From the NCBI GenBank assembly GCA_025800395.1, contig JAOXRU010000017.1, forward strand, positions 1-64,000: a stretch of DNA of 64,000 nucleotides. Direction: 5' to 3'. This stretch comes from Flavobacteriaceae bacterium (GTDB taxonomy: Bacteria > Bacteroidota > Bacteroidia > Flavobacteriales > Flavobacteriaceae). The notes below the pieces were generated by a model. It saw only the letters and a list, made by a program, of their open reading frames with translations, did no database searches and was not told the origin of the DNA. Below are positions 1 to 64,000 of this stretch, piece by piece (within the stretch, counting starts at the first letter, position 1; each line of letters begins with the position of its first letter). The position numbers and the translations under genes are program-made.

Positions 1-1
1 A

Positions 2-166
2 GATGATGAAATGTATTACGAGTTCGATAATAATAATACACTTCCTTTTAACAAAGATTTCTTCCTAATTATGAATGTAGCAATGGGTGGAACTTTGGGA
101 GGAACGGTAGATGCCTCTTTTACCGATGCAACCATGGAGGTGGATTATATTAAAGTTTATCAATAA
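2..166 (+). CDS. C-terminal end of a GH16 family beta-glucanase (5' truncated by the window)
   Basis: Only the last 54 codons are inside the window; reading starts in frame at base 2 and ends at a TAA. The tail contains 'FFLIMNVAMGG' and ends 'VDYIKVYQ'. That is the characteristic last beta-strand region of GH16 endo-beta-1,3(4)-glucanases (laminarinases), in which the final strand closes the jelly-roll. The catalytic E-x-D-x-x-E motif would lie upstream and cannot be checked. The genes that follow (GH149-like, GH17, GH30) all fit beta-1,3-glucan breakdown, so a laminarinase is the natural reading. A terminator-like hairpin follows the stop. The family call is fairly sure; substrate and cell location are inferred. 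Confidence 0.8.
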   Translation, partial: DDEMYYEFDNNNTLPFNKDFFLIMNVAMGGTLGGTVDASFTDATMEVDYIKVYQ

Positions 167-179
167 TAACCATAGGGAT

Positions 180-217
180 GAGGAGTGGCGTATAGTGCAT
201 TAGCTGCTCCTCTTTTT
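180..217 (+). terminator. Rho-independent terminator after the GH16 gene
   Basis: A stem of about 10 pairs, GAGGAGTGGC with GCTGCTCCTC (two G-T wobbles), encloses a 13-base loop and is followed by TTTTTCTT. It begins 13 bases after the GH16 stop. It would separate that gene from the GH149-like gene downstream, although the two probably serve the same pathway. Confidence 0.65.
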
Positions 218-290
218 CTTATTATAGTATTATTTTTTTTGGTTGTAGTTATTTAGTACCACCATATAACTATTTAGAGCATACCCAAAC

Positions 291-3200
291 ATGATTAAAC
301 AACACCCTTCTATACAACAAAATATTTCTTTGGATAAAGATATTACTAGTGGTGAATTTGTATCAATAGGAAACAAAGTCTATTACAAAATAACCAATGT
401 AGATACCATGCCACCATTTTTCATGAGCATCGTAAGTCATTCAAATCATTGGTTGTTTTTGTCTAGCAACGGGGGAATAACAGCTGGACGAAAAGATTGT
501 GATATGTCTTTGTTTCCTTATACTACAGACGATAAAATAATAGAAAATGCAGATAATACGGGTGCTACTACTGTTCTGAGAGTTTATAAAAACAAAGAAA
601 CATTCCTTTGGGAATGTTTCTCTCAAAAGGAACCGCAAAGGTATACACTTACTAGAAATTTGTACAAAGGTATAGATGGAAACTCTATTATTTTTGAAGA
701 AATTAATCACCAGTTACAATTGGCTTTTAGCTATAGTTGGCAACCAAGTGATCGCTTTGGTTTTGTGCGACATGCCAGATTGCAAAACCTTGGTAAAGAA
801 GATGTAGAACTAGAGGTGTTAGATGGGATTTTAAATATAATGCCAGCGGCAGTGCCTTATTCACTTCAAAATGCAAGTAGTAATTTGGTTGGAGCCTATA
901 AACGAACAGAATTACATGCAAATGGTTTGGCAACATTTGCGCTTAGTGCAGTAATTGTAGATAGAGCAGAACCTAGTGAAGCACTACTAGCCAATACGGT
1001 ATGGTCTACAGGCCTAAATCCGCAAGCTTATTTGCTTTCGAACAAACAAATTTCTTTGTTTAAAAATGGTCTATCCGTACAATCCGAAACAGACTTGCAA
1101 GGGGAAAAAGGGGCTTATCTTACCGTATGGAAAGGAAATATAGTAGCACGAACAGAGAAAGAATGGTTTACCGTTGCAGAAGTGCATCAATCTATTTCTA
1201 AAGTAATAAGCTTACAAAATATTTTAGGTAAACAAAAGGAGCTAAAGCAGCAAATTATAGCTAGTTTACAGGAAGATAGTAAACAATTGCGTGCTTTAGT
1301 TGCTACAGCAGACGGTTTGCAATCTACTGGAGATAAACAAGCCGATATTAGACATTTCTCCAATACCTTGTTTAATATGATGCGAGGTGGTGTTTTTAAT
1401 TGGAATTATCAGATAGAAAAAACCGATTATCAGCAGTACCTAAGCAATGCCAGTATACTTTTGGCCAATGACTATAAAGAATTTTTACTTAGTCTGCCCG
1501 AGGAAGTGTCCTTAGATGCGCTCCTCCAAGAGGTCTCTAAATTCGAAGACTCCAATTTGTTTAGGTTAACTATAGAATATTTGCCACTAAAGTTTAGTCG
1601 AAGACACGGAGACCCCAGTAGACCTTGGAATAAATTTTCTATTAGAACCAAAGACGAGTTTACTGGAGAGAAGATATTGTATTACGAAGGAAACTGGCGA
1701 GATATATTTCAAAACTGGGAAGCACTTGCATTTTCCTACCCCTTATTCAGTATGGGAATGGTCTTTAAATTTCTAAATGCTTCTACTTTTGATGGCTATA
1801 ATCCGTATAGAGTAACTAAAGACGGCTTTGATTGGGAAACCATAGAGCCCAACGATCCATGGTCTTATATAGGGTATTGGGGAGATCATCAGATAATATA
1901 TTTGCTTAAGTTATTAGAATTTTTACGAGCCTGTCAACCTACACTATTAGATTCTTATATGCATGAGAAACTATTTGTATACGCACAAGTGCCGTATAAG
2001 ATAAAAACCTATGAGGCATTGGTTCTAAATCCCAAAGACACCATAGTCTTAGACCAAGTTTTAGAAGAAGAAATAAATGCAAGAAAACAAGATAAAGGAG
2101 CAGACGGAGCTTTATTGCATGCACCTGATGGCCATATAACTAAAGCAAATTTAGTTGAAAAAATATTAGCAAGTCTCTTGGCTAAACTTTCTAATTTTAT
2201 ACCAGAAACAGGGATATGGATGAATACCCAACGTCCAGAGTGGAATGATGCGAATAACGCGCTAGTAGGGAATGGAGTTTCTATGGTTACCCTATATTAT
2301 TTGAGAAGATTTTTAAATTTCTTTTTAGAATTGTGGGAAACTAAAAAAGATGCGGATGTTACCATAGCTAAAGAATTGGGGCATTATTTCTATCAACTCA
2401 AGAATGTATTTGAAGACCATAGTAAGCTGCTGGGTAAAGAAATAGATCCGAATCAGAAGAAAAGTTTCTTAGATAGAGTGGGACAAGCCGCTTCGGCATA
2501 CAGAGAATCTGTTTATGCACATGGCTTTAGCAAGCAGCAAATGGAATTATCTGTAGAAGAGTTGCTTTCTTTCTTTCAAACAGCAGTAGATTTTATAGAA
2601 GATACTATAGTGAAGAATCAAAGAGCAGATGGTCTTTATCATGCCTATAATCTCATTCAGTTCAAAGACAATCAGATAGAAGTGTCTTATTTGGACGAAA
2701 TGCTAGAAGGGCAAGTGGCCGTGCTAAGTGCGGGCTATCTTTCAGCTTTAGAAAGTGTACAATTGTTAGATACTTTACGTCAGAGTGCTTTGTATAGACC
2801 GGATCAGAATAGCTATATGCTGTATCCAAACAAAAAACTACCTGGATTTTTACAGAAAAACATTATTGCGCCTGAAGCAATAGAAGAATCGGCTTTGTTA
2901 CAACAGTTGGTGCAAAATGGCAACCAACAAATAGTTATTAAAGACCAAAACGGACAATTCCATTTTAATGCCGATTTTAAAAATGCTACTTTTTTATCAG
3001 CTGCTTTAGAGCAGTTGCCAGAAGAATATCATGGCCTACTGCAACAGGATAAAGCTAAGGTAGAGGCTATTTATGAGCAAGTTTTTAATCATAAGGCTTT
3101 TACAGGGCGTTCAGGTACTTTTTATGGTTATGAGGGGTTAGGTTCCATTTATTGGCATATGGTATCTAAACTATTGTTAGCAGTACAGGAAGTATATTGG

Positions 3201-3743
3201 AGAGCTTCTAAAATGCAAGAGGATAAAGCTGTGTTGGAAAGACTAGAACAGCATCTGCAAGAGATAGAAGTTGGTATTGGAGCGCATAAATCACCAAGTA
3301 CGTATGGAGCATTTCCTACAGATCCTTATTCACATACCCCATTTAACAAAGGTGTACAACAGCCTGGTATGACCGGGCAAGTAAAAGAAGATATTTTAAC
3401 TAGATTTGGAAGACTTGGCTTGGAAGTTAACAATGCGAAAATGCATTTTAAACCAAACCTTTTGCAATCGAAAGATTTTTTAATTCAAGCTACTTCCTTC
3501 ACTTACCTTGATGTAAGTGGAAATGAGGAAACAATAAGTATAGCACCAAATAGTTTGGTGTATACTTATTGCCAAGTCCCTGTAGTATACCAACAAGGAA
3601 AAAGAAACGAAATAAAGGTACATCACACCAATGGAGAGATAACAGTATTGGATAGTTTGCAACTAGATGTTGCCCATAGCAAAGCTATTTGGGGAAGAAC
3701 CACTCAGATAAAAAAAGTAGTAGTAAAATTTCAAATCCGTTAG
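291..3743 (+). CDS. GH149-like beta-1,3-oligoglucan phosphorylase (GH94-related)
   Basis: A 1150-residue protein without a signal peptide, so probably cytosolic. Its size and layout (N-terminal beta-sandwich-like part, then a helical (alpha/alpha)6-barrel-like part) match GH94-related phosphorylases. The segment 'RPEWNDANNALVGNG' contains a W-N-D resembling the general-acid motif of GH94 enzymes, with Asp near residue 653. Members of GH149 are about 1100-1150 residues long and phosphorolyse beta-1,3-oligoglucans to glucose 1-phosphate. Neighbours GH16, GH17 and GH30 make that substrate likely. The family call rests on recognition of length, motif and context, not on an alignment; a GH94 beta-1,2-oligoglucan phosphorylase is the main alternative. 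The next gene starts 3 bases after its stop, so they are co-transcribed. Confidence 0.65.
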   Translation: MIKQHPSIQQNISLDKDITSGEFVSIGNKVYYKITNVDTMPPFFMSIVSHSNHWLFLSSNGGITAGRKDCDMSLFPYTTDDKIIENADNTGATTVLRVYKNKETFLWECFSQKEPQRYTLTRNLYKGIDGNSIIFEEINHQLQLAFSYSWQPSDRFGFVRHARLQNLGKEDVELEVLDGILNIMPAAVPYSLQNASSNLVGAYKRTELHANGLATFALSAVIVDRAEPSEALLANTVWSTGLNPQAYLLSNKQISLFKNGLSVQSETDLQGEKGAYLTVWKGNIVARTEKEWFTVAEVHQSISKVISLQNILGKQKELKQQIIASLQEDSKQLRALVATADGLQSTGDKQADIRHFSNTLFNMMRGGVFNWNYQIEKTDYQQYLSNASILLANDYKEFLLSLPEEVSLDALLQEVSKFEDSNLFRLTIEYLPLKFSRRHGDPSRPWNKFSIRTKDEFTGEKILYYEGNWRDIFQNWEALAFSYPLFSMGMVFKFLNASTFDGYNPYRVTKDGFDWETIEPNDPWSYIGYWGDHQIIYLLKLLEFLRACQPTLLDSYMHEKLFVYAQVPYKIKTYEALVLNPKDTIVLDQVLEEEINARKQDKGADGALLHAPDGHITKANLVEKILASLLAKLSNFIPETGIWMNTQRPEWNDANNALVGNGVSMVTLYYLRRFLNFFLELWETKKDADVTIAKELGHYFYQLKNVFEDHSKLLGKEIDPNQKKSFLDRVGQAASAYRESVYAHGFSKQQMELSVEELLSFFQTAVDFIEDTIVKNQRADGLYHAYNLIQFKDNQIEVSYLDEMLEGQVAVLSAGYLSALESVQLLDTLRQSALYRPDQNSYMLYPNKKLPGFLQKNIIAPEAIEESALLQQLVQNGNQQIVIKDQNGQFHFNADFKNATFLSAALEQLPEEYHGLLQQDKAKVEAIYEQVFNHKAFTGRSGTFYGYEGLGSIYWHMVSKLLLAVQEVYWRASKMQEDKAVLERLEQHLQEIEVGIGAHKSPSTYGAFPTDPYSHTPFNKGVQQPGMTGQVKEDILTRFGRLGLEVNNAKMHFKPNLLQSKDFLIQATSFTYLDVSGNEETISIAPNSLVYTYCQVPVVYQQGKRNEIKVHHTNGEITVLDSLQLDVAHSKAIWGRTTQIKKVVVKFQIR

Positions 3744-3746
3744 AGC

Positions 3747-5012
3747 ATGAAAATAGTTCTTGGTATATTTCTAATGACGGTAGGTTTGCTAAGTTGTAAA
3801 CAGCAGCCCGATACTTTTGTAGAAAGGAAAGAACTGCAAGCAAAAGATCTATTGGGTAAGCCAGCTTATTTGGCAATGTCTTATGGTGGATACCGCTTTA
3901 AAAGTAGAGATGTGCAGCCAACCGTACCAGAAATTAAAGAAGACCTACTTATTTTGTCGGCCTTAGGGGTGAAATTTATTAGAACCTACAATGTACATTT
4001 ACCTCAGGCAAAGAACATTTTAAAAGCCATAAGAGAACTCAAGCAAGAAGATCGCAATTTTGAAATGTATGTGATGCTTGGTGCTTGGATCTCTTGTAAA
4101 GATGCCTTCAACTGGGAAGGAAATGGACCAGATCATTCCCAAGAAAACGAATCCAATAAAAACGAAATAGCCGAGGCGGTTCGCCTAGTCAATACCTATA
4201 AAGATATAGTAAAAGTATTAGCCGTAGGAAACGAGGCCATGGTCCATTGGGCATCGGCTTATTTTGTAGAAGCCAAGATAATTTTAAAATGGGTAGTACA
4301 TCTACAGCAGCTTAAAAAAGAAGGCAAGCTACCAAAGACCTTGTGGATTACTAGTTCGGATGATTTTGCCTCTTGGGGTGGTGGGCATCCAGATTATAAG
4401 ACTACCGATCTAGAAAACTTAGTAAAGGCAGTAGATTATGTATCTATGCACACCTATCCGTTTCATAATACACATTACAACCCAGAGTTTTGGCAGATGC
4501 AAGATTCAGATAAAGCCCTAAATAAAAAAGCACAAATTGAGCTTGCCATGAACAGGGCAGTTAGATTTGCTAAACGTCAGTATGATAGTGTGAAACAGTA
4601 CGTGCAAAGCATAGATTCTAGTAAAGCTGTACATATAGGAGAAACGGGTTGGGCAACTGTAAGTGATGGTCATTATGGGGAAACTGGATCTAGAGCCGCC
4701 GATGCCTATAAACAAGCCTTGTATTATAATAAAATACGTAAATGGACCAACAATTCGGGTATAAGTTGTTTCTATTTCGAAGCTTTTGATGAGGTTTGGA
4801 AAGATGCGAATAACGCCTTAGGGTCGGAGAACCATTTTGGCTTGTTCAATTTACACAGACAAGCAAAATACGCCCTATATCCCGCCATAGAAAAAGAAGC
4901 GTTTAAGCAACTACAGCAAAGAGGAATTCACATAAAAAAACAAGATAGCTTATCTACATTAGAGTATTTAAAAACAAGTTTGATACCACCAACTAAAACG
5001 GAGAAACCATGA
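3747..5012 (+). CDS. GH17 family beta-1,3-glucanase or glucanosyltransferase, lipoprotein
   Basis: A 421-residue protein with a lipoprotein signal: hydrophobic stretch and lipobox 'LLSC' with Cys near residue 17, so it is anchored in a membrane and exported. GH17 hallmarks are visible: 'AVGNEAM' carries the predicted acid/base Glu163, and 'HIGETGWATVS' carries the predicted nucleophile Glu299. GH17 enzymes act on beta-1,3-glucans, as hydrolases or transglycosylases. The TIM-barrel part fills most of the protein and no carbohydrate-binding module is apparent. The stop overlaps the next start by 4 bases (ATGA), indicating translational coupling. Within the locus it probably shortens laminarin to oligosaccharides, or remodels them, before uptake. 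Whether it faces the surface or the periplasm cannot be told from the sequence. Confidence 0.85.
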   Translation: MKIVLGIFLMTVGLLSCKQQPDTFVERKELQAKDLLGKPAYLAMSYGGYRFKSRDVQPTVPEIKEDLLILSALGVKFIRTYNVHLPQAKNILKAIRELKQEDRNFEMYVMLGAWISCKDAFNWEGNGPDHSQENESNKNEIAEAVRLVNTYKDIVKVLAVGNEAMVHWASAYFVEAKIILKWVVHLQQLKKEGKLPKTLWITSSDDFASWGGGHPDYKTTDLENLVKAVDYVSMHTYPFHNTHYNPEFWQMQDSDKALNKKAQIELAMNRAVRFAKRQYDSVKQYVQSIDSSKAVHIGETGWATVSDGHYGETGSRAADAYKQALYYNKIRKWTNNSGISCFYFEAFDEVWKDANNALGSENHFGLFNLHRQAKYALYPAIEKEAFKQLQQRGIHIKKQDSLSTLEYLKTSLIPPTKTEKP

Positions 5013-6010
5013 AGTATTATAGCATCCTATTCATTTTAGGCAGTTTTTTATTGGGATGTACAAATATATCTACAAATGTGGTAAGTCTAAAAGACAAGCA
5101 ACTTTGGGTAAACAATCGTCCACATTTTATAAAAGGGGTATGTTATCATCCGGTGGCCGTTGGCAAAGAGAATATACGGTCTTTTCAAAAATTAGAAATA
5201 GATATAGCCTTGTTGCAAGAGGCCAACATAAACACCATTAGGGTGTATGCTCCTATAGCAGAGAGAAAAGTGTTAGATGCATTAGCCAGCGCCAATATAA
5301 AAGTAATTATGGGCTTTGGGTACGACCAAGGTGGCGTATACGATATTCTTAGTGGTTCTTATTTAGAATATGTGAAACAATACAAAAACCACCCTGCCAT
5401 TTTATTTTGGGAATTGGGCAATGAGTACAATTACCATCCAGAATGGTTTCAAGGTGGGTTACCTACTTGGTATAAGGCGCTAGAAGATGCCGCACAAGCT
5501 ATTAAAGAAGAAGATAAAAACCATCCTGTGGCTACAGCACATGGCGAAATTCCTAATAAAGAAGTGTTACAAAAGCTACCTAGTATAGATATTTGGGGAA
5601 TGAATGTGTACCGATGGGATAGACCTGCTACTATTTTTGAAGAATGGGAACAGCGAAGCAACAAGCCTATGTATTTTGCAGAGGCAGGTGCAGATAGTTA
5701 TATGACTGTAGCTGCAGAGGGTTATGTACAAGGGGAAAATCAACAAGCACAAGCCGATGCAAATGCTAAAATTTTAGATGCAATTTTAAAATATCCCAAA
5801 AGGAGCTTAGGCGTAGCAATATTTTCATTTACCGATGGCTGGTGGAAAGCAGGAAACCCTGCTGTTCAAGACATAGGAGGGACAGCACCCAATAGTAGCG
5901 GTGTACCTTACGATGGTAGCCCCAATGAAGAATATTGGGGAATGGTAGATATCCATAGAAATAAAAAGAAAACCTATACCGTAATTCAGAATAGATATGC
6001 AAATAACTAG
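5009..6010 (+). CDS. Clan GH-A glycoside hydrolase (GH2/GH5/GH72-like TIM barrel), lipoprotein
   Basis: A 333-residue exported lipoprotein with lipobox 'LLGC' near residue 17. The sequence after the signal, 'FIKGVCYHP' then 'INTIRVYAP', resembles the start of the TIM barrel in GH2 catalytic domains and in GH72 glucanosyltransferases. 'ELGNEYNY' supplies the N-E acid/base pair (Glu139) and 'YFAEAGAD' a likely nucleophile (Glu225). It has no flanking beta-sandwich domains, so it is not a full-length GH2. The exact CAZy family is uncertain; GH158, a beta-1,3-glucanase family of gut laminarin loci, is another possibility that I could not test. It overlaps GH17 by 4 bases and GH30 by 14 bases, so the three lipoprotein glycosidases form one tightly coupled block. 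Confidence 0.6.
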   Translation: MKYYSILFILGSFLLGCTNISTNVVSLKDKQLWVNNRPHFIKGVCYHPVAVGKENIRSFQKLEIDIALLQEANINTIRVYAPIAERKVLDALASANIKVIMGFGYDQGGVYDILSGSYLEYVKQYKNHPAILFWELGNEYNYHPEWFQGGLPTWYKALEDAAQAIKEEDKNHPVATAHGEIPNKEVLQKLPSIDIWGMNVYRWDRPATIFEEWEQRSNKPMYFAEAGADSYMTVAAEGYVQGENQQAQADANAKILDAILKYPKRSLGVAIFSFTDGWWKAGNPAVQDIGGTAPNSSGVPYDGSPNEEYWGMVDIHRNKKKTYTVIQNRYANN

Positions 6011-7508
6011 AAAGATACATTGGCTGTATTTTGTGCTAATGGGTACACTAGTAGCGGGTTGTGGCTCCAATGTTTTGGAAATGCAAATAGTAGAGACCGC
6101 TGCAAATGGTAACCATTTACAAAAAATAGAAGCAACAGGATCTCCAGCAACAAAACAAAATAACATACTAATAGAATTGCATCCGGAGAAAAGTTACCAA
6201 ACTATTCAAGGTATTGGCGGTAGCTTTACAGAGTCTACGGCCTATCTTTTAAAACAGCTAAGCCCTGCAAACCGAGAAAAAGTTATAGAGGCCTATTTTG
6301 GGGAAAGTGGAGCCAAGTATTCCCTTACCCGAACACATATTGCATCTTGCGATTTTTCACTAAATAATTATACCTATGCGCCTGTAGTAGAAGATACTTT
6401 ATTAAAGCATTTTAGTGTACAGGAAGACCTAGATGATTTAATTCCTCTTATCAAAGATGCTATGAAAGTATCTAAAGAGGGGTTTAAAATAGTGGCTTCT
6501 CCTTGGACGGCTCCACCTTGGATGAAAGATAATAAATCCTATGTGGGTGGTAAATTATTACCAAGGTACTATGCAACCTATGCTAATTATTTTGCTAAAT
6601 ACCTGCAAGCGTATGCCAAACTAGATATACCTATTTGGGCCATTACTCCAGTTAACGAACCTCATGGAAATGGCAATAGTTGGGAGAGCATGCATTTCTC
6701 CCCTCAAGAAATGACTAATTTGGTGCAATACCATTTAGGTCCAACATTAGAAAAAAAAGGTTTAGGAGAGGTTCATATTTTGGGGTACGACCAAAATAGA
6801 GAAGGATTGAAAGAATGGGTAGATGTCATGTATGCAAACCAGGCTAGTTCCAAATATTTTAGTGGTACGGCTGTACATTGGTATGAGAGTACCTACGATT
6901 ACTTTCCAAAAGCTTTAGACTATGCTAAGAAGAAGGCAAAAGACAAATTGTTAATACAAACTGAAGGATGTGTAGATTCTGAGGTGCCGCATTGGAAGGA
7001 TGATGCTTGGTATTGGCGTAAAGAAGCTACAGACTGGGGATGGGACTGGGCTGCTGAAGATAGAAAATATTTGCACCCCAAATATGTTCCTGTGTATAGA
7101 TATGCAAGAGATATTATAGGATGTTTAAACCATGGGGTAGACGGATGGATAGATTGGAATATGGTCTTAGACCGACAGGGAGGACCAAACTGGTTTAAAA
7201 ATTGGTGTGTTGCCCCAGTATTAGTCGATCCTGAAATAGACGAGGTGTATTTTACGCCATTATATTATACGCTAGCACACTTTAGTCGATATATTAGACC
7301 TGGTGCAAAGCGTATAAAGTTTAGCCTAAAACAAGCCGATGGTGTGATGGCAACAGCCGTTGAAAATCCAAATAAAGAGCTTGTCGTGGTACTATTTAAT
7401 CCAACTGAGCAAAAGAAAAATATACAAATTAAACTAAAAAATAAAAAAAACTATGTAGCCCTAAATGCCCAAGCCTTACAAACTTTGGTTATTAAGAACT
7501 ACTTATGA
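5997..7508 (+). CDS. GH30 family beta-glucosidase or beta-1,6-glucanase, lipoprotein
   Basis: A 503-residue protein with lipobox 'VAGC' near residue 22. The GH30 signatures 'IQGIGGSFTES' near the start of the barrel and 'SPWTAPPWMKDN' are clear. The acid/base is predicted as Glu221 in 'TPVNEPHG' and the nucleophile as Glu323 in 'LLIQTEGC'. The C-terminal part forms the beta-sandwich typical of the family. GH30 subfamilies 1 and 3 include beta-glucosidases and beta-1,6-glucanases, and removal of beta-1,6 branches from laminarin would fit this locus. The start lies 14 bases inside the preceding gene. Family assignment is secure; activity is inferred from context. Confidence 0.88.
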   Translation: MQITRKIHWLYFVLMGTLVAGCGSNVLEMQIVETAANGNHLQKIEATGSPATKQNNILIELHPEKSYQTIQGIGGSFTESTAYLLKQLSPANREKVIEAYFGESGAKYSLTRTHIASCDFSLNNYTYAPVVEDTLLKHFSVQEDLDDLIPLIKDAMKVSKEGFKIVASPWTAPPWMKDNKSYVGGKLLPRYYATYANYFAKYLQAYAKLDIPIWAITPVNEPHGNGNSWESMHFSPQEMTNLVQYHLGPTLEKKGLGEVHILGYDQNREGLKEWVDVMYANQASSKYFSGTAVHWYESTYDYFPKALDYAKKKAKDKLLIQTEGCVDSEVPHWKDDAWYWRKEATDWGWDWAAEDRKYLHPKYVPVYRYARDIIGCLNHGVDGWIDWNMVLDRQGGPNWFKNWCVAPVLVDPEIDEVYFTPLYYTLAHFSRYIRPGAKRIKFSLKQADGVMATAVENPNKELVVVLFNPTEQKKNIQIKLKNKKNYVALNAQALQTLVIKNYL

Positions 7509-7548
7509 AAATCAAATTGATAGCAGCTGTATTATAAAAGGGAATAGC

Positions 7549-9105
7549 ATGAATAAAGAACATAACAGAGAACAAATATCCATCTCACAAAAAGCTGCCT
7601 TTGGCGCTGGGCATTTGGTATTAAATTTATTGCCAGGTGCATTAACCTTTTTTTCATTCTTCTTGCTTACAGCCTTTGGTATGGATCCTTTTTTAGCAGG
7701 TCTCCTTGGTGGATTACCACGTATAGTAGATGCTATAACAGACCCTATTATGGGCTTTTTAACAGACAATACCAAATCTAAATGGGGCAGGCGCAGACCT
7801 TATATTTTTGTTGGGGCTATTCTTAGTGGTGTACTGTTTATTTTGCTTTGGCAAATGTCTCCAGACAATTCGCCAACCTATAATTTTTGGTATTTCCTTT
7901 TCTTTTCTATACTGTTTATTATAGGAAATACCATTTTTGCAACGCCACTGGTTGGTCTTGGATATGAAATGTCTAGCGATTATAAGGAAAGAACCCGCCT
8001 AATGGCGTTTGCCAATACCATAGGACAGATAGCATGGATGATTGTGCCGTGGTTTTGGGTAATTATTGCAGATCCAGAAGTATTCGCTTCCCAAGATGTT
8101 GGAGTAAGACAGCTATCGGTTATAGTTGGTGCTATTTGCATTGTGTTGGGTGTATTACCTGCTATTTTCTGTGTTGGTATCGATGCCAGGAAGATGGAAA
8201 ACAGAAAAATAATTTCCATGAATACCCTTTGGAGTAACCTAAAGCAGTTGTATGCCGATATTAAATTGGTAATGAAAAACAGCTTGTTTATGCGACTTTG
8301 TGGCGCAACTTTCTTGGTGTTTAACGGTTTTCAGATGGTAGCAGCATTTAGTGTGTATATTATTGTTTTTTATATGTACAACGGAAGTTATGAGGCAGCA
8401 TCTACTTGGCCAGCTTGGTTTAGTATGACAAGCGCAATAGTCACCGCATTTGTGGTCATTCCGTTGGTATCTAAAATGGCCAATAAATATGGAAAACGCA
8501 ATGCCTTTATTATTACTACTCTTATTTCTATCGTAGGATATTTATTAAAATGGTGGGCTTTTGATGTGGCGTTAAACGAAGGGTTTAATCAATCTGCCGT
8601 GGGGCAAAGTCTCACTAGTGGCGTAGAGTCGCTCTTTATATGGCTTAATCCGTTTTTGGAAAGTATAGGCATGTCTTGGTTTAGTATAAACACCACCGTA
8701 GAGGCACCTTGGCTTATATTTATTCCAGTACCTTTTATAGCCTTTGGTGCAGGCGGTTTGTTTACTTTGATGATGAGTATGACCGCTGATATTTGCGATT
8801 TGGACGAGCTGGAGAATGGTATGCCAAGAAAAGAAGGAACCTTTGGTGCCATTTACTGGTGGATGATAAAAGTAGGACAAGGTTTTGCCCTCGCCCTTGG
8901 CGGATTAGTACTAAAATTGGTAGGCTTTATTTCCGATGCTCCAACACAAAGTACAGAAACTATGCATAGCTTGCGTATTGCTGATATTGTTATACCTTCC
9001 TTAACAGCAGCTTTGGCAATATGGGTAATGTGGAAATATAACCTAACTGAGAAGCGTGCCAATCAAATAAAAGAACAATTAGAAAAGCGTCGCGGGAGAA
9101 TATAA
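7549..9105 (+). CDS. GPH-type MFS sugar:cation symporter
   Basis: The track ORF begins at 7465, but the first 28 codons overlap the GH30 gene and look non-natural. The ATG at 7549, preceded by a purine-rich stretch, gives a 518-residue protein starting 'MNKEHNREQISISQK'. It has about 12 hydrophobic segments. The motif 'DAITDPIMGFLTDNTKSKWGRRRPY' region is typical of glycoside-pentoside-hexuronide:cation symporters of the MelB type. In this operon it probably moves the released gluco-oligosaccharides or glucose across the inner membrane, where the GH149-like phosphorylase could act. It is the last gene of the operon, and the next gene is convergent. Substrate specificity is inferred. Confidence 0.85.
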   Translation: MNKEHNREQISISQKAAFGAGHLVLNLLPGALTFFSFFLLTAFGMDPFLAGLLGGLPRIVDAITDPIMGFLTDNTKSKWGRRRPYIFVGAILSGVLFILLWQMSPDNSPTYNFWYFLFFSILFIIGNTIFATPLVGLGYEMSSDYKERTRLMAFANTIGQIAWMIVPWFWVIIADPEVFASQDVGVRQLSVIVGAICIVLGVLPAIFCVGIDARKMENRKIISMNTLWSNLKQLYADIKLVMKNSLFMRLCGATFLVFNGFQMVAAFSVYIIVFYMYNGSYEAASTWPAWFSMTSAIVTAFVVIPLVSKMANKYGKRNAFIITTLISIVGYLLKWWAFDVALNEGFNQSAVGQSLTSGVESLFIWLNPFLESIGMSWFSINTTVEAPWLIFIPVPFIAFGAGGLFTLMMSMTADICDLDELENGMPRKEGTFGAIYWWMIKVGQGFALALGGLVLKLVGFISDAPTQSTETMHSLRIADIVIPSLTAALAIWVMWKYNLTEKRANQIKEQLEKRRGRI

Positions 9106-9116
9106 AGAAAAAAGTT

Positions 9117-9153
9117 ATCTATTTCTTTAAGGGCATTTCAAAATAGAAATGGT
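9117..9153 (-). repeat. Dispersed intergenic repeat, copy A
   Basis: The reverse complement of this stretch matches bases 47266-47303 at 34 of 37 aligned positions with one single-base gap. Both copies sit in gaps between convergent genes. The element carries an imperfect inverted repeat (CTATTTCT with AGAAATGG, one wobble) around an 18-base centre, so it can form a weak hairpin. It may act as a terminator-like or REP-like element; its function is unknown. Confidence 0.6.
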
Positions 9154-9221
9154 GTTGTTAGGAATTAGAATCCCAAGGTTTTACGCCATTTTTTGCGGTT
9201 AGCAACCAAAACGTGGCTATT

Positions 9222-10418
9222 TTATTCGCCTAGGGTGGCTTGGATTTTTTTGCACAGCAAAACGATGGCTTTTTGGTCTTTGTTGGTGGTGAAAAATAGA
9301 TAGCTATCACCTCCGTCTTTGATCTGATGCTTTTTGCGCAATTGTGCCACACTTAATTTAAAATTTCTTGTAGTGATATTGGCTTTGCTTTTTCTCCATT
9401 TTTTCATATGCTGTTTATTGTATGGAAAATAGTCTATTACTTCGAAGCTCCGGCCAGGAAAATCGATGCGTTCATTACTGGTGAATAGGTGAGAATCCGG
9501 AGCTATTTTGAACAAATCATATTGCGATATGATTTCGGGATATAATTGTGCTTTGTGGATGGCGGCATTGGGTTCGTATAAGTACGTTTTTGGTAAAGAA
9601 AAAGAAACCATTCCCAGATTTTGGATGGGCCAAAGGCTTTCGATTGTATCTGTTTTTTCTCTATTTAGGTTAACCGCCGTTATTTTGGTTTGTCCAGAAA
9701 AATTTTTATCCAATTCCCATAAGATTTCTTTTACTTCATTCTGTACCGCTACGATATGTATTTTTTTTACAAAATGGAATACGGAGGCTCCAGCTTTCAA
9801 ATCGAGAAAAGGAGCTGTTTTCACCAAAACTTTGGCAGATTTTTGAAAGAGCAAGTCTTGTATCTCTACAAGATTGGGTTCGCAATCTTCTAGTAAAAAT
9901 ACTTTTCCTTTTTGTTGACTTCTTCTAGAAGGATCGATATAAATCCAGTCATATCGTTCCTTGGAGTATTGAAGATATTCCAAGCCATTTCCAGAATTTG
10001 TTTCTATGGAATGCGCCCCTAGTTGCTTAAAGTTATGTCTTGCAATACGAGACAATTTTTCGTTCCATTCGAAATGTAAGACCCGTTCCATGCTTTGACT
10101 AAAATAATAGCTATCTACTCCAAAACCGCCACTGATATCCACAAGAGTTTGCCCTTTTACTATACTAGATTTGTAACGAGCAGTTGTTTCACTTGAGGTT
10201 TGTTCGATATGTACACTTTTTGGGAAATATATGTTTTTTGCTTCAAACCAACTTGGAAGTTTGCTTTTGCATTTTTGTTTAGAGGCCAATTGGGTTGTCA
10301 GATCTATAGCTGAAAGATCTGAAAAGGGTGAGGACATCATAGCAAATACCTTGGCGTCGGTTTGTAGGTGCTTGTCCAGATAAGCTTGAACTTCGGGGCG
10401 AAGAAGGTTTAAATTCAA
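9222..10418 (-). CDS. Class I SAM-dependent methyltransferase with THUMP-like C-terminal domain
   Basis: A 398-residue soluble protein. The middle carries a Rossmann-type SAM-binding motif 'LVDISGGFGVDSYYF' followed by 'HFEWNEKLS' (acidic end of strand 2) and 'YIDPSRR' in the position of motif IV. The C-terminal 80 residues look like the THUMP-like domain of PG_1098-type Bacteroidota proteins. These are annotated as methyltransferases, probably acting on RNA, but the target is unknown. It is the last gene of the minus-strand operon led by tsaD and starts 1 base after the AI-2E permease gene. The company of tsaD and rsmE supports a translation-related role. General class is confident; substrate is not known. 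Confidence 0.75.
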   Translation of the reverse strand: MNLNLLRPEVQAYLDKHLQTDAKVFAMMSSPFSDLSAIDLTTQLASKQKCKSKLPSWFEAKNIYFPKSVHIEQTSSETTARYKSSIVKGQTLVDISGGFGVDSYYFSQSMERVLHFEWNEKLSRIARHNFKQLGAHSIETNSGNGLEYLQYSKERYDWIYIDPSRRSQQKGKVFLLEDCEPNLVEIQDLLFQKSAKVLVKTAPFLDLKAGASVFHFVKKIHIVAVQNEVKEILWELDKNFSGQTKITAVNLNREKTDTIESLWPIQNLGMVSFSLPKTYLYEPNAAIHKAQLYPEIISQYDLFKIAPDSHLFTSNERIDFPGRSFEVIDYFPYNKQHMKKWRKSKANITTRNFKLSVAQLRKKHQIKDGGDSYLFFTTNKDQKAIVLLCKKIQATLGE

Positions 10419-10419
10419 T

Positions 10420-11508
10420 TTAAAGGTCTTTTGTTAGGGATTTTACCACTTTATTTTCTGCAAAAAATTCTTTTAACACTACTTTGATAGCGGTATATGT
10501 TGGAACAGCCACTACCATACCAGCGACACCAAATAGCAGTCCACAGATAATGATGATTAAAAATATTTCCAGGGGATGGGATTTAACGCTAGAAGAAAAA
10601 ATAAAAGGTTGTGAGAAGAAATTGTCTACCAACTGTCCAATTACGAATCCGATCATTACATAAGTCGTTTTTGGTAATATAACGGTAGAAAAATCGGCAC
10701 CCAAATTGCTGGTCATGGTAAGTACCAACATAAGAAACCCACCAATGAGAGGGCCTATATAAGGTACCAAGTTGAGCAAGGCACACAAAAAGGCGATGAC
10801 TATGGCATTTTCGATGTCAAATATCAGTAGCACTATAGTGTAAATCACAAACAGTATAAGTATCTGTATCACTAGACCTACAAAATAACGGGAAAGCAAA
10901 CCCTTAATGGTTTGAATGGACTTTCTAAATCGAGTTTCGTTTCTTTTTGGTAATAAAGTCAAAATGCTATTTTCGAAAAGCTTGCTGTCCTTCAAAAAAA
11001 AGAATGAAATAAATAGTACAGAGAATAAACCCATACTCAGGCTTCCGATGGCGCCCAAAAATTGATTGAGAAAATTTGGTATTGCGTTAAAATCGATATG
11101 CGTCCATAGGTCATTTTCTTTGATTTTCTGTTGGATATCTCCACCGGAAATGGCAAAATAATCCATAGCTTCTGCATATAAAATTTCGATATTTCCTTTG
11201 AGTTCATCTATGTTGAGCAAGGATAGGTTTTCACTTTGTTTTGCAATAAGAGGAATAAACATGGATATTACTCCCAAAATAATACCGATCATCAATAGCA
11301 TAGTTATGACTACTGCCAATGTGGTTTTAAATTTTAGTTTAGAACGCAAAAAAAGTGTAACTGGCCTACCGATAAGGCTGATTACCCCTGCTATAGAAAT
11401 ATAAATGAGCACAGAACGTATGGCATATAAAAAGTACAGGCCTAAACAGAAAGTGCCTAAAATAGCAAGAGCTCTCAAGATTCCGTCACTAATGATTTTT
11501 GATTGCAT
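10420..11508 (-). CDS. AI-2E family permease (PerM/TqsA-like)
   Basis: A 362-residue integral membrane protein. Hydrophobic segments cluster at the N-terminus (two to three), then a soluble central region, then four to five more segments. The C-terminal part contains 'NLVPYIGPLIGG', the family's most conserved stretch. Members are described as AI-2 exporters or as Na+/H+ antiporters, and most have no assigned substrate. It sits 2 bases downstream of the DUF4159 gene and 1 base upstream of the methyltransferase gene, so it is expressed with them. Nothing in the neighbourhood suggests quorum signalling. The family call is firm; the function is open. Confidence 0.82.
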   Translation of the reverse strand: MQSKIISDGILRALAILGTFCLGLYFLYAIRSVLIYISIAGVISLIGRPVTLFLRSKLKFKTTLAVVITMLLMIGIILGVISMFIPLIAKQSENLSLLNIDELKGNIEILYAEAMDYFAISGGDIQQKIKENDLWTHIDFNAIPNFLNQFLGAIGSLSMGLFSVLFISFFFLKDSKLFENSILTLLPKRNETRFRKSIQTIKGLLSRYFVGLVIQILILFVIYTIVLLIFDIENAIVIAFLCALLNLVPYIGPLIGGFLMLVLTMTSNLGADFSTVILPKTTYVMIGFVIGQLVDNFFSQPFIFSSSVKSHPLEIFLIIIICGLLFGVAGMVVAVPTYTAIKVVLKEFFAENKVVKSLTKDL

Positions 11509-11510
11509 AT

Positions 11511-12152
11511 TTATTGATTGAAAATATATGAAATAATATTGGCTCCCATTTGCAGTGCTTTCTGTCTAACTGGTTCTGGATCGTTGTGTATTTCTGGGTT
11601 TTCCCAACCATCCCCTAAATCGGATTCGAAGGTGAACAATAAAACCAAACGTCCTTCTATGGTAATCCCAAATGCTTGTGGCGGTTTTCCGTCGTGTTCG
11701 TGTATTTTGGGAAGACCTTCAGGAAACTGAAATGGACCTTTGAATATAGGGTGGTTTTTTCCCAATTCTTCTAAAGGGGTATTAGGAAAAACTTTTAAGA
11801 TTTCTTTTCGGAGATAAGGTTCCATACCATAATTGTCATCTATGTGCAGGAAGCCACCAGAAAGTAAATAAGTTCGTAGATTTTCGGCATCTTCGGTACT
11901 GAAGTATACATTTCCATGCCCAGTCATATGAAGGTAGGGATAGAGGTTTATTTCCATATTCCCCACTTTTACCGTTTTTGGAGTAGGATCTAATTGTGTA
12001 TGAAGTTCTCTATTGCAAAACTCTATGAGGTTGGGTAGGGCTGTAGGATTTGCATACCAGTCTCCCCCACCACCATATTGTAAAATGGCAAGCTGTTGGC
12101 TAAATGCTATTTGGGTAAATAGAAGAAATGTCAATGTCTTAATATACTTCAT
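11511..12152 (-). CDS. DUF4159 domain exported protein
   Basis: A 213-residue protein with a cleavable signal peptide ending near 'IAFSQQ'. The mature part is one DUF4159 domain, with a glycine-rich 'LQYGGGGDWYANP' at its start and 'GGFLHIDDNYGM' in the middle. The fold is thought to resemble a glutamine-amidotransferase-like domain, but no biochemical role is established. The product is probably periplasmic. It lies 51 bases downstream of rsmE and 2 bases upstream of the permease gene in the same minus-strand operon. Domain assignment is from recognition of the conserved motifs; function is unknown. Confidence 0.7.
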   Translation of the reverse strand: MKYIKTLTFLLFTQIAFSQQLAILQYGGGGDWYANPTALPNLIEFCNRELHTQLDPTPKTVKVGNMEINLYPYLHMTGHGNVYFSTEDAENLRTYLLSGGFLHIDDNYGMEPYLRKEILKVFPNTPLEELGKNHPIFKGPFQFPEGLPKIHEHDGKPPQAFGITIEGRLVLLFTFESDLGDGWENPEIHNDPEPVRQKALQMGANIISYIFNQ

Positions 12153-12203
12153 AGTTTAAAAATAGATATCTTTTGCATGCTACGCAAATCTCGTATTAGA
12201 AAA

Positions 12204-12905
12204 TCAGGATTTGGAGAATGCAACGCTATGGCATGCTACTAATGCTGCTGTTTCTGTTCGTAATCTTGTATTCCCTAGGCTTATAGGTAGAAATTCTTGT
12301 TCGAGAGCTAAGCGTATCTCTTCTAAAGTAAAATCGCCTTCAGGTCCAATCAATACAAGAATATCTGTGCCCAATGACTCTGTTTTTAGATTCTTTTTGT
12401 TATCGTCTTCACAATGGGCTATAAATTTTTGTTTGGCGTGTGTCTGCTGTAAAAAATCATTTAGACCAATGGGAGGATGCAATTTTGGTTTGTAATATTG
12501 AAGCGATTGTTTCATAGCCGTGACTACAATTTTTTCTAATCGAGGTATTTTAATGATTTTTCTTTCCGAATTGGCACATATAATTGGGGTGATTTGATGA
12601 ATACCGATTTCTGTTGCTTTTTCCAAAAACCATTCGAAACGATCGACATTTTTGGTTGGTGCTACTGCTAAATGGAGATGATACGGAGGAGGATTCATCT
12701 TTTTGAAGGAATCGATACGAATAGAACATGCCTTGGGATTTGCTATCACAACAGTTCCATTGAAACGAATTCCTTTGCCATTGGTAAGTTGTATTGGATC
12801 GCCTTCTCTTTTTCGCAATACCCGTATCATATGTCGACTTTCTTCCTTAGAAAAAGTGTACTCTAGATCCGATTCACTTAGGAACTCACTATAAAATAAT
12901 TGCAT
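12204..12905 (-). CDS. rsmE: 16S rRNA (uracil1498-N3)-methyltransferase RsmE
   Basis: RsmE methylates N3 of U1498 in 16S rRNA using SAM. The SPOUT-fold C-terminus is unmistakable: 'VLIGPEGDFTLEEI' followed by 'SLGNTRLRTETAA', which forms the SAM-binding trefoil knot. The N-terminal PUA-like domain starts 'MQLFYSEFL' and includes 'HMIRVLRKREGD'. The track ORF begins at 12986, but its first 27 codons overlap the upstream gene and do not belong to the family. The ATG at 12905 gives the usual length of about 233 residues and leaves a 26-base gap to the gene before. It belongs to the operon running from tsaD. Confidence 0.92.
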   Translation of the reverse strand: MQLFYSEFLSESDLEYTFSKEESRHMIRVLRKREGDPIQLTNGKGIRFNGTVVIANPKACSIRIDSFKKMNPPPYHLHLAVAPTKNVDRFEWFLEKATEIGIHQITPIICANSERKIIKIPRLEKIVVTAMKQSLQYYKPKLHPPIGLNDFLQQTHAKQKFIAHCEDDNKKNLKTESLGTDILVLIGPEGDFTLEEIRLALEQEFLPISLGNTRLRTETAALVACHSVAFSKS

Positions 12906-12931
12906 AATAAGTTTTTGCGAAGATACAATTT

Positions 12932-13633
12932 CTATTCCATCCTTACGATCACAAAATTGGCCTTTTGCTGGGCTTTTAGGCCCCAATAATTTGCGGACAA
13001 TTCTTTGCCAAATTCATCAAAAATTCGAAATTCTCCAGTGTTTGGCTTAAGCAAACCCTCGTTTACCGCCATAATTACAACATTGTTGATACCTGGTTCG
13101 AGTGGAACCTTGAAACTGCGGTATTCGTTGATGAGATAAATTTGAGGGATGATTATTTTTTCGTTTACGGATATCTGTATTACATCGTCATCTACAGCTC
13201 CAAAATCGCGGCAAACGACTTCGATATACTTTCCTTTGGTATGAAAATTACCAAAATAGGTTTTCGTTACAAAATTGGGAAGTGCTTCTTCATCTTTGAT
13301 GCCAAATCGTTTTTTGTATAATTCTGCCGGATCTCGATACTGTACTTTTGGCATAAACTGTATCTGATTTCTCTCGGGCAGTTCTAACATGCCTTTTTGG
13401 GGGTTGGGATTTTGTAGGAGACTAGGATTTTCTTTTGCTTCTTTTTCTCCTTTTGGTATCGCTTTTATTGGAGGTAATGGAACTTCTTTTTTTTGATCTT
13501 GTATGATCTTGGTACTGTCTTTTTTTTGTGCTTGCACCACAAAACCGCTAAGCATAAAAGTCAATAAGCTCAAAAACAATATTGGCTTTCCAACAAATTG
13601 TGACGTATTTTTGAGTTTAATCTTGGTCTTCAT
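12932..13633 (-). CDS. Conserved secreted protein of unknown function
   Basis: About 233 residues from the ATG at 13633; an in-frame ATG at 13648 is also possible. A hydrophobic segment ending 'GFVVQAQKK' is a signal peptide. A low-complexity linker rich in Lys, Pro and Glu follows (roughly residues 40-85), then a compact C-terminal domain of about 130 residues. That domain contains 'VCRDFGAVDDDVIQISVN' and 'LEPGINNVVIMAVNEG', which suggests an immunoglobulin-like beta-sandwich. I do not recognise a named family. It lies between tsaD and rsmE on the minus strand, so it shares transcription with RNA modification genes although its product is exported. Confidence 0.65.
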   Translation of the reverse strand: MKTKIKLKNTSQFVGKPILFLSLLTFMLSGFVVQAQKKDSTKIIQDQKKEVPLPPIKAIPKGEKEAKENPSLLQNPNPQKGMLELPERNQIQFMPKVQYRDPAELYKKRFGIKDEEALPNFVTKTYFGNFHTKGKYIEVVCRDFGAVDDDVIQISVNEKIIIPQIYLINEYRSFKVPLEPGINNVVIMAVNEGLLKPNTGEFRIFDEFGKELSANYWGLKAQQKANFVIVRME

Positions 13634-13722
13634 CGGTCTAAAATACAATTCTTATACTGCTTTAAGTGTTAAAAAGTGTAAAATATCACTTTTGTAGGTG
13701 AGATATTCAAAAACTATACCGT

Positions 13723-14742
13723 TTATATTTTGTACCTAGCCAATGTTGGGCAGTCCAAAGGTGAAAATTCTTTTTTTAAGTATTTGTGATAACCAACTAT
13801 ACCTATCATTGCGGCATTGTCTGTACAATACTCAAATTTGGGTAAGTATGTTTTCCAGCCCAAATTTTTTTCTGATTGTTTCAAAGCTTGGCGTATACCC
13901 GAGTTGGCAGAAACACCTCCGCCAATGGCAATAGCGTTAACACCAGTTTGTTTTACCGCTTTTTTGAGTTTATCCATCACTATTTCCACTATGGTGTGCT
14001 GTATGGATGCACAGATATCATTTATATTTTGGGTAACAAAATCTGGATGCTTTGCGGTTTGTTTTTGAATAAAGTACAATATGGCTGTCTTGAGCCCACT
14101 AAAGCTAAAATCCAAATCGGCAACTTTGGGCTTGGGAAAATCAAAAGCTTTTGGGTCTCCTTTTTGGGCATAGCGATCTATTAGCGGTCCCCCAGGGTAT
14201 GGCAAGCCGAGTAATTTTGCACTTTTATCGAAAGCTTCGCCTATTGCGTCATCTTTGGTTTCTCCTATGACTTCCAAAGCAAAAAAATCTCTTACCATTA
14301 CGATTTGGGTATGTCCGCCACTTATGGTGAGTGCCAGAAATGGAAATAGGGGTATGGCTTCATTGTCCGATATAAAATGAGAAAGGATATGCGCTTGCAT
14401 ATGATTGACTGCGATTAGCGGAATTCCAAGAGCCATAGATAAGGATTTGGCAAAGCTGCTTCCCACCAATAAAGATCCCATAAGTCCAGGACCTTGTGTA
14501 AAAGCTATGGCGGATAATTCTTTTTTGTCGATATTTGCCTTAGCTAAGGCCTGATGTACTACTGGTACTATATGCTGTTGATGTGCTCGAGACGCTAATT
14601 CTGGCACCACACCGCCATAGGCTTTGTGAATTTCTTGCGTTGCTACTATATTGCTCAAAACAGTATCGTTGCACAAAACTGCTGCGGAAGTGTCGTCGCA
14701 AGAGGATTCTATGGCTAAGGTATAAACCAAATCTTGTTTCAT
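13723..14742 (-). CDS. tsaD: tRNA N6-adenosine threonylcarbamoyltransferase TsaD
   Basis: TsaD, with TsaB and TsaE, transfers threonylcarbamoyl to A37 of ANN-decoding tRNAs. The 339-residue length is standard. 'AIESSCDDTSAAV' at the N-terminus is the phosphate-binding ASKHA motif, 'SRAHQQHIVP' carries the metal-binding H-x-x-x-H, and 'TISGGHTQIV' and 'GGGVSANSGIR' are family-specific. The start ATG at 14742 leaves an 82-base gap to the tamB ORF start on the other strand; divergent tsaD/tamB is a familiar arrangement in Flavobacteriia. It leads a six-gene minus-strand operon ending with the THUMP-like methyltransferase. Confidence 0.97.
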   Translation of the reverse strand: MKQDLVYTLAIESSCDDTSAAVLCNDTVLSNIVATQEIHKAYGGVVPELASRAHQQHIVPVVHQALAKANIDKKELSAIAFTQGPGLMGSLLVGSSFAKSLSMALGIPLIAVNHMQAHILSHFISDNEAIPLFPFLALTISGGHTQIVMVRDFFALEVIGETKDDAIGEAFDKSAKLLGLPYPGGPLIDRYAQKGDPKAFDFPKPKVADLDFSFSGLKTAILYFIQKQTAKHPDFVTQNINDICASIQHTIVEIVMDKLKKAVKQTGVNAIAIGGGVSANSGIRQALKQSEKNLGWKTYLPKFEYCTDNAAMIGIVGYHKYLKKEFSPLDCPTLARYKI

Positions 14743-14771
14743 TTACGTATTTGGAATAGGGTTTGATGGTA

Positions 14772-14779
14772 CAAATTTA
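14772..14779 (-). promoter_or_regulatory. Candidate -7 element of the tsaD promoter
   Basis: On the minus strand this reads TAAATTTG, matching the Bacteroidota TAnnTTTG -7 consensus. Transcription would start about 7 bases downstream, giving a leader of about 23 bases before the tsaD ATG. No good TTTG -33 box is found at the usual spacing, so the call is tentative. Confidence 0.35.
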
Positions 14780-14824
14780 AAAGGATTACAGCTTATTAAA
14801 AAATTTGTTAAAATATTTCTTCGT

Positions 14825-17800
14825 TTGGTGCTCATTGTTTTGGCGCTACTTACCATTGGAACCTTGGTACTTTCTCTGCCTAGTGTGCAAACTAGTTTGG
14901 CCAAACGAATGACCGAGCAGCTCAACAAAGATTTTGGTACCGACATTCGGGTAAAGCAACTTACCGCTTCGTTATTTACTTGGAATACCACCTTAAAAAA
15001 TGTTTATGTCTCTGATTATAAAAAAGACACCCTTTTTTATATAAATGAGTTGACAACCTCTTTGATAAGTTTGCGTAAAACTATGGATGGAGAGTTGGAG
15101 TTTGGAGATATCCGTTTGGATGGTTTGGTGTTTAAAATGAAAACCTATAAAGGAAATAGAGACACCAATTTGGATGTTTTTGTTGCGCAATTTGATGAGG
15201 ACCCATCGGCACCTGCGCAGGCTAAACCTTTTTTCTTGGCAGCTTCGGGGATATCACTTACCAATGGTAGCTTTATTTATATAGATGAAAATTTGGAGGA
15301 GCCGCATGTTTTAGATTTTAAGAATATAGAAAGCGAAATAGACCAGTTTCAAGTATTGGGACCCAATGTAGACCTGAGTATAAGATCGTTGTCTTGTTAT
15401 GAAAAAAGAGGTATTCCTATTGAAAAACTGCAATCTAAGTTTAGTTACACCAAGACCTTTATGAATTTCGAAAATTTACTGGTCGAAACCAAGGTATCGA
15501 AAATTCAAGGAGATTTGCGATTTGATTATGATCGTTCGGATTTTGGAGATTTTTTGAATAAGGTAAAATTGAAAGCCAAATTTCAAGATTCAAAAGTATC
15601 GTTTGCCGATGTAAATACCTTTTATAATGGTTTTAACCCCAAAGCAGTGGCCTATTTCGATACCGATGTATCTGGAACGCTAAACCAGTTGCATCTAGAT
15701 TATATTCAAATGGATTGTTCTAATTCAAAAATCAATGGGGATTTTGTATTTTATAATTTGTTTGAAAGGGAGCACTTCCGTATGTTTGGCGGATTGGAAG
15801 ATGTGAGTACCGATTATTATGATTTGGTTTATATTATGCCTCACATATTGCAAGATAATTTACCGCCATATCTCAAAAAGCTACAGCGATTTACAGTAAG
15901 AGGAGAAGTAGACGTAACGGAGGAAGATTTGGATCTCAATGTGAGTGTTTTTTCTAATTTGGGAAGTCTTCGCACGACACTTAAAATAGACAAAGTAGCC
16001 GATCTAGAATTGATATCTTATGAAGGTTACGCTTCTTTGATCGATTTCGATTTGGGAAGCTTTTTGGGAGAATCTAGTTTGGGTAAGGTATCCCTTGATT
16101 TTAATGTTGATGGAAATAGTTTCTTGGCCGAATATATGAATATGGAGGTTAATGGAAATGTCTTTGATTTGGAAGTACAACAATATCATTACAAAAATAT
16201 TGTAGTAGCAGGAGTGCTTAAGGAACAGCTTTTTGATGGAAATTTTTCTGTCGATGATCCCAATTTGAAACTCACCTTCGAAGGATTGGCAGATTTTTCT
16301 TCAGCAAAAAGCAAATTTGATTTCCAAACCAAAGTAGATTTTGCTGACTTGCACAAATTGCGCCTTACCAAGGATTCAACATCCATATTTAAAGGGAATA
16401 TTAATTTGGATGTGATAGGGAGCCATATTGACGATTTTGAGGGGGATATAAAAGTTTTTAGAACGAGCTATACCAATAAAAAAACAGCCTATTATTTCAA
16501 TGATTTTTTGATACGGGCAAGTCAAGATCCAACCAATGGGGAAAGACGAATTACGATCAATTCTCCCGATATTATTACTGGAAGAATATCTGGGAAGTTC
16601 AAATTGATAGAATTGCCCCGTTTGGCTCAAAATGCATTGGGTAGCATTTATGTCAATTTTGAACCAGATCCAATTACCCAGGGGCAATATGTCGATTTTA
16701 ATTTTAAAATTTATAACAAAATAATAGAAGCATTCTATCCAGATATAACCTTGGGAAAAGGAACGAGTATTTCTGGTAAGCTAAATGCGGATAATGGGGA
16801 TTTTAAAATCAATTTTGTTTCTCCACGTTTCGATGCTTTTGGGAATAAATTTCGTAAACTAGAATTTCAATTGGATAATAACAATCCCCTTTACAATACT
16901 TATTTGGAAATCGCCAAAATAGAGTCCGATTTATATCAGGTTAGTGATTTGAATTTGATTAACACCAAATTGAATGACACCCTTTACTTTAGATCAGAAT
17001 TTAAAGGAGGAAAAAACAAAGAAGACCAATATAATTTCAACCTGTATCAAACTTTTGATGCCAATAATATGTCTGTTATTGGTTTTAAGCGATCGGATCT
17101 CACTTTTAAGGGGAATACCTGGTATATAAACGCCATGGAAGATAAAAAGAATAAGCTCGTTTTTAATAAAAATCTCGATTCTATACAGTTCAACGGATTT
17201 AGTATGAGTCATTTGAACGAACGTATTGCTTTTGATGGAGTAAGTATTAAAAACAAGAGAAAGGATTTGCAGCTTCGATTGGAAAATATTTCCTTGAATA
17301 AAGTAGTTCCCGAGATCGATAGTTTAAAGCTTGGTGGGATAATCAATGGGAATCTCAACTTAATTCAAAATGGCAAAAAGTATTTGCCGACTACCAGTAT
17401 GCAGATTTCCGATTTGGAGGTAAATGACTATGATTTTGGAAATTTGAACTTCACGATATTAGGTAATGAAGATATTAGCAATTTTGCTGTTAATGCGCAA
17501 TTATCTAAGCTTGGCAAGGAAGTATTGAGTGTTATAGGTAATGTAAAAAATGAAGATTCGGGAACCGATGCCAACTTGTTTGCATCCTTTCAGGATTTCG
17601 ATATCGCACCATTTAGTCCTTTGGGAGAAGATGTAATTACCAATATCCGCGGTAAGCTTTCTGGTGGTGCCACATTGCGCGGACCTTTAACAGATTTACA
17701 AACCTATGGTACGATGGCGTTAAATCAGGCTGGTTTTAAAATTGCGTATACCAATGTAGATTATAATTTAGCACCATTTAGTAGAATTGATTTAGAAGGG

Positions 17801-19258
17801 AATGAGCTGCAGTTGAAGGATATATTGGTGTATGAAGACAAATACAATACGGGAGCTAATGTATTTGGAACTGTTTCCCATAAGGGGTTTAGAGATTGGC
17901 GCCTCAATCTCAATGTAGACAGTCGAGACAAACGATTGATGGTGCTCAATACCGATTTTCGAGAAGGGGAAGAACAACCACTATATGGGGAAGCCTTTAT
18001 AAAGGGTAAAGCAAGTATTTATGGTCCTATTCATGGCATTACACTAAAAGCCGATGCGACTTCGGCCGAAGGAACATATATAAAAATACCAATAAGTGAT
18101 GTAGCTACGATAGGGGATTATTCTTATATACAGTTCTATGATAAAAATAGAACAGTAGACACTCCATTACCTAGTAGTAAGAGCTCTGGTGGTGGTATTC
18201 AAATGGAGTTTGATTTGAATATATTACAAAATGCCGAGGTGGAGATTGTGGTGGATACCGAAAACAAAAGCACCATGAAAGGACGTGTGGATGGTTTGTT
18301 GTATATAGGTTATAGTCCATTGGGGGACATGACTATTGTGGGAGATATCGCAATCATGTCCGGATCCTACAATTTTAGATATGGAGGGTTGATAGATAAA
18401 ACATTGAGTGTGCGCCCTGGGGGAAGTATCACTTGGGAAGGGGATCCGTATGACGCCACCATCGATTTAGAAGCTGTTTATGATTTAACAGCCAATCCTG
18501 CTCCCATATTGGATAATCCGGAATTTACCAGGAGAATTCCTGTCAAAACCATACTCTCTTTGGATGGCTCTTTAAAATCGCCAGTAATTGTATTTGATAT
18601 CGAATTTCCTGGAGCACACTCGGTATTGCGTTCAGAACTCGATTATAGATTACAGGATAAAGACAAAAAAGAACAGCAAGCATTTTCTCTCCTATATCAG
18701 GGGGTGTTTGTAAATGAACTCACCATTACACAAGAGGCGATAACAGGTAATTTGATTCAAACAGCAAGTGGGATCATCAATCAGGCACTATCCAACAAAG
18801 ACGAAGTCTTTAATCTTGGTCTCAATTACGAACAAGGGTATAAAGACCCAAGCAGTGATATACGTACCGATGACAGGGTAGGTTTTACGGTTTCTACCAA
18901 ATTAGACGAGAATGTACTCATCAATGGTAAGGTGGGTGTACCAGTGGGAGGAGTTACCGAAACGGTGCTTATCGGAGAGATAGAAGTTCAGGTTTTTCTC
19001 AACAAAGAAAAGACTTTGAGTATGAAAGTATTTAATAGAGAAAACGAAATTCAACAATACCTCACCGAACAAGCTGGCTATACGCAAGGTGTTGGTTTGT
19101 CTTATCAGGTAGAGTTTGATACCTTCAAAGGATTATTACAAAAAATATTTGGAAAAAAGAAGAATCTAATTTTACGTGAAGTAGAAAAAGACAGTGTGAT
19201 ATTCGATACAGGAAAGAAAAACTATATTCAGATAAATGAAGGGAACACCAAAAACTAG
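14825..19258 (+). CDS. tamB: Translocation and assembly module protein TamB
   Basis: About 1477 residues: an N-terminal transmembrane helix, then a very long beta-rich periplasmic region, then a DUF490/TamB C-terminal domain. The C-terminal domain is visible around 'MSGSYNFRYGG' and 'GGSITWEGDPYDATIDLEA'. TamB proteins bridge inner and outer membranes and take part in outer-membrane biogenesis or lipid transfer. The track start is a TTG that would begin directly inside the membrane helix ('VLIVLALLTIG'). The open frame continues upstream through 'IKKFVKIFLR', which looks like the normal basic N-terminal region but holds no ATG or GTG. An ATT at 14795 is one candidate start. The gene diverges from tsaD and is followed by 309 bases without a gene before pfkA. 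Confidence 0.88.
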   Translation: MVLIVLALLTIGTLVLSLPSVQTSLAKRMTEQLNKDFGTDIRVKQLTASLFTWNTTLKNVYVSDYKKDTLFYINELTTSLISLRKTMDGELEFGDIRLDGLVFKMKTYKGNRDTNLDVFVAQFDEDPSAPAQAKPFFLAASGISLTNGSFIYIDENLEEPHVLDFKNIESEIDQFQVLGPNVDLSIRSLSCYEKRGIPIEKLQSKFSYTKTFMNFENLLVETKVSKIQGDLRFDYDRSDFGDFLNKVKLKAKFQDSKVSFADVNTFYNGFNPKAVAYFDTDVSGTLNQLHLDYIQMDCSNSKINGDFVFYNLFEREHFRMFGGLEDVSTDYYDLVYIMPHILQDNLPPYLKKLQRFTVRGEVDVTEEDLDLNVSVFSNLGSLRTTLKIDKVADLELISYEGYASLIDFDLGSFLGESSLGKVSLDFNVDGNSFLAEYMNMEVNGNVFDLEVQQYHYKNIVVAGVLKEQLFDGNFSVDDPNLKLTFEGLADFSSAKSKFDFQTKVDFADLHKLRLTKDSTSIFKGNINLDVIGSHIDDFEGDIKVFRTSYTNKKTAYYFNDFLIRASQDPTNGERRITINSPDIITGRISGKFKLIELPRLAQNALGSIYVNFEPDPITQGQYVDFNFKIYNKIIEAFYPDITLGKGTSISGKLNADNGDFKINFVSPRFDAFGNKFRKLEFQLDNNNPLYNTYLEIAKIESDLYQVSDLNLINTKLNDTLYFRSEFKGGKNKEDQYNFNLYQTFDANNMSVIGFKRSDLTFKGNTWYINAMEDKKNKLVFNKNLDSIQFNGFSMSHLNERIAFDGVSIKNKRKDLQLRLENISLNKVVPEIDSLKLGGIINGNLNLIQNGKKYLPTTSMQISDLEVNDYDFGNLNFTILGNEDISNFAVNAQLSKLGKEVLSVIGNVKNEDSGTDANLFASFQDFDIAPFSPLGEDVITNIRGKLSGGATLRGPLTDLQTYGTMALNQAGFKIAYTNVDYNLAPFSRIDLEGNELQLKDILVYEDKYNTGANVFGTVSHKGFRDWRLNLNVDSRDKRLMVLNTDFREGEEQPLYGEAFIKGKASIYGPIHGITLKADATSAEGTYIKIPISDVATIGDYSYIQFYDKNRTVDTPLPSSKSSGGGIQMEFDLNILQNAEVEIVVDTENKSTMKGRVDGLLYIGYSPLGDMTIVGDIAIMSGSYNFRYGGLIDKTLSVRPGGSITWEGDPYDATIDLEAVYDLTANPAPILDNPEFTRRIPVKTILSLDGSLKSPVIVFDIEFPGAHSVLRSELDYRLQDKDKKEQQAFSLLYQGVFVNELTITQEAITGNLIQTASGIINQALSNKDEVFNLGLNYEQGYKDPSSDIRTDDRVGFTVSTKLDENVLINGKVGVPVGGVTETVLIGEIEVQVFLNKEKTLSMKVFNRENEIQQYLTEQAGYTQGVGLSYQVEFDTFKGLLQKIFGKKKNLILREVEKDSVIFDTGKKNYIQINEGNTKN

Positions 19259-19509
19259 ATGAGTTTTTTGTTATTCAGATATTGGATGTAATGAATCGGA
19301 TTTTTGATAATATAGCAAACTTTCAACTTTTTTATACCCTATTTTGATACTAGAAAAGCATCGTTTTTTTCGATCAACAACATCATAGTACTTGCGAACA
19401 ACAATGCGATAAGTACCAATAGCGTAGCTATAAATTGAATGCAATTTTTTATAAAATCCGAAATTCTCAATTTCCCCAAATATGTAGAGTTGATGTAGTG
19501 GTCGGAAGC

Positions 19510-19540
19510 TTTGATAATATAGGGAGTTTGATTACATTTG
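19510..19540 (+). promoter_or_regulatory. Bacteroidota-type promoter of pfkA
   Basis: TTTG at 19510-19513, a 19-base spacer, then TACATTTG at 19533-19540 match the Bacteroidota -33/-7 consensus (TTTG, TAnnTTTG). The start site would be near 19547, about 20 bases before the pfkA ATG. It lies in a 309-base gap (19259-19567); the rest of that gap is AT-rich and I see nothing else convincing in it. Confidence 0.65.
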
Positions 19541-19567
19541 TTTATTCTTTCTAATGAATAAAAATTA

Positions 19568-20554
19568 ATGGCAAAAAGTATACGTAGTATCGGGGTGCTA
19601 ACCTCAGGAGGAGACGCCCCAGGCATGAACGCTGCTATCCGTTCTGTAGTTCGAACTTGTGCTTATCATCAAATTGATTGTGTAGGTATTTTTCGAGGAT
19701 TTCAGGGTATGATTGAAGGGGATTTTAAGTTTTTGAATGCTCGAAGTGTAAACAATATTATACAGAAAGGAGGTACTTTTTTGCAATCTGCACGCTCCCA
19801 AGAATTTCGAACTAAAGAAGGAAGGAAAAAAGCATTTGATCAATTGATCAATTATGATATAGATGCTTTGGTTATCATTGGTGGGGATGGGAGTTTTACA
19901 GGAGGTATGGTGTTTCATGAAGAGTTTAAGTTTCCAATAATTGGTATTCCAGGTACTATAGATAACGATATATATGGAACAAGTTTTACATTGGGATATG
20001 ATACTGCTTTAAATACTGTAATGGAAGCCATTGATAAAATTAGAGACACAGCATCTTCTCACAATAGACTGTTTTTTGTGGAGGTAATGGGAAGAGATGT
20101 TGGATATATCGCTTTGAATACTGGTATAGGTGCTGGAGCAGAAGAAATACTTATACCCGAGGAAAATCTTGGTTTGGATCGACTGTTGGAGTCTTTAAAA
20201 AGGAGTAAGAAATCTGGAAAGACTTCATCAATAGTAGTAGTTGCTGAAGGAGACAAAACAGGCAGTAATGTATTTGAATTAGCAGAATATGTAGAAGAAA
20301 ATTTACCAGATTACGAAGTAAGAGTTTCTGTTTTAGGGCATATGCAACGTGGAGGGCGTCCTTCTTGTTTCGATCGTGTGCTTGCAAGCAGGATGGGAGT
20401 GAAGGCTGTAGAAACCTTGATCGAAGGGAAAACGAATTTTATGGTAGGTATTCAAAATGATGCCTTAACGCTTACTCCTTTGGATAAAGCAATAAAAGGA
20501 GAGACTATCATCGATCAGGAACTATTGCGTGTTTCGGACATTATGTCTATTTAA
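19568..20554 (+). CDS. pfkA: ATP-dependent 6-phosphofructokinase
   Basis: Phosphofructokinase phosphorylates fructose 6-phosphate in glycolysis. The 328-residue protein has the normal bacterial length. Signature segments are 'GVLTSGGDAPGMNAA' (ATP-binding loop), 'IIGGDGSFTGG', 'GIPGTIDNDI' with the catalytic Asp region, and 'VEVMGRDVGY' for substrate binding. The Gly-Asp in GGDGS is typical of the ATP-using rather than the pyrophosphate-using form. It is followed after 98 bases by gapA on the same strand, so upper and lower glycolysis steps are linked. A well-matched promoter lies just upstream. Confidence 0.96.
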   Translation: MAKSIRSIGVLTSGGDAPGMNAAIRSVVRTCAYHQIDCVGIFRGFQGMIEGDFKFLNARSVNNIIQKGGTFLQSARSQEFRTKEGRKKAFDQLINYDIDALVIIGGDGSFTGGMVFHEEFKFPIIGIPGTIDNDIYGTSFTLGYDTALNTVMEAIDKIRDTASSHNRLFFVEVMGRDVGYIALNTGIGAGAEEILIPEENLGLDRLLESLKRSKKSGKTSSIVVVAEGDKTGSNVFELAEYVEENLPDYEVRVSVLGHMQRGGRPSCFDRVLASRMGVKAVETLIEGKTNFMVGIQNDALTLTPLDKAIKGETIIDQELLRVSDIMSI

Positions 20555-20640
20555 AAAAAAAATCAACTGAGATGTCTTTTTTGAATAAAAAGGCAACTAG
20601 ATCGAAATCAATTGTAAAAATGATTTCTATAACCTTATAA

Positions 20641-21645
<1,005 letters not shown>

Positions 21646-21660
21646 TTTTAACCTTTAGCA

Positions 21661-21682
21661 GATAAACCATATGGTTTTTATC
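21661..21682 (+). terminator. Possible terminator hairpin after gapA
   Basis: AACCAT and ATGGTT form a perfect 6-base palindrome, extended by GATA/TATC with a bulge, and the 3' arm contains TTTTT. The loop would be very tight, so it may be a cruciform-like palindrome rather than a strong terminator. Confidence 0.35.
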
Positions 21683-21812
21683 TTATAGCTTGCTTTTAAA
21701 ACCATTTCTGAAATAAAACTAACTAAAAAGGTTTTAAGGACTTTGTACCAGCTGGTTTCTCTGCCTGGTTATTGTTTAAACGGACCAAAAACCAAAACCA
21801 ATAAGTAGATAT

Positions 21813-22700
21813 ATGGTAGCAATAGTAGATAGCGGTTCCACCAAATGTGATTGGATTATATTGGATAATGATGGCATGCCTTTGGGAGAAAAAATTCGTA
21901 CCAAAGGTCTCAATCCCGCAATTTTGAGTAGCGAAGAACTTACCAATAGAATACAAGCTAGTGAAGAACTGTTGAAGTTTAAAGACAGTTTAAAGTCAGT
22001 GTATTTTTATGGTGCAGGATGTGGTACGCCAAAAGCAAGAAAAAATCTTGAGATCGTTTTACAACAGATCTTTGCTAAGGCCAATTGTAAGGTGGAAGAG
22101 GATACTTGGGCGGGTGTATATAGTACGATAAATTCTATAGAGGAAGCTGCTGTGGTGTGCATACTTGGAACTGGGTCCAATTGTTCTTATTATGATGGGA
22201 AAAGCTTGCATCAACGTGTGAAATCATTAGGATATTCGATTATGGATGACGCTGCTGGAAACTATTTTGGACGCCAACTAATACGTGCGTATTATTTTAA
22301 AAAAATGCCGAAGAATATTGCGTTGGATTTTGAAAAGCAGTTTGATCTCAACCCAGATGTGATTAAACATAATTTGTATAAAGAGCCCAATCCTAATGCC
22401 TATCTGGCTTCCTTTGCATCTTTTATGTTTCGGCATCAAAAAACCGATTTTATGCAATCCATCATAAAAAACGGAATACGGGAATTTACAAAAAGTATGG
22501 TGCTACAGTATCAAGATGTTTTGGATGCAGTACCTGTTCATTTTGCAGGTTCGATTGCTTATTTTTGTCAAGAAGAAATTATTGAAGTGGCTACCGAATC
22601 GAATTTTCGTTGTGGGAATTTTGTTCGACGCCCTATAGAGGGTTTGGTTGCTTTTCATCAACGTCTTGTAAGGAACAAAGCCAAAGTTTCTAAGTCCTAA
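21813..22700 (+). CDS. BadF/BadG/BcrA/BcrD-type ATPase (N-acetylglucosamine kinase-like)
   Basis: A 295-residue ASKHA-fold protein. 'VDSGSTKCDWIIL' is the phosphate-1 loop, 'ILGTGSNCSYYDG' the phosphate-2 loop, and 'HFAGSIAYFCQE' fits the adenosine motif. Bacteroidota proteins of this type resemble N-acetylglucosamine kinases more than the oxygen-sensitive benzoyl-CoA reductase activators after which the family is named; the [4Fe-4S]-binding Cys pair of activators is not evident. Its place after pfkA and gapA supports sugar phosphorylation, perhaps of cell-wall amino sugars. The specific substrate is inferred. Confidence 0.78.
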   Translation: MVAIVDSGSTKCDWIILDNDGMPLGEKIRTKGLNPAILSSEELTNRIQASEELLKFKDSLKSVYFYGAGCGTPKARKNLEIVLQQIFAKANCKVEEDTWAGVYSTINSIEEAAVVCILGTGSNCSYYDGKSLHQRVKSLGYSIMDDAAGNYFGRQLIRAYYFKKMPKNIALDFEKQFDLNPDVIKHNLYKEPNPNAYLASFASFMFRHQKTDFMQSIIKNGIREFTKSMVLQYQDVLDAVPVHFAGSIAYFCQEEIIEVATESNFRCGNFVRRPIEGLVAFHQRLVRNKAKVSKS

Positions 22701-22734
22701 ACATAGTAAGAAAATAGAAAATTTATAAAAAAGA

Positions 22735-22775
22735 ACCAAAGCGCTGCCGATGTGGTAATGTGCTTTGGTTTTTTA
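22735..22775. terminator. Bidirectional terminator between the BadF-type gene and ridA
   Basis: A 10-pair stem, ACCAAAGCGC with GTGCTTTGGT (one wobble), has a run of T on its 3' side and a run of A on its 5' side. It can therefore terminate both of the convergent genes that flank it. Confidence 0.75.
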
Positions 22776-22789
22776 TTTTAAAACTACTT

Positions 22790-23173
22790 TTAGTGCCGTA
22801 TTGCAATCATGGAGATTTCTACATTGACAAATTTTGGCAAATTCGCAACTTCAACCGTTTCTCTTGCAGGGGCAGTATCATTGTTGAAGTATTCCCCGTA
22901 AACCGCATTGATGTCGGCAAACTGGTGCATATCTTTTACAAAGATGCTAGTTTTTACGACTTGTTCAAAATCAAACCCCGCTTCATTTAAAACCGCTTTG
23001 AGGTTTTCCATACATTGTTTGGTTTCTGCTTTTATGTCGCCCCTTACCAGTTCTCCTGTGGCAGGATCTAAGGGTATTTGTCCAGAGCAATATAAGGTGT
23101 TGTCAAATAGAACGGCCTGGTTATATGGGCCAATAGGGGCTGGGGCATTGGGCGTGCTAATAATTTTTTTCAT
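22790..23173 (-). CDS. ridA: RidA/YjgF/UK114 family enamine/imine deaminase
   Basis: RidA hydrolyses reactive 2-aminoacrylate-type enamines produced by PLP enzymes. The 127-residue length is standard. The N-terminal 'STPNAPAPIGPYNQAV', central 'YCSGQIPLDP' and C-terminal 'PARETVEVANLPK' are the family signatures, and the Arg in PARETV is the conserved substrate-carboxylate binder. The protein is cytosolic and expected to form a trimer. It lies upstream of no close partner; lptD ends 80 bases downstream in the minus-strand direction's upstream side, with separate transcription possible. Confidence 0.93.
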   Translation of the reverse strand: MKKIISTPNAPAPIGPYNQAVLFDNTLYCSGQIPLDPATGELVRGDIKAETKQCMENLKAVLNEAGFDFEQVVKTSIFVKDMHQFADINAVYGEYFNNDTAPARETVEVANLPKFVNVEISMIAIRH

Positions 23174-23253
23174 ATTAAAATAGCTTTTGTTATTTGCAGA
23201 ACATTGGTGCTACAATTTATTTTCAAGAGGAATAAATATACGTACATTATTTT

Positions 23254-25971
23254 TTATAATCTTCTACGGGGCGGTCGGTTTTTGTCCCATTTGATATCGC
23301 TCAAAACAGATCCTTTTATCCCAATGAAGAAATACCAGCTATCATTGCCGCCAAAAGGTACCCAGTTGAAGTTCATTGCCCAAGAGTTGAGGTTTCTTTC
23401 AAATCGCAATTGTGTGTAGGTGATGCCTTTTCCTTTGAAGTCGTAGCCAGAGGAAAAACCAATCTTCCATTTGGGAGCTAGAGCGATATTACCAGACATC
23501 ATCAGGGAGTTGCTGCTGATTTCGTTCTGACGTCTACTATTGCTATAATTAATGGTATAAACCAGTCGCAAATCCCAAGGTATGGCGCTATTATAAGCTG
23601 GATTTTCTATCTCTTTGTTTACATCTTCATCGCTAAAGTTTTGTCGCGAAAAATCATTTGCAGTACCAAAGAGGTCATCTTCTCTACCGCCGCTATTTCG
23701 ATTATCCACTTTACCGCTTTTCTTATCATCTTTTTCAAAAGTTTTGTTGGAAAAACCATAACTCAAATTGGCATTGGCCTGAGTGATGCGAGCCAAACCA
23801 CCGCCATTGTCTATATTCCATTTGTTTATTCGTGTACCATTGTTATCTATGGCGTAGGGATCGAATGTAGCACCAAAATTCAACGACATTTTTCCATCAA
23901 ACAAGCTGGTGCCTCCAGTCATTCGGATCGGAGCGAGTTTTAGTGTGTCTGCTTCCATATTGTAGGAGGTGGAAAAATTGAGTTGATTGAGTAATTTGAT
24001 TTTTCTGGGTTTGGTATCGGTGAGCGAATCTTTGGAGCGTACTTTGGCTTCCAAAGTGTTGGCTAAGGAGAAACCTACAGAATTGGTCTGATATAGACTT
24101 GGAACTCCATGAATACCACCTTCAAACGGGCTATATTGTACAACTTTACCATTTTTGTCTACATATTCTTTGTATGTTTCGGGAAAAGCTGGATTGTATC
24201 CCCAGCTTATCGAAGGGCGCATTACATGGCGAATCTTCTCCAATTTACTATTTTTTCCCAAGGTCCATGTCCCGTAAATGGTAGTACCTAAACTAGCATT
24301 GAAATTGTATTTACCAAATCTACTAAAACCACTTATGGTATCTATTTTTTGTCCTTTATCCGACTCGTAGTCTTGTTTTTCTATGGTTTTAAAAGCCCAA
24401 ACATCCTCATAAGAACCACCAGCAGTTACCGAAAGATATTTGAATAGTTTGAAGTTGGTGCTTATTGGAATGTTGTGCCGTACGCCGTTTCTTCCTTCCC
24501 GATACATTTTGTCGGTAAAAAACTCTTCTTCGGTAGTATTGTATTGATTGCTTGCACTGAGGTTGTAAGTGAAATTGATATTTTGCAATACGCCTTTCTT
24601 TACGCCATCTTTACTGGCAAACGGAAAAATACGTTCCATGCTCGCATTTAGAGAGGGCAAGGTCATGTTTACAGATTTGGTCTGTGTGTTTTGAGAGTGA
24701 CCTGCTGTTACACTTAGGTTTACAGAAGGGTAAGCAGGAAATATTTTGGTGTAATTTATAGATGAGTTTAAGCTGTTATTGAGCTGGTTTCCAGCGTTTA
24801 TTTGGTTTAGAGAGTTAGTGTAAAACTGGGAGCTACCCAAGTTAACAGCTGCCGAAAAATTGCTATTAGGGCTAGCTTTAGAATCTTGACTATGAGACCA
24901 TTGTATATTGTATTGGGAACTTCTCCTGTAATCGTCGAATCCTTTTTGGCTAGTTACCAAGTTTTCGTATCTAAAATTGAAACGCCCATTGTATTTATAT
25001 CGTTTTTTATAAATGCTTTCTGCCCGAAAACCGTAGCTTCCATTGGTGTAAAAGTCTCCTAATAATGCAAGGTCAAAATTGTCGTTTATAACAAAATAAT
25101 AGCCGCCATTTTGAATAAAATACCCTCTTTCGTTGTTTTCTCCAAAGGTTGGAAATATCAAACCAGATTTTCTATTACTGGTTATTGGAAAATAGGCAAA
25201 AGGTATGGCAATTGGCGTTGGTACATCCGCTATATACATATTGCTGAAACCTGCTATTATCTTCTTCCCAGGGACAAATTTACCTTTCCGCACTCGAATA
25301 TAGTAGTCGCTAAAGGTTTTGTCGGTACTAAGTTTTCCTTCATATAAGTAATAGACTGAATCATTTTCCTTTTTGGTGAGTTTGGCGAAAACATTCATCC
25401 CGCCACCCAGATTTTTTTGTTCAGAGCGCGAATTCCATATCAGTGCTCTTTTCGTTTTAAAATTGAACTTTATAGAATCGGGTTCTACTTCATTTTCACC
25501 TTGTTTAAAATAGGGTGCCTGTACCAAGCTGTCATTTTGCCTTATTCTTCCCGCATATACTTCGTTGTTGCTATAATCGATGACAATAATACCAGCTTTT
25601 AGTTCTACATCTTGATAATACACCTCTGCTTGGTCAAACAAATATATTTTTTTCTCAGAACGAGAAATTTTTACATAGTCTTTGGCCTTGTATTTGATAA
25701 TACCATCTAAGAAAGATCTTCGGGTTAAACTGTCCTTTTGTATAGTGTCTATAGCAATTTCAGTCTCCGTGCTTTGTGGAGCGATTGGTTTGGTTTGCAA
25801 TTTTTGTACACTATCTTGCACTGTGATGTTGAGCTCCCCTTTTTTGGGCTCTTGAGCGTGAGAAAAAACACCACAAAGGAGTATAAAAAAACCGAAAAGT
25901 ATATGCTGTCTATTGGTTTGCAATGCTTTTAATCCTATTTTTGTACCATACGGCAAGTTTATCAGCGTCAA
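23254..25971 (-). CDS. lptD: LPS-assembly outer membrane protein LptD
   Basis: A 905-residue protein with a signal segment ending 'GVFSHAQ', a short OstA-like N-terminal jelly-roll region ('VEPDSIKFNFKTKRALIW'), and a C-terminal beta-barrel of about 700 residues rich in aromatic alternation. LptD inserts LPS into the outer leaflet. The Bacteroidota form is divergent but recognisable through 'VPTPIAIPFAYFPI' and 'SGLIFPTFGE'. The ATG at 25971 gives a long n-region; a TTG at 25923 would give a more compact signal peptide, and a TAnnTTTG-like -7 box (TACTTTTG) overlaps the ATG on this strand, which would favour the later start. The C-terminus ends in a basic stretch, 'RPPRRRL', rather than the usual aromatic residue. 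Confidence 0.88.
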   Translation of the reverse strand: MTLINLPYGTKIGLKALQTNRQHILFGFFILLCGVFSHAQEPKKGELNITVQDSVQKLQTKPIAPQSTETEIAIDTIQKDSLTRRSFLDGIIKYKAKDYVKISRSEKKIYLFDQAEVYYQDVELKAGIIVIDYSNNEVYAGRIRQNDSLVQAPYFKQGENEVEPDSIKFNFKTKRALIWNSRSEQKNLGGGMNVFAKLTKKENDSVYYLYEGKLSTDKTFSDYYIRVRKGKFVPGKKIIAGFSNMYIADVPTPIAIPFAYFPITSNRKSGLIFPTFGENNERGYFIQNGGYYFVINDNFDLALLGDFYTNGSYGFRAESIYKKRYKYNGRFNFRYENLVTSQKGFDDYRRSSQYNIQWSHSQDSKASPNSNFSAAVNLGSSQFYTNSLNQINAGNQLNNSLNSSINYTKIFPAYPSVNLSVTAGHSQNTQTKSVNMTLPSLNASMERIFPFASKDGVKKGVLQNINFTYNLSASNQYNTTEEEFFTDKMYREGRNGVRHNIPISTNFKLFKYLSVTAGGSYEDVWAFKTIEKQDYESDKGQKIDTISGFSRFGKYNFNASLGTTIYGTWTLGKNSKLEKIRHVMRPSISWGYNPAFPETYKEYVDKNGKVVQYSPFEGGIHGVPSLYQTNSVGFSLANTLEAKVRSKDSLTDTKPRKIKLLNQLNFSTSYNMEADTLKLAPIRMTGGTSLFDGKMSLNFGATFDPYAIDNNGTRINKWNIDNGGGLARITQANANLSYGFSNKTFEKDDKKSGKVDNRNSGGREDDLFGTANDFSRQNFSDEDVNKEIENPAYNSAIPWDLRLVYTINYSNSRRQNEISSNSLMMSGNIALAPKWKIGFSSGYDFKGKGITYTQLRFERNLNSWAMNFNWVPFGGNDSWYFFIGIKGSVLSDIKWDKNRPPRRRL

Positions 25972-26102
25972 AAGTACATATATTTTTTTGTTGATAATGA
26001 AGGAAGCAATATAAAATTATGCTAAAAAAAATCCGCCAGCCAAACTAAGTAGTTGGCGCAAAACACTTTGTGTTGTCAAACAATAAATGAAAGGAATTTT
26101 AA

Positions 26103-27374
26103 ATGAGAACCAATAATATTATGATGAAAATAACGGCTTTTTTATTAATTGCATTGTTGAATACTTTTTTGGTTAGAGCTGCGGTGCCAGTTCCTGCAAA
26201 TGAAAAATTTATAGTGGTATTGGATGCAGGACATGGGGGAAAGGATCCGGGTAATCTGGGTAATGGATATATGGAGAAAAAAATTGCTCTGAAAATTGTT
26301 TTAAAAATTGGAGAGATTTTAGAGAAAGATCCAAATATTAAGGTAGTTTATACGCGTAGAGATGACACTTTTGTGGAGTTGATTGAGCGCGGAAAAATAG
26401 CCAATGAGGCCAAAGCGGATATTTTTGTTTCGGTGCATTGTGATTCCCATGGGAGTAATGCTCATGGGGCAGGTACGTTTGTATTGGGGTTGCACCAAAA
26501 CCAGCGAAACTTTGAGGTAGCCAAAGCAGAAAACGAATCGATATATTTTGAAGAGGATTATCAAACCAAATATGCCCAATATAATATCAATTCTCCGGAG
26601 TCTGTTATTGGTTTAACCCTGATGCAAGAAGAGTTTTTGTCTCAGAGCATAGATGTAGCCAAGCGTATACAAGAAAATTTTACCAAAAGACTGGAAAGAG
26701 TAGATCGCAAGGTAAAACAAGCAGGTTTTGTAGTTTTGCACCAAACGTTTATGCCAAGTGTATTGGTTGAAGCAGGCTTTTTAACCAACAAAAAAGAAGG
26801 GGCTTATCTCAACTCTGCAAAAGGACAAAGTGAGATTGGAAAAGCGATAGCAGATGCCATTATCTCCTACAAAAATGCCTATCTCGATGATGTGGTGGTG
26901 TCTCAACCAGTTGTAGAAAACACTGTGGTAAACCCAAAAGAAAAAACAAGCAGTTCGACAGAAAAACAAGTTGTGGAGAAAACCCCTGAGGCGAAAACTT
27001 TGAAACCGATCACTTCCCCAACTAAAAAATCGGAAGTAGTGGTGAAAAAGGAGAGAAACAACTTGGAAAACAAGAAGAAGGAAAAGGCAGCTGCTTCTAT
27101 GCATGCTTCTTCTATTATTTTTAAGGTACAACTCTTGGCGAGTTCCAAGAATATTCCTTTAAATCCGGAAAATTTTAAATTTTTGAGCAATATCTCAAGA
27201 GAGAAATTCAATAGTTTATATCGATATTTTTATGGAAATACAGCATCTTATGATCAGGCAAGAGCATATCAAAAGGTAGCCGTAAATAAAGGATATCAAG
27301 ATTGTTTTATCGTTGCTTATAAAGATGGGCAAAAAATCCCTTTGTCTCAGGCAATTAATGTTATTACTCAATAA
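26103..27374 (+). CDS. N-acetylmuramoyl-L-alanine amidase (Amidase_3) with C-terminal SPOR-like domain
   Basis: A 423-residue exported cell-wall hydrolase that cleaves the bond between MurNAc and L-Ala. After a signal peptide ('LLNTFLVRAAVP'), the Amidase_3 domain spans about residues 33-230. It shows Zn ligands in 'LDAGHGGKDPG' and 'SVHCDSH', with the catalytic Glu in 'LVEAGFLTN'. A charged, Lys/Glu-rich linker follows (about 260-335). The last 80 residues, from 'IIFKVQLLASS', look like a SPOR domain, which binds denuded glycan at division septa. In-frame ATG codons at 26121 and 26124 are alternative starts. It probably works in cell separation. Confidence 0.88.
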   Translation: MRTNNIMMKITAFLLIALLNTFLVRAAVPVPANEKFIVVLDAGHGGKDPGNLGNGYMEKKIALKIVLKIGEILEKDPNIKVVYTRRDDTFVELIERGKIANEAKADIFVSVHCDSHGSNAHGAGTFVLGLHQNQRNFEVAKAENESIYFEEDYQTKYAQYNINSPESVIGLTLMQEEFLSQSIDVAKRIQENFTKRLERVDRKVKQAGFVVLHQTFMPSVLVEAGFLTNKKEGAYLNSAKGQSEIGKAIADAIISYKNAYLDDVVVSQPVVENTVVNPKEKTSSSTEKQVVEKTPEAKTLKPITSPTKKSEVVVKKERNNLENKKKEKAAASMHASSIIFKVQLLASSKNIPLNPENFKFLSNISREKFNSLYRYFYGNTASYDQARAYQKVAVNKGYQDCFIVAYKDGQKIPLSQAINVITQ

Positions 27375-27504
27375 TTAACTCTTAATAATAAAATATTGGC
27401 TAAATTTGTGATCGGTAAAATGTAAAAAGATCCTAAGCGTTTTATGTATAACAAATAATAAACGCAACGACTTCTTTTCCTTTAGAAAAGATTAAAAAAA
27501 AGAA

Positions 27505-28476
27505 ATGAAAGTATCTAGAGAAATAAAAACAGCAATTATCGTCCTAGGAGGAATATTGTTGTTTATCATGGGGTTTACGTATTTAAAATCTTCTCCGATT
27601 TTTGATAGTAGTCACAAATACCATGTAGAATTTGATAATATTGGCGGTTTGACTGTAGGAACGGCTGTAAGTATAAATGGTTTTCAGGTAGGTCGTGTGA
27701 ACGATATTGTTTTTCATCCAAAAAAACCAGGTGTTTTGATAGTTACCATTTCGGTAGATAATGGTGTGCCAGTTTCTACAAGTTCGGTTGTAGAATTGTT
27801 TGAGGGAAGTCTTTTGGGGGGAAAAAGCATTCAATTGATTCTGGATCATTCTAATAAGGAATTAGCAAAATCTAGAGATACCCTAAAGGGTCGACACAAA
27901 CCTGGTATGACTGCTTTGTTGGAACAAAAACTTGCACCGATACTCACGGAGCTGGAGGGAACCATGTCCCAAGCCAATACCATGTTGTCCGGTGTGAACG
28001 AAATATTGGATGCTGAAGCAAAAAAGAATCTTCAAAAATCCATCGCCAAATTGGAGGGGACTATGAATGATTTTAGCCTAAGTGCTGCTAAGTTGAAGGG
28101 AATTATGTCCAAAAACGAAAATAAACTTAATGGTGCTATTGGAAATTTTGAACAAATCACAAACGACTTTGCCGATTTGTCGGGAAACTTAGCCAAATCA
28201 GAACTCGATAAAACAGTAGCCGAATTGCAACACACTATTGGTGGTCTAAATACCTTGTTGAAAAAGATGGAGGCCGGAGAAGGGACCTTGGGGAAATTGA
28301 TGCAAGACGAAAAAATGTACAGCAATTTAACTGGAGCATCCAAAGAATTAGAATTGCTTTTGGAAGATCTGAGAATAAATCCAAAAAGATATATGCATTT
28401 TTCGCTTTTTGGGAAAAAACAAAAACCGTATGACTCGCAGAAAGTTACTGCTGAAAATAATATCCAACTAAAATGA
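27505..28476 (+). CDS. MCE/MlaD family phospholipid-transport protein
   Basis: A 323-residue protein with one N-terminal transmembrane helix ('TAIIVLGGILLFIMGF') and an MCE domain at about residues 38-115 ('YHVEFDNIGGLTVGTAVSINGFQVG'). An alpha-helical, coiled-coil-like C-terminal region follows. MlaD-type proteins form hexameric rings that bind phospholipids for transport between inner and outer membranes. The usual permease and ATPase partners (MlaE, MlaF) are not beside it and are probably elsewhere. The stop overlaps the next gene's ATG (ATGA), so translation of the Fe-S membrane protein is coupled to it. Confidence 0.88.
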   Translation: MKVSREIKTAIIVLGGILLFIMGFTYLKSSPIFDSSHKYHVEFDNIGGLTVGTAVSINGFQVGRVNDIVFHPKKPGVLIVTISVDNGVPVSTSSVVELFEGSLLGGKSIQLILDHSNKELAKSRDTLKGRHKPGMTALLEQKLAPILTELEGTMSQANTMLSGVNEILDAEAKKNLQKSIAKLEGTMNDFSLSAAKLKGIMSKNENKLNGAIGNFEQITNDFADLSGNLAKSELDKTVAELQHTIGGLNTLLKKMEAGEGTLGKLMQDEKMYSNLTGASKELELLLEDLRINPKRYMHFSLFGKKQKPYDSQKVTAENNIQLK

Positions 28477-29789
28477 ATTATTTACCAAACCTCTTATTTG
28501 CCTTAATCTTATTAGCCGGAATTGTATTTTTTGTGCGCAATGTGAAAAAATTGTGGCGCAATATTAAATTGGGAAAAGATGTAAAACTTCCCAAAGCAAA
28601 CAAACAGCGTTGGAGTAATATGACCCGAATTGCCTTGGGGCAGTCAAAAATGGTTGTAAGGCCTGTATCTGGCTTTTTGCATATCGTAGTCTATGTTGGT
28701 TTTATTATCATCAATATAGAGGTTTTGGAAATTATTTTGGATGGGCTAACAGGAAGCCACCGTATGTTTCTACCCGTGTTGGGTGAAGGTGTATATGGTT
28801 TTTTGATTGGTAGCTTTGAAATATTGGCGTTTTTGGTTTTGGTTTCGGTTACCGTATTTTGGATACGAAGAAATATTATTCGATTACAACGATTTATTAA
28901 ACCAGAAATGAAAGGGTGGCCCAAAAATGACGGAAACTTCATTTTATATTTTGAAATGGTGTTGATGAGTTTGTTTTTGGTCATGAATGCCACCGACATC
29001 CATTTTCAGGAATTAGCTAGCGGAAATATAATTAGTGGCTTTATAGCCCCATTGTTTTCTGGGATGGATGCAGAAGTATTACATGCTATAGAAAGAACGG
29101 CTTGGTGGGTGCATATTGTTGGTATATTGGTGTTTTTGAATTATTTGTACTATTCCAAACATCTACATATATTATTGGCATTTCCCAATACATTTTTTGG
29201 AAGATTACAGCCCAAAGGTCAAATGGACAACAACGAATCGGTAACCAAAGAAGTGATGCTGATGATGGATCCCAATGCAGATCCCTTTGCAGCACCCGAA
29301 GCGGGAGCAGAGGAAGAAACGCCTGCCAAATTTGGCGCTTCCGATGTGATGGATCTCAATTGGGTTCAATTGATGAATGCCTATACCTGTACAGAATGTG
29401 GGCGTTGTACATCAGAATGTCCAGCTAACCAAACGGGTAAAAAACTTTCTCCTCGAAAAATCATGATGGATACCCGTGATCGATTAGAAGAAGTGGGTAA
29501 GAACATGGATAAAAATAAAGGGCAGTTTGTAGATGACAACAAACAACTGTTGGATGATTATATCTCTAGAGAAGAGATATGGGCATGTACCTCGTGCAAT
29601 GCTTGTGTAGAAGCATGCCCAGTAAGCATAGAACCGCTTGCTATCATATTGGAAATGCGAAGATTTTTAGTAATGGAACAATCCGCAGCCCCTGGAGATC
29701 TCAACAATATGATGAGCAATATTGAGAATAATGGCGCACCTTGGCCATTTAATCAGATGGATAGAATGAATTGGAGTACAGAAAACTAA
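28473..29789 (+). CDS. Membrane-bound (Fe-S) protein, HdrC/GlpC-like with respiratory-type membrane domain
   Basis: A 438-residue protein. The N-terminal half has about five hydrophobic segments. The C-terminal part carries two [4Fe-4S] motifs, 'CTECGRCTSECP' and 'CTSCNACVEACPVSIEP', around residues 305-395. This pattern matches Bacteroidota proteins in which a cytochrome-like membrane domain is joined to an HdrC-type ferredoxin domain. It presumably passes electrons between the quinone pool and a soluble partner. The partner is probably the CCG-domain protein encoded two genes downstream. The true substrate is unknown. Translation is coupled to the MCE gene by a 4-base overlap. Confidence 0.8.
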   Translation: MNYLPNLLFALILLAGIVFFVRNVKKLWRNIKLGKDVKLPKANKQRWSNMTRIALGQSKMVVRPVSGFLHIVVYVGFIIINIEVLEIILDGLTGSHRMFLPVLGEGVYGFLIGSFEILAFLVLVSVTVFWIRRNIIRLQRFIKPEMKGWPKNDGNFILYFEMVLMSLFLVMNATDIHFQELASGNIISGFIAPLFSGMDAEVLHAIERTAWWVHIVGILVFLNYLYYSKHLHILLAFPNTFFGRLQPKGQMDNNESVTKEVMLMMDPNADPFAAPEAGAEEETPAKFGASDVMDLNWVQLMNAYTCTECGRCTSECPANQTGKKLSPRKIMMDTRDRLEEVGKNMDKNKGQFVDDNKQLLDDYISREEIWACTSCNACVEACPVSIEPLAIILEMRRFLVMEQSAAPGDLNNMMSNIENNGAPWPFNQMDRMNWSTEN

Positions 29790-29870
29790 CTAATGCTTAA
29801 GCTAAGAAAACCTTCTAAATGGCATAAAATTTAACATAAATACTCATATAAAGAGCAAATAAAATTAATC

Positions 29871-30317
29871 ATGAGAAGAGAGGAAGCAGACAAAATACTT
29901 CATGAGAAGGTAACGGCAGGTGAGAAAGTTAGTCCGGTATTGCCTGAAGGTGTAAAGAATTTTTTAATTGACATCGATGGAACGATAACCGAAGATGTAC
30001 CCAATGAAGAACCTGAAAGAATGGTGACTTGTAAACCTTACCCAGATGCATTAGAAACATGCAATAAATGGTACGAAGAAGGACATATGATTTGTTTCTT
30101 TACTTCTCGTACAGAAGAACATCGTGATGTTACAGAACAATGGCTAGCAAAACATGGCTTTATGTATCATAGTTTGCTAATGGGTAAACCTAGAGGCGGA
30201 AATTATCATTGGATAGATAATCATTTGGTGCGTGCTACAAGATATAAAGGAAAATTTACAGATTTGGTAGAAAAAGAAGTTACCATAGAAGTCTTTAACG
30301 ACGGCACGCACGACTAA
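29871..30317 (+). CDS. HAD-like phosphohydrolase of unknown substrate
   Basis: A 148-residue cytosolic protein. 'NFLIDIDGTITED' is HAD motif I with both Asp residues, and 'ICFFTSRTEEHR' supplies the motif II Ser/Thr. 'MGKPRGGNYHWIDNH' carries the motif III Lys and a motif IV acidic residue. No large cap domain is present. Homologues in Bacteroidota sit in the same place between the two Fe-S genes and are sometimes labelled phosphoheptose isomerase, for which I see no support in the sequence. Its role beside an electron-transfer pair is unexplained. Confidence 0.7.
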   Translation: MRREEADKILHEKVTAGEKVSPVLPEGVKNFLIDIDGTITEDVPNEEPERMVTCKPYPDALETCNKWYEEGHMICFFTSRTEEHRDVTEQWLAKHGFMYHSLLMGKPRGGNYHWIDNHLVRATRYKGKFTDLVEKEVTIEVFNDGTHD

Positions 30318-30338
30318 TAACCCTAATAACCTTTCAAG

Positions 30339-31130
30339 ATGAGTGAGAATATAAAAGTACCAACCATGGCCGAATTGATGGCAGCTGGCAAACAACCCGA
30401 GGTGTTGTTTTGGGTAGGCTGTGCAGGTAGTTTTGACGATCGAGCAAAAAAAATAACCAAAGCTTTTGTGAAATTACTGAATAAGGCTAAGGTCGATTTT
30501 GCAGTATTAGGTACGGAAGAAAGTTGTACTGGAGACCCAGCAAAGCGTAGTGGAAATGAATTTTTGTTTCAAATGCAAGCAGTTACCAATATAGAGGTCA
30601 TTAATGCCTATGAGATCAAAAAAATTGTGACAACTTGTCCTCACTGTTTCAATACATTAAAAAACGAATATCCTGAATTGGGAGGTAGTTATCAGGTACT
30701 GCATCATACACAGTTTTTACAAACCCTTATCAAAGAAGGGAAGCTGAGCGTGGAAGGCGGTAGTTATAAAGGAAAAAAAATCACCTTTCACGACCCATGT
30801 TATTTGGGTCGTGCCAATGATGTTTACGAAGCCCCCAGAGCGGTGTTGAAGAAATTGGAGGCAGAATTGGTGGAGATGCGTTCTTGCAAACAAAGAGGAT
30901 TGTGTTGCGGGGCAGGAGGAGCACAAATGTTTAAAGAGCCGGAAGAAGGAAATAAAGATGTGAATATAGAACGCACAGAGCAAGCATTGGAGACCCAGCC
31001 AGATATCATTGCAGCAGGATGCCCTTTTTGCAATACCATGCTTACCGATGGGGTAAAAGTAAAAGAAAAAGAAGATCGTATTCAGGTTTTGGATGTGGCG
31101 GAATTGTTGAATGATGTCGTTGATTTATAG
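30339..31130 (+). CDS. Cysteine-rich CCG-domain (Fe-S) protein, HdrB/GlpC/LutA-like
   Basis: A 263-residue soluble protein with two cysteine-rich (CCG) domains. The first is seen around 'TTCPHCFNTLKNEYPELGG'. The second has 'SCKQRGLCCGAGG' followed about 40 residues later by 'GCPFCNTML'. This is the pattern that binds the non-cubane or atypical Fe-S clusters in HdrB-type subunits. It very probably pairs with the HdrC-like membrane protein encoded at 28473, giving a two-subunit quinone-linked oxidoreductase. The electron donor is unknown. The HAD gene lies between the two. Confidence 0.82.
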   Translation: MSENIKVPTMAELMAAGKQPEVLFWVGCAGSFDDRAKKITKAFVKLLNKAKVDFAVLGTEESCTGDPAKRSGNEFLFQMQAVTNIEVINAYEIKKIVTTCPHCFNTLKNEYPELGGSYQVLHHTQFLQTLIKEGKLSVEGGSYKGKKITFHDPCYLGRANDVYEAPRAVLKKLEAELVEMRSCKQRGLCCGAGGAQMFKEPEEGNKDVNIERTEQALETQPDIIAAGCPFCNTMLTDGVKVKEKEDRIQVLDVAELLNDVVDL

Positions 31131-31132
31131 CC

Positions 31133-31618
31133 ATGGTAGTAGCTTTTGACAATTTACCAGATTATGCTCGTATTTGGATTTATCAATGCAATCGAGCTTT
31201 TACGGATGAGGAATTAAGTGAAGTAAATAATCTTACACAAGAATTTTTAGAAGGGTGGCAGGTGCATGGTAAAAATTTGAAAGCTGCATTCGAATTGCCT
31301 TATAATCGTTTTTTGATCCTAGCTATTGATCAGGATCATCAACCAGCCTCTGGTTGTTCTATAGATGCTTCTGTTGCTTTTATTCAATCTTTAGAAAAAC
31401 GTTTTGATGTGGATCTTCTAGATAAAATGAATGTTACTTTTAAGCAAGGAGAATATATAGCCTATAAAACTTTGTTGGATTTTAAGAAAATGGTTAAAGA
31501 CAAAGCAGTTTCTCCTAATACTATAGTGTTTAATAATTTGGTTACCACTAAGGGTGAATATTGTGAAAATTGGGAAATTCCCGCCAAAAATAGTTGGCAT
31601 CAACGATTTTTAAAGTAA
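31133..31618 (+). CDS. Conserved Bacteroidota protein of unknown function
   Basis: A 161-residue cytosolic protein whose start lies 2 bases after the CCG-protein stop, so it is in the same transcript. Conserved-looking stretches are 'VWIYQCNRAFTDEE' type residues at the start (here 'RIWIYQCNRAFTDEE') and 'GCSIDASVAFIQSLE' in the middle. Homologues are often named ABC transporter ATPase in databases. There is no Walker A, Walker B or ABC signature here, so that name is unsupported. The single Cys in GCSID and the Cys in YQCN could be functional, but nothing proves it. Function unknown. Confidence 0.65.
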   Translation: MVVAFDNLPDYARIWIYQCNRAFTDEELSEVNNLTQEFLEGWQVHGKNLKAAFELPYNRFLILAIDQDHQPASGCSIDASVAFIQSLEKRFDVDLLDKMNVTFKQGEYIAYKTLLDFKKMVKDKAVSPNTIVFNNLVTTKGEYCENWEIPAKNSWHQRFLK

Positions 31619-31693
31619 TTGATCTATTTATAATAAGGAATTTGTGAAATATGTTGCACGATTCTTGTATTATTGATCCACAAATTTTATTGC

Positions 31694-34309
31694 ATGCTTA
31701 GGGAAAAGCTTTATCCTACATATTGCTGGGTATTTGTACTTTTATTTATGGTACAATTGCCAATCTATGCTATGGATTTCTTGGGTTATAGGGCTTCGAA
31801 TTGGTATAAAAGTCTTTCCGATAAAGAAAGAATTCGTCAGGTTTTGGTATATTATGCAGATGTTTCTGGTTCTGAGGCGTTATTCAATTATGCCGATGTA
31901 GGTGCAATTCTGTATCCAGAGTCCATTGACTTGAAACTTCCAAAACATCCAAATGACAGTATTAGTCCGCTCATTATGTTGCGATCGGGTATCTTATTTC
32001 AAGATTATCAAAACACACAGAATATTGGATTATTGCAACATATAGATAATGCCAATCTATTGTTCCAGTTGGGACGACAAAAAGGTTTGTATTATAAAAG
32101 TGCTGGATTATCGCAGCTCTTTGTTACACAAGCCAAAGTGCATCCGAGTCTTTTGGAGAGCATAAACCCACAACAAAGGGCTTATTATGAAGGGTTGGAG
32201 AGTAGTGAAATCTTTTTTGACGCAACTGGTGCGCCAAGCGCTAATACCCTTTTGTTTCCCGAACGAGACCTGAACTCCGATGCTTTGCATAGGGCGATAC
32301 AGGAAAAAGATAGATTGTTGTTTTTCAAAAACACCCAAGGTGGTTTTGATAAATTGTTAGCGGCCAGAATAACTGCTTTACAGAGAGGGGCAGACATGAT
32401 ATGGGTGCGCCGAGATATAGAGAGATTGGTGGAGGGCTTGCATGATGCTTTAAAAGAAGGCACTTGGTCTAGGAATAGGATGCGCAACAGTGTGATGAAA
32501 GTTTTGAAACACAAACTAAAACAAATGGAAAAGGGATCCGTAAAAATTCATCCACATAAGCTAATGGCTGTGCAGCAAACCATCGCTGAAAAATCGCTTC
32601 GTCTTATCAAAAACAAAGCCCAAGTTTTACCGTTCAAAAATCTAGAAAACAAAAGGATTGCCTATGTGCCATTTGGAAATGAATCTGGAAATACGTTTTT
32701 TGAAGGTATCAACCAATATACACAAGTAAAAAAGATCGTTCGATATACCGAAGAATCTTTAAAAACAAATTTGATCGATAGAAATATAGTTCTTGTGGGC
32801 TTGCATCAGCGGTTTTCAGATAACGGAAAATATTTTTCTGAGGCGGAGAAGTCTTGGTTGTATCAATTATCACAAAATAAGCAATTGGTTTTGGTGTTGT
32901 TTACCAATTCAAAAGTGTTGGAAGAATTAGAACACCCGCAATTGATAGATGCGGTGGTCGTAGGACATATCAATCATCATTTGGTGCAAAAAGTTGCATC
33001 TCAAGCATTGTTTGGAGGGATCCAATTGGAAGAGTCCATCGTTTCGGGTAGGTTGCCAAGGGAGAAAGAAAACGTTTTTGGTAGCAACAATACCCATTTA
33101 AAAAGATTGGGTTATGCCTTTCCCGAATCGGTAGGTATGGATAGCTATCGATTGCTTGCCATCGATAGCCTGATGCGTGAAGCTATAGATAGTCTGGCAA
33201 TTCCGGGAGGGCAAATAGTAGTTGGCCGAAAAGGAAAAATAGTGTACGAAAAGAGTTTTGGATACCATACCTACGAAAAAACTTTTCCAGTACGCAACAA
33301 TAATTTGTATGATTTGGCTTCTTTGACCAAAATATTAGCAACGCTCCCCTTGGTGATGCAATTGGAAGAATGGGGGCAAATTGATTTGCAACAAAATTTT
33401 GGTCAATTGCTCCCAGAATTACAAGATAAAGAGATTGGCAAGGTAAAATTGTTGGATGCCTTGGCGCATTATGGTCGGATGCCAGCATGGATTCCATTCT
33501 ATTTTAAAACTTTGGATAGTGTTGGGAAACCTTCCCCAGATTATTATAGGAGAAAAGCAAATTCTACATATAATATAGAGGTGCATAAAAACCTGTATAT
33601 GCGCAAGGATTATAGAGATTCTATGTATTTGAGAATAGATACCACTAAGCTCAAAAAACGCCTTCGCTATCGTTATAGCGATTTGACTTATTATATTCTA
33701 AAGCGGACTGTGGAACGCAAATACCAAAAACGAATGGATTTGGTTTTGGAAAAGGAATTTTACCGTCCTCTGGGTATGACATATACCACATATAATCCAT
33801 TGCGAAAATTTAACAAATCCTTGATAGTTCCTTCAGAAAAGGATACTTACTTTAGACATGATGTTTTACAAGGTTATGTGCATGATATGGGGGCAGCCAT
33901 GTTGGGAGGTGTAGGAGGTCATGCAGGTTTGTTTGCCAATGCCAACGATGTTGCGAAGATCATGCAGATGTATTTACAAAAAGGCAATTATGGCGGTAAG
34001 CAATTGCTACAAAGTTCGACTATAGATGTGTTTAACAATTGTTATTTTTGTAAAAAGCAGGTTAGAAGAGGGTTAGGTTTTGATAAACCCCAATTGGGTG
34101 CACATGGACCAACATGTGGATGTGCATCTCCTTCGAGTTTTGGACACAGTGGTTTTACGGGAACTTTTGTATGGGCAGACCCAGAAGAAGAGATTGTATA
34201 TGTATTTTTGTCTAATCGAACGTATCCTTCTGCAAATAATAAGAAATTACAGCACTTAGATACTAGAGCAAAAATACAAGAGGTAATCTACAGTGCCATT
34301 ATGAATTAA
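31694..34309 (+). CDS. Degenerate GH3-like protein fused to a serine hydrolase (class C beta-lactamase fold)
   Basis: About 871 residues from the ATG at 31694 (the track start is a TTG 21 bases earlier). A signal peptide precedes a GH3-like half; 'ALQRGADMIWVRRD' and 'IAEKSLRLIKNKAQVLPF' correspond to GH3 segments. The family's K-H-F-P-G-H-G-D-T motif and the nucleophile motif are not found, and the protein is about 100 residues shorter than usual for this fusion family. The C-terminal half is a beta-lactamase/transpeptidase-like domain with S-x-x-K at Ser543 ('DLASLTKI'), a 'YRYSDL' Y-x-N/D equivalent and 'GHSGFTG' as the third motif, so it looks catalytically intact. A cell-wall or muropeptide role is likely. 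bshA follows. Confidence 0.75.
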   Translation: MLREKLYPTYCWVFVLLFMVQLPIYAMDFLGYRASNWYKSLSDKERIRQVLVYYADVSGSEALFNYADVGAILYPESIDLKLPKHPNDSISPLIMLRSGILFQDYQNTQNIGLLQHIDNANLLFQLGRQKGLYYKSAGLSQLFVTQAKVHPSLLESINPQQRAYYEGLESSEIFFDATGAPSANTLLFPERDLNSDALHRAIQEKDRLLFFKNTQGGFDKLLAARITALQRGADMIWVRRDIERLVEGLHDALKEGTWSRNRMRNSVMKVLKHKLKQMEKGSVKIHPHKLMAVQQTIAEKSLRLIKNKAQVLPFKNLENKRIAYVPFGNESGNTFFEGINQYTQVKKIVRYTEESLKTNLIDRNIVLVGLHQRFSDNGKYFSEAEKSWLYQLSQNKQLVLVLFTNSKVLEELEHPQLIDAVVVGHINHHLVQKVASQALFGGIQLEESIVSGRLPREKENVFGSNNTHLKRLGYAFPESVGMDSYRLLAIDSLMREAIDSLAIPGGQIVVGRKGKIVYEKSFGYHTYEKTFPVRNNNLYDLASLTKILATLPLVMQLEEWGQIDLQQNFGQLLPELQDKEIGKVKLLDALAHYGRMPAWIPFYFKTLDSVGKPSPDYYRRKANSTYNIEVHKNLYMRKDYRDSMYLRIDTTKLKKRLRYRYSDLTYYILKRTVERKYQKRMDLVLEKEFYRPLGMTYTTYNPLRKFNKSLIVPSEKDTYFRHDVLQGYVHDMGAAMLGGVGGHAGLFANANDVAKIMQMYLQKGNYGGKQLLQSSTIDVFNNCYFCKKQVRRGLGFDKPQLGAHGPTCGCASPSSFGHSGFTGTFVWADPEEEIVYVFLSNRTYPSANNKKLQHLDTRAKIQEVIYSAIMN

Positions 34310-34369
34310 GAAACAAAAACAGTCTGTGAATTTTTTTTTAGGTTTTTCAGGCTAAGAAATCCGAAGAAG

Positions 34370-34377
34370 TAGATTTG
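34370..34377 (+). promoter_or_regulatory. Candidate -7 element of the bshA promoter
   Basis: TAGATTTG matches TAnnTTTG and lies 23 bases before the bshA ATG. The -33 side is only a T-run (TTTTTC) at a slightly long spacing of about 22 bases, so this is tentative. Confidence 0.35.
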
Positions 34378-34400
34378 GGTTTCTATAATAAAAAAAACAC

Positions 34401-35543
34401 ATGAAAATCGCTATTGTATGTTATCCTACTTTTGGAGGTAGTGGGGTAGTGGCTACAGAACTCGGAATTGCATTGGCAGAAAGAGGGCATGAGGTGCACT
34501 TTATTACCTATCAACAACCAGTCCGTTTGGCTTTACTAAGTACGAATATTCACTATCACGAAGTGAGTGTGCCAGAGTATGCTTTGTTTCATTACCAACC
34601 ATATGAGTTGGCTCTATCTAGCAAACTAGTAGATATGGTAAAGTTGTATGGTATAGAACTCTTACACGTACATTATGCCATACCGCATGCCTATGCTGGA
34701 TATATGGCAAAACAGATGCTTAAAGAACAAGGGATTCATATTCCTATGGTAACCACTTTACACGGTACCGATATAACATTGGTGGGAAAGCATCCTTTTT
34801 ATAAGACTGCGGTAAATTTTAGTATCAATCAATCGGATGTAGTTACTTCCGTGTCGCAAAGTTTGAAAGATGATACTTTGGAGTTGTTTGATATTCATAA
34901 GCCTATTTCGGTGATACCCAATTTCATAGAAATAGATCATTATCATAGCAGTTATACCGATTGTCAACGATCTTTGATGGCCGAAGACCATGAGCGAATT
35001 TTGACGCATATTAGTAATTTTAGAAAGGTGAAGCGGATTCCTGATGTGATATCCATTTTCAAAAATGTCTTGGATAAGATGCCAGCAAAGCTTTTGATGG
35101 TTGGCGAAGGACCTGAAAGAGCGTTGGCAGAGGAATTGTGTATGAAGTATGGTATATTAGATAAAGTACTGTTTTTGGGAAAAAGCAACGAAATAGATAA
35201 GATATTGTGTTTTAGTGATTTGTTTTTGTTGCCCTCTCAAGCAGAGAGCTTTGGGTTGGCTGCTTTGGAGGCCATGATTAATCGCACTCCAGTTGTTTCT
35301 TCCAATGCTGGAGGTTTATCGGAGGTGAATATTGAAGGGGAAACAGGTTTTTTGTGTCCTGTAGGCGATGTGCATAGCATGTCAGATAGGGCTATATACC
35401 TATTAGAAGATGACAAGCGATTGGAGAAATTTAAAGAGCAGGCCTATAAACGCGCAGTTTATTTCGATTTGGAGAATATTTTACCTTTGTACGAAGCGGT
35501 ATACAGATCTGCATTGGAAAGTTTTAAATTGGAACAAGTTTAG
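34401..35543 (+). CDS. bshA: N-acetyl-alpha-D-glucosaminyl L-malate synthase BshA
   Basis: BshA is a GT4 glycosyltransferase that joins GlcNAc from UDP-GlcNAc to L-malate, the first step of bacillithiol synthesis. The 380-residue protein starts 'MKIAIVCYPTFGGSGVVATELG', the hallmark of the family. It contains 'LHVHYAIPHAYAGY' and 'TLHGTDITLVG', and the C-terminal E-x7-E nucleotide-sugar motif 'ESFGLAALE'. Bacillithiol is a low-molecular-weight thiol found in many Bacteroidota. BshB and BshC are not in this window. The gene has its own candidate promoter and stands between the GH3-like fusion and the PrcB-like gene. Confidence 0.95.
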   Translation: MKIAIVCYPTFGGSGVVATELGIALAERGHEVHFITYQQPVRLALLSTNIHYHEVSVPEYALFHYQPYELALSSKLVDMVKLYGIELLHVHYAIPHAYAGYMAKQMLKEQGIHIPMVTTLHGTDITLVGKHPFYKTAVNFSINQSDVVTSVSQSLKDDTLELFDIHKPISVIPNFIEIDHYHSSYTDCQRSLMAEDHERILTHISNFRKVKRIPDVISIFKNVLDKMPAKLLMVGEGPERALAEELCMKYGILDKVLFLGKSNEIDKILCFSDLFLLPSQAESFGLAALEAMINRTPVVSSNAGGLSEVNIEGETGFLCPVGDVHSMSDRAIYLLEDDKRLEKFKEQAYKRAVYFDLENILPLYEAVYRSALESFKLEQV

Positions 35544-35593
35544 GATACTAAGTGTAAAAAACGAACGTTTAACCTAGAGATGAAGCATACGAT

Positions 35594-36040
35594 ATGAAAC
35601 CGTTTAAATTAACCTTTTTGTGTTTACTGGTCTTTATTGTTGGAAGGACAGTAAGCTTAGCGCAAGATTATCCTTATAAAGAAATTCTGCAAAATCAATA
35701 TGGTGGACCAGAAACACCTCAGTTACATATCGTAAAAGAACCAAAATCGGTGCAAAAGTTTTATGCTTTTATAAACAAAACTAGAAAACCTGGATTTGCT
35801 TTGCCGAAAATTGATTTTGAAAAAGAAACTTTACTCATTTTATGTTTAGGTGAAAAACGAAGTGGCGGCTTTCAAATTGGAATCGATCATATAGAAGAGA
35901 CCCCTGATCAGATTGTTGTTTTTGTAAAAGAAGAATCGCCCCAAGGGGATATGGTTTCTACCGTTATTATGAGACCGTTCTATATTGCTAAAATAAAGAA
36001 TACCAAAAAAGAAATCACATTTAAGCGAATGAAGATTTGA
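35594..36040 (+). CDS. PrcB_C domain exported protein
   Basis: A 148-residue protein with a signal peptide ending near 'TVSLAQ'. The mature part includes 'LLILCLGEKRSGGFQIGID' and 'VFVKEESPQGDMVSTVIMRPFYI'. These fit the C-terminal domain of PrcB, a subunit of the Treponema protease complex that stabilises PrtP. Whether the Bacteroidota proteins bind a protease is not known, and no subtilase gene is adjacent. It follows bshA by 50 bases and precedes the OmpA gene, which has its own promoter. Domain match is by eye. Confidence 0.65.
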   Translation: MKPFKLTFLCLLVFIVGRTVSLAQDYPYKEILQNQYGGPETPQLHIVKEPKSVQKFYAFINKTRKPGFALPKIDFEKETLLILCLGEKRSGGFQIGIDHIEETPDQIVVFVKEESPQGDMVSTVIMRPFYIAKIKNTKKEITFKRMKI

Positions 36041-36112
36041 TCTAAAGAAGATAGTCTATATTTTGGTAAAAAGGTTTTCTGTCGAATATTCTTATCGCTT
36101 CAACCGTTAAGT

Positions 36113-36144
36113 TTTGAATCAATAATTGGAGGAAATTATCTTTG
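36113..36144 (+). promoter_or_regulatory. Bacteroidota-type promoter of the OmpA gene
   Basis: TTTG at 36113-36116, a 20-base spacer, then TATCTTTG at 36137-36144 match the Bacteroidota consensus well. The start site would be near 36151, giving a leader of about 26 bases before the ATG at 36177. With only 22 bases between the OmpA stop and the first MBOAT gene, this promoter might also feed the start of the polysaccharide locus. Confidence 0.7.
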
Positions 36145-36176
36145 AACGGATTGATAATAGTAACTCCAAATAGAAC

Positions 36177-37325
36177 ATGAAATTTCAAAACTTTCTTGTT
36201 TTGTGTCTGCTGATTAGCGCAAATGCCATGGCACAAAACGGTATCCCCAAACATGTATTAACAAAAGATAGTATAATAAATAGCTATACCAAATTAGGCT
36301 TAGGTGTGCATATAATAGATCGGTCTGGAAAAGACTTGGGTTTTTACGATAGTGACCAGTCATGGCACATTAATGGTTCTTCCTGGCGAGCGTCCTATGG
36401 AAAATACTATGACAACAACTTTGGTTTGGAGGTCGTAGGTAGCTTCGGTAGATTTACTGGAGTCAATGATGCATTGAACGACAAAACCTTTTTTGGATTG
36501 GATCTTCATGGGATATATAATTTGCAAGAGGATTTGGGTCTGAATCAATGGTTGGATCCTTTTTTAGGTCTTGGTGCAGGTTATTCTGAATTTGACAAAA
36601 TCGCCAAATTTTCTCTAAATACGACAGTTGGATTGCGATTGTGGATTACCCAAAGAATTGGAGTGGAATTGAGTACCAATGGTAAATGGGCAATAAATAA
36701 GGATGCTACCAACTATATGCAGCATGCGGCAGGTTTGGTGTATCGTTTTAAAATGAAAAAATCCTTGTCGGTCGAAGCGGAGGAGGCATTAGAAAAATTA
36801 AAAATCTTCGAAAAAGAGAACCGACGTAAGCATGATTCTATATCAGATTCTGAACGATTAGAAGCCTTAGAAGATATAGCGGAAGACGCGGCGGTTTTGG
36901 CGGCTGAAAAAGAAAAGGAAAAAGAAGCCTTGGCTAAAGAAACTAGAAGGAAAGATGAAATTAAAAAATCCATTACAAATAGCGGACTGGTGTATTTTGA
37001 GTTTGATGGAATCGAGCTCGATAAGGCTTCCAAAGATGTATTAGAGAAGCTTGCTAGGGTGCTGCAGAATCACCCGGAAGTTCAGTTGGGTGTTTTTGCC
37101 TATGCCGACAGTAGAGGTACCGATGCATACAATTTGGCTCTTAGCCAAAAGAGAGCACAGAAAGTAGCAAACTATTTGACGCAGCTTGGGATACCTTCGA
37201 ATAGAATCACTGCAAAAGGTAAAGGAGAAACAAGTATATTGAACGAATGTACAAATTCAGTAGCCTGCTCGGCTGCTGCACATAAAATTAACAGAAGAAC
37301 AGAATTTGTGGTGATACAATTCTAA
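36177..37325 (+). CDS. OmpA family outer membrane protein
   Basis: A 382-residue protein: signal peptide ending 'ANAMAQ', an N-terminal beta-barrel-like domain of about 170 residues, a charged coiled-coil linker rich in Glu, Lys and Ala (about residues 200-265), and a C-terminal OmpA peptidoglycan-binding domain. That domain includes 'YFEFDGIELDKASKDVLE', 'AYADSRGTDAYNLALSQKRA' and 'NRRTEFVV', with the Asp and Arg expected to bind diaminopimelate. It probably ties the outer membrane to the wall. It has a good promoter and ends 22 bases before the first MBOAT gene. Confidence 0.9.
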   Translation: MKFQNFLVLCLLISANAMAQNGIPKHVLTKDSIINSYTKLGLGVHIIDRSGKDLGFYDSDQSWHINGSSWRASYGKYYDNNFGLEVVGSFGRFTGVNDALNDKTFFGLDLHGIYNLQEDLGLNQWLDPFLGLGAGYSEFDKIAKFSLNTTVGLRLWITQRIGVELSTNGKWAINKDATNYMQHAAGLVYRFKMKKSLSVEAEEALEKLKIFEKENRRKHDSISDSERLEALEDIAEDAAVLAAEKEKEKEALAKETRRKDEIKKSITNSGLVYFEFDGIELDKASKDVLEKLARVLQNHPEVQLGVFAYADSRGTDAYNLALSQKRAQKVANYLTQLGIPSNRITAKGKGETSILNECTNSVACSAAAHKINRRTEFVVIQF

Positions 37326-37347
37326 TTCTTCAAAGACTAAACTAAGT

Positions 37348-38781
37348 ATGTTATTTAATTCCCTTGAATTTGCAATTTTTCTACCCTTGGTATTTGGGTT
37401 ATATTGGTTTTTGTTGCAAGGGCATCTGCGTATGCAGAATTTCCTGATTGTATTGGCGAGTTACCTTTTCTACGGATATTGGGACTGGCGTTTTCTGGGG
37501 CTGATTATTTTTAGTACAGTACTCGATTATACGGTTGGCGTGCTATTGGATAAAACGGAGGATACCTATAGGCGCAAACTATTGCTTTGGGTGAGTATAG
37601 TGGTAAATTTAGGTTTTTTAGGTTTCTTTAAATATTATAATTTCTTTGTAAATAGCTTTATTGATGCTTTTGCAAGTTTAGGAATTCATTTGGAAGGTAG
37701 TACCCTTAAGATCATTTTACCAGTAGGTATTAGCTTTTATACTTTTCAAACCTTATCCTATACAATAGATGTCTATCGCAAACAATTGAAACCAACCAAA
37801 GATTTTGTGGCATTCGCGGCTTTTGTTAGTTTCTTTCCACAGCTGGTAGCTGGCCCTATAGAACGCGCATCTCATTTGTTACCTCAATTTTATGTGAAAA
37901 GAAAATTTGATGTTACAAAAGCTAAAGACGGATTGCGTCAAATCTTGTGGGGCTTGTTTAAAAAAATAGTCATTGCAGATAATTTTGCTAAATACGCCAA
38001 TATCATTTTCAATGATTCGGATTCGTATAATGGTGCAACCTTATGGTTGGGAGTGATTTGTTTTGGTTTTCAAATTTATGGTGACTTTAGTGGCTATTCG
38101 GATATTGCTATCGGAACTGCGCGTTTGTTTGGTTTTGATCTTAAACAAAACTTTGCCTTCCCGTATTTCTCTAGAGATATAGCAGAATTTTGGAGAAGAT
38201 GGCATATTTCCTTATCGAGTTGGTTTAGAGATTATCTTTATATCCCATTGGGAGGAAGCCGTGGAGGACTCAATATGAAAATCCGCAATACCTTCATCAT
38301 TTTTGTGGTAAGTGGGTTTTGGCATGGTGCCAATTGGACCTATTTGATATGGGGGGCTTTGAATGCCATCTACTTTTTGCCCCTACTATTGTCAAAAACA
38401 AATCGTGTGCATACCGATTTGGTTGCCGAAGGCAAATGGTTTCCTTCTTGGAAAGAAATAGGAAAAATTTTGTGGACCAATATATTGGTGTTATTTGCTT
38501 GGGCATTTTTTAGAGCCAAAAATATGGAACATGCTTTACAATATACTTCGGATATGTTTTTGAAAATCGGTGAAGGCTTACCAGAAATTTGGCCACAAAC
38601 GGAGTTTATACTAGGAATTTCATTCTTGTTGGTGGAATGGATGGGAAGAAGTAGCAAATTTGGAATAGAGGCCATAGTGAGATTTCCTGCTTGGATGCGA
38701 TGGAGTTTCTATTTGGGAATCATTGTATTACTATTTGTATTTACAGGAGAAGAACAACAGTTTATATATTTTCAATTTTAG
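37348..38781 (+). CDS. MBOAT family O-acyltransferase 1 (AlgI-like)
   Basis: A 477-residue integral membrane protein with about ten hydrophobic segments. AlgI-type MBOAT proteins carry acyl groups, usually acetyl, across the inner membrane to a periplasmic transferase. Family marks are 'QLVAGPIERASHLLPQ', 'GDFSGYSDIAIG', 'RRWHISLSSWFRDYLYIPLGG' and 'GFWHGANWT' with the predicted catalytic His326. It begins 'MLFNSLEF' and ends 'FIYFQF', as do the other two MBOAT proteins of this locus. The gene for its presumed SGNH partner starts 4 bases after the stop. The acceptor is probably the polysaccharide made by genes downstream. Confidence 0.9.
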   Translation: MLFNSLEFAIFLPLVFGLYWFLLQGHLRMQNFLIVLASYLFYGYWDWRFLGLIIFSTVLDYTVGVLLDKTEDTYRRKLLLWVSIVVNLGFLGFFKYYNFFVNSFIDAFASLGIHLEGSTLKIILPVGISFYTFQTLSYTIDVYRKQLKPTKDFVAFAAFVSFFPQLVAGPIERASHLLPQFYVKRKFDVTKAKDGLRQILWGLFKKIVIADNFAKYANIIFNDSDSYNGATLWLGVICFGFQIYGDFSGYSDIAIGTARLFGFDLKQNFAFPYFSRDIAEFWRRWHISLSSWFRDYLYIPLGGSRGGLNMKIRNTFIIFVVSGFWHGANWTYLIWGALNAIYFLPLLLSKTNRVHTDLVAEGKWFPSWKEIGKILWTNILVLFAWAFFRAKNMEHALQYTSDMFLKIGEGLPEIWPQTEFILGISFLLVEWMGRSSKFGIEAIVRFPAWMRWSFYLGIIVLLFVFTGEEQQFIYFQF

Positions 38782-38784
38782 GTT

Positions 38785-39711
38785 ATGTCAGGATTTTTAA
38801 AGCGCCTTGTCGCATTTGTAATAGTGGGATTGCTTTTAGGGGAGATCGTATCTAGGGTTCTAGTGCTCAATTCGGATGTACCCAGAAGAGAAATAAACCA
38901 ATATGGTATCCAGTCTTATATCCCCAATCAGAAAGGAGATTTCAAGGGAGGTGCGCACCAATGGCAAATCAATCAGACTGGTTGGCCAGGACCGATGCCT
39001 GATAGTTTTGATAATGTGGTTACCATATTGGGAGATAGTTTTATAGAAAACTTTATGAGCCCAGATTCGCATCATCAAAATAGTTTGATGAAAAAGGAAT
39101 TTCCCAATTATAATTTTTATGAAGCTGCACGCTCTGGGGTGTCTTTTATAGAGGCAATGGAGATAAGTAAACAATTGGATAGCTTGCAACCGAAAATGCA
39201 AATCATTCACTTGCACGACTCTGATTTGAGAGAGAGTATAGTGCAAATACAAGCCCTGTCGGATATCACTCAAGTTGATTTGGAATCACAAAAAATTGTA
39301 TTCGGTGAGATGAAACGACCTGGTTTAAAATTGGTTTTGTATAATTGGAAATTTGCATACTATTTGTTTAATCGTTTTTCTCCCAGTTTTATTCGGATGA
39401 TACATCCCAAACCAAAAGAAGCAGAGAATAAAAAAGTATCAGACCCCGATTTTTTACCACAGTATGAAGCTTTGTTTCGCTATACCAAATCCAATTATAA
39501 AATAGCGGATAAACTCTTGGTGTTTCGACCCGAATCGGATTCAAAAATTGTGGATTTGGCAACAAGAATGGGCTTTCGTACCATATGGTTGGATTCCAAA
39601 GGAGACCCATCATGGACATTTGACTACGATCACCATTGGACTAGTTTTGGGCATGAAAGAGTAGCATTGCAGCTTTCTAATGAAATAAAAAAGAGAAAGT
39701 TATTAAACTAA
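38785..39711 (+). CDS. SGNH-type acyltransferase/esterase 1, partner of MBOAT 1
   Basis: A 308-residue protein with one N-terminal membrane anchor ('LVAFVIVGLLLGEIV') and a periplasmic SGNH-like domain. Block I is 'ILGDSFIENF' with the nucleophile predicted at Ser85. The catalytic Asp-His pair lies near the C-terminus in 'DHHWTSFGHER', resembling the D-x-x-H block of AlgJ/AlgX and PatB-like proteins. In such systems the MBOAT protein supplies the acetyl group and the SGNH protein attaches it to the glycan. It overlaps no gene but follows MBOAT 1 by 3 bases. A 116-base gap with a promoter candidate separates it from the second pair. Confidence 0.78.
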   Translation: MSGFLKRLVAFVIVGLLLGEIVSRVLVLNSDVPRREINQYGIQSYIPNQKGDFKGGAHQWQINQTGWPGPMPDSFDNVVTILGDSFIENFMSPDSHHQNSLMKKEFPNYNFYEAARSGVSFIEAMEISKQLDSLQPKMQIIHLHDSDLRESIVQIQALSDITQVDLESQKIVFGEMKRPGLKLVLYNWKFAYYLFNRFSPSFIRMIHPKPKEAENKKVSDPDFLPQYEALFRYTKSNYKIADKLLVFRPESDSKIVDLATRMGFRTIWLDSKGDPSWTFDYDHHWTSFGHERVALQLSNEIKKRKLLN

Positions 39712-39754
39712 ATATAGAATTTTATCTAAACTAAAAAACAATTGATCGAATTTA

Positions 39755-39786
39755 GTTGCTGTAGCTTCTGCAAGCAGATAGATTTG
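39755..39786 (+). promoter_or_regulatory. Candidate promoter before MBOAT 2
   Basis: GTTG at 39755-39758, a 20-base spacer and TAGATTTG at 39779-39786 resemble the Bacteroidota promoter, with an imperfect -33 box. The leader to the ATG at 39828 would be about 35 bases. A second TAnnTTTG (TAAATTTG) at 39795-39802 lacks a -33 box. This would let the second MBOAT/SGNH pair be expressed separately from the first. Confidence 0.45.
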
Positions 39787-39827
39787 TAAGGAACTAAATT
39801 TGAATTTAACCGATTAAACTACTTTTC

Positions 39828-41282
39828 ATGACCTTTAATAGTATAGAATTTTTTATATTTCTACCTGTAGTATTTGTCTTGTATTGGTTTGTTTTTCAAA
39901 GAAAACTTATCGCACAAAACACTTTGGTGTTGGTGGCAAGTTACTTTTTCTACGGTTTGTGGGATTGGCGGTTTCTTTTTTTGATTTTAGCCAGTACTAT
40001 AGTAGATTACTTTGTAGGAATAGAGTTAAAGAAACACGAAGATGACCGCAGGCGTCAAAAGTTTTGGCTTTGGTTGAGTATCCTTTTCAATGTATCTGTT
40101 TTAGGCTTTTTTAAGTATTATAATTTCTTTGCAGATTCGTTTATCGATATGATACATTTGTTTGGATACGATCTGAGCAAAAGCTGGACATTGAATATTA
40201 TCCTACCTGTTGGTATTTCATTTTATACCTTCCAGACGATGTCGTATTCTTTGGATATCTATTATAAACGTCTAGAACCATGCAAGGACTTTTTGTCTTT
40301 TGCTGCCTTCGTTTCCTTTTTTCCCCAATTGGTAGCAGGGCCTATTGAAAGAGCATCTAATTTGTTGCCACAGATTACCAAAACAAGAACTTTCGATCCT
40401 TTACAGTTTAAACAAGGATTGAAACTCATCTTATGGGGATTGTTTAAGAAAATGGTAATCGCAGATGGTATTGCGCCAATGGTGGATGATATTTTTGCCA
40501 ATTATAACGATTATTCGGCTACAACACTGATATTGGGAGCTACTTTATTTAGTTTTCAGGTTTATGGAGATTTTAGTGGTTATAGTGATATAGCAATTGG
40601 AACTTCTAAATTATTTGGTTTTGAATTGATGTCAAATTTCAAATTTCCAAATTTTGCAAGAAATGTTGCCGAATATTGGAATCGTTGGCATATTTCGCTA
40701 TCTACTTGGTGGCGACATTATTTGTATATCCCTTTGGGAGGGTCTCGAGAGGGAAAATGGAAAGCAGTTCGCAATATCACTATCATTTTCTTGGTAAGTG
40801 GATTTTGGCATGGAGCCAACTGGACCTTTATCTTTTGGGGTGCTTTTCATGCCGTAGTGTTTATTCCTGTATTTTTGATGGGGAGAAATACCATTTATAA
40901 AAATAATATCGTTGGAGAAAACACTTTGTTTCCTTCTTTTATAGAAATACTGCAATTGTTTTGGACTTTTAGTTTGATTACTTTTTCGCGTATCTTCTTT
41001 AGATCTCCATCACTAACCGCCTCTTTTGAGTTTATAGAAAAAATGTTTACCGATTTGCGTTATGAGCCCTATGTACACCCTATGGGATACCGTATGGCCG
41101 ACTACTTTATTTTATTGGCATTGTTTGTATTGTATGAGTACCGTATTCGGAAAGATGAACGCAATCCGTTTAAATTCAAATCCAGAGTGGTTCGTTTCTT
41201 TTTGTACACCATTATCATTTTTGCTATCTTATTGTTTTTTGATAGTGGAATCGATCGTTCATTTATTTACTTCCAATTCTAA
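39828..41282 (+). CDS. MBOAT family O-acyltransferase 2 (AlgI-like)
   Basis: A 484-residue multi-pass membrane protein closely resembling MBOAT 1: it starts 'MTFNSIEF', carries 'QLVAGPIERASNLLPQ', 'GDFSGYSDIAIG', 'NRWHISLSTWWRHYLYIPLGG' and 'GFWHGANWT' (predicted catalytic His328), and ends 'FIYFQF'. The differences from MBOAT 1 are spread along the whole length, so this is not a very recent duplicate. It has its own SGNH partner 5 bases downstream, which suggests a different acceptor position or acyl donor. A promoter candidate lies in the gap before it. Confidence 0.9.
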   Translation: MTFNSIEFFIFLPVVFVLYWFVFQRKLIAQNTLVLVASYFFYGLWDWRFLFLILASTIVDYFVGIELKKHEDDRRRQKFWLWLSILFNVSVLGFFKYYNFFADSFIDMIHLFGYDLSKSWTLNIILPVGISFYTFQTMSYSLDIYYKRLEPCKDFLSFAAFVSFFPQLVAGPIERASNLLPQITKTRTFDPLQFKQGLKLILWGLFKKMVIADGIAPMVDDIFANYNDYSATTLILGATLFSFQVYGDFSGYSDIAIGTSKLFGFELMSNFKFPNFARNVAEYWNRWHISLSTWWRHYLYIPLGGSREGKWKAVRNITIIFLVSGFWHGANWTFIFWGAFHAVVFIPVFLMGRNTIYKNNIVGENTLFPSFIEILQLFWTFSLITFSRIFFRSPSLTASFEFIEKMFTDLRYEPYVHPMGYRMADYFILLALFVLYEYRIRKDERNPFKFKSRVVRFFLYTIIIFAILLFFDSGIDRSFIYFQF

Positions 41283-41287
41283 TCGTT

Positions 41288-42229
41288 ATGTTTCAGATAT
41301 TAAAAAAAATGGTTTTGTATGCAGTACTTATATTTTTGGTACTGGAAGCTTTGGTACGTATATTTCATTTGTATGATGACGAACCCACTTGGTATTTAGA
41401 CAAAAAAGACAACACCTATAAATGGGTACCAGGACAAGAAGGATATGCCGTATATGGTAATAGAAGACAGAGTTTTACCAAATATCATATCAATACAGAA
41501 GGCTATAACTCCTATCGAGATTTTGCGCCAACAGAGGACAAAGTGGAAGTAGCTATAATGGGAGATAGTTTTATAGAAGGATTTCATCAAAATTACTTCA
41601 ATTCCATTGGTAAAAAAATAGAGAGTAAATTGCCGCATTTGGAAGTATATGAGTATGGACATTCTTCATTTGATTTTGCAGATCAAGCGTATTTGGTATA
41701 CAGCAATAAGGAAGTGTTTAAAAAAGTAGACCATTTGATATTTGAAATAAAATTTAGAAATGATTTTCAACGCAGCGAATACAGTGTTGCTCCACGTACG
41801 GTAGTATTCCCACTATTGCGCAAGTCCAAGTTGCTAAAATACATGTTGGATATTGGTATGGTAGATCCGGTGAAGAAAACCCTGAGAAAACTCAATATAG
41901 TAGGACAGGTACCTTATTCTCCTCCAAAAGATATCCAAGATTTGGATAGCTTATATTTGTCTAACTTTAAGAAATTGCACAAGATGTACGAAATCGATAA
42001 AAGTAAATCTTGCTTTTTGCTCGATTCTCGACAGACTGCCCAGATCTTTTTGGACTATTTAGATGAAGAAGGTATCGCCTATATCGATTACGGAAAGGTA
42101 TTTGAGGAAAATAAAAAACGACCAACTACCTTGGTATACGATAGACATTGGAACAATTACGGAAGACAATTGGTTGCCAATGAGATTTATAAATACTTGG
42201 AAGCTTGTCAATGTGCATATTCTAAGTAA
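41288..42229 (+). CDS. SGNH-type acyltransferase/esterase 2, partner of MBOAT 2
   Basis: A 313-residue protein with one N-terminal membrane segment ('MVLYAVLIFLVLEALV') and a periplasmic SGNH-like domain. 'IMGDSFIEGF' gives the nucleophile Ser94; 'YDRHWNNYGRQ' near the C-terminus provides the Asp-His pair. It is related to the first SGNH protein in layout and in both motif blocks, though the middle parts differ strongly. It probably completes acyl transfer begun by MBOAT 2. The GNAT gene begins 35 bases later on the same strand. Confidence 0.78.
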   Translation: MFQILKKMVLYAVLIFLVLEALVRIFHLYDDEPTWYLDKKDNTYKWVPGQEGYAVYGNRRQSFTKYHINTEGYNSYRDFAPTEDKVEVAIMGDSFIEGFHQNYFNSIGKKIESKLPHLEVYEYGHSSFDFADQAYLVYSNKEVFKKVDHLIFEIKFRNDFQRSEYSVAPRTVVFPLLRKSKLLKYMLDIGMVDPVKKTLRKLNIVGQVPYSPPKDIQDLDSLYLSNFKKLHKMYEIDKSKSCFLLDSRQTAQIFLDYLDEEGIAYIDYGKVFEENKKRPTTLVYDRHWNNYGRQLVANEIYKYLEACQCAYSK

Positions 42230-42264
42230 ACCTAGTTTAAAGAGAACCACTACTAAGAAAAAAA

Positions 42265-43509
42265 ATGAAACCCATGTATCCCTTTATTGAAAAAGAGTTT
42301 ACCAACACCTGGATGCAATATTTTGCACAACAAAAAAAAGCACATTTTTTTGAGTCCATATCCCCATTGGGATTTATAAAAAGCCGCATCCCTTTTTTGT
42401 ATTATAATATTGGCAAAAACATCACCAATGGGTTGTATTACGAACTAAATTCAGAGGCTAAAGATTACAAAAACAAGGTGTTTTTGATGTACGATATTAT
42501 TCGATATGCGGGCATACCCCATTCGGATATGGATAACAAAGATTTTGGAATTAAAAATATAGATCAATACAAAGGTTATTTAACACGTTTAACTGATTAT
42601 GCGGATTATGAGGCATTTGTGAATGACCATTATTCCCGTTCGACCCGTATGAAATTGCGAAAGAACCTGAGGAAGTTGGAAACCAATTTTCCGATAGAAT
42701 ATGAGGAATTGTATGGCCCTGTAGACGAAAACAAATACCACAAGGTGATGGATCGTCTGTATTATTTGATTGAAAATAGATTCGACGATTTGGGTGTAGA
42801 CAATGATATATTGCATAAAAGGGACTATTATCGCGTACTATTTTTAAAGATGGTGCAGGAAAAAAAAGCCATTATTCATTTGATAAAGCACGGCGATCGA
42901 CCAATTTCGATATGTCTTTCTTTTTTGACAAAAGATGTCATGTTTTTTGCAATCAACACATTTGATACCAATTATAGAAGATACAATTTGGGACATTTGT
43001 CGATTATCAATTTGATGAAATGGTGTTTTAACAATGACATCCAAGTGTTGGACTATTCCAAGGGAACTTACGAGTACAAATTGCGATGGAGAAACGAAGA
43101 ATACTGTTTTGAAAATCATATCGTATACGACAAGCACTCTATTGGTAGTACCATAGTGGCCAATGTTTTGTATTATTATTACCGCTTTAAGCAATATTTG
43201 CGCGATTTAAAAATAAATGAAACCTATGTAAAGTTGAGATATCGTTTGTTTCACCTCAATAGAAAACCAAAAGAAGTGAAACGCTTTGCTTTTGAAAAGA
43301 TGTCTGATGCGCAAATTGACAAACAATATTATAAGGAGTTGGAGCAAAATAGCGAAGCTTTTCAGGCGATGCAAGCTACTATCAATGATTTGATATATAG
43401 CAAGCCACAACCAGTGAAGGAGGTAACACTCATGAAACATCAGGAGAAAGAAGAATATTTGGTCTTGGGAAAGGATTTGCAAACCAAAGTAATGGTGGAC
43501 TCGCAATAG
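42265..43509 (+). CDS. GNAT/FemAB-like acyltransferase 1 (Acetyltransf_6 type)
   Basis: A 414-residue soluble protein. The central and C-terminal part fits the GNAT-like Acetyltransf_6 (BioF2-like) fold often found in polysaccharide loci. 'RRYNLGHLSIINLMKW' is the acyl-CoA binding helix region and 'DYSKGTYEYKLRW' follows. It is a paralogue of the protein at 44570, sharing 'NIGKNITNG', 'QYKGYL', 'DYSKGTY' and 'FENH' blocks in the same order. The two flank a deacetylase gene. They may acylate amino sugars or transfer an amino acid; neither donor nor acceptor can be told from the sequence. Confidence 0.68.
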   Translation: MKPMYPFIEKEFTNTWMQYFAQQKKAHFFESISPLGFIKSRIPFLYYNIGKNITNGLYYELNSEAKDYKNKVFLMYDIIRYAGIPHSDMDNKDFGIKNIDQYKGYLTRLTDYADYEAFVNDHYSRSTRMKLRKNLRKLETNFPIEYEELYGPVDENKYHKVMDRLYYLIENRFDDLGVDNDILHKRDYYRVLFLKMVQEKKAIIHLIKHGDRPISICLSFLTKDVMFFAINTFDTNYRRYNLGHLSIINLMKWCFNNDIQVLDYSKGTYEYKLRWRNEEYCFENHIVYDKHSIGSTIVANVLYYYYRFKQYLRDLKINETYVKLRYRLFHLNRKPKEVKRFAFEKMSDAQIDKQYYKELEQNSEAFQAMQATINDLIYSKPQPVKEVTLMKHQEKEEYLVLGKDLQTKVMVDSQ

Positions 43510-43533
43510 GAAAATAAAAACGAAATATCAATA

Positions 43534-44508
43534 ATGAAAGAAAATGAAGGTGGCAGTTTTGTGATCTCACTCGATTTTGAGTTGATGTGGGGTGTACGAG
43601 ATAAGCGGTGTATTGCTAGTTATGGAAAAGCTCTGGAAAAAGTACAAAAAATAGTTCCAGAGACCTTGGCATTATTCGAAAACTATGGTATTCATGCTAC
43701 TTGGGCAACGGTAGGCATGTTGTTTTGTAAAGACAAACAATCTTTGTTGGCTAGTTTTCCCAAAGAAAAACCAAGCTATGACGATCACAACTTGTCGCCA
43801 TATGCTACTGCAGAAGCATTGGATGATTCTCAAGCACCCTATTATTTTGCACCAAATTTGCTGGAACAGATCAAACAAATAGCAGGACAGGAGATAGGTA
43901 CCCATACCTATTCCCATTATTATTGTATGGAAAGCGGTCAAACAAAAGACCAATTTGAACAAGATCTAGACAGTGCCATAGCTGTAGCCCAGCATTGTCA
44001 AAATCTCCATACCCATTCTATAGTATTCCCAAGAAATCAGGTCAATACAGAATATTTACAAAGCTGTGCAAAAAGAGGGTTGGTCGCTTATAGAGGAACA
44101 GAGAAATCTTGGTTTAATAGTGCAGAAAGTGATGGAGCAACCAGCCTGTGGAAAAAAATCAATCGTACTTTGGATTGTTACATCAATATAGGTGGACATC
44201 ATACATATGAAACCCATGAAATGAGATCGGATGGAATACACAATATAGCATCTAGTCGATTTTTACGACCATATAATCAGAAATTTAGTTTTTTTGAGCC
44301 CCTGAAAGTACAAAGAATCAAAAAAAGCATGTTATTTGCAGCCAGAAATAATCAATTGTTTCATCTGTGGTGGCATCCCCATAATTTTGGAAACAACACT
44401 GAGAAAAATTTTGAAAACTTAACAAATATTTTACAGTATTATAGGTATTTGCAGTCTAAGTTTGGAATGCAAAGCAAAACTATGCAAGAGGCTGCCAATT
44501 CTTTGTAG
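43534..44508 (+). CDS. NodB-type polysaccharide deacetylase
   Basis: A 324-residue soluble protein of the NodB (carbohydrate esterase 4-like) homology group. 'VISLDFELMWG' stands in place of the T-F-D-D motif and carries the metal-binding Asp, and 'IGTHTYSHYYC' provides the H-x-x-x-H metal ligands. 'VFPRNQ' corresponds to the motif 3 Arg. No signal peptide is visible, so it may act on a cytosolic lipid-linked or nucleotide-linked sugar before export. Between two GNAT-type acyltransferases it could open an amino group that one of them then re-acylates. Substrate is inferred. Confidence 0.8.
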   Translation: MKENEGGSFVISLDFELMWGVRDKRCIASYGKALEKVQKIVPETLALFENYGIHATWATVGMLFCKDKQSLLASFPKEKPSYDDHNLSPYATAEALDDSQAPYYFAPNLLEQIKQIAGQEIGTHTYSHYYCMESGQTKDQFEQDLDSAIAVAQHCQNLHTHSIVFPRNQVNTEYLQSCAKRGLVAYRGTEKSWFNSAESDGATSLWKKINRTLDCYINIGGHHTYETHEMRSDGIHNIASSRFLRPYNQKFSFFEPLKVQRIKKSMLFAARNNQLFHLWWHPHNFGNNTEKNFENLTNILQYYRYLQSKFGMQSKTMQEAANSL

Positions 44509-44569
44509 GGAGGAAAAAAGCAGCTAAGTATAGCAAATAATTAACATAAAAACCAGATCCTTTCACCTA

Positions 44570-45850
44570 GTGCAAGGAACAAAAGTTTCAGGATTGACTA
44601 AAATCAATATTAAACCAAACATACGTAGGCATCCATTTTATAGAAAGGAATTTATAAAAGTATGGAGCGACTATTTTTTAAAAAAGAACCAAGAACCATT
44701 GTCATTTAGATCTTTGGGGCCTTTGCACTTTTTTAAACATTCGAAATTATCCTTGTATACCAATATCGGGAAAAATATTACTAATGGAAATATCTATCAG
44801 ATAGATCCAGAGGCGACGGACTATAGCGGGAAGAGTTTTCTGTTGTATGATATACCTTCCTATCTTCAAAAAGAACCAGAGCGCAAACACCAGCGTTTGG
44901 CTATTAAAAAAATACCGCAATATAAAGGGTATTTATCCGATTTGGATGGATTCGATAGTCTGGATGCTTTTATGCAACACAAGTTTTCGGCCAAAAGCCG
45001 AAACAATATTCGTAAATGGCGAAAAAAACTCTATAATAATTTTGAGATTGACTTCAAGGTTTATAGGCAAGAAGTAGACGAAACAACCTACCATAAGATG
45101 TTTGATGCCTTACTTGATCTTATACAAAAACGTTGGGGCGAATTGGGCATGCAAAACGATATAGTGGTAAACAAAGCTTATTATAGAGACTTGGGTTATA
45201 GCATGATTAAAGAAGGAAGCGCAGCCCTCTATGTTTTATCTGACAATGGTAAACCAATCGCTATATCGTTGAGCTTTTTATCCGAAACGGAATTGTTTTT
45301 TGCAATCACGACTTTTGATACAGATTTTCGTAGATATAATTTAGGTCATATGCTGATTATGCATATGTTGGAATGGTGTATAGAAAACAATATAAGAATT
45401 TTTGATTATTCAAAAGGCACCTATGACTATAAAATTCGCTGGGCAACCAAAGAATATGTGTTTGAAAACCACCTGATTTATGATACCAAGAAAATACGAT
45501 CGATATTGGTTTCCAGAGTTCTTTTTTATATGTTTTCTTTTAAACAGTTTTTGAGAGAGAAGGAGGTGAATTTGTTGTTTTCCCGACTGAAATACTATCT
45601 CAAAAATGAAAAACCGAAAAAGGAGCAAATCCTTACCCAAAAAATGGATGAAGAATGGATGCTAAAACTGCAACTCGAAGAAATTCCGTACACGCATAGA
45701 GAATATGATTTGTTACGTGGTTTGATTTTTGACCTCATTTTTTCCAAGCCACAGGCAGCTGTAAATGTAAAATTATATCGCCAAAAAGACAAGTTAGATT
45801 CCTATGTTATTTCTGGAAAAGATTTGTGTGTGAGCGTTCAAATTCAATAG
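44570..45850 (+). CDS. GNAT/FemAB-like acyltransferase 2 (Acetyltransf_6 type)
   Basis: A 426-residue paralogue of the protein at 42265. Shared blocks include 'NIGKNITNG', 'QYKGYL', 'RRYNLGHMLIMHMLEW', 'DYSKGTYDYKIRW' and 'YVFENHLIYD'. The track start is a GTG at 44570; a TTG at 44594 is an alternative, and alignment with the paralogue suggests conserved sequence begins only at 'RRHPFYRKEF', near residue 19. No ATG is available near there. The C-terminal ends of both proteins carry a stretch 'FSKPQ' or 'YSKPQ' followed by Val/Leu-rich sequence. Function is as uncertain as for its relative. Confidence 0.66.
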   Translation: MQGTKVSGLTKINIKPNIRRHPFYRKEFIKVWSDYFLKKNQEPLSFRSLGPLHFFKHSKLSLYTNIGKNITNGNIYQIDPEATDYSGKSFLLYDIPSYLQKEPERKHQRLAIKKIPQYKGYLSDLDGFDSLDAFMQHKFSAKSRNNIRKWRKKLYNNFEIDFKVYRQEVDETTYHKMFDALLDLIQKRWGELGMQNDIVVNKAYYRDLGYSMIKEGSAALYVLSDNGKPIAISLSFLSETELFFAITTFDTDFRRYNLGHMLIMHMLEWCIENNIRIFDYSKGTYDYKIRWATKEYVFENHLIYDTKKIRSILVSRVLFYMFSFKQFLREKEVNLLFSRLKYYLKNEKPKKEQILTQKMDEEWMLKLQLEEIPYTHREYDLLRGLIFDLIFSKPQAAVNVKLYRQKDKLDSYVISGKDLCVSVQIQ

Positions 45851-46018
45851 AAGTTGTAGGACGAAAAAAATACGATTTAGTCGTTTTTATTGTAAGGATA
45901 CGTGGGGAATATATAAGTTTGTTAGAGAAGGGATTATGATTCTTATGAATTTCAGTAACAACTTTTGAATCATTTTCTTTATCAATGAACTAGTGTAACT
46001 ACTTAAATTAGGGATACC

Positions 46019-47161
46019 ATGAGTTTGCGTTACCCAATGCGTTTGGAAATTTTTAAAAGAAAATCTTCACAAAAATTTATACCCGAAATAGATGCATTGC
46101 GCTTTTTGGCAATTATGCCTGTGATGATAGTACATTTTAGTGGCTCTTTTTTGGAATATAATAGCTTTTTTGAAGTTGAGGCAATGCAAAATCATTGGTT
46201 GCGCCAACTTTTGTTACAAGGGAACTACGGAGTACATTTGTTTTTTGCTATTAGTGGCTTTATACTTACTTTGCCATTTATTGGAAATGAAGAGGACTTG
46301 TCTAGTGTTTCGTGGAAGAAGTATTTTTTGAGAAGGCTTATACGCATCGAGCCACCTTATATTATTGCTATTAGCATATTTTTGGTAGTACATATTGTGT
46401 TGCAGCAGCAAGAACTTATGTTCTTAATAAAAAGTTATTTGTCTTCTTTTTTCTATATACACAATATTGTGTATGACCATGGCTCTTATATATTACCTGT
46501 TGCATGGAGTTTGGAAATAGAGGTGCAATTTTATTTACTCATGCCGTTATTGTTATTGTTGCTCAAATGGAGGAAAGCTTTTGTTTGGCGTTTGTTGATT
46601 TATGCTTTCCTATTTTACAGTTGTTTGAATATTGAACTCTTTCCATTTTTGGAACTCAATGATATTATGATCTTCTTTTTGGGGGGAATAGTAGCGGCAG
46701 ATGTGTACAAAAATGTACAATTACCAAAGAGTGGGATTTGGGATATTGTATTTCTAGTTGCAATTACAGCGTTTTTTATGATAAATATCAAATGGTTGCG
46801 ATTTTTCACCTTGTTTTTAACCATAACTTCCGTTTTTCACTTGGTACACCTCAAACGTATTTTGCAAAACTCGGTTATAACGACCATAGGAGGCATGTGT
46901 TATAGTTTATATTTGCTGCATTATCCGCTATATCATTTATTTTCCAAAGCTTTTGGGAATAGCCTCACAATCTTTGGTGTATTTGAATGGGATTTGCTTC
47001 TACAAACCTTAATTTTTGTGCCATTTTCTATTTTTTGTATTTCTTTTTATTTTCTTTGGGTAGAAAAACCATTTATGATATGGAGTCAAAGAATGAGCAA
47101 AAAACTTGGATCAAAATCTCAGAAGTCAAAATATAGGGCTAGGACATTAAAAACGATGTAA
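46019..47161 (+). CDS. Acyltransferase 3 family membrane protein (OafA/YrhL-like) A
   Basis: A 380-residue membrane protein with about ten transmembrane segments. The start of the domain, 'IDALRFLAIMPVMIVHFSG', carries the conserved Arg and His used for acyl transfer. 'LLRRLIRIEPPYIIAI' type sequence (here 'FLRRLIRIEPPYI') and 'AWSLEIEVQFYLLMPL' complete the family pattern. OafA-type proteins O-acetylate O-antigens and capsules without a separate SGNH protein; no SGNH domain is fused here. The gene is preceded by a 168-base gap and followed by 579 bases without a gene before the convergent third MBOAT/SGNH pair. Confidence 0.88.
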   Translation: MSLRYPMRLEIFKRKSSQKFIPEIDALRFLAIMPVMIVHFSGSFLEYNSFFEVEAMQNHWLRQLLLQGNYGVHLFFAISGFILTLPFIGNEEDLSSVSWKKYFLRRLIRIEPPYIIAISIFLVVHIVLQQQELMFLIKSYLSSFFYIHNIVYDHGSYILPVAWSLEIEVQFYLLMPLLLLLLKWRKAFVWRLLIYAFLFYSCLNIELFPFLELNDIMIFFLGGIVAADVYKNVQLPKSGIWDIVFLVAITAFFMINIKWLRFFTLFLTITSVFHLVHLKRILQNSVITTIGGMCYSLYLLHYPLYHLFSKAFGNSLTIFGVFEWDLLLQTLIFVPFSIFCISFYFLWVEKPFMIWSQRMSKKLGSKSQKSKYRARTLKTM

Positions 47162-47740
47162 TAAGCTACTAGCATATCCAAAATGCTGAAGTGTGCATTA
47201 TGCTGGTTTATATATAGATGGCGTTTTTTGAGCTTACCAATAACAATCACATAGTAAATATTAATACCATTTCTATTCTGATATTCCCTTAAAAGAAATA
47301 GATGATTTTTTTTCTGAAATAGAAAGGCAAAAGGCTGTTTATTGGGGTTTTTAAGCTAGAAATTATATAAGTACATGAATGCTTATAGTTTTTGGATAAT
47401 TGTGCTTGTTTAGTTTGAAGAATCAATCTCTTTCTTTTTTGGTCTATAACAACAAGTGGAGGAGTTACAATTTAGGAATCTCACTCATTGTTCGATAGGA
47501 GACGAATAATTTTGATTGTACTTTCTTTTATTTGCTTATAAAAATAGGGCTCTAATTGTGATCTTCAGTAGGTCTTACCGATTAGTTTTTTTATGTTAAA
47601 TGCGGATATAATATTTTTTCCAACTAAACTGCAGCAGTATCGGTATATTTGTCCAATTAGTAAAAAAAATGTTAGGAATAAGAAATTGTATATACAATAC
47701 CGCTATAAGTTTTTACATTGGAAGTTTTGTAGGTACCATT
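47162..47740. other. Gene-free stretch between convergent genes
   Basis: 579 AT-rich bases separate the OafA-like gene from the convergent SGNH 3 gene. The only structure I can support is the dispersed repeat copy B at 47266-47303. Short ORFs here (for example 47593-47859) have no recognisable content and overlap SGNH 3 antisense. No RNA gene or clear terminator was identified. Confidence 0.6.
47266..47303 (+). repeat. Dispersed intergenic repeat, copy B
   Basis: 38 bases beginning ACCATTTCTATT and ending AAGAAATAGAT. The reverse complement of 9117-9153 matches it at 34 of 37 aligned positions plus one single-base gap. Both copies lie between convergent genes and are far from each other, which suggests a family of short intergenic repeats in this genome. 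Confidence 0.6.
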
Positions 47741-48685
47741 TTATGGTTCTAAAAACATTTCCAAATCCTTTTGGAGAAGCTTCGAGAAAATCTGCGCTCC
47801 TTCATCAGACAGATGGGTGTAATCCTTCCACAATTGGTGTTGATTTATGGTATCTATAGCGTCTATAGCATCTATATAATTTCGATATTCTATGTCCAAC
47901 GAAGCAAAAAGAGCCGTAGTTTGTGCCTGAACATTGGGGTCAACTTTGCTCAACGATGGGGATGTGAAAAACACCAACTTACTGCCAAGACTCTTGGCTT
48001 TTCCTTGTATATTTTTGATAATGGAGACCATATTTGGATTGGGAATAGGGTTTTCTTGGATTCCCATATTGTAAAGCAAGTCGTTTTCCTTTCGCATTTT
48101 AGAAAATATTTCTATTTGCGTTGCGGTAGGATGTATAGGCTCGTAGCCAACGGTATCGAAGTTTGTCTGCTTGAATAAGGCGTTTTTTACAATAGTAAAA
48201 ACCAAGCCATTGTATGCATATCCTTTGAAGAGTTCGGAGAGCCTGTAGTCTTCTTTGTAATGTTCTTTTATGTAATGTTCAATAGCAGGCGAAACATCGG
48301 CTTTGAATAGTAGTGACAAAGCATCGTCTCCAGTATAATTTGGGTTGTACAAACTGTTGTGGTCTATATGTACCAAAAGAAGTGGGTTGTTGGTTTTGAG
48401 GGTTTGAATAAGCGCATCCGAATACGCCAAATTGGTGCCGTCTACACCAATATTAAAACTGTTTTTGGAAGAAAGCTGTGATGGATTTACGTGATGCGAG
48501 GCTCTAGAATTTCCAAATATGAGGATTTGAGCAGCATCTTTTCTTGCAAAAAAAGCATTTACCTTACCCACACCATTACCAGTAAATACATTTTTTTCAA
48601 TCTGTTGTATGCCATAAAAGGCAATACGATCTACCAGCATAAAACAAATTAAAATTCCAAGTGCAAGAGAAATTGACTTTTTCAT
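47741..48685 (-). CDS. SGNH-type protein 3, partner of MBOAT 3 (GNS variant)
   Basis: A 314-residue protein with an N-terminal membrane anchor ('SLALGILICFMLV') and an SGNH/DltD-like periplasmic domain. Block I reads 'IFGNSRASHH': Ser60 is retained but the Asp of G-D-S is Asn. 'LWKDYTHLSDEGAQ' near the C-terminus carries the catalytic Asp-x-x-His. It differs from SGNH 1 and 2 in both blocks, placing it in another subgroup. It is encoded 5 bases downstream of MBOAT 3 on the minus strand. Probable role: transfer of the acyl group brought by MBOAT 3 to a glycan. Confidence 0.72.
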   Translation of the reverse strand: MKKSISLALGILICFMLVDRIAFYGIQQIEKNVFTGNGVGKVNAFFARKDAAQILIFGNSRASHHVNPSQLSSKNSFNIGVDGTNLAYSDALIQTLKTNNPLLLVHIDHNSLYNPNYTGDDALSLLFKADVSPAIEHYIKEHYKEDYRLSELFKGYAYNGLVFTIVKNALFKQTNFDTVGYEPIHPTATQIEIFSKMRKENDLLYNMGIQENPIPNPNMVSIIKNIQGKAKSLGSKLVFFTSPSLSKVDPNVQAQTTALFASLDIEYRNYIDAIDAIDTINQHQLWKDYTHLSDEGAQIFSKLLQKDLEMFLEP

Positions 48686-48690
48686 AGGTT

Positions 48691-50088
48691 TTAAAATTGA
48701 AAATAGATGAAATTAGATGCGCTCGAATAGAACAATAAGGTGTTGATAATTATGAAAGTGACCAATCCAATATATAAAGGAGCTTTTAAAGTACTTCCAA
48801 ATTGTTCTAGTTGATGGTCTCTTTTAAAAAGAAAGATGTCAAAGCTAATGGCTAAAATAAGCCCATACACGGTAGTAGCAAATATGGTGGTGTCTCCCAA
48901 GTATGGCATGGCGTATCCATTGCTAAATAACTTGCCGAGTATGAGGCCGCTATCTTCTAAAGATAAGGCTCGGAAAAATATCCAAATGAGGGTAACCATT
49001 GTAAATACCACTACATTGTTTAAAAACTTATAGCGATTGGGAATCCAACCAAATCGTTTTTCTATCCCCAAAAGTATCCCATGTATGGCGCCCCAAATCA
49101 CAAAATTCCATGAACTACCGTGCCATAGACCTCCTAGTAGCATGGTGAGAAATAGATTGCGATATTGCATAAGGATGCCATTTCTATTGCCGCCAAGTGG
49201 AATATAAAGATAGTCGCGTAGCCATGAAGAAAGCGAAATATGCCATCTTCTCCAAAATTCGGTGATGGAGGATGAAAAATAGGGGAGATTGAAATTTCTT
49301 TTAAAATCAAAACCGAGTAATTTGGCTGTTCCGATGGCAATATCCGAATAGCCGCTAAAATCGAAGTAAATTTGGAAGCTATACAGAAAAACTGCCATGG
49401 CTATGGTAGAACTATTGTGAATCTCTGGATTATTGTAAATACTATCTACGAGCGAGCCAATAGAGTCGGCAACAACAACTTTTCTAAAAAATCCAACTAC
49501 AATTTGAAACAAACCATTTTGAAATCTTTCGTGCGACCACCTCCGTTTGTGCGCTATCTGTGGAATCAAATTGGAAGCTCTTTCTATAGGCCCAGCTACC
49601 AACTGAGGAAACAAGCTTACAAATGTGGCGAAAACCACAAAGTCATTGGTGGGTTTCAAATTACCTCTATAAATATCTATAGAATAAGACATAGTTTGAA
49701 AGGTGAAAAACGAGATACCAACAGGCAAAATGATCTGCAATGTAGAATGGGACATCTCGTAGCCAAACATATTCCACAAATCGATCCAAGAATCTATAAA
49801 GAAATTGAAGTACTTGAATATTGCTAATAATCCTAAATTCGCAAAAATGCTGACTTGCAGATAGCGTTTTTTATGTTTTTCGGATTGGTGTATTGCCAAG
49901 CCTAGGTAATAATCTAAGATACTAGAAAAAGCAATAAGGAATAAGAAACGCCAGTCCCACCAGCCATAAAATACATAGCTTGCAATGAGCAACAATACAT
50001 TCTGAATTTTTATACTTTTATGAAAACTCCAATATAGTACAAAAACTAATGGAAAGAATATAAGGAATACGGTGCTATTAAATAACAT
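48691..50088 (-). CDS. MBOAT family O-acyltransferase 3 (AlgI-like)
   Basis: A multi-pass membrane protein of 465 residues from the ATG at 50088. The track starts two codons earlier, but MBOAT 1 begins 'MLFNSLEF' and this one 'MLFNSTVF', so the second Met fits better. 'QLVAGPIERASNLIPQ', 'FDFSGYSDIAIG', 'RRWHISLSSWLRDYLYIPLGG' and 'LWHGSSWNFVIWG' (catalytic His) are present and it ends 'FIYFQF'. It and SGNH 3 are inverted relative to the rest of the locus, so this pair is transcribed separately from the divergent gap shared with the lyase gene. Confidence 0.9.
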   Translation of the reverse strand: MLFNSTVFLIFFPLVFVLYWSFHKSIKIQNVLLLIASYVFYGWWDWRFLFLIAFSSILDYYLGLAIHQSEKHKKRYLQVSIFANLGLLAIFKYFNFFIDSWIDLWNMFGYEMSHSTLQIILPVGISFFTFQTMSYSIDIYRGNLKPTNDFVVFATFVSLFPQLVAGPIERASNLIPQIAHKRRWSHERFQNGLFQIVVGFFRKVVVADSIGSLVDSIYNNPEIHNSSTIAMAVFLYSFQIYFDFSGYSDIAIGTAKLLGFDFKRNFNLPYFSSSITEFWRRWHISLSSWLRDYLYIPLGGNRNGILMQYRNLFLTMLLGGLWHGSSWNFVIWGAIHGILLGIEKRFGWIPNRYKFLNNVVVFTMVTLIWIFFRALSLEDSGLILGKLFSNGYAMPYLGDTTIFATTVYGLILAISFDIFLFKRDHQLEQFGSTLKAPLYIGLVTFIIINTLLFYSSASNFIYFQF

Positions 50089-50618
50089 GAACAATTAAGT
50101 TGTTTGGAGGGCTAAAGATATTTCGATTTAGAGAATATTCTTCAACTATCCAGTCAAATTCCAAAATTTTAGTTGAAATACCATATTGGGAAGGCATGAG
50201 CGGGCTATTTGCATCGGAGAAATGCGCCAGTATTCGTTATAAGGAAAATAGCTAATTTGCTTTGTTTTAGTCTTTAAAAAGCGTTTGTTCTCTATAAAAA
50301 CTATTTAAAATCCTATTTTTCTGGTATAAAAACGGTAAAAATATGGATTCTAGGGAAAAGTAATACCAAATAGGAATCTGGAAGGGAATAGAATGGAATT
50401 CAAAATCCGTGTTTCTAATTAGAATTTTTGTATTTTTACTGTAAATAGTGCATTTCATCGAATATATTGTTAAAAAACTGCAAAAAAACTCGTTGAAGGA
50501 ATCTATTTCTTCGTTTAATGACGTAAATGAGATAAATTGTTTAAAAAAAATCGTTTTGAAAAAAACCTCAACAATCATAAAACAGAAAAAAAATCACATT
50601 AAACTTAACCTCATTCTT
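50089..50618. other. Divergent intergenic region between MBOAT 3 and the lyase gene
   Basis: 530 AT-rich bases with no convincing gene. It must contain the divergent promoters for MBOAT 3/SGNH 3 and for the pectate-lyase-like lipoprotein, but I found no full TTTG-N19/20-TAnnTTTG match. The track ORF 50448-52178 extends into it by 57 codons; these are Lys- and Ile-rich, precede the signal peptide and are probably not translated. A weak resemblance to the dispersed repeat is seen at 50361-50394. Confidence 0.5.
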
Positions 50619-52178
50619 ATGTCTTATCACACTATCAACAAAACCAGATTTATGGGCTTATTTTTCCTAGCTAGTTTATTATTAACTTTTGCTTGCGCCA
50701 AAGAAGAAATCATCGTCGACCAAGAAGATCCAGATGGAATTGAAAATCCAACGGATGAAACAGGAGATGGAGATCAAAGCGATGGCAACCCAAATACTGA
50801 TGACACAGTTTCTACCGAACTAAAAGCTTTTCCCTTGGCCGAAGGTGCTGCCTACAATGTAACCGGAGGAAGAGGCGGAAAAGTAATCCATGTGACTAAT
50901 CTCAACGATTCAGGACCTGGTTCATTTCGAGAAGCACTTTTTACCAAAGGTCCTCGTACTATCGTTTTTGATGTTTCGGGAACTATCGAAATGCAGGATG
51001 GTATTTATGTTTATGGTCCGGATTATGGTAATGTTACTATAGCCGGACAAACAGCTCCCAAAGGAGGAATCACCTTAAAAGGTCATTATACTTACTTTGA
51101 ACGTGTCGACAACATTATCATGCGATACATTCGTTTTAGAATGGATAGAGATAATGGAGGATTAGCCTTATCTACCTTGGTTACCTCTAGTTGTAAGGAT
51201 GTGATTTTCGATCACCTCTCTATTTCTTATGGTAGAGATGAGAACCTTACGATATGGGACAATGCAAAGACCAAAGGAGGAAATCATACGGTGCAGTATT
51301 GTATTGTAGCGGATGGAAAAAACAATATCGTATTGGGTGCTAGCGACACCAATGGACGCTCCAATTATGCAGGAGATGTAACTTTGGCAAAAAACCTAAT
51401 TAGTTATGGTCACCGTACGCCTAATACAAGTGGTAATGCACGATTTGATGTATATAACAACTTTGTATACAATTGGCAGTTTCGACTGTCGGCTGTAGGA
51501 GATGCCAATAAAATAAACCATATTAACAATTTTTATCGAATGGGAAAGGTTACCGAGCAATTTATTAGTGGTGACGGTAGCAATTCTCTCGATTATTTCA
51601 ACAATATCGTATTGCCATTCAACAATGGTAAAATTTATACCGAAGGGAATGTTTATGAAGGTATGGCATTTATGAATAAGGATAATTGGAATGCATGGCG
51701 AATTTTTGGAAATACCTCTAAACAACTGGACGAGAGTATAGGTAGGTCGCAGAGTCCTTTGGCAGGATTGGGGATTTCAGACATCTGGGATACCGATCGG
51801 GTGAGTACGGAGTTGCTCAAAGACATAGGGGCCAACAAATTTTTGAATGAAGATGGAAGTGTAGAAACCTATGTAGATAGCAACGACGAACAATATTTGG
51901 AAGATGCATTAAATAGCAATGATCGTATTTCGGTAAATCAAGTAGGATATTACCAATTGCGCTGGTATGCCAACAATCCTTATTTACAGCTACCATTCCC
52001 AAACTTACCTACCAAAACTCGCCCAGATGGCTATGATTCGGATCAGGATGGAATGCCAGATACTTGGGAAAAAGCAATGGGACTCAATCCAAATATCAAA
52101 GATCACAATGGAGATAAAGATGGCGATGGATATACTAACTTGGAAGAATTTATAAATCTAGTGGACAAACAAAATTAA
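50619..52178 (+). CDS. Pectate-lyase-like (PL1-type beta-helix) lipoprotein
   Basis: 519 residues from the ATG at 50619, which places a basic n-region and lipobox 'TFAC' near the start. An acidic Asp/Glu/Asn linker of about 45 residues follows. The catalytic part, from 'FPLAEGAAYNVTGGRGG' and 'TNLNDSGPGSFREAL', is typical of Bacteroidota pectate lyase superfamily proteins with a right-handed beta-helix. The C-terminus carries Asp-rich calcium-binding repeats ('DSDQDGMPDTWEKAMGLNP', 'DKDGDGYTNLEEF') of the thrombospondin-3 or EF-hand kind. It would be a surface or periplasmic enzyme acting on a uronic-acid polymer. A strong terminator follows. Whether the target is the locus's own polymer is inference. 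Confidence 0.8.
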   Translation: MSYHTINKTRFMGLFFLASLLLTFACAKEEIIVDQEDPDGIENPTDETGDGDQSDGNPNTDDTVSTELKAFPLAEGAAYNVTGGRGGKVIHVTNLNDSGPGSFREALFTKGPRTIVFDVSGTIEMQDGIYVYGPDYGNVTIAGQTAPKGGITLKGHYTYFERVDNIIMRYIRFRMDRDNGGLALSTLVTSSCKDVIFDHLSISYGRDENLTIWDNAKTKGGNHTVQYCIVADGKNNIVLGASDTNGRSNYAGDVTLAKNLISYGHRTPNTSGNARFDVYNNFVYNWQFRLSAVGDANKINHINNFYRMGKVTEQFISGDGSNSLDYFNNIVLPFNNGKIYTEGNVYEGMAFMNKDNWNAWRIFGNTSKQLDESIGRSQSPLAGLGISDIWDTDRVSTELLKDIGANKFLNEDGSVETYVDSNDEQYLEDALNSNDRISVNQVGYYQLRWYANNPYLQLPFPNLPTKTRPDGYDSDQDGMPDTWEKAMGLNPNIKDHNGDKDGDGYTNLEEFINLVDKQN

Positions 52179-52217
52179 CGGTATCAAATATCGTAAAGTA
52201 AGCTCACACAGAAAAGG

Positions 52218-52253
52218 CTGTCTAAAATGTACATTTTGGACAGTTTTTTTTTT
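52218..52253 (+). terminator. Strong rho-independent terminator after the lyase gene
   Basis: CTGTCTAAAATG and CATTTTGGACAG form a 12-pair stem (one G-T wobble) with a two-base TA loop, or a slightly larger loop in practice, followed by ten T. It isolates the lyase gene from the acyltransferase gene downstream. The rest of the 351-base gap (52179-52529) is AT-rich with nothing else I can identify. Confidence 0.85.
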
Positions 52254-52529
52254 GGAATATAGCAATCCCTTGTGTGATTTGTTTAAGCGATAGCAGAAGA
52301 ACTAATAAAAAAAACGAAAACTGCAAGTGTCTAAAAAACAAAGTGTAACGTGAACGTGTTTATTATAAAAAACAGGCATTAAAAACGGATGTGTATACAA
52401 GACTTTCTTAGAATAAACCGATTTTCTATATCCAAAAAAGAGTTTAATCCGTTTTTTATACGCCTTGTCTATTAATTTTTAATAAGAAAATGGATAGAAA
52501 GAGATTTGTAATCCACTAGACTAATTGAA

Positions 52530-53618
52530 ATGACTAATAGCAAACGAATATATCAAATAGATCTGTATCGCTTTCTTGCGGCCCTGTTTGTTGTTTTATA
52601 TCACTATTGTTTTAGAGGAATCTATCGACCCAATTTTATTCAAACGGAGTATGAATTGCTCAGTGGGTTCTCCCAATATGGTTATATGGGGGTGGATTTG
52701 TTCTTCATTATAAGCGGATTTGTGATTTTGATGTCTGCATCTAATTCTAATATATTTCGTTTTTTAACTTCAAGAATAAGCCGTTTATATCCGGCCTATT
52801 GGTTTGCGGTAAGTCTTACTGCTTTATCCATTTGGTTGTGGGATGCAAAGGCTATGGATGTGAGTTGGTTTCAATATTTGGTGAATATGACCATGTTGCA
52901 AGGAGCTTTTGGTGTAGAAAATATAGACGGCGTCTATTGGACACTTTATGTAGAACTGCGCTTTTATTTTTTAATTGGCGTAATGTTGTTATTTAGGAAA
53001 ATGAAATATGTCAACTATTTGATGTGGTTTTTGATAATTGTTTCTATTTTGCGACTGTTTATATCCTTTGAAATTTCACCTATATGGCTAAAAATCATCT
53101 ATGCGACAAGTTTTCCAATCTGGAGTCACTACTTTGTGGGGGGAATGATATTGTACTTATTTTATAAAAAGAAATACGACTACACCCATTGGATTCTATT
53201 TGCTTTTGCAGTAGCACTTGGTGCAATCTATGCTGCAAGGCATGCTATGCATTTAGATGAACGCATGGGAGTGTTTTTTAATCCTTATATTACGATAAGT
53301 CTTGTTTTGGTTTTTTATAGCGTGATGTTGGCCACAGTCTTTGGTAAAATGCAATTTTTACAAAGTAAAAGCTATATTACTATTGGAGCGCTTACCTATC
53401 CACTTTATCTCTTGCACCAAAACCTCGGTTATATGCTTATAAATGCCTTGGAAGCTTATCCAAAATACCTGGTTTTAGCACTGCTAGTAACAGGCATGCT
53501 GTTGTTTTCGTATTGGGTACATAAGTATGTTGAACGTTGGGGGAGCAAAAAGATAAAAAACTTTATGAATAATAAAATACAGAAGATTAAGTTTATACCA
53601 GTTAAAGATAAAATATAA
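52530..53618 (+). CDS. Acyltransferase 3 family membrane protein (OafA/YrhL-like) B
   Basis: A 362-residue membrane protein with about ten hydrophobic segments. It begins 'IYQIDLYRFLAALFVVLYHYCFRG', the family's first helix with conserved Arg and His, and contains 'RLYPAYWFAVSLT' and 'VYWTLYVELRFYFLIG'. No SGNH domain is fused. It is the second protein of this family in the locus, only distantly similar to the one at 46019. It heads the assembly section and is 33 bases upstream of the epimerase gene, so it is probably expressed with the sugar-nucleotide genes. The acceptor is presumably the same polysaccharide. Confidence 0.87.
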   Translation: MTNSKRIYQIDLYRFLAALFVVLYHYCFRGIYRPNFIQTEYELLSGFSQYGYMGVDLFFIISGFVILMSASNSNIFRFLTSRISRLYPAYWFAVSLTALSIWLWDAKAMDVSWFQYLVNMTMLQGAFGVENIDGVYWTLYVELRFYFLIGVMLLFRKMKYVNYLMWFLIIVSILRLFISFEISPIWLKIIYATSFPIWSHYFVGGMILYLFYKKKYDYTHWILFAFAVALGAIYAARHAMHLDERMGVFFNPYITISLVLVFYSVMLATVFGKMQFLQSKSYITIGALTYPLYLLHQNLGYMLINALEAYPKYLVLALLVTGMLLFSYWVHKYVERWGSKKIKNFMNNKIQKIKFIPVKDKI

Positions 53619-53651
53619 AACAGGCTATGAGCCTTATATGAAAATAAAGAT

Positions 53652-54644
53652 ATGACACCGACTTTTACATTAGATAAAGAAAACAAGGTTTTAGTTACAG
53701 GAGGAGCAGGTTTTATTGGTTCCAATTTGTGCGCTGCCTTATTGGATAATGGCAATACTGTAGTTTGTTTAGACAATTTTGCCACTGGAAAAAGAGAAAA
53801 TATAACTCCCTTTTTGGACAATCCCAATTTTGAACTCATCGAAGGAGATATACGAAATTTAGAAATGTGTAAAAAGGCGGTTGTAGGTACTGACTTTGTG
53901 CTGCATCAGGCTGCATTAGGATCGGTACCTCGTTCTATAAACGATCCGATTACTTCCAACGAGGTAAATGTTTCTGGTTTTCTAAATATGTTGGTGGCAT
54001 CAAGAGATGCTGGCGTGAAACGTTTTGTATATGCCGCAAGTTCCTCTACCTATGGCGATTCTAAAGGATTGCCCAAGGTGGAAGACGTGATAGGAAAGCC
54101 TTTATCCCCATATGCAATTACCAAATATGTGAATGAACTATATGCCGATATTTTTGCCAAGACCTATGATATGCAATGTATAGGTTTGCGATATTTCAAC
54201 GTATTTGGCCGTCGACAAGATCCCAATGGAGCTTATGCTGCGGTAATTCCGAAGTTTGTCATGCAATTTATGAAGTACAATGCGCCTACTATCAATGGAG
54301 ATGGTTCTTTTTCTAGAGACTTTACATATATAGATAATGTTGTACAAATGAATATGCTTGCTATTGCAACAGACAATCAAGCTGCTGTAAATCAGGTTTA
54401 TAATGTGGCTTTCGGAGAGCGAACCACTTTAAACGAATTGGTTCATTTGCTAAAAACCTATTTGAGTGAATTGGATCCGAAAATTGGGGAAGTAGAAGTT
54501 TTGTATGGTCCAAATCGTCAGGGCGATGTTCCTCATTCTTTAGCATCTATAAACAAGGCCAAAGAGTTATTGGGCTACGACCCACAATTTGATATCAAAA
54601 CTGGCTTGAAAGAAGCGGTTCAATGGTATTGGAAACATTTGTAA
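53652..54644 (+). CDS. UDP-N-acetylglucosamine 4-epimerase-like SDR (WbpP/TviC group)
   Basis: A 330-residue extended short-chain dehydrogenase. '[14 protein letters not shown]' binds NAD, 'AASSSTYGD' gives the catalytic Ser/Thr, and '[11 protein letters not shown]' the Tyr-x-x-x-Lys pair. '[15 protein letters not shown]' and '[23 protein letters not shown]' are characteristic of the WbpP/TviC/Gne group, which interconverts UDP-GlcNAc and UDP-GalNAc or the corresponding uronic acids. The dehydrogenase of the WbpO/TviB kind lies 65 bases downstream, the same pairing found in loci that make UDP-GalNAcA, such as that for the Vi antigen. Group assignment is confident; which nucleotide sugar is epimerised is inferred. 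Confidence 0.85.
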
Positions 54645-54709
54645 AAAATAAAAAATAATCCACAGAAGTATACGTTTTACTATTAACTTAATATAACTAA
54701 ACGAATTAT

Positions 54710-55999
54710 ATGACCTCAACAACAAATAAAGTAGCCATCATTGGTCTTGGCTACGTAGGCTTGCCATTGGCTAGATTGTTTGCCACCAAATTCCCAGTAA
54801 TAGGTTTTGATATTAATAAAGGGCGTGTAGAAGAATTGCGCTCTGGAGTAGATAGCACCCTAGAAGTAGAAGACCATGTGCTACAAGCAGTATTGGTAAA
54901 AGATACCAATATGGAAAAAGGCTTGTATTGTACCGATCAACTTGAGGATATTGCAGATTGCAATATCTATGTGGTTACTGTACCTACCCCTGTAGATAGT
55001 ACCAATCGCCCAATACTTACTCCTTTGTACAAAGCTAGTGAGACAGTAGGTCGGGTTTTGAAAAAAGGAGATATCGTAGTATACGAGTCTACTGTATACC
55101 CTGGAGTTACAGAAGAAGAATGTGTTCCAGTATTAGAAAGGGTGAGTGGACTTCAGTTCAATAAAGATTTTTATGTGGGCTACTCTCCAGAACGTATCAA
55201 TCCTGGAGATAAAGAACATACCGTGGAGAAGATACTGAAAGTCACTTCGGGTTCGACACCAGAAATTGGAAAAATAGTAGACGATCTATATGCTTCGGTA
55301 ATTGAAGCTGGAACACATTTGGCTCCTACAATCAAAGTAGCGGAGGCAGCTAAAGTGATAGAAAACTCCCAAAGAGATATTAATATTGCATTTGTAAATG
55401 AATTGGCCAAAATCTTCAACTTGATGGAAATTGATACCCATGATGTATTGAATGCGGCTGCTACCAAATGGAACTTTTTGCCATTTAAACCAGGTTTGGT
55501 TGGAGGGCATTGTATAGGTGTAGATCCTTATTATTTGGCACAGAGAGCTCAAGAGTTTGGATACCATCCAGAAATCATCCTGGCCGGGCGTAGAATGAAC
55601 GATGGTATGGGAAAATATGTAGCCAGCGAGGTAATTAAACTCATGGTGCAAAACGATATTAAAATAAAGGGATCCAAAATATTATTTTTAGGAATTACTT
55701 TTAAAGAAAATTGTCCTGATGTACGCAATACCAAAGCGATTGATGTAATTCGCGATTTGAAAGAATACGGTACCGAGGTCACCGTTTACGATCCATGGGC
55801 TTCGGTAGAAGAAGTAAAAGAAGAATATGGTATTGATATGGTAAAAAAAGTACCAAATCAAACCTACGATGCCGTTGTATTGGCAGTTTCCCATAAAGAA
55901 TATTTAGAACTCAATATCGATCAGTTTATGAATGATCATGGTATTATTTATGATGTGAAAGGGTTTTTAACGTCCGATAAAATAAGTGGGAGACTGTAA
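54710..55999 (+). CDS. Nucleotide-sugar dehydrogenase (WbpO/TviB-like, UDP-HexNAc 6-dehydrogenase)
   Basis: A 429-residue NAD-dependent dehydrogenase that oxidises C6 of a UDP-sugar to the carboxylate. 'VAIIGLGYVGLPLARLFA' is the Rossmann motif, 'VPTPVDSTNRPILTPL' and 'ESTVYPGVTEEECVPVLE' follow, and 'GGHCIGVDPYYL' carries the catalytic Cys268. The overall wording is closer to the WbpO/TviB type, acting on UDP-GlcNAc or UDP-GalNAc, than to UDP-glucose dehydrogenase. With the neighbouring epimerase, the expected product is UDP-GalNAcA. The flippase gene starts 3 bases after the stop. The product is the likely acidic building block of this polysaccharide and the potential acceptor for ATP-grasp amidation. 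Confidence 0.88.
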   Translation: MTSTTNKVAIIGLGYVGLPLARLFATKFPVIGFDINKGRVEELRSGVDSTLEVEDHVLQAVLVKDTNMEKGLYCTDQLEDIADCNIYVVTVPTPVDSTNRPILTPLYKASETVGRVLKKGDIVVYESTVYPGVTEEECVPVLERVSGLQFNKDFYVGYSPERINPGDKEHTVEKILKVTSGSTPEIGKIVDDLYASVIEAGTHLAPTIKVAEAAKVIENSQRDINIAFVNELAKIFNLMEIDTHDVLNAAATKWNFLPFKPGLVGGHCIGVDPYYLAQRAQEFGYHPEIILAGRRMNDGMGKYVASEVIKLMVQNDIKIKGSKILFLGITFKENCPDVRNTKAIDVIRDLKEYGTEVTVYDPWASVEEVKEEYGIDMVKKVPNQTYDAVVLAVSHKEYLELNIDQFMNDHGIIYDVKGFLTSDKISGRL

Positions 56000-56002
56000 T
56001 AG

Positions 56003-57325
56003 ATGTGGCATAAACTCAAGCAATATTTAAAGAATCCTTTAATTGTCAACTTACTCATTGTTGGAGGTATCACTTTAGGAGTGAAGATCTTGGGCATGTT
56101 TAAGGAGATGCAAGTGGGGAGTAGCTTTGGTATGGGCCAATTTTTGGATACCTATGCTTTGGCGGTTCTTATACCTACTTTTATCGAATCGGTTTTTATT
56201 GGGGCAATTCGAAATATTTTTATTCCCAATTATATTGAAGAATTGCGAAACAAAGGCAATATCAAAGGTTTTCAATCTTTGGTCTTGCTCATTATAGTTG
56301 GAATTTGTTTGTTTTTTATTGGTATATTGTTTTTTAGTAGCCAGTATTTTTTACCGAGTATTTTTCCAGATCACGAATTGGCGTTTTATGCACTGATACA
56401 TAAGCAACTATTGGTGCTTCTACCATGTATATTGCTTTGGGGCTTAGACAGCTATTTGAGTGCGCTTTTGGAAATAAAGCAAAAATTCTTGTTCTCTAGT
56501 GTGAGCGCTGCATATATTGCTATAGTCACCCTTTTGTGTCTCTATTTCTTTAGAGATGTTATGGGAGACTATGTATTGGTTGGAAGTATGCTTATTGGTA
56601 CCTTTTTTAGTTTTATCCATCTGCTTAGCGGTAACTTATATTGGAAACTTTTGCATTTTGGACCAATTAAACTCAACAACAATATGCGAGTGATGCTGCA
56701 ACAGTTGCCTGCCAAAACGATCTCTGGTTTGCTAACTGCGGTCAATCCTGTGGTAGATCAGTTTTTTGCGTCTTCTTTGGTGGCAGGTTCGGTTATCGCA
56801 TTGAGCTATGGTGAAAAAATACCTGCCTTTATGATTTCGATAGCCATGATTGCTCTGGGTAAGGTACTATTGCCGCATTTCTCAGAATTGGTAACTGAAA
56901 ATATTCATAAAGCCTATCGCGAATTGTTTCGTATTCTCAAAATAACCTTTTTGTTGTCCATGGTATTGGTTGTTGGTTTGGTATTATTGTCCGAACCCAT
57001 TATTCAACTATTGTTTGAAAGAAATGAATTTACCACAGAAGATACCGCTATAGTGAGTAAAATACAGATGCTGTTGCTTTTGCATGTGCCATTTTTCTTA
57101 CTTACTCGTATTTTGGTTAACTTCTTGACTAGTATAAATAAAAACAGTTTTATGGCTTGGGCAGCATTTATCACCGTGTTCACCAACTTTATACTCAATT
57201 ATCTTCTAATCGATAGTATGCAAGTTTACGGTTTGGCTTTGAGTACTAGTTTGGTATTGATTCTCAATAGTCTTTTGTTTTTGTGGTATACGTATGATGC
57301 ATATAAAAAATTGAAACCAGCATGA
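56003..57325 (+). CDS. MurJ/MviN-like lipid-linked oligosaccharide flippase (Wzx role)
   Basis: A 440-residue protein with about 12 to 14 hydrophobic segments. 'LGVKILGMFKEMQVGSSFGMG' near the N-terminus and 'NPVVDQFFASSL' in the middle are of the MVIN/MurJ type in the MOP superfamily. In polysaccharide loci such proteins do the job of Wzx, flipping undecaprenyl-linked repeat units to the periplasm. It follows the dehydrogenase by 3 bases and overlaps the next glycosyltransferase by 4 bases (ATGA). The presence of a Wzy-like protein two genes on supports a Wzx/Wzy pathway. The role as Wzx instead of MurJ is inferred from context. Confidence 0.8.
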   Translation: MWHKLKQYLKNPLIVNLLIVGGITLGVKILGMFKEMQVGSSFGMGQFLDTYALAVLIPTFIESVFIGAIRNIFIPNYIEELRNKGNIKGFQSLVLLIIVGICLFFIGILFFSSQYFLPSIFPDHELAFYALIHKQLLVLLPCILLWGLDSYLSALLEIKQKFLFSSVSAAYIAIVTLLCLYFFRDVMGDYVLVGSMLIGTFFSFIHLLSGNLYWKLLHFGPIKLNNNMRVMLQQLPAKTISGLLTAVNPVVDQFFASSLVAGSVIALSYGEKIPAFMISIAMIALGKVLLPHFSELVTENIHKAYRELFRILKITFLLSMVLVVGLVLLSEPIIQLLFERNEFTTEDTAIVSKIQMLLLLHVPFFLLTRILVNFLTSINKNSFMAWAAFITVFTNFILNYLLIDSMQVYGLALSTSLVLILNSLLFLWYTYDAYKKLKPA

Positions 57326-58401
57326 AAATAGATTTTATCATCAATAGTTTAGATGCTGGTGGGGCAGAAAGGGTGCTTAGCTTGGTAGCGGATGAGTTGG
57401 CCAATAGAGAGCACCAGATACGCGTGATTACTCTCAACAACGAATTAGCAGATGCTTATGTTTTCGACAATAATGTAGAACGAATACGTTTGCAAATCAA
57501 TAGGGTTAGGAACCATAGTCTCAACAATGGTTACAATCTGTATAGATTTTATAAAGAGAGATCGAATCGCCCCGATGTTGCGGTTGCGTTTATCTCCGAA
57601 ACTGCATTTTTGGCAACCATTGCTGTAAAGCTGTTGCGGTCTATCCCATTAGTGGTATCCGAACACACCAATTTTGGGAATGGTAGCTGGTTTCGGAAAA
57701 ATATTATTCGAAAACGGATTTACAAATGGGTAGATAGGGTGTTGGTTTTGACGCATTTCGACAAAAACTTATATCAGAAGAATAACATAGCTACAGAGGT
57801 AATGTACAACCCATGTTCTTTTGCTAAGAACCAGAATACGACTACAAGAGAAAAAGTATTATTGGGTGTTGGAAACCTCAATAAATACCATATCAAAGGC
57901 TATGACAATCTTATTCGTACTGCAGCGCCTGTTTTGCGAAACCATCAAGATTGGAAAATTCGATTGATAGGGAAAAAAGATGCAGCCAGTCAGGAAGTGC
58001 TAGTAGACTTGGCAAAAAAAATGAGCATAGAGAAACAAATAGAACTATATGGTTTTAGCTCAGAAGTAGCCAAACTCATGCGAGAGGCTGAGGTTTTTGT
58101 TCTATCTTCTCGCACCGAAGGATTGCCTATGGTATTATTGGAGGCGCTTTCGCAAGGCACAGCTTGTATAGCTTTTGATTGCCGTACTGGACCTTCGGAG
58201 ATAATTGAAAATGGGAAAAATGGCATCTTGGTCCCCGATCAGGATATGGATGCTATGCAAAACGCCATAGAACGTATGATAACCGATGATGATTTGCGTC
58301 ATAAATACCAGGTGTTGGCACCAAATTCTATTGCGAAATTTGAACTAGAAAAGGTAACAGACCACTGGGAAAGAGTATTAAACCAAGTAATCGAAAAATA
58401 G
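57322..58401 (+). CDS. GT4 family glycosyltransferase A
   Basis: A 359-residue GT-B fold enzyme. 'DAGGAERVLSLVADEL' at the N-terminus is the GT4 acceptor-side signature, and 'EGLPMVLLEALSQGTACIAFD' holds the E-x7-E motif that binds the sugar nucleotide. It presumably adds one sugar to the growing lipid-linked repeat unit on the cytosolic side. Translation is coupled to the flippase gene, and the polymerase gene starts 3 bases after its stop. Donor and linkage cannot be predicted. Confidence 0.9.
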   Translation: MKIDFIINSLDAGGAERVLSLVADELANREHQIRVITLNNELADAYVFDNNVERIRLQINRVRNHSLNNGYNLYRFYKERSNRPDVAVAFISETAFLATIAVKLLRSIPLVVSEHTNFGNGSWFRKNIIRKRIYKWVDRVLVLTHFDKNLYQKNNIATEVMYNPCSFAKNQNTTTREKVLLGVGNLNKYHIKGYDNLIRTAAPVLRNHQDWKIRLIGKKDAASQEVLVDLAKKMSIEKQIELYGFSSEVAKLMREAEVFVLSSRTEGLPMVLLEALSQGTACIAFDCRTGPSEIIENGKNGILVPDQDMDAMQNAIERMITDDDLRHKYQVLAPNSIAKFELEKVTDHWERVLNQVIEK

Positions 58402-58403
58402 AC

Positions 58404-59657
58404 ATGCAGTTGAATAGAATCATAGGGCTTTGTTTTATTTTTCCATTTGTATTTAGTGCATGTGGTTTGCAAGGTTGGTTGATCCTGTTTTTGGGGCTAA
58501 GCATGGCACAATTGATTACTTATATGACTTTGGTAACTCCTATATTGGGAACCATTTTATTGTTTACTTTTAAAGAGAATAAAGCTTTTTCTCCATTGGC
58601 TAGAAATTGGATATTGTTTTATCTGGTTTACTATATACTAGCGGTGATAGCTAGTTTTTATCATATGTGGCCTATCAATTTTATGTCCTCCTTTTTCTCT
58701 GTCGTTTATGCGCTTACATTTATGGTGTTTTTTCGCTTTGAAGAGTTCCAAAAACTCTTTGCCAATACGGCAATGATTTCTTTTACTATAGCCAATGTTA
58801 CACTAATCATTTTTCAGATCTACCAAATAGATTATGATACCGTCAATCTTCAAGACGATATAGAACATGGTGTAGAAAGAGCCCAAGGAGTGTATGGTGA
58901 TGCCAACAACGCAGCTTTGGTTTGTATTTTGGGCTTTGTGTTTTTATATATGAAGTTTATTCCAAAAAACATTTGGCAAAAAACACTAAAATTGACCTTA
59001 TTGATCGTAAGCTTTTATGCGCTTTTACTCACATTGTCAACTACAGGATTGTTAGCATTTATTTTGGTGTTTGCGTTGCTCAACTACAAATGGTTTACCA
59101 AAAATCGTTTGTTGTTGATGCTCATAATGGCTCCAATAGTATATACTTTGCTCTTGCAGATAGAAATTTTGACAGCGCATCTCGATCTGTCGGTGCACCA
59201 ACAACACAAAATTCGAAATTTGGTGAATTTGCTGAGTTTCAATATGCAAGAAGTGGATTTTTCGGGTAGAAGCGAATTGGTTGAAAATCTAATGGTTTAC
59301 CTAAGGGAAAATCCATTTTTTGGAAGAGGTTTAGATTTTGGATTAAAAGCCAGAGTGCACAATACCTTTTTATATATATGGGCCGATGCAGGTATATTAG
59401 CTTTGATCGTATTTGTAAGTATGCTGCTGATTTATTTCAAAAATATATTGTTTGCCAGTATGTCGGTAAAAATCTTTTCGGCAAGTATTATGGTGCCTTT
59501 GGTAATTTTTATGGCTAGTTTGCAGACCATAATAAACCAACCTTATTTGATGCCAGTTTTTATATATGTAGCCTATATATTGACAGAAGATAAAAATAGA
59601 GTTTTTAAAACCCCTAATGTTCAGAGTTTTTCCTATGAGAAAAAAAATAAAAAATAG
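58404..59657 (+). CDS. O-antigen polymerase/ligase-like membrane protein (Wzy role)
   Basis: A 417-residue protein with about ten to eleven hydrophobic segments and one larger periplasmic loop before the last three, which holds 'FSGRSELVENLMVYLRENPFFGRG'. This is the O-antigen ligase/Wzy-C pattern (R near the loop start and a following 'HNTFLYIWADAG'). In this position, next to a flippase, it most likely polymerises repeat units. A ligase (WaaL-like) is the alternative. The start of the first ATP-grasp gene lies within its last 23 bases. Confidence 0.82.
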   Translation: MQLNRIIGLCFIFPFVFSACGLQGWLILFLGLSMAQLITYMTLVTPILGTILLFTFKENKAFSPLARNWILFYLVYYILAVIASFYHMWPINFMSSFFSVVYALTFMVFFRFEEFQKLFANTAMISFTIANVTLIIFQIYQIDYDTVNLQDDIEHGVERAQGVYGDANNAALVCILGFVFLYMKFIPKNIWQKTLKLTLLIVSFYALLLTLSTTGLLAFILVFALLNYKWFTKNRLLLMLIMAPIVYTLLLQIEILTAHLDLSVHQQHKIRNLVNLLSFNMQEVDFSGRSELVENLMVYLRENPFFGRGLDFGLKARVHNTFLYIWADAGILALIVFVSMLLIYFKNILFASMSVKIFSASIMVPLVIFMASLQTIINQPYLMPVFIYVAYILTEDKNRVFKTPNVQSFSYEKKNKK

Positions 59658-60573
59658 CATATTTGAGAATACTTTTTTGTTCAATTTGGCTTTGCCTCTG
59701 GCACATTTGTATTATTTTTTCTTGTTGAAGAAATACCTGCCTGCCAAATGGTTTTTGAAATCTAAATTTTCGCAAGTAATGGGGCATGCCCCCAACTTTG
59801 ATTCTCCAATAACGATTAATGAAAAATTAAATTGGCTCAAATTAAATAGCACTTCCACCAAAGATGGTCGATTTGCCGACAAATACAGGGTGCGAAGCTT
59901 TATTAAAGAGTTGTGGGGTGAGGAGTATTTGATTCCTCTTTTGTACGAAACAAAGAATGCAGCAGATATCCAACCTAAAAACTTACCAGATATCCCCTTT
60001 ATTATCAAAACCAACCATGATAGTTCTGGTGGTATAATTGTAATGGACAAAACGGATCCTACCATTAGCTGGACGATGATTCGAAATACGCTGCGTTGGA
60101 ATATGGCTTTTAATTATTATTGGAATGGAAGAGAGGTGCAATACAAAGAAGTAAAACCTCACATCGTAGTGGAACAATTGCTGTTCAATGAAAATGGAGA
60201 TATTCCAGAGGATTATAAATTGCATTATTTCAATGGCAAACTAGCAATAGTTCAGGTAGATACGGGTCGTATGAAAGATCACAAAAGAAATCTATATGAT
60301 AGCCAATGGAATCCCATAGAGTGTTCTTGGGAATATCCTGTGGGGGACTGGGAGAGTAGGCCAGAGCTTTTTGAAAATATGCGTATGTTGGGAGAAACTA
60401 TTGCCAAGGATTTTTCATATATACGAGTAGATTTTTACAATATAGGAGATAAACTCTATTTTGGAGAAATTACCTTTCATGCTGGTGGTGGTTTAGGACG
60501 TTTTTACCCTGCTAGTTTTGATGCCAAATTTGGTGAGATGTTGGTCTTGCCGATACAGAAAAAAGTTAGTTAA
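59635..60573 (+). CDS. TupA-like ATP-grasp protein 1
   Basis: A protein of 312 residues from the ATG at 59635. The track begins 6 codons earlier, but aligning with the paralogue at 60875 shows both begin 'M-x-K-x-x-K' and reach 'LP' at residue 21, so the later Met fits. 'LPDIPFIIKTNHDSSGG' is the ATP-binding core, and 'VEQLLFNENGDIPEDYKLHYFNGK' with 'RVDFYNIGDKLYFGEITF' gives the metal-binding acidic part, as in the ATPgrasp_TupA family. TupA of Bacillus is linked to teichuronopeptide synthesis. ATP-grasp enzymes join carboxylates to amines via acyl phosphate, so amidation of uronic acids is plausible here. Confidence 0.8.
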   Translation: MRKKIKNSIFENTFLFNLALPLAHLYYFFLLKKYLPAKWFLKSKFSQVMGHAPNFDSPITINEKLNWLKLNSTSTKDGRFADKYRVRSFIKELWGEEYLIPLLYETKNAADIQPKNLPDIPFIIKTNHDSSGGIIVMDKTDPTISWTMIRNTLRWNMAFNYYWNGREVQYKEVKPHIVVEQLLFNENGDIPEDYKLHYFNGKLAIVQVDTGRMKDHKRNLYDSQWNPIECSWEYPVGDWESRPELFENMRMLGETIAKDFSYIRVDFYNIGDKLYFGEITFHAGGGLGRFYPASFDAKFGEMLVLPIQKKVS

Positions 60574-60584
60574 GTATTATTTAA

Positions 60585-60875
60585 ATGCAGCAATATTATA
60601 AATTTATTCAACCTAATTTTGAGTCGTGTGTTTCACAACAAAGGCATAGTTGCTTGTCTTCCTTGTGGCTTGCATATAGTGCCTTTATTTATTATTGTTT
60701 TTATAAGTTGTCATTTGCTGTAATAAATAAGTCGCATGTATCGATTATTATTCCCTTACCTATGGAATGCATTTCTTGGGCTCCAAGCAAGAAATTAAAA
60801 AGAGCAACAGCCATACCAGGTAATAGAAGACTTTGGAATGGATTACAATTTATAACCACAAAAAATAACTTCTGA
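60585..60875 (+). CDS. Short ORF between the two ATP-grasp genes, possible gene remnant
   Basis: A 96-codon ORF that fits exactly between its neighbours: it starts 11 bases after the first ATP-grasp gene and its TGA overlaps the ATG of the second (TGATG). I do not recognise the product. The first 60 residues include a short hydrophobic, Cys/Tyr-rich stretch ('FIYYCFYKLSFAVI'), the rest is basic. The spacing favours real translation or a former gene, while the composition looks little like a normal protein. It might be a decayed enzyme left from a longer gene. No family can be named. Confidence 0.3.
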   Translation: MQQYYKFIQPNFESCVSQQRHSCLSSLWLAYSAFIYYCFYKLSFAVINKSHVSIIIPLPMECISWAPSKKLKRATAIPGNRRLWNGLQFITTKNNF

Positions 60876-61819
60876 TGGAGAAAGATTTGAAGTACTATTT
60901 GTTTTCTCAACCCATTTTGTTCCGATTGTTTTTGCCAATGGCAAAAGTGTATTATTATTTTTTACTAAAAAAATGGATGTCCCCAAAAGAGTATTTGTTA
61001 GAGCGATATGAGAAATGGATGAAACGTTCCCCCAATTGGGAAAACCCCGAACGATGGAGCGATAAGCTTTACTGGCTAAAACTATATCATACCAAACCCG
61101 AATTTGGAATGTATGCCGATAAGTTTAGGGTGCGCGATTTTATCGCGGAAAAATGGGGAGAAGAACATCTTATTCCACTATTGTATGAAACAGATGAGCC
61201 CGACAATATTCGACCAGAGAATTTACCAGATATACCCTTCATTATAAAAACCAACCATGATAGTTCGGGCGGTATTATTGTTCGAGACAAATATGATAAA
61301 GAACACAATTGGACGGCCATTCGAAATACTTTGCGTTTCAATATGGCATTTAATTATTATTGGAATGGTAGAGAAGCACAATATAGGGATATCAAACCTC
61401 ATATCATTGTTGAAAAACTATTGTTGGATGAGCAAGGAAATATCCCAATGGATTATAAATTGCATTTTTTCAACGGAAAACTAGCTATAACACAGGTCAT
61501 CCGGAGAAAAGGGGAAGATTTCACCATTACATTCTACACAAAAGAATGGGAGAAAGTACCTTGTAAAATGGTATTCGAACAAGATATATTTACCCCAGAA
61601 CCAAAAAACTTTAAGAAAATGATAGCCCTCGGGGAGAAAGTTGCCAAGGGTTTCCCCAATCTCAGAGTTGATTTTTATGATGTAGGAGGTAAGCTTTATT
61701 TTGGGGAACTCACGTTTCATATTGGTGGGGGTAACATTCGATTTGAACCCGATGCCTATGATTTCGAATTTGGAAAGATGTTGGAATTACCAAAAAAAGA
61801 AAATCTACAACCCGTTTAA
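60875..61819 (+). CDS. TupA-like ATP-grasp protein 2
   Basis: A 314-residue paralogue of the protein at 59635, similar along its full length. Matching blocks include 'LPDIPFIIKTNHDSSGG', 'NTLRFNMAFNYYWNGRE', 'MDYKLHFFNGK' and 'RVDFYDVGGKLYFGELTFH'. Differences are concentrated in the middle third after residue 205, where the acceptor or amine might be chosen. The start overlaps the stop of the 96-codon ORF by one base. Two such enzymes side by side suggest two substrates, perhaps two amino acids or two uronic acid positions. Substrates are inferred, not shown. Confidence 0.8.
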   Translation: MEKDLKYYLFSQPILFRLFLPMAKVYYYFLLKKWMSPKEYLLERYEKWMKRSPNWENPERWSDKLYWLKLYHTKPEFGMYADKFRVRDFIAEKWGEEHLIPLLYETDEPDNIRPENLPDIPFIIKTNHDSSGGIIVRDKYDKEHNWTAIRNTLRFNMAFNYYWNGREAQYRDIKPHIIVEKLLLDEQGNIPMDYKLHFFNGKLAITQVIRRKGEDFTITFYTKEWEKVPCKMVFEQDIFTPEPKNFKKMIALGEKVAKGFPNLRVDFYDVGGKLYFGELTFHIGGGNIRFEPDAYDFEFGKMLELPKKENLQPV

Positions 61820-61827
61820 TAAAATTT

Positions 61828-62886
61828 ATGAAGTCAAAAATAGTATTTGTTTTACCATCATTGGAAGCAGGTGGGGCCGAAAGGGTTTTGAGCTTTTTGG
61901 CAAAGCGTATCGATAGAACACGTTTTGAGCCCATCATGTTGGTTATCGGTAGTTCCAACAAAGTGGCCTATGATACAGGAGACGCCAAAGTGTGTTTTCT
62001 CAACAAATCGCGTTTGCTTTTTGCGATTCCAGCTTTTTTTGGCTTTTTGAGGAGAGAAAAACCCAAAGTAGTATTTAGTTCTATTGGACATCTCAATACT
62101 GCTGCAGGGCTCCTTTCCTTTTATTTTAGAAACACCAAATTTATTATACGAGAAGCTAGTGTAATTAGTAGCATAAGTCAATTTGGATCTAAGAGCTTTT
62201 TGTATGACAAACTTTCTAGTTTGGCTTTCAAAAAAGCCGATAGTATTGTTTGTCAGTCAAAAGATATGGAAATTGATTTCAAGAAATTATATTCGGTTTC
62301 AAACGATAAGGTACATGTGATTGGTAATCCGGTTACCATAGAAAGGCTTGCACGAACTCGCGCTCCAAAAACGGAGCAATTGCGTTTGATTACTATAGGT
62401 CGATTGAGCGCAGAAAAAGGCCATGAGCGGATTCTGAATAGCTTGTCCCAATTGGAAAGAGATTATCATTATACGATTATAGGCAGTGGAGATAAGGAAG
62501 CAGAAATAAAAAGCCATGTGAAAAGTTTAGGAATGACTTCTAAAGTAAGTTTTGTTTCCTATACCGACGATGTGGTTTCTTATCTTATTCAAAACGACTG
62601 GTTTTTGCAGGGTTCCTATGTAGAAGGATTCCCAAATGCCGTTTTGGAAAGCTGTGCTGTGGGAACACCTGTTTTGGCCTTTCCTGCACCAGGAGGAACG
62701 AAAGAAATCATAGAACAAGGTGTAAACGGATTTATCTTGGCCGACGAAAAAGCTTATGTGAAAAAACTGCAAAACCTGCCCAATCTCAATCCGGATATGG
62801 TTATCGAAAGTGTATACCAACGTTATGATAGTAAGGTGATTTTAGAAATATACGAAAAATTGCTATTGAATACTATAAATCAGTAA
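61828..62886 (+). CDS. GT4 family glycosyltransferase B
   Basis: A 352-residue GT-B enzyme. 'LPSLEAGGAERVLSFLAKRI' at the N-terminus, 'TIGRLSAEKGHERILNSLS' at the start of the donor domain and 'EGFPNAVLESCAVGTPVLAFPAPGG' with the E-x7-E motif mark it as GT4. It starts 8 bases after ATP-grasp 2 and ends 12 bases before the next glycosyltransferase gene, in the same transcript. Donor and linkage unknown. Confidence 0.9.
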   Translation: MKSKIVFVLPSLEAGGAERVLSFLAKRIDRTRFEPIMLVIGSSNKVAYDTGDAKVCFLNKSRLLFAIPAFFGFLRREKPKVVFSSIGHLNTAAGLLSFYFRNTKFIIREASVISSISQFGSKSFLYDKLSSLAFKKADSIVCQSKDMEIDFKKLYSVSNDKVHVIGNPVTIERLARTRAPKTEQLRLITIGRLSAEKGHERILNSLSQLERDYHYTIIGSGDKEAEIKSHVKSLGMTSKVSFVSYTDDVVSYLIQNDWFLQGSYVEGFPNAVLESCAVGTPVLAFPAPGGTKEIIEQGVNGFILADEKAYVKKLQNLPNLNPDMVIESVYQRYDSKVILEIYEKLLLNTINQ

Positions 62887-62898
62887 CCTAATCATACC

Positions 62899-64000
62899 AT
62901 GAATAAAATGACTGAAGACAAACCCATACGCGTATTACAAGTGCTAGGCATGATGGATCATGGCGGTGCTGAAGTAATGGCAATGAATTATTACCGAGGA
63001 ATGGACAAGAGCAAGGTTCAGTTCGATTTCCTTTTACATTTTGAAGAAGCAGGTGTTTTTGATGAAGAAATACGAGCTATGGGAGGCAATATTTATATTA
63101 TGCCACGAATTTTGCCAGCCAATTATTTCAAATATAAAAAGGCATTAAAGCATTTTTTTGCCACCCACAAAGATTATGATATAGTGCACTCACATATCAA
63201 TGCTTATGGTACTTTTGTAATACAAGCTGCAAAGAAAGCTGGTATTCTAATTCGAATCTCACATTCCCATACTTCGATTACTCCTTGGTATAAAAAAATA
63301 TTCGAAAAGAATATCAATTTGGTAAGTACAGTTAAAGAAATAGTACAAAATTTGTTGAGACCTTCCTTGGTGCGCAATGCCACCGTGCACCTGGCATGTG
63401 GTGAAAAAGCTGGTAAATGGATGTATGGCTCAAAATCTAAAAATTTTATTGTAATAAATAATGCCATAGATGCCAAAAGATTTCGATGGGATGCTACCAA
63501 AAGAATAGCTAAGAAAAAAGAACTTGGTTTGGAGGGTATAGAACTAGTTGGTCATGTGGGGAATTTTAATGAAGCTAAAAACCACAAGTTCATTGTTCAA
63601 TGTTTTGCTAGTATGTTGCAAACAACCCCCAATCTCAAACTATTACTGGTAGGTGGTGGTGGACTTTTTGAAGAAATACAAGAAGAAGTCCAACAATTGG
63701 GAATCGATAATAAAGTATTGTTTTTAGGCTCTAGAAATGATGTGGACGAATTGCTGCAAGCTTTTGATTTGATGTTGTTTCCTTCTATTTATGAGGGACT
63801 ACCATTAACTTTGGTGGAGGCTCAGGCTGCAGGATTGCCAGTATTGGCTTCTGCCAATATCACTACAGAAATTGCCATAACCGATATACTTCGTTTTTTG
63901 CCATTGGCAGATGGTACGGAGGCTTGGGCTACAGCAGCAAGAAAACAAATGCAATTAGAAAGAAAAGATACTTTAAAGGCAATACAGCAGAGTGGCTATG
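62899..64000 (+). CDS. GT4 family glycosyltransferase C (3' truncated by the window)
   Basis: An open frame from the ATG at 62899 to the end of the window, 367 codons, absent from the track because it has no stop here. 'VLQVLGMMDHGGAEVMAMNYY' is a typical EpsF/GT4 start, 'HSHINAYGTFVIQAAKKAG' follows, and 'LFPSIYEGLPLTLVEAQAAGLPV' contains the E-x7-E motif. EpsF-like enzymes of this type often take part in exopolysaccharide synthesis. The gene is almost complete, since the family is about 370-390 residues long. The locus continues beyond the window. Confidence 0.9.
   Translation, partial: MNKMTEDKPIRVLQVLGMMDHGGAEVMAMNYYRGMDKSKVQFDFLLHFEEAGVFDEEIRAMGGNIYIMPRILPANYFKYKKALKHFFATHKDYDIVHSHINAYGTFVIQAAKKAGILIRISHSHTSITPWYKKIFEKNINLVSTVKEIVQNLLRPSLVRNATVHLACGEKAGKWMYGSKSKNFIVINNAIDAKRFRWDATKRIAKKKELGLEGIELVGHVGNFNEAKNHKFIVQCFASMLQTTPNLKLLLVGGGGLFEEIQEEVQQLGIDNKVLFLGSRNDVDELLQAFDLMLFPSIYEGLPLTLVEAQAAGLPVLASANITTEIAITDILRFLPLADGTEAWATAARKQMQLERKDTLKAIQQSGY

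Follow-up and report, generated by a model that had tools for sequence, protein, structure and literature searches.

Why should a single capsule locus carry three different sets of O-acyltransferase genes? The question arises from the draft genome of a member of the Flavobacteriaceae (4.17 Mb, 94.6% complete), from which a stretch of 64,000 nucleotides (hereafter, the window) was analyzed. Gene coordinates place three complete and differing gene pairs, each coding for an MBOAT and an SGNH protein, within a 13-kb stretch of the capsule locus. The first-pass annotation had reported that every MBOAT gene is followed 3–5 bases downstream by an SGNH gene, and the coordinates confirm this: the spacing is of 3 bases in pair 1 and of 5 bases in pairs 2 and 3. 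Pair 1 (MBOAT1, nucleotides 37348–38781; SGNH1, 38785–39711) and pair 2 (MBOAT2, 39828–41282; SGNH2, 41288–42229) form a tandem on the plus strand, and pair 3 (SGNH3, 47741–48685; MBOAT3, 48691–50088) is located on the minus strand. A genome-wide search retrieved exactly three MBOATs from the draft, all of them at this locus.

MBOAT1, an AlgI/PatA-like protein of 477 amino acids, MBOAT2 (484 amino acids) and MBOAT3 (465 amino acids) match the Pfam MBOAT family (PF03062) with scores of 117, 99.6 and 110 bits, respectively, the cut-off being 27. As had been claimed, the catalytic His region is kept in all three: the RWHISLS and WHG motifs are present, the His residues being H286 (RWHISLS) and H326 (FWHG) in MBOAT1, H288 and H328 in MBOAT2, and H283 and H323 in MBOAT3. 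The three proteins also share, at their extreme C-terminus, the hexapeptide FIYFQF, with its Tyr at Y474 (DNA 38761–38778), Y481 (41262–41279) and Y462 (48694–48711), respectively. F-x-Y-x-x-F is an acyl-shuttle motif, the Tyr of which is auto-acetylated in PatA (PMC12148441), and by its match to the PatA motif FIYFQF is assigned the same putative shuttle role. It is not a signature peculiar to this locus, the shuttle motif being common to the whole family: F-x-Y-x-x-F was present in 113 of the 113 complete MBOATs collected, and the single collected sequence that lacks it is a copy truncated at a locus end. The MBOATs resemble DltB structures (E 2.5e-23); membership of the DltB family was nevertheless rejected, as scores of 141, 141 and 159 bits compare with an NCBIfam equivalog cut-off of 375.

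The label SGNH given to the partner proteins is based on motif and fold, and not on Pfam names. SGNH1 (308 amino acids, with an N-terminal membrane anchor) has a GDS motif (S85) and a DxHW motif (D282, H284), the latter aligning weakly with AlgX (E 0.036). SGNH2 (313 amino acids; GDS with S94, DxHW with D285 and H287) yields with Pfam ALGX 21.9 bits (E 1.6e-4), below the cut-off of 26.5. SGNH3 (314 amino acids) has instead GNSR (S60) and WKDxTH (D288, H291). Neither SGNH1 nor SGNH3 has a Pfam match. In alignments of the families to which the three proteins belong (S1, S2 and S3, respectively), Ser, Asp and His are invariant across each family. AlphaFold models match SGNH folds with modest scores, that of SGNH1 matching TesA and GDSL and that of SGNH3 matching DltD (best) and PatB (weakly). 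Profile searches of the PDB with the alignments of the three families returned marginal matches only, and none to PatB. Each family is conserved separately in other genera, that of SGNH2 being the most frequent (found in about 40 of 251 genomes vs. 8 for the SGNH1 family). As SGNH1 and SGNH3 are not covered by Pfam, two families of partner proteins with recurrent members in the Flavobacteriaceae are presently unnamed.

Identity among the three pairs is 48–56% for the MBOATs and 30% or less for the SGNHs. These values reject a recent tandem duplication, and intact catalytic residues in all MBOATs and SGNHs reject decayed copies. The view that three different pairs are present in a polysaccharide locus is thus borne out; the pairs are old and distinct. 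The first-pass annotation had also asked whether the partners co-diverge. For the most part they do: across the Flavobacteriaceae, the MBOAT tree follows SGNH family with 21 label changes, vs. 65.4 when labels are shuffled (none of 200 shuffles gave as low a number), and the Mantel correlation between partners is 0.75–0.85. Strict one-to-one co-evolution is rejected, however, for SGNH1, as SGNH type 1 is a single clade spread over two MBOAT lineages (AU p ~1e-4); partners have therefore been exchanged. The MBOAT1-type clade is, moreover, paired with several SGNH families. The exchange shows that the choice of SGNH is not strictly dictated by the MBOAT. Mixing of pairs, which the first-pass annotation had named as a ground for refutation, is thus seen in part.

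The neighboring genes are those of a capsule or exopolysaccharide locus of the Wzx/Wzy type. Its conserved left edge is marked by BshA (34401–35543) together with an OmpA-like gene (36177–37325, plus strand) that ends 22 bases upstream of MBOAT1. The Bacteroidetes-type promoter pattern has 9 matches vs. 5.6 expected; one of them (36113–36144) is well placed before the OmpA-like gene, and is not significant. On the plus strand, SGNH2 is followed by a FemAB/GNAT-like transferase (Acetyltransf_6; 42265–43509), a polysaccharide deacetylase-like gene (43534–44508), another FemAB/GNAT-like transferase (44570–45850) and an AT3 (Acyl_transf_3) acyltransferase that lacks an SGNH domain (46019–47161). 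Beyond pair 3, and also on the plus strand, are found a PL1-type lyase divergent from it (50448–52178, with the ATG at 50592 as a possible start), a second AT3 acyltransferase (52530–53618), candidates for a TviC-like UDP-GlcNAcA 4-epimerase (53652–54644) and a TviB-like UDP-GlcNAc 6-dehydrogenase (54710–55999), a MurJ/Wzx-type flippase (56003–57325) and a Wzy/O-antigen ligase-type membrane protein, likely the polymerase (58404–59657). The TviC-like and TviB-like products score 390 bits (cut-off 760) and 552 bits (cut-off 592); they match the same enzyme families with scores below the NCBIfam equivalog cut-offs. Judging from these two genes, the polymer probably contains an N-acetyl-aminouronate. 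The lyase is a relative of VexL, the lyase of Vi antigen (6fi2, E 1.2e-8), but is nearer to the pectin-active PL1 enzyme PfPL1 (9buj, E 2.7e-22).

To what extent is this arrangement found in relatives? One pair is usual, as had been stated, in most of them, but not in all: three-pair loci were found elsewhere (L193, L187), three pairs being present in Allomuricauda (L193) and in an Aquimarina, and one genome (G019) has six pairs in 42 kb. The Allomuricauda locus conserves the tandem of pairs 1 and 2, with the deacetylase adjoining pair 2, at the BshA/OmpA site; it includes a third pair as well, and a carbamoyltransferase between OmpA and MBOAT1. In four Winogradskyella loci (L194, L202, L208 and L217), pair 1 adjoins relatives of the flippase, glycosyltransferase and Wzy genes of the locus studied here. 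In 5 of 11 genomes, a PL1 lyase is found no more than 3.1 kb away from pair 3; a lyase at that distance together with a TviB-like gene within 10 kb is found in G000, G224, G173, G011 and G237, and G417 (L264) has pair 3 with the same neighbors. An assembly chimera at the edge of the locus is unlikely, the order BshA, short gene, OmpA-like gene and MBOAT region being repeated in G218 and in Allomuricauda. The same edge order is seen in L273 (G001), where the pair is located further on and is reversed. The clustering of three pairs is not due to chance, and some clustering of multiple pairs is recurrent in polysaccharide loci of the Flavobacteriaceae. No multi-pair MBOAT/SGNH locus from the Bacteroidetes was found in the literature searched, which does not prove that none has been described.

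With moderate confidence, we read the three pairs as separate, complete and apparently functional O-acyltransferase machines that most likely modify different hydroxyls of one polymer. In each pair, the FIYFQF hexapeptide would present an acyl-Tyr at the periplasmic side to the neighboring membrane-anchored SGNH protein, the Ser of which would accept the acyl group, probably acetyl, and pass it to a hydroxyl of the sugar polymer. The substrate of all three pairs would most likely be the polymer made by the Wzx/Wzy-type locus, and the three distantly related SGNHs most likely represent three acceptor specificities, be it for different sugar residues or for different hydroxyls. Pairs 1 and 2, which follow the OmpA-like gene in one direction, may be co-transcribed; pair 3, divergent from the lyase, is probably under separate control.

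That all three pairs serve one polymer is proposed from gene context, and it is pair 2 that could serve another glycan. This would be a widespread core envelope polysaccharide, pairs 1 and 3 acting on the variable Vi-like polymer and the pairs being neighbors solely as the locus is a hot spot for polysaccharide genes. The abundance of the SGNH2 family fits such a division, as does the fact that it borders gene sets unlike those of the window, with pairs 1 or 3 frequently absent. Many of the loci that contain pair 2 differ in gene content (FemAB/AMP-binding/Bac_transf modules). We nonetheless consider the division rather unlikely, since the genome has no further MBOAT, the tandem of pairs 1 and 2 recurs in Allomuricauda, and pair 2 shares its region with a TviB-like gene in most genomes (the SGNH2 family being within 50 kb of one in 25 of 35).

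The first-pass annotation had left a choice between acylation at several positions and different acyl groups. The latter might be, for instance, acetyl, propionyl, succinyl or aminoacyl. The existence of three separate MBOAT lineages would agree with different groups, and the Dlt system shows that MBOATs are able to use other acyl donors (PMC12148441). On the other hand, no gene for a dedicated acyl carrier or for adenylation was recognized beside the pairs within the window, the same motifs are present in all three MBOATs, and partner exchange between MBOAT lineages suggests a common donor. Different acyl groups are hence improbable, and no evidence in the analysis supports them; acylation at several positions requires the fewest assumptions. 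Least probable of all, and hardly to be expected, is that one activity is duplicated and only the timing of expression differs. Pair 3 has its own upstream region on the other strand and could be separately controlled, but the SGNHs belong to three families with different motifs, are not recent copies, and are each conserved on their own in other genera.

A modular system can be tentatively envisaged: interchangeable MBOATs would supply acyl-Tyr through a common FIYFQF plug to swappable SGNHs that choose the hydroxyl, and stacked pairs (three here, six in G019) might write a multi-site pattern on one aminouronate polymer and so tune how the lyase next to pair 3 cleaves it. As an SGNH family has changed MBOAT lineage and the shuttle hexapeptide is nearly constant, it is predicted that the SGNH, and not the MBOAT, sets the position. 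A genome in which exactly three pairs share one locus, of which two have orthologs arranged as a tandem in another genus and each is individually removable, is a natural experiment that allows a test of what determines the sites of acylation on a polymer.

Several characterized systems share parts of this design. PatA/PatB, which O-acetylates peptidoglycan in Gram-negative bacteria, is likewise a two-gene MBOAT and SGNH pair, with the MBOAT His, a membrane-anchored SGNH protein with Ser-Asp-His and, at the C-terminus of the MBOAT, a shuttle of the F-x-Y-x-x-F form, which reads FIYANF in N. gonorrhoeae. Here, in contrast, three pairs are found in a capsule/exopolysaccharide locus, the substrate is by context not peptidoglycan, and SGNH1, SGNH2 and SGNH3 have no sequence match to PatB. 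The alginate system (AlgI/AlgJ/AlgX/AlgF) also combines an AlgI-like MBOAT with a uronic-acid polymer locus (here, a probable one) and a polymer lyase, but it has one MBOAT, two SGNH proteins and AlgF, whereas here there is one SGNH for each of three MBOATs; neither AlgF nor a synthase was recognized at the locus. DltB/DltX/DltD, for D-alanylation of teichoic acid, resembles the pairs in its MBOAT, in the shuttle Tyr motif and in DltD, to which the SGNH3 model is nearest; its shuttle is on a microprotein, and here it is fused to the MBOAT and the organism is Gram-negative. The Vi antigen locus also brings together TviB/TviC-like enzymes, a PL1 lyase and O-acylation genes, but Vi follows an ABC-transporter route and is acetylated by TviD (PMC9597891), while MurJ/Wzx-Wzy type genes and MBOAT-SGNH pairs are present here. 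More than one MBOAT-SGNH pair takes part in O-acetylation of one polysaccharide in Bacillus anthracis, with PatA1/PatB1 and PatA2/PatB2 (PMC7759979); there, two pairs act on a secondary cell-wall polysaccharide of a Gram-positive organism, and here three pairs are found, with three SGNH families. Three pairs stacked in a single locus are unusual, though the individual machines all belong to known types.

The positions given in the first-pass annotation for the three MBOAT genes, each with an SGNH partner downstream, are correct. MBOAT1 (37348-38781) and MBOAT2 (39828-41282), on the plus strand, are followed after 3 and 5 bases by SGNH1 (38785-39711) and SGNH2 (41288-42229); pair 3, MBOAT3 (50088-48691) and SGNH3 (48685-47741), is on the minus strand, with a gap of 5 bases. 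All three MBOATs far exceed the Pfam cut-off, and no further MBOAT was found in the whole draft genome (667 contigs, 94.6% complete, 7.7% contamination).

In PatA, a C-terminal F-x-Y-x-x-F hexapeptide has been shown to be auto-acetylated on its Tyr, which then serves as donor to PatB; DltX also carries this motif (PMC12148441). The FIYFQF ending fits it exactly in MBOAT1, MBOAT2 and MBOAT3 (Y474, Y481 and Y462). Among 114 MBOATs from relatives, 113 end in the motif (96 in FIYFQF itself), the exception being a copy truncated by the locus end. As the motif is near-universal in these MBOATs, the shared hexapeptide argues for function, not for a recent common origin of the three genes.

Libraries cover the SGNH partners poorly, the sole Pfam match being a sub-threshold one of SGNH2 to ALGX. 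In alignments with their own relatives, GDS...DxHW is invariant in SGNH1 (S85, D282, H284) and SGNH2 (S94, D285, H287), as is G-x-S-R...WKDxTH in SGNH3 (S60, D288, H291). The good SGNH3 model (pLDDT 88) has DltD as closest fold, with SGNH esterases and PatB next; the weaker SGNH1 model (pLDDT 71) matches TesA-like SGNH enzymes, and SGNH2 is tied to SGNH1 by sequence.

Pairwise identity is 48-56% among the MBOATs; the SGNHs share at most 30% or are not alignable. Each represents a separate family in Flavobacteriaceae, with solid-score matches in 8 (SGNH1), about 40 (SGNH2) and about 11 (SGNH3) of 251 genomes. Co-divergence of partners, raised in the first-pass annotation, holds in part. Mapped onto a 103-MBOAT tree, the SGNH-family label requires 21 changes, versus 65 with shuffled labels, and the MBOATs with SGNH3-family partners form one starred clade; distances among MBOATs are correlated with those among SGNHs (r 0.75-0.85), shared species history contributing. 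The SGNH1-type proteins are the exception: all 13 form a single clade (support 100), and their MBOATs split, 11 grouping with the MBOAT1 type and the other two (G046, G081) nesting within the MBOAT2 type. A one-clade constraint on these MBOATs was rejected (p ~1e-4) using a quick tree, in a test picked after the split had become known. Several further SGNH families also have their MBOATs in the MBOAT1-type clade. Label fit, distance correlation and the SGNH1-type exception together indicate that pairs are usually inherited together, yet that partners can be exchanged. One MBOAT2-type gene in another genome (L165, G229 C1:1891027-1892511), adjacent to an SGNH1-type gene, is broken into open frames of 327 and 162 aa by either a frameshift or a sequencing error.

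Among the pairs lie two FemAB/GNAT-like genes, a deacetylase and an AT3 acyltransferase. To their right are another AT3 gene, a TviC-like epimerase, a TviB-like dehydrogenase, a MurJ/Wzx-type flippase, glycosyltransferases, a Wzy-type protein and TupA-like ATP-grasp genes, and past the window's end an initiating sugar-phosphate transferase, a DegT aminotransferase and two further FemAB/GNAT-like genes. The TviB/TviC-like enzymes, assigned by family membership with scores below equivalog cut-offs, suggest that the polymer contains an aminouronate. A PL1 lyase is encoded at 50448; its nearest PDB match is pectin-active PfPL1, followed by VexL, which cleaves Vi, a polymer of N-acetylgalactosaminuronic acid (PMC11229556). 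The locus has four FemAB/GNAT-like (Acetyltransf_6) genes in all (window 42265-45850; L057, 6194-8554), which perhaps transfer aminoacyl or acyl groups to the glycan, and the two adjacent TupA-like genes (59617-61819) perhaps make an amide-type linkage to it. Past the locus, a Mutator-family transposase (L057, 15777-16847) lies at the contig end. Elsewhere in the window, a GH3 (NagZ-like) and serine-hydrolase fusion (31673-34309; G218 homologue 46% identical) is, by eye, without the usual KHFPGHGDT-like motif in its GH3 part, and a series of glycoside-hydrolase-like genes with a sugar transporter (291-9105) looks, by eye, like a glucan-use cluster.

Gene neighbourhoods link the pairs to the polymer to differing degrees. 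Among the matches listed, which make the counts for pairs 3 and 2 lower bounds, a PL1 lyase stands no more than 3.1 kb from pair 3, and a TviB-like gene no more than 10 kb from it, in five genomes (G000, G224, G173, G011, G237), with both likewise neighbours in G417 (L264); lyase and TviB-like gene are at most 15 kb apart in at least 19 genomes. In four Winogradskyella loci (L194, L202, L208, L217) pair 1 adjoins relatives of the window's flippase, glycosyltransferase and Wzy genes (39-48%), and in two of them relatives of its AT3 as well. Pair 2 is within 50 kb of a TviB-like gene in at least 25 of 35 genomes; its neighbours vary, which leaves its substrate less certain than those of pairs 1 and 3.

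We propose, by homology with PatAB, that the FIYFQF Tyr of each MBOAT would be loaded from acetyl-CoA and the acyl group then moved onto the polymer by that MBOAT's own SGNH partner. The three SGNH families would represent three acceptor choices. Locus context and SGNH divergence make it most likely that all three pairs act on one polymer, at distinct positions; the less likely alternative of the first-pass annotation, that acyl groups differ among the pairs, draws no support from anything here.

The three-pair arrangement recurs in related genomes, though it is rare. Of the 79 relatives whose match lists were complete, only G019 has at least three MBOATs within 15 kb; in G006 and G031 two MBOATs lie near each other. 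The G019 locus (L058-L060, C4:180524-223127), with six MBOAT-SGNH pairs in about 42 kb and FemAB/GNAT-like genes in series between them, is the most extreme multi-pair locus seen. An uncultured Allomuricauda (L193) has, in order, BshA, OmpA, MBOAT1-SGNH1, MBOAT2-SGNH2, the deacetylase and a third MBOAT-SGNH pair, and Aquimarina sp. AU474 (L187) holds three pairs in 13 kb. In two further loci (L156, G218 3338927-3344991; L157, G221 674949-679710) an SGNH2-type pair is convergent with a distant SGNH3-type pair, the layout of pairs 2 and 3 in the window. No published account of three pairs in one pathway was found in the literature searched. In Bacillus anthracis, two such pairs, those of PatA1 and PatA2, function in the same polysaccharide pathway (PMC7759979), whereas the locus described here has three.

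Follow-up and report, generated by a model that had tools for sequence, protein, structure and literature searches.

Two adjacent genes of the Flavobacteriaceae bacterium studied here, designated T1 and T2, probably encode ATP-grasp amidoligases that serve a surface polysaccharide pathway of the Wzy type, with a loop change in T2 that may alter its choice of amine or acceptor. Enzymes of this type have already been described in Campylobacter; what is unusual is that T2 has lost a loop that is nearly universal in the family. T1 lies at 59635..60573 (plus strand, 312 aa) and T2 at 60875..61819 (plus strand, 314 aa) of the window, i.e. the whole stretch of 64,000 nucleotides that was analysed. 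The open reading frame of T1 covers 59617-60573, with a further in-frame ATG at 59617, and the start was set at 59635 because this agrees with the paralogue T2. Both genes are complete with intact reading frames, and they are the only PF14305 (ATPgrasp_TupA) genes in the genome. The profile is matched over its full length by T1 (169 bits, E = 1.7e-49, profile positions 1-240 of 241) and by T2 (144 bits, E = 5.5e-42, positions 2-239 of 241), both above the curated cut-off of 25 bits. None of the NCBIfam models matched either protein, and no useful match among solved structures came from sequence searches that used T1 or the profile as query. The two proteins show 54% identity in a gap-free alignment. 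A tree of 81 sequences places them as sisters (SH-aLRT 100), and since their end branches measure 0.60 and 0.67, their overall rates are similar; judged from the tree, T1 and T2 are sister duplicates. They are flanked by a Wzy_C protein (58404-59657) and a GT4 glycosyltransferase (61828-62886), as the original prediction of two full-length TupA paralogues between a polymerase and a glycosyltransferase had it.

The residues expected of an ATP-grasp active site are retained in both proteins. Ten of them (K125, H128, E180, D193, K195, R264, D266, Y268, G277, E278) do not vary among 79 relatives, and T1 and T2 share them all; they include the nucleotide-binding lysine (K125), the hinge glutamate (E180) and the metal-binding residues D266 and E278 (79/79 relatives). 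Loss of the ATP-binding residues had been named beforehand as grounds for giving up the ligase assignment. When the proteins were aligned by hhalign with a flavobacterial D-Ala-D-Ala ligase (Ddl), K125, E180, R264, D266, E278 and T280 fell on nucleotide or metal positions; the E-value of 0.2 is not significant, and therefore the register alone was used. The third metal ligand, Asn in Ddl, is Thr280 in T1 and T2, and Thr is also found in 78 of the 79 TupA relatives, so that by the family alignment it is a family trait and no defect of this pair. In the structural comparison with characterised ATP-grasp ligases that had been proposed at the outset, AlphaFold models of T1 and T2 (mean pLDDT 92.5 and 93.4, respectively) both matched ATP-grasp folds with a Foldseek probability of 1.00. 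The TM-scores were only about 0.3-0.46, low values which are expected because the core domains are common while the N-terminal parts differ. T1 matched Ddl (best E-value, 4.2e-7), synapsin, ArgX/LysX, PsnB and RimK; for T2 the top match was the L-amino acid ligase RizA (E = 4.2e-7), with RimK, LysX and Ddl also found.

Where T1 and T2 part company is in one conserved loop. Identity by thirds of the alignment is 48%, 73% and 39%. The earlier claim that divergence is greatest in the last third is thus correct for the third as a whole, but the differences are not spread over it: they peak at about residues 209-240, with only 12% identity at 217-240, whereas the metal-binding strands at 265-288 are still 71% identical. 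The peak coincides with the TupA loop motif VD..R.....RN.Y...W (D209, R212, R218, N219, W232), which is present in T1 and absent from T2 owing to the substitutions D209I, R212K, R218I, N219T and W232M. In the Ddl alignment, we infer, this stretch corresponds to the mobile loop with which Ddl closes its active site. Gene conversion between T1 and T2 was considered and rejected: the central block is the most alike (81% at DNA level, codons 145-168), but third positions differ within it and the block is conserved throughout the family.

Loss of the conserved loop positions could be read as altered specificity or as weak activity. A distinct second specificity of T2 is plausible from the sequences, although we hold it only tentatively. 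Two amines at different uronates of one polysaccharide are known from Proteus mirabilis O27 and O28 (PMC10609480) and from a Vibrio exopolysaccharide containing alanine and serine (PMC4663550), and Microbulbifer makes a polymer of GalNAcA and D-alanine (PMC3210612). The other possibility, which we consider rather unlikely, is that T1 is the working amidoligase and T2 a weakened, inactive or regulatory duplicate with no second specificity. It would account for the finding that T2 is altered at five of the seven conserved columns within 205-235 (hypergeometric p = 3e-4), and that T2 departs alone from conserved columns nine times and T1 once (p = 0.02). Most of the motif is retained even in the Escherichia coli O167 protein, in which the Asp and the two Arg residues persist in the same stretch (VDKNRFTSHTRTFFDRDW), and in 400 Flavobacteriaceae genomes no T2-like orthologue above 47% identity was found other than T1. 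However, every ATP and metal residue of T2 is kept, its frame is intact, its central third is 73% identical to that of T1, its model is well folded, and it ends 8 bp before a GT4 gene. On these grounds T2 seems to have been constrained since the duplication.

The genomic context of the pair is that of a polysaccharide operon. A same-strand row of genes spans 52530 to contig position 65954; neighbours are separated by -23 to 65 bp, T1 and T2 being the exception, and the order is acyltransferase, TviC-like epimerase, TviB-like dehydrogenase, MurJ-like flippase, GT4, Wzy, T1, T2, GT4, GT4 and AsnB-type amidotransferase, all on the plus strand. The SDR epimerase at 53652..54644 resembles TviC, a UDP-GlcNAcA C4-epimerase (NCBIfam 390 bits, below the cut-off of 760). 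The nucleotide sugar dehydrogenase at 54710..55999 resembles TviB, a UDP-GlcNAc 6-dehydrogenase (552 bits, just below the cut-off of 592), and passes the TIGR03026 subfamily cut-off. Since TviB and TviC are the best NCBIfam matches, the donor is likely UDP-GlcNAcA or UDP-GalNAcA. These two are the only acid-sugar pathway genes of the operon, and through them uronic acid synthesis is represented in the polysaccharide locus, as with Cj1438C of Campylobacter jejuni. They are followed by a MurJ/MATE-like flippase, a candidate Wzx (56003..57325, PF03023 168 bits), a GT4 glycosyltransferase (57322..58401) and the Wzy-like O-antigen polymerase (58404..59657, PF04932 47.7 bits, cut-off 31.7). The sole long gap in the row is the T1-T2 spacer (60574..60874, 301 bp, 31.6% GC), in which neither a coding remnant nor a Bacteroidota -33/-7 promoter was detected; a third, decayed TupA gene was sought there and none was found. 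Downstream, the GT4 gene at 61828..62886 begins 8 bp past the end of T2, which mirrors the glycosyltransferase coupling of Cj1438C, and is a candidate for the transferase acting onto the amidated residue. A further GT4 gene (62899..64000, continuing to contig position 64068) overlaps by 13 bp the last gene of the operon, an AsnB/WbpS-like amidotransferase beyond the window (contig 64056-65954; L003:56-1954). The latter matches PF00733 (274 bits) and GATase_7 (153 bits) and begins with MCGI, and so combines an asparagine synthase domain with an N-terminal Cys glutaminase.

Amide formation on glycan-bound glucuronic acid has been established by others for homologues. According to the cited reports, Cj1438C, which contains a TupA-like ATP-grasp domain, joins the C6 carboxylate of GlcA in amide linkage to (S)-serinol-phosphate or ethanolamine-phosphate; UDP-GlcA is no substrate, the glycan-bound residue being used instead (PMC11800379, PMC11800397). 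Amidation therefore comes after transfer to the chain. HS19.11C performs the same GlcA amidation with (S)-serinol-phosphate, and in that system the next glycosyltransferase requires an amidated, dephosphorylated acceptor (PMC13276843). By analogy, T1 likely amidates a glycan-bound acidic sugar, and we hold this somewhat more firmly than the reading of the pair as a whole. The TviB/TviC-like enzymes would make UDP-GlcNAcA or UDP-GalNAcA, and a glycosyltransferase would set the hexosaminuronic acid on the lipid-linked chain. T1 would then phosphorylate the C6 carboxylate with ATP and join the activated carboxylate to an amine of the amino acid, serinol or ethanolamine type, after which the downstream GT4 would extend the amidated residue. 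T2, as a local duplicate, would most likely have changed its amine or acceptor through the altered loop near the active site.

The original idea of ATP-grasp amidation of a uronic carboxylate thus finds support in the biochemistry of Cj1438C and HS19.11C, the intact residues, the fold matches, the TviB/TviC-like genes and the O167-type cluster described below. It had, however, considered UDP-uronic acids as substrates, which the best-studied relative refuses; a lipid-linked glycan is probably the substrate of T1 and T2, by the same analogy. It had also named amino acids as the partners. The characterised amines are amino-alcohol phosphates, and an amino acid is inferred. Among the Pfam-scanned genes of the operon we found none for serinol-phosphate or ethanolamine-phosphate synthesis and no phosphatase gene, and a common amino acid or amine therefore appears most likely. 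Linked amine-phosphate genes are a non-essential feature, because the O167 cluster is also without them.

The survey of other genomes bears on the acidic sugar. The PF14305 family occurs in 77 of 399 sampled Flavobacteriaceae genomes (a count that leaves out the window's own genome and one marginal match), which suggests that amide-decorated polysaccharides are common in this family. TviB-like dehydrogenases are present in 302 of 400 genomes; their presence alone is therefore weak evidence and was downgraded, proximity being the better guide. Of the 30 sampled genomes that carry the close TupA subfamily, at least 18 have a TviB-like gene within about 25 kb of TupA. Among 25 relatives, nine lack a PF03721 gene in the neighbourhood of TupA on its contig, partly because of contig ends. 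AsnB-type orthologues (about 60% identity) are present in 10 of the 30, never more than 6 kb from TupA, vs 46 of 369 other genomes (Fisher p = 0.004, uncorrected for genome relatedness). One operon might direct three hexosaminuronate amides: T1 would form a canonical one, T2 one with a different amine or site, and the AsnB-type enzyme a primary amide; we regard this as an unlikely extension. If true, it would mean a patterned, charge-masked polysaccharide, with amine specificity read by one loop (209-232).

Less probable still, and in our view quite doubtful, is that T1 and T2 amidate some other carboxylate, such as that of Kdo, a nonulosonic acid or an acidic substituent, leaving the hexosaminuronic acid to the AsnB-type enzyme alone. 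In another Bacteroidota family a TupA gene adjoins SIS-CBS and DAHP-synthase-like genes that resemble kdsD and kdsA (L132), and TupA pairs of Lacinutrix, Oceanihabitans and Xanthomarina have no PF03721 gene on the contig, though most of them adjoin AsnB. Against this, no Kdo or nonulosonate genes were seen in the operon, only the TviB/TviC-like ones for acid sugars, and the assayed TupA-like relatives use GlcA. That T1 and T2 are not amide ligases at all but glycosyltransferase-like or kinase-like proteins is very improbable: some homologue records bear the name 'glycosyl transferase', and synapsins and a phosphotransferase are among the fold matches, but the assayed TupA-like members are amidoligases, the RefSeq name for the family is 'ATP-grasp fold amidoligase', and carboxylate-amine ligases form the majority at the top of the fold matches.

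For the preferred reading of T1 and T2 as amidoligases working on the growing chain, the loci of relatives offer further hints. There, a GT4 gene often starts within a few bases of the end of TupA, and its product is 36-44% identical to the GT4 that follows T2. TupA and GT4 share one reading frame in another Bacteroidota genome (G762; L131:3-3059), and in Croceivirga radicis a Wzx-like protein and TupA form a single frame of 733 aa (L102:1203-3404); each fusion was seen once and may need resequencing. Such fusions would fit an action on lipid-linked chains at the membrane. Other genomes carry tandem TupA pairs from older duplications, and in one (L103) five TupA genes stand side by side; diversification is therefore favoured as a habit of the family. 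Amidation of uronic acids alters the charge, the serology and the recognition by phages and enzymes of bacterial surface glycans, and few genes have been assigned to it. T1 and T2 add to the known TupA-like amidoligases, which is useful rather than surprising, and as a pair differing in one conserved loop they make a natural experiment on the choice of amine or acceptor in these ligases.

Compared with known systems, T1 and T2 resemble Cj1438C and HS19.11C in being TupA-like ligases that are coupled to a glycosyltransferase and encoded in a surface polysaccharide locus involving a uronic acid. The Campylobacter ligases are fused to a GT2 domain, whereas T1 and T2 are stand-alone proteins in two copies with GT4 neighbours. 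Moreover, C. jejuni uses an ABC-transporter capsule pathway, glucuronate, and linked serinol-phosphate or ethanolamine-phosphate genes, in contrast to the Wzy pathway and hexosaminuronate of the present operon, where no such amine genes were seen. The E. coli O167-type cluster provides a second, independent parallel. Its 'ATP-grasp fold amidoligase' (WP_197278057.1, 39% identical to T1) is the sole amide-forming gene of the cluster, stands alone between glycosyltransferases in a wzx/wzy cluster, and has the same core residues, with the loop motif largely kept. The cluster has a single TupA, no AsnB gene and other sugars (glf, ugd), unlike the two copies plus AsnB found here. The O167 type follows the RefSeq naming of wzx and wzy as 'O167 family', one strain being labelled O169. 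The amino-acid amide of the O167 O-antigen is taken from a citation, the O167 structure paper being cited as one of three references for amino acids amide-linked to O-antigens (PMC4663550); a wider correlation with E. coli serotypes failed, as blastn matched the O167-type gene only. The WbpO/WbpP/WbpS system for GalNAcA with a primary amide (Pseudomonas aeruginosa, Helicobacter pullorum) shares the combination of UDP-HexNAcA synthesis with an AsnB-type amidotransferase. WbpS is an amidotransferase unrelated to ATP-grasp enzymes, whereas the present operon carries both kinds. When H. pullorum loses WbpS, the residue stays unamidated and receives no further sugar (PMC6025236), by analogy the same logic as in C. 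jejuni. Finally, the teichuronopeptide TupA of alkaliphilic Bacillus, to which the original prediction had linked the pair, is alike in family name only (PF14305, 'TupA-like'): here there is no polyglutamate or Gram-positive wall context, and no genomic hint of such a polymer was seen.

The operon that carries the paired TupA-like ATP-grasp genes T1 and T2 is closed by a gene for an AsnB-type glutamine amidotransferase, located just beyond the window at contig 64056-65954 (L003:56-1954). Therefore, two unrelated kinds of amide-forming enzyme, TupA-like and AsnB-type, are present at one locus. After the end of the operon, and convergent to it, genes for two GNATs, a sugar phosphotransferase (PF02397), a PseC-like aminotransferase and a GT4 are found on the minus strand (L003:2194-7464). 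Since an aminotransferase and a phosphotransferase also lie near TupA in relatives, this PseC-like aminotransferase and PF02397 phosphotransferase may be the makers of the first sugar. Within the window, an acylation-rich stretch (34401-50094) encodes three MBOAT proteins, an AlgX-like protein, two FemAB-like GNATs, a deacetylase and an acyltransferase, and is possibly a second envelope polymer locus.

In Croceivirga radicis, a Wzx-like flippase and a TupA domain share one 733-aa frame (L102:1203-3404, minus strand), which is overlapped and followed by a GT4. A single frame of more than 1000 aa joins TupA and GT4 in another Bacteroidota genome (G762, L131:3-3059, minus strand), and five consecutive TupA genes were observed in genome G440 (L103:1355-6248), downstream of a CDP-glycerol-transferase/epimerase-like gene. 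TupA homologues are also carried by plasmids: in the plasmid collection, 88 records from Klebsiella contain them, as do several plasmids of Brachyspira hyodysenteriae. In genome G711, DAHP-synthase-like and SIS-CBS genes adjoin TupA (L132:2176-6893); the resemblance of these neighbours to kdsA and kdsD is a hint that, in another branch, the acceptor may be related to Kdo.
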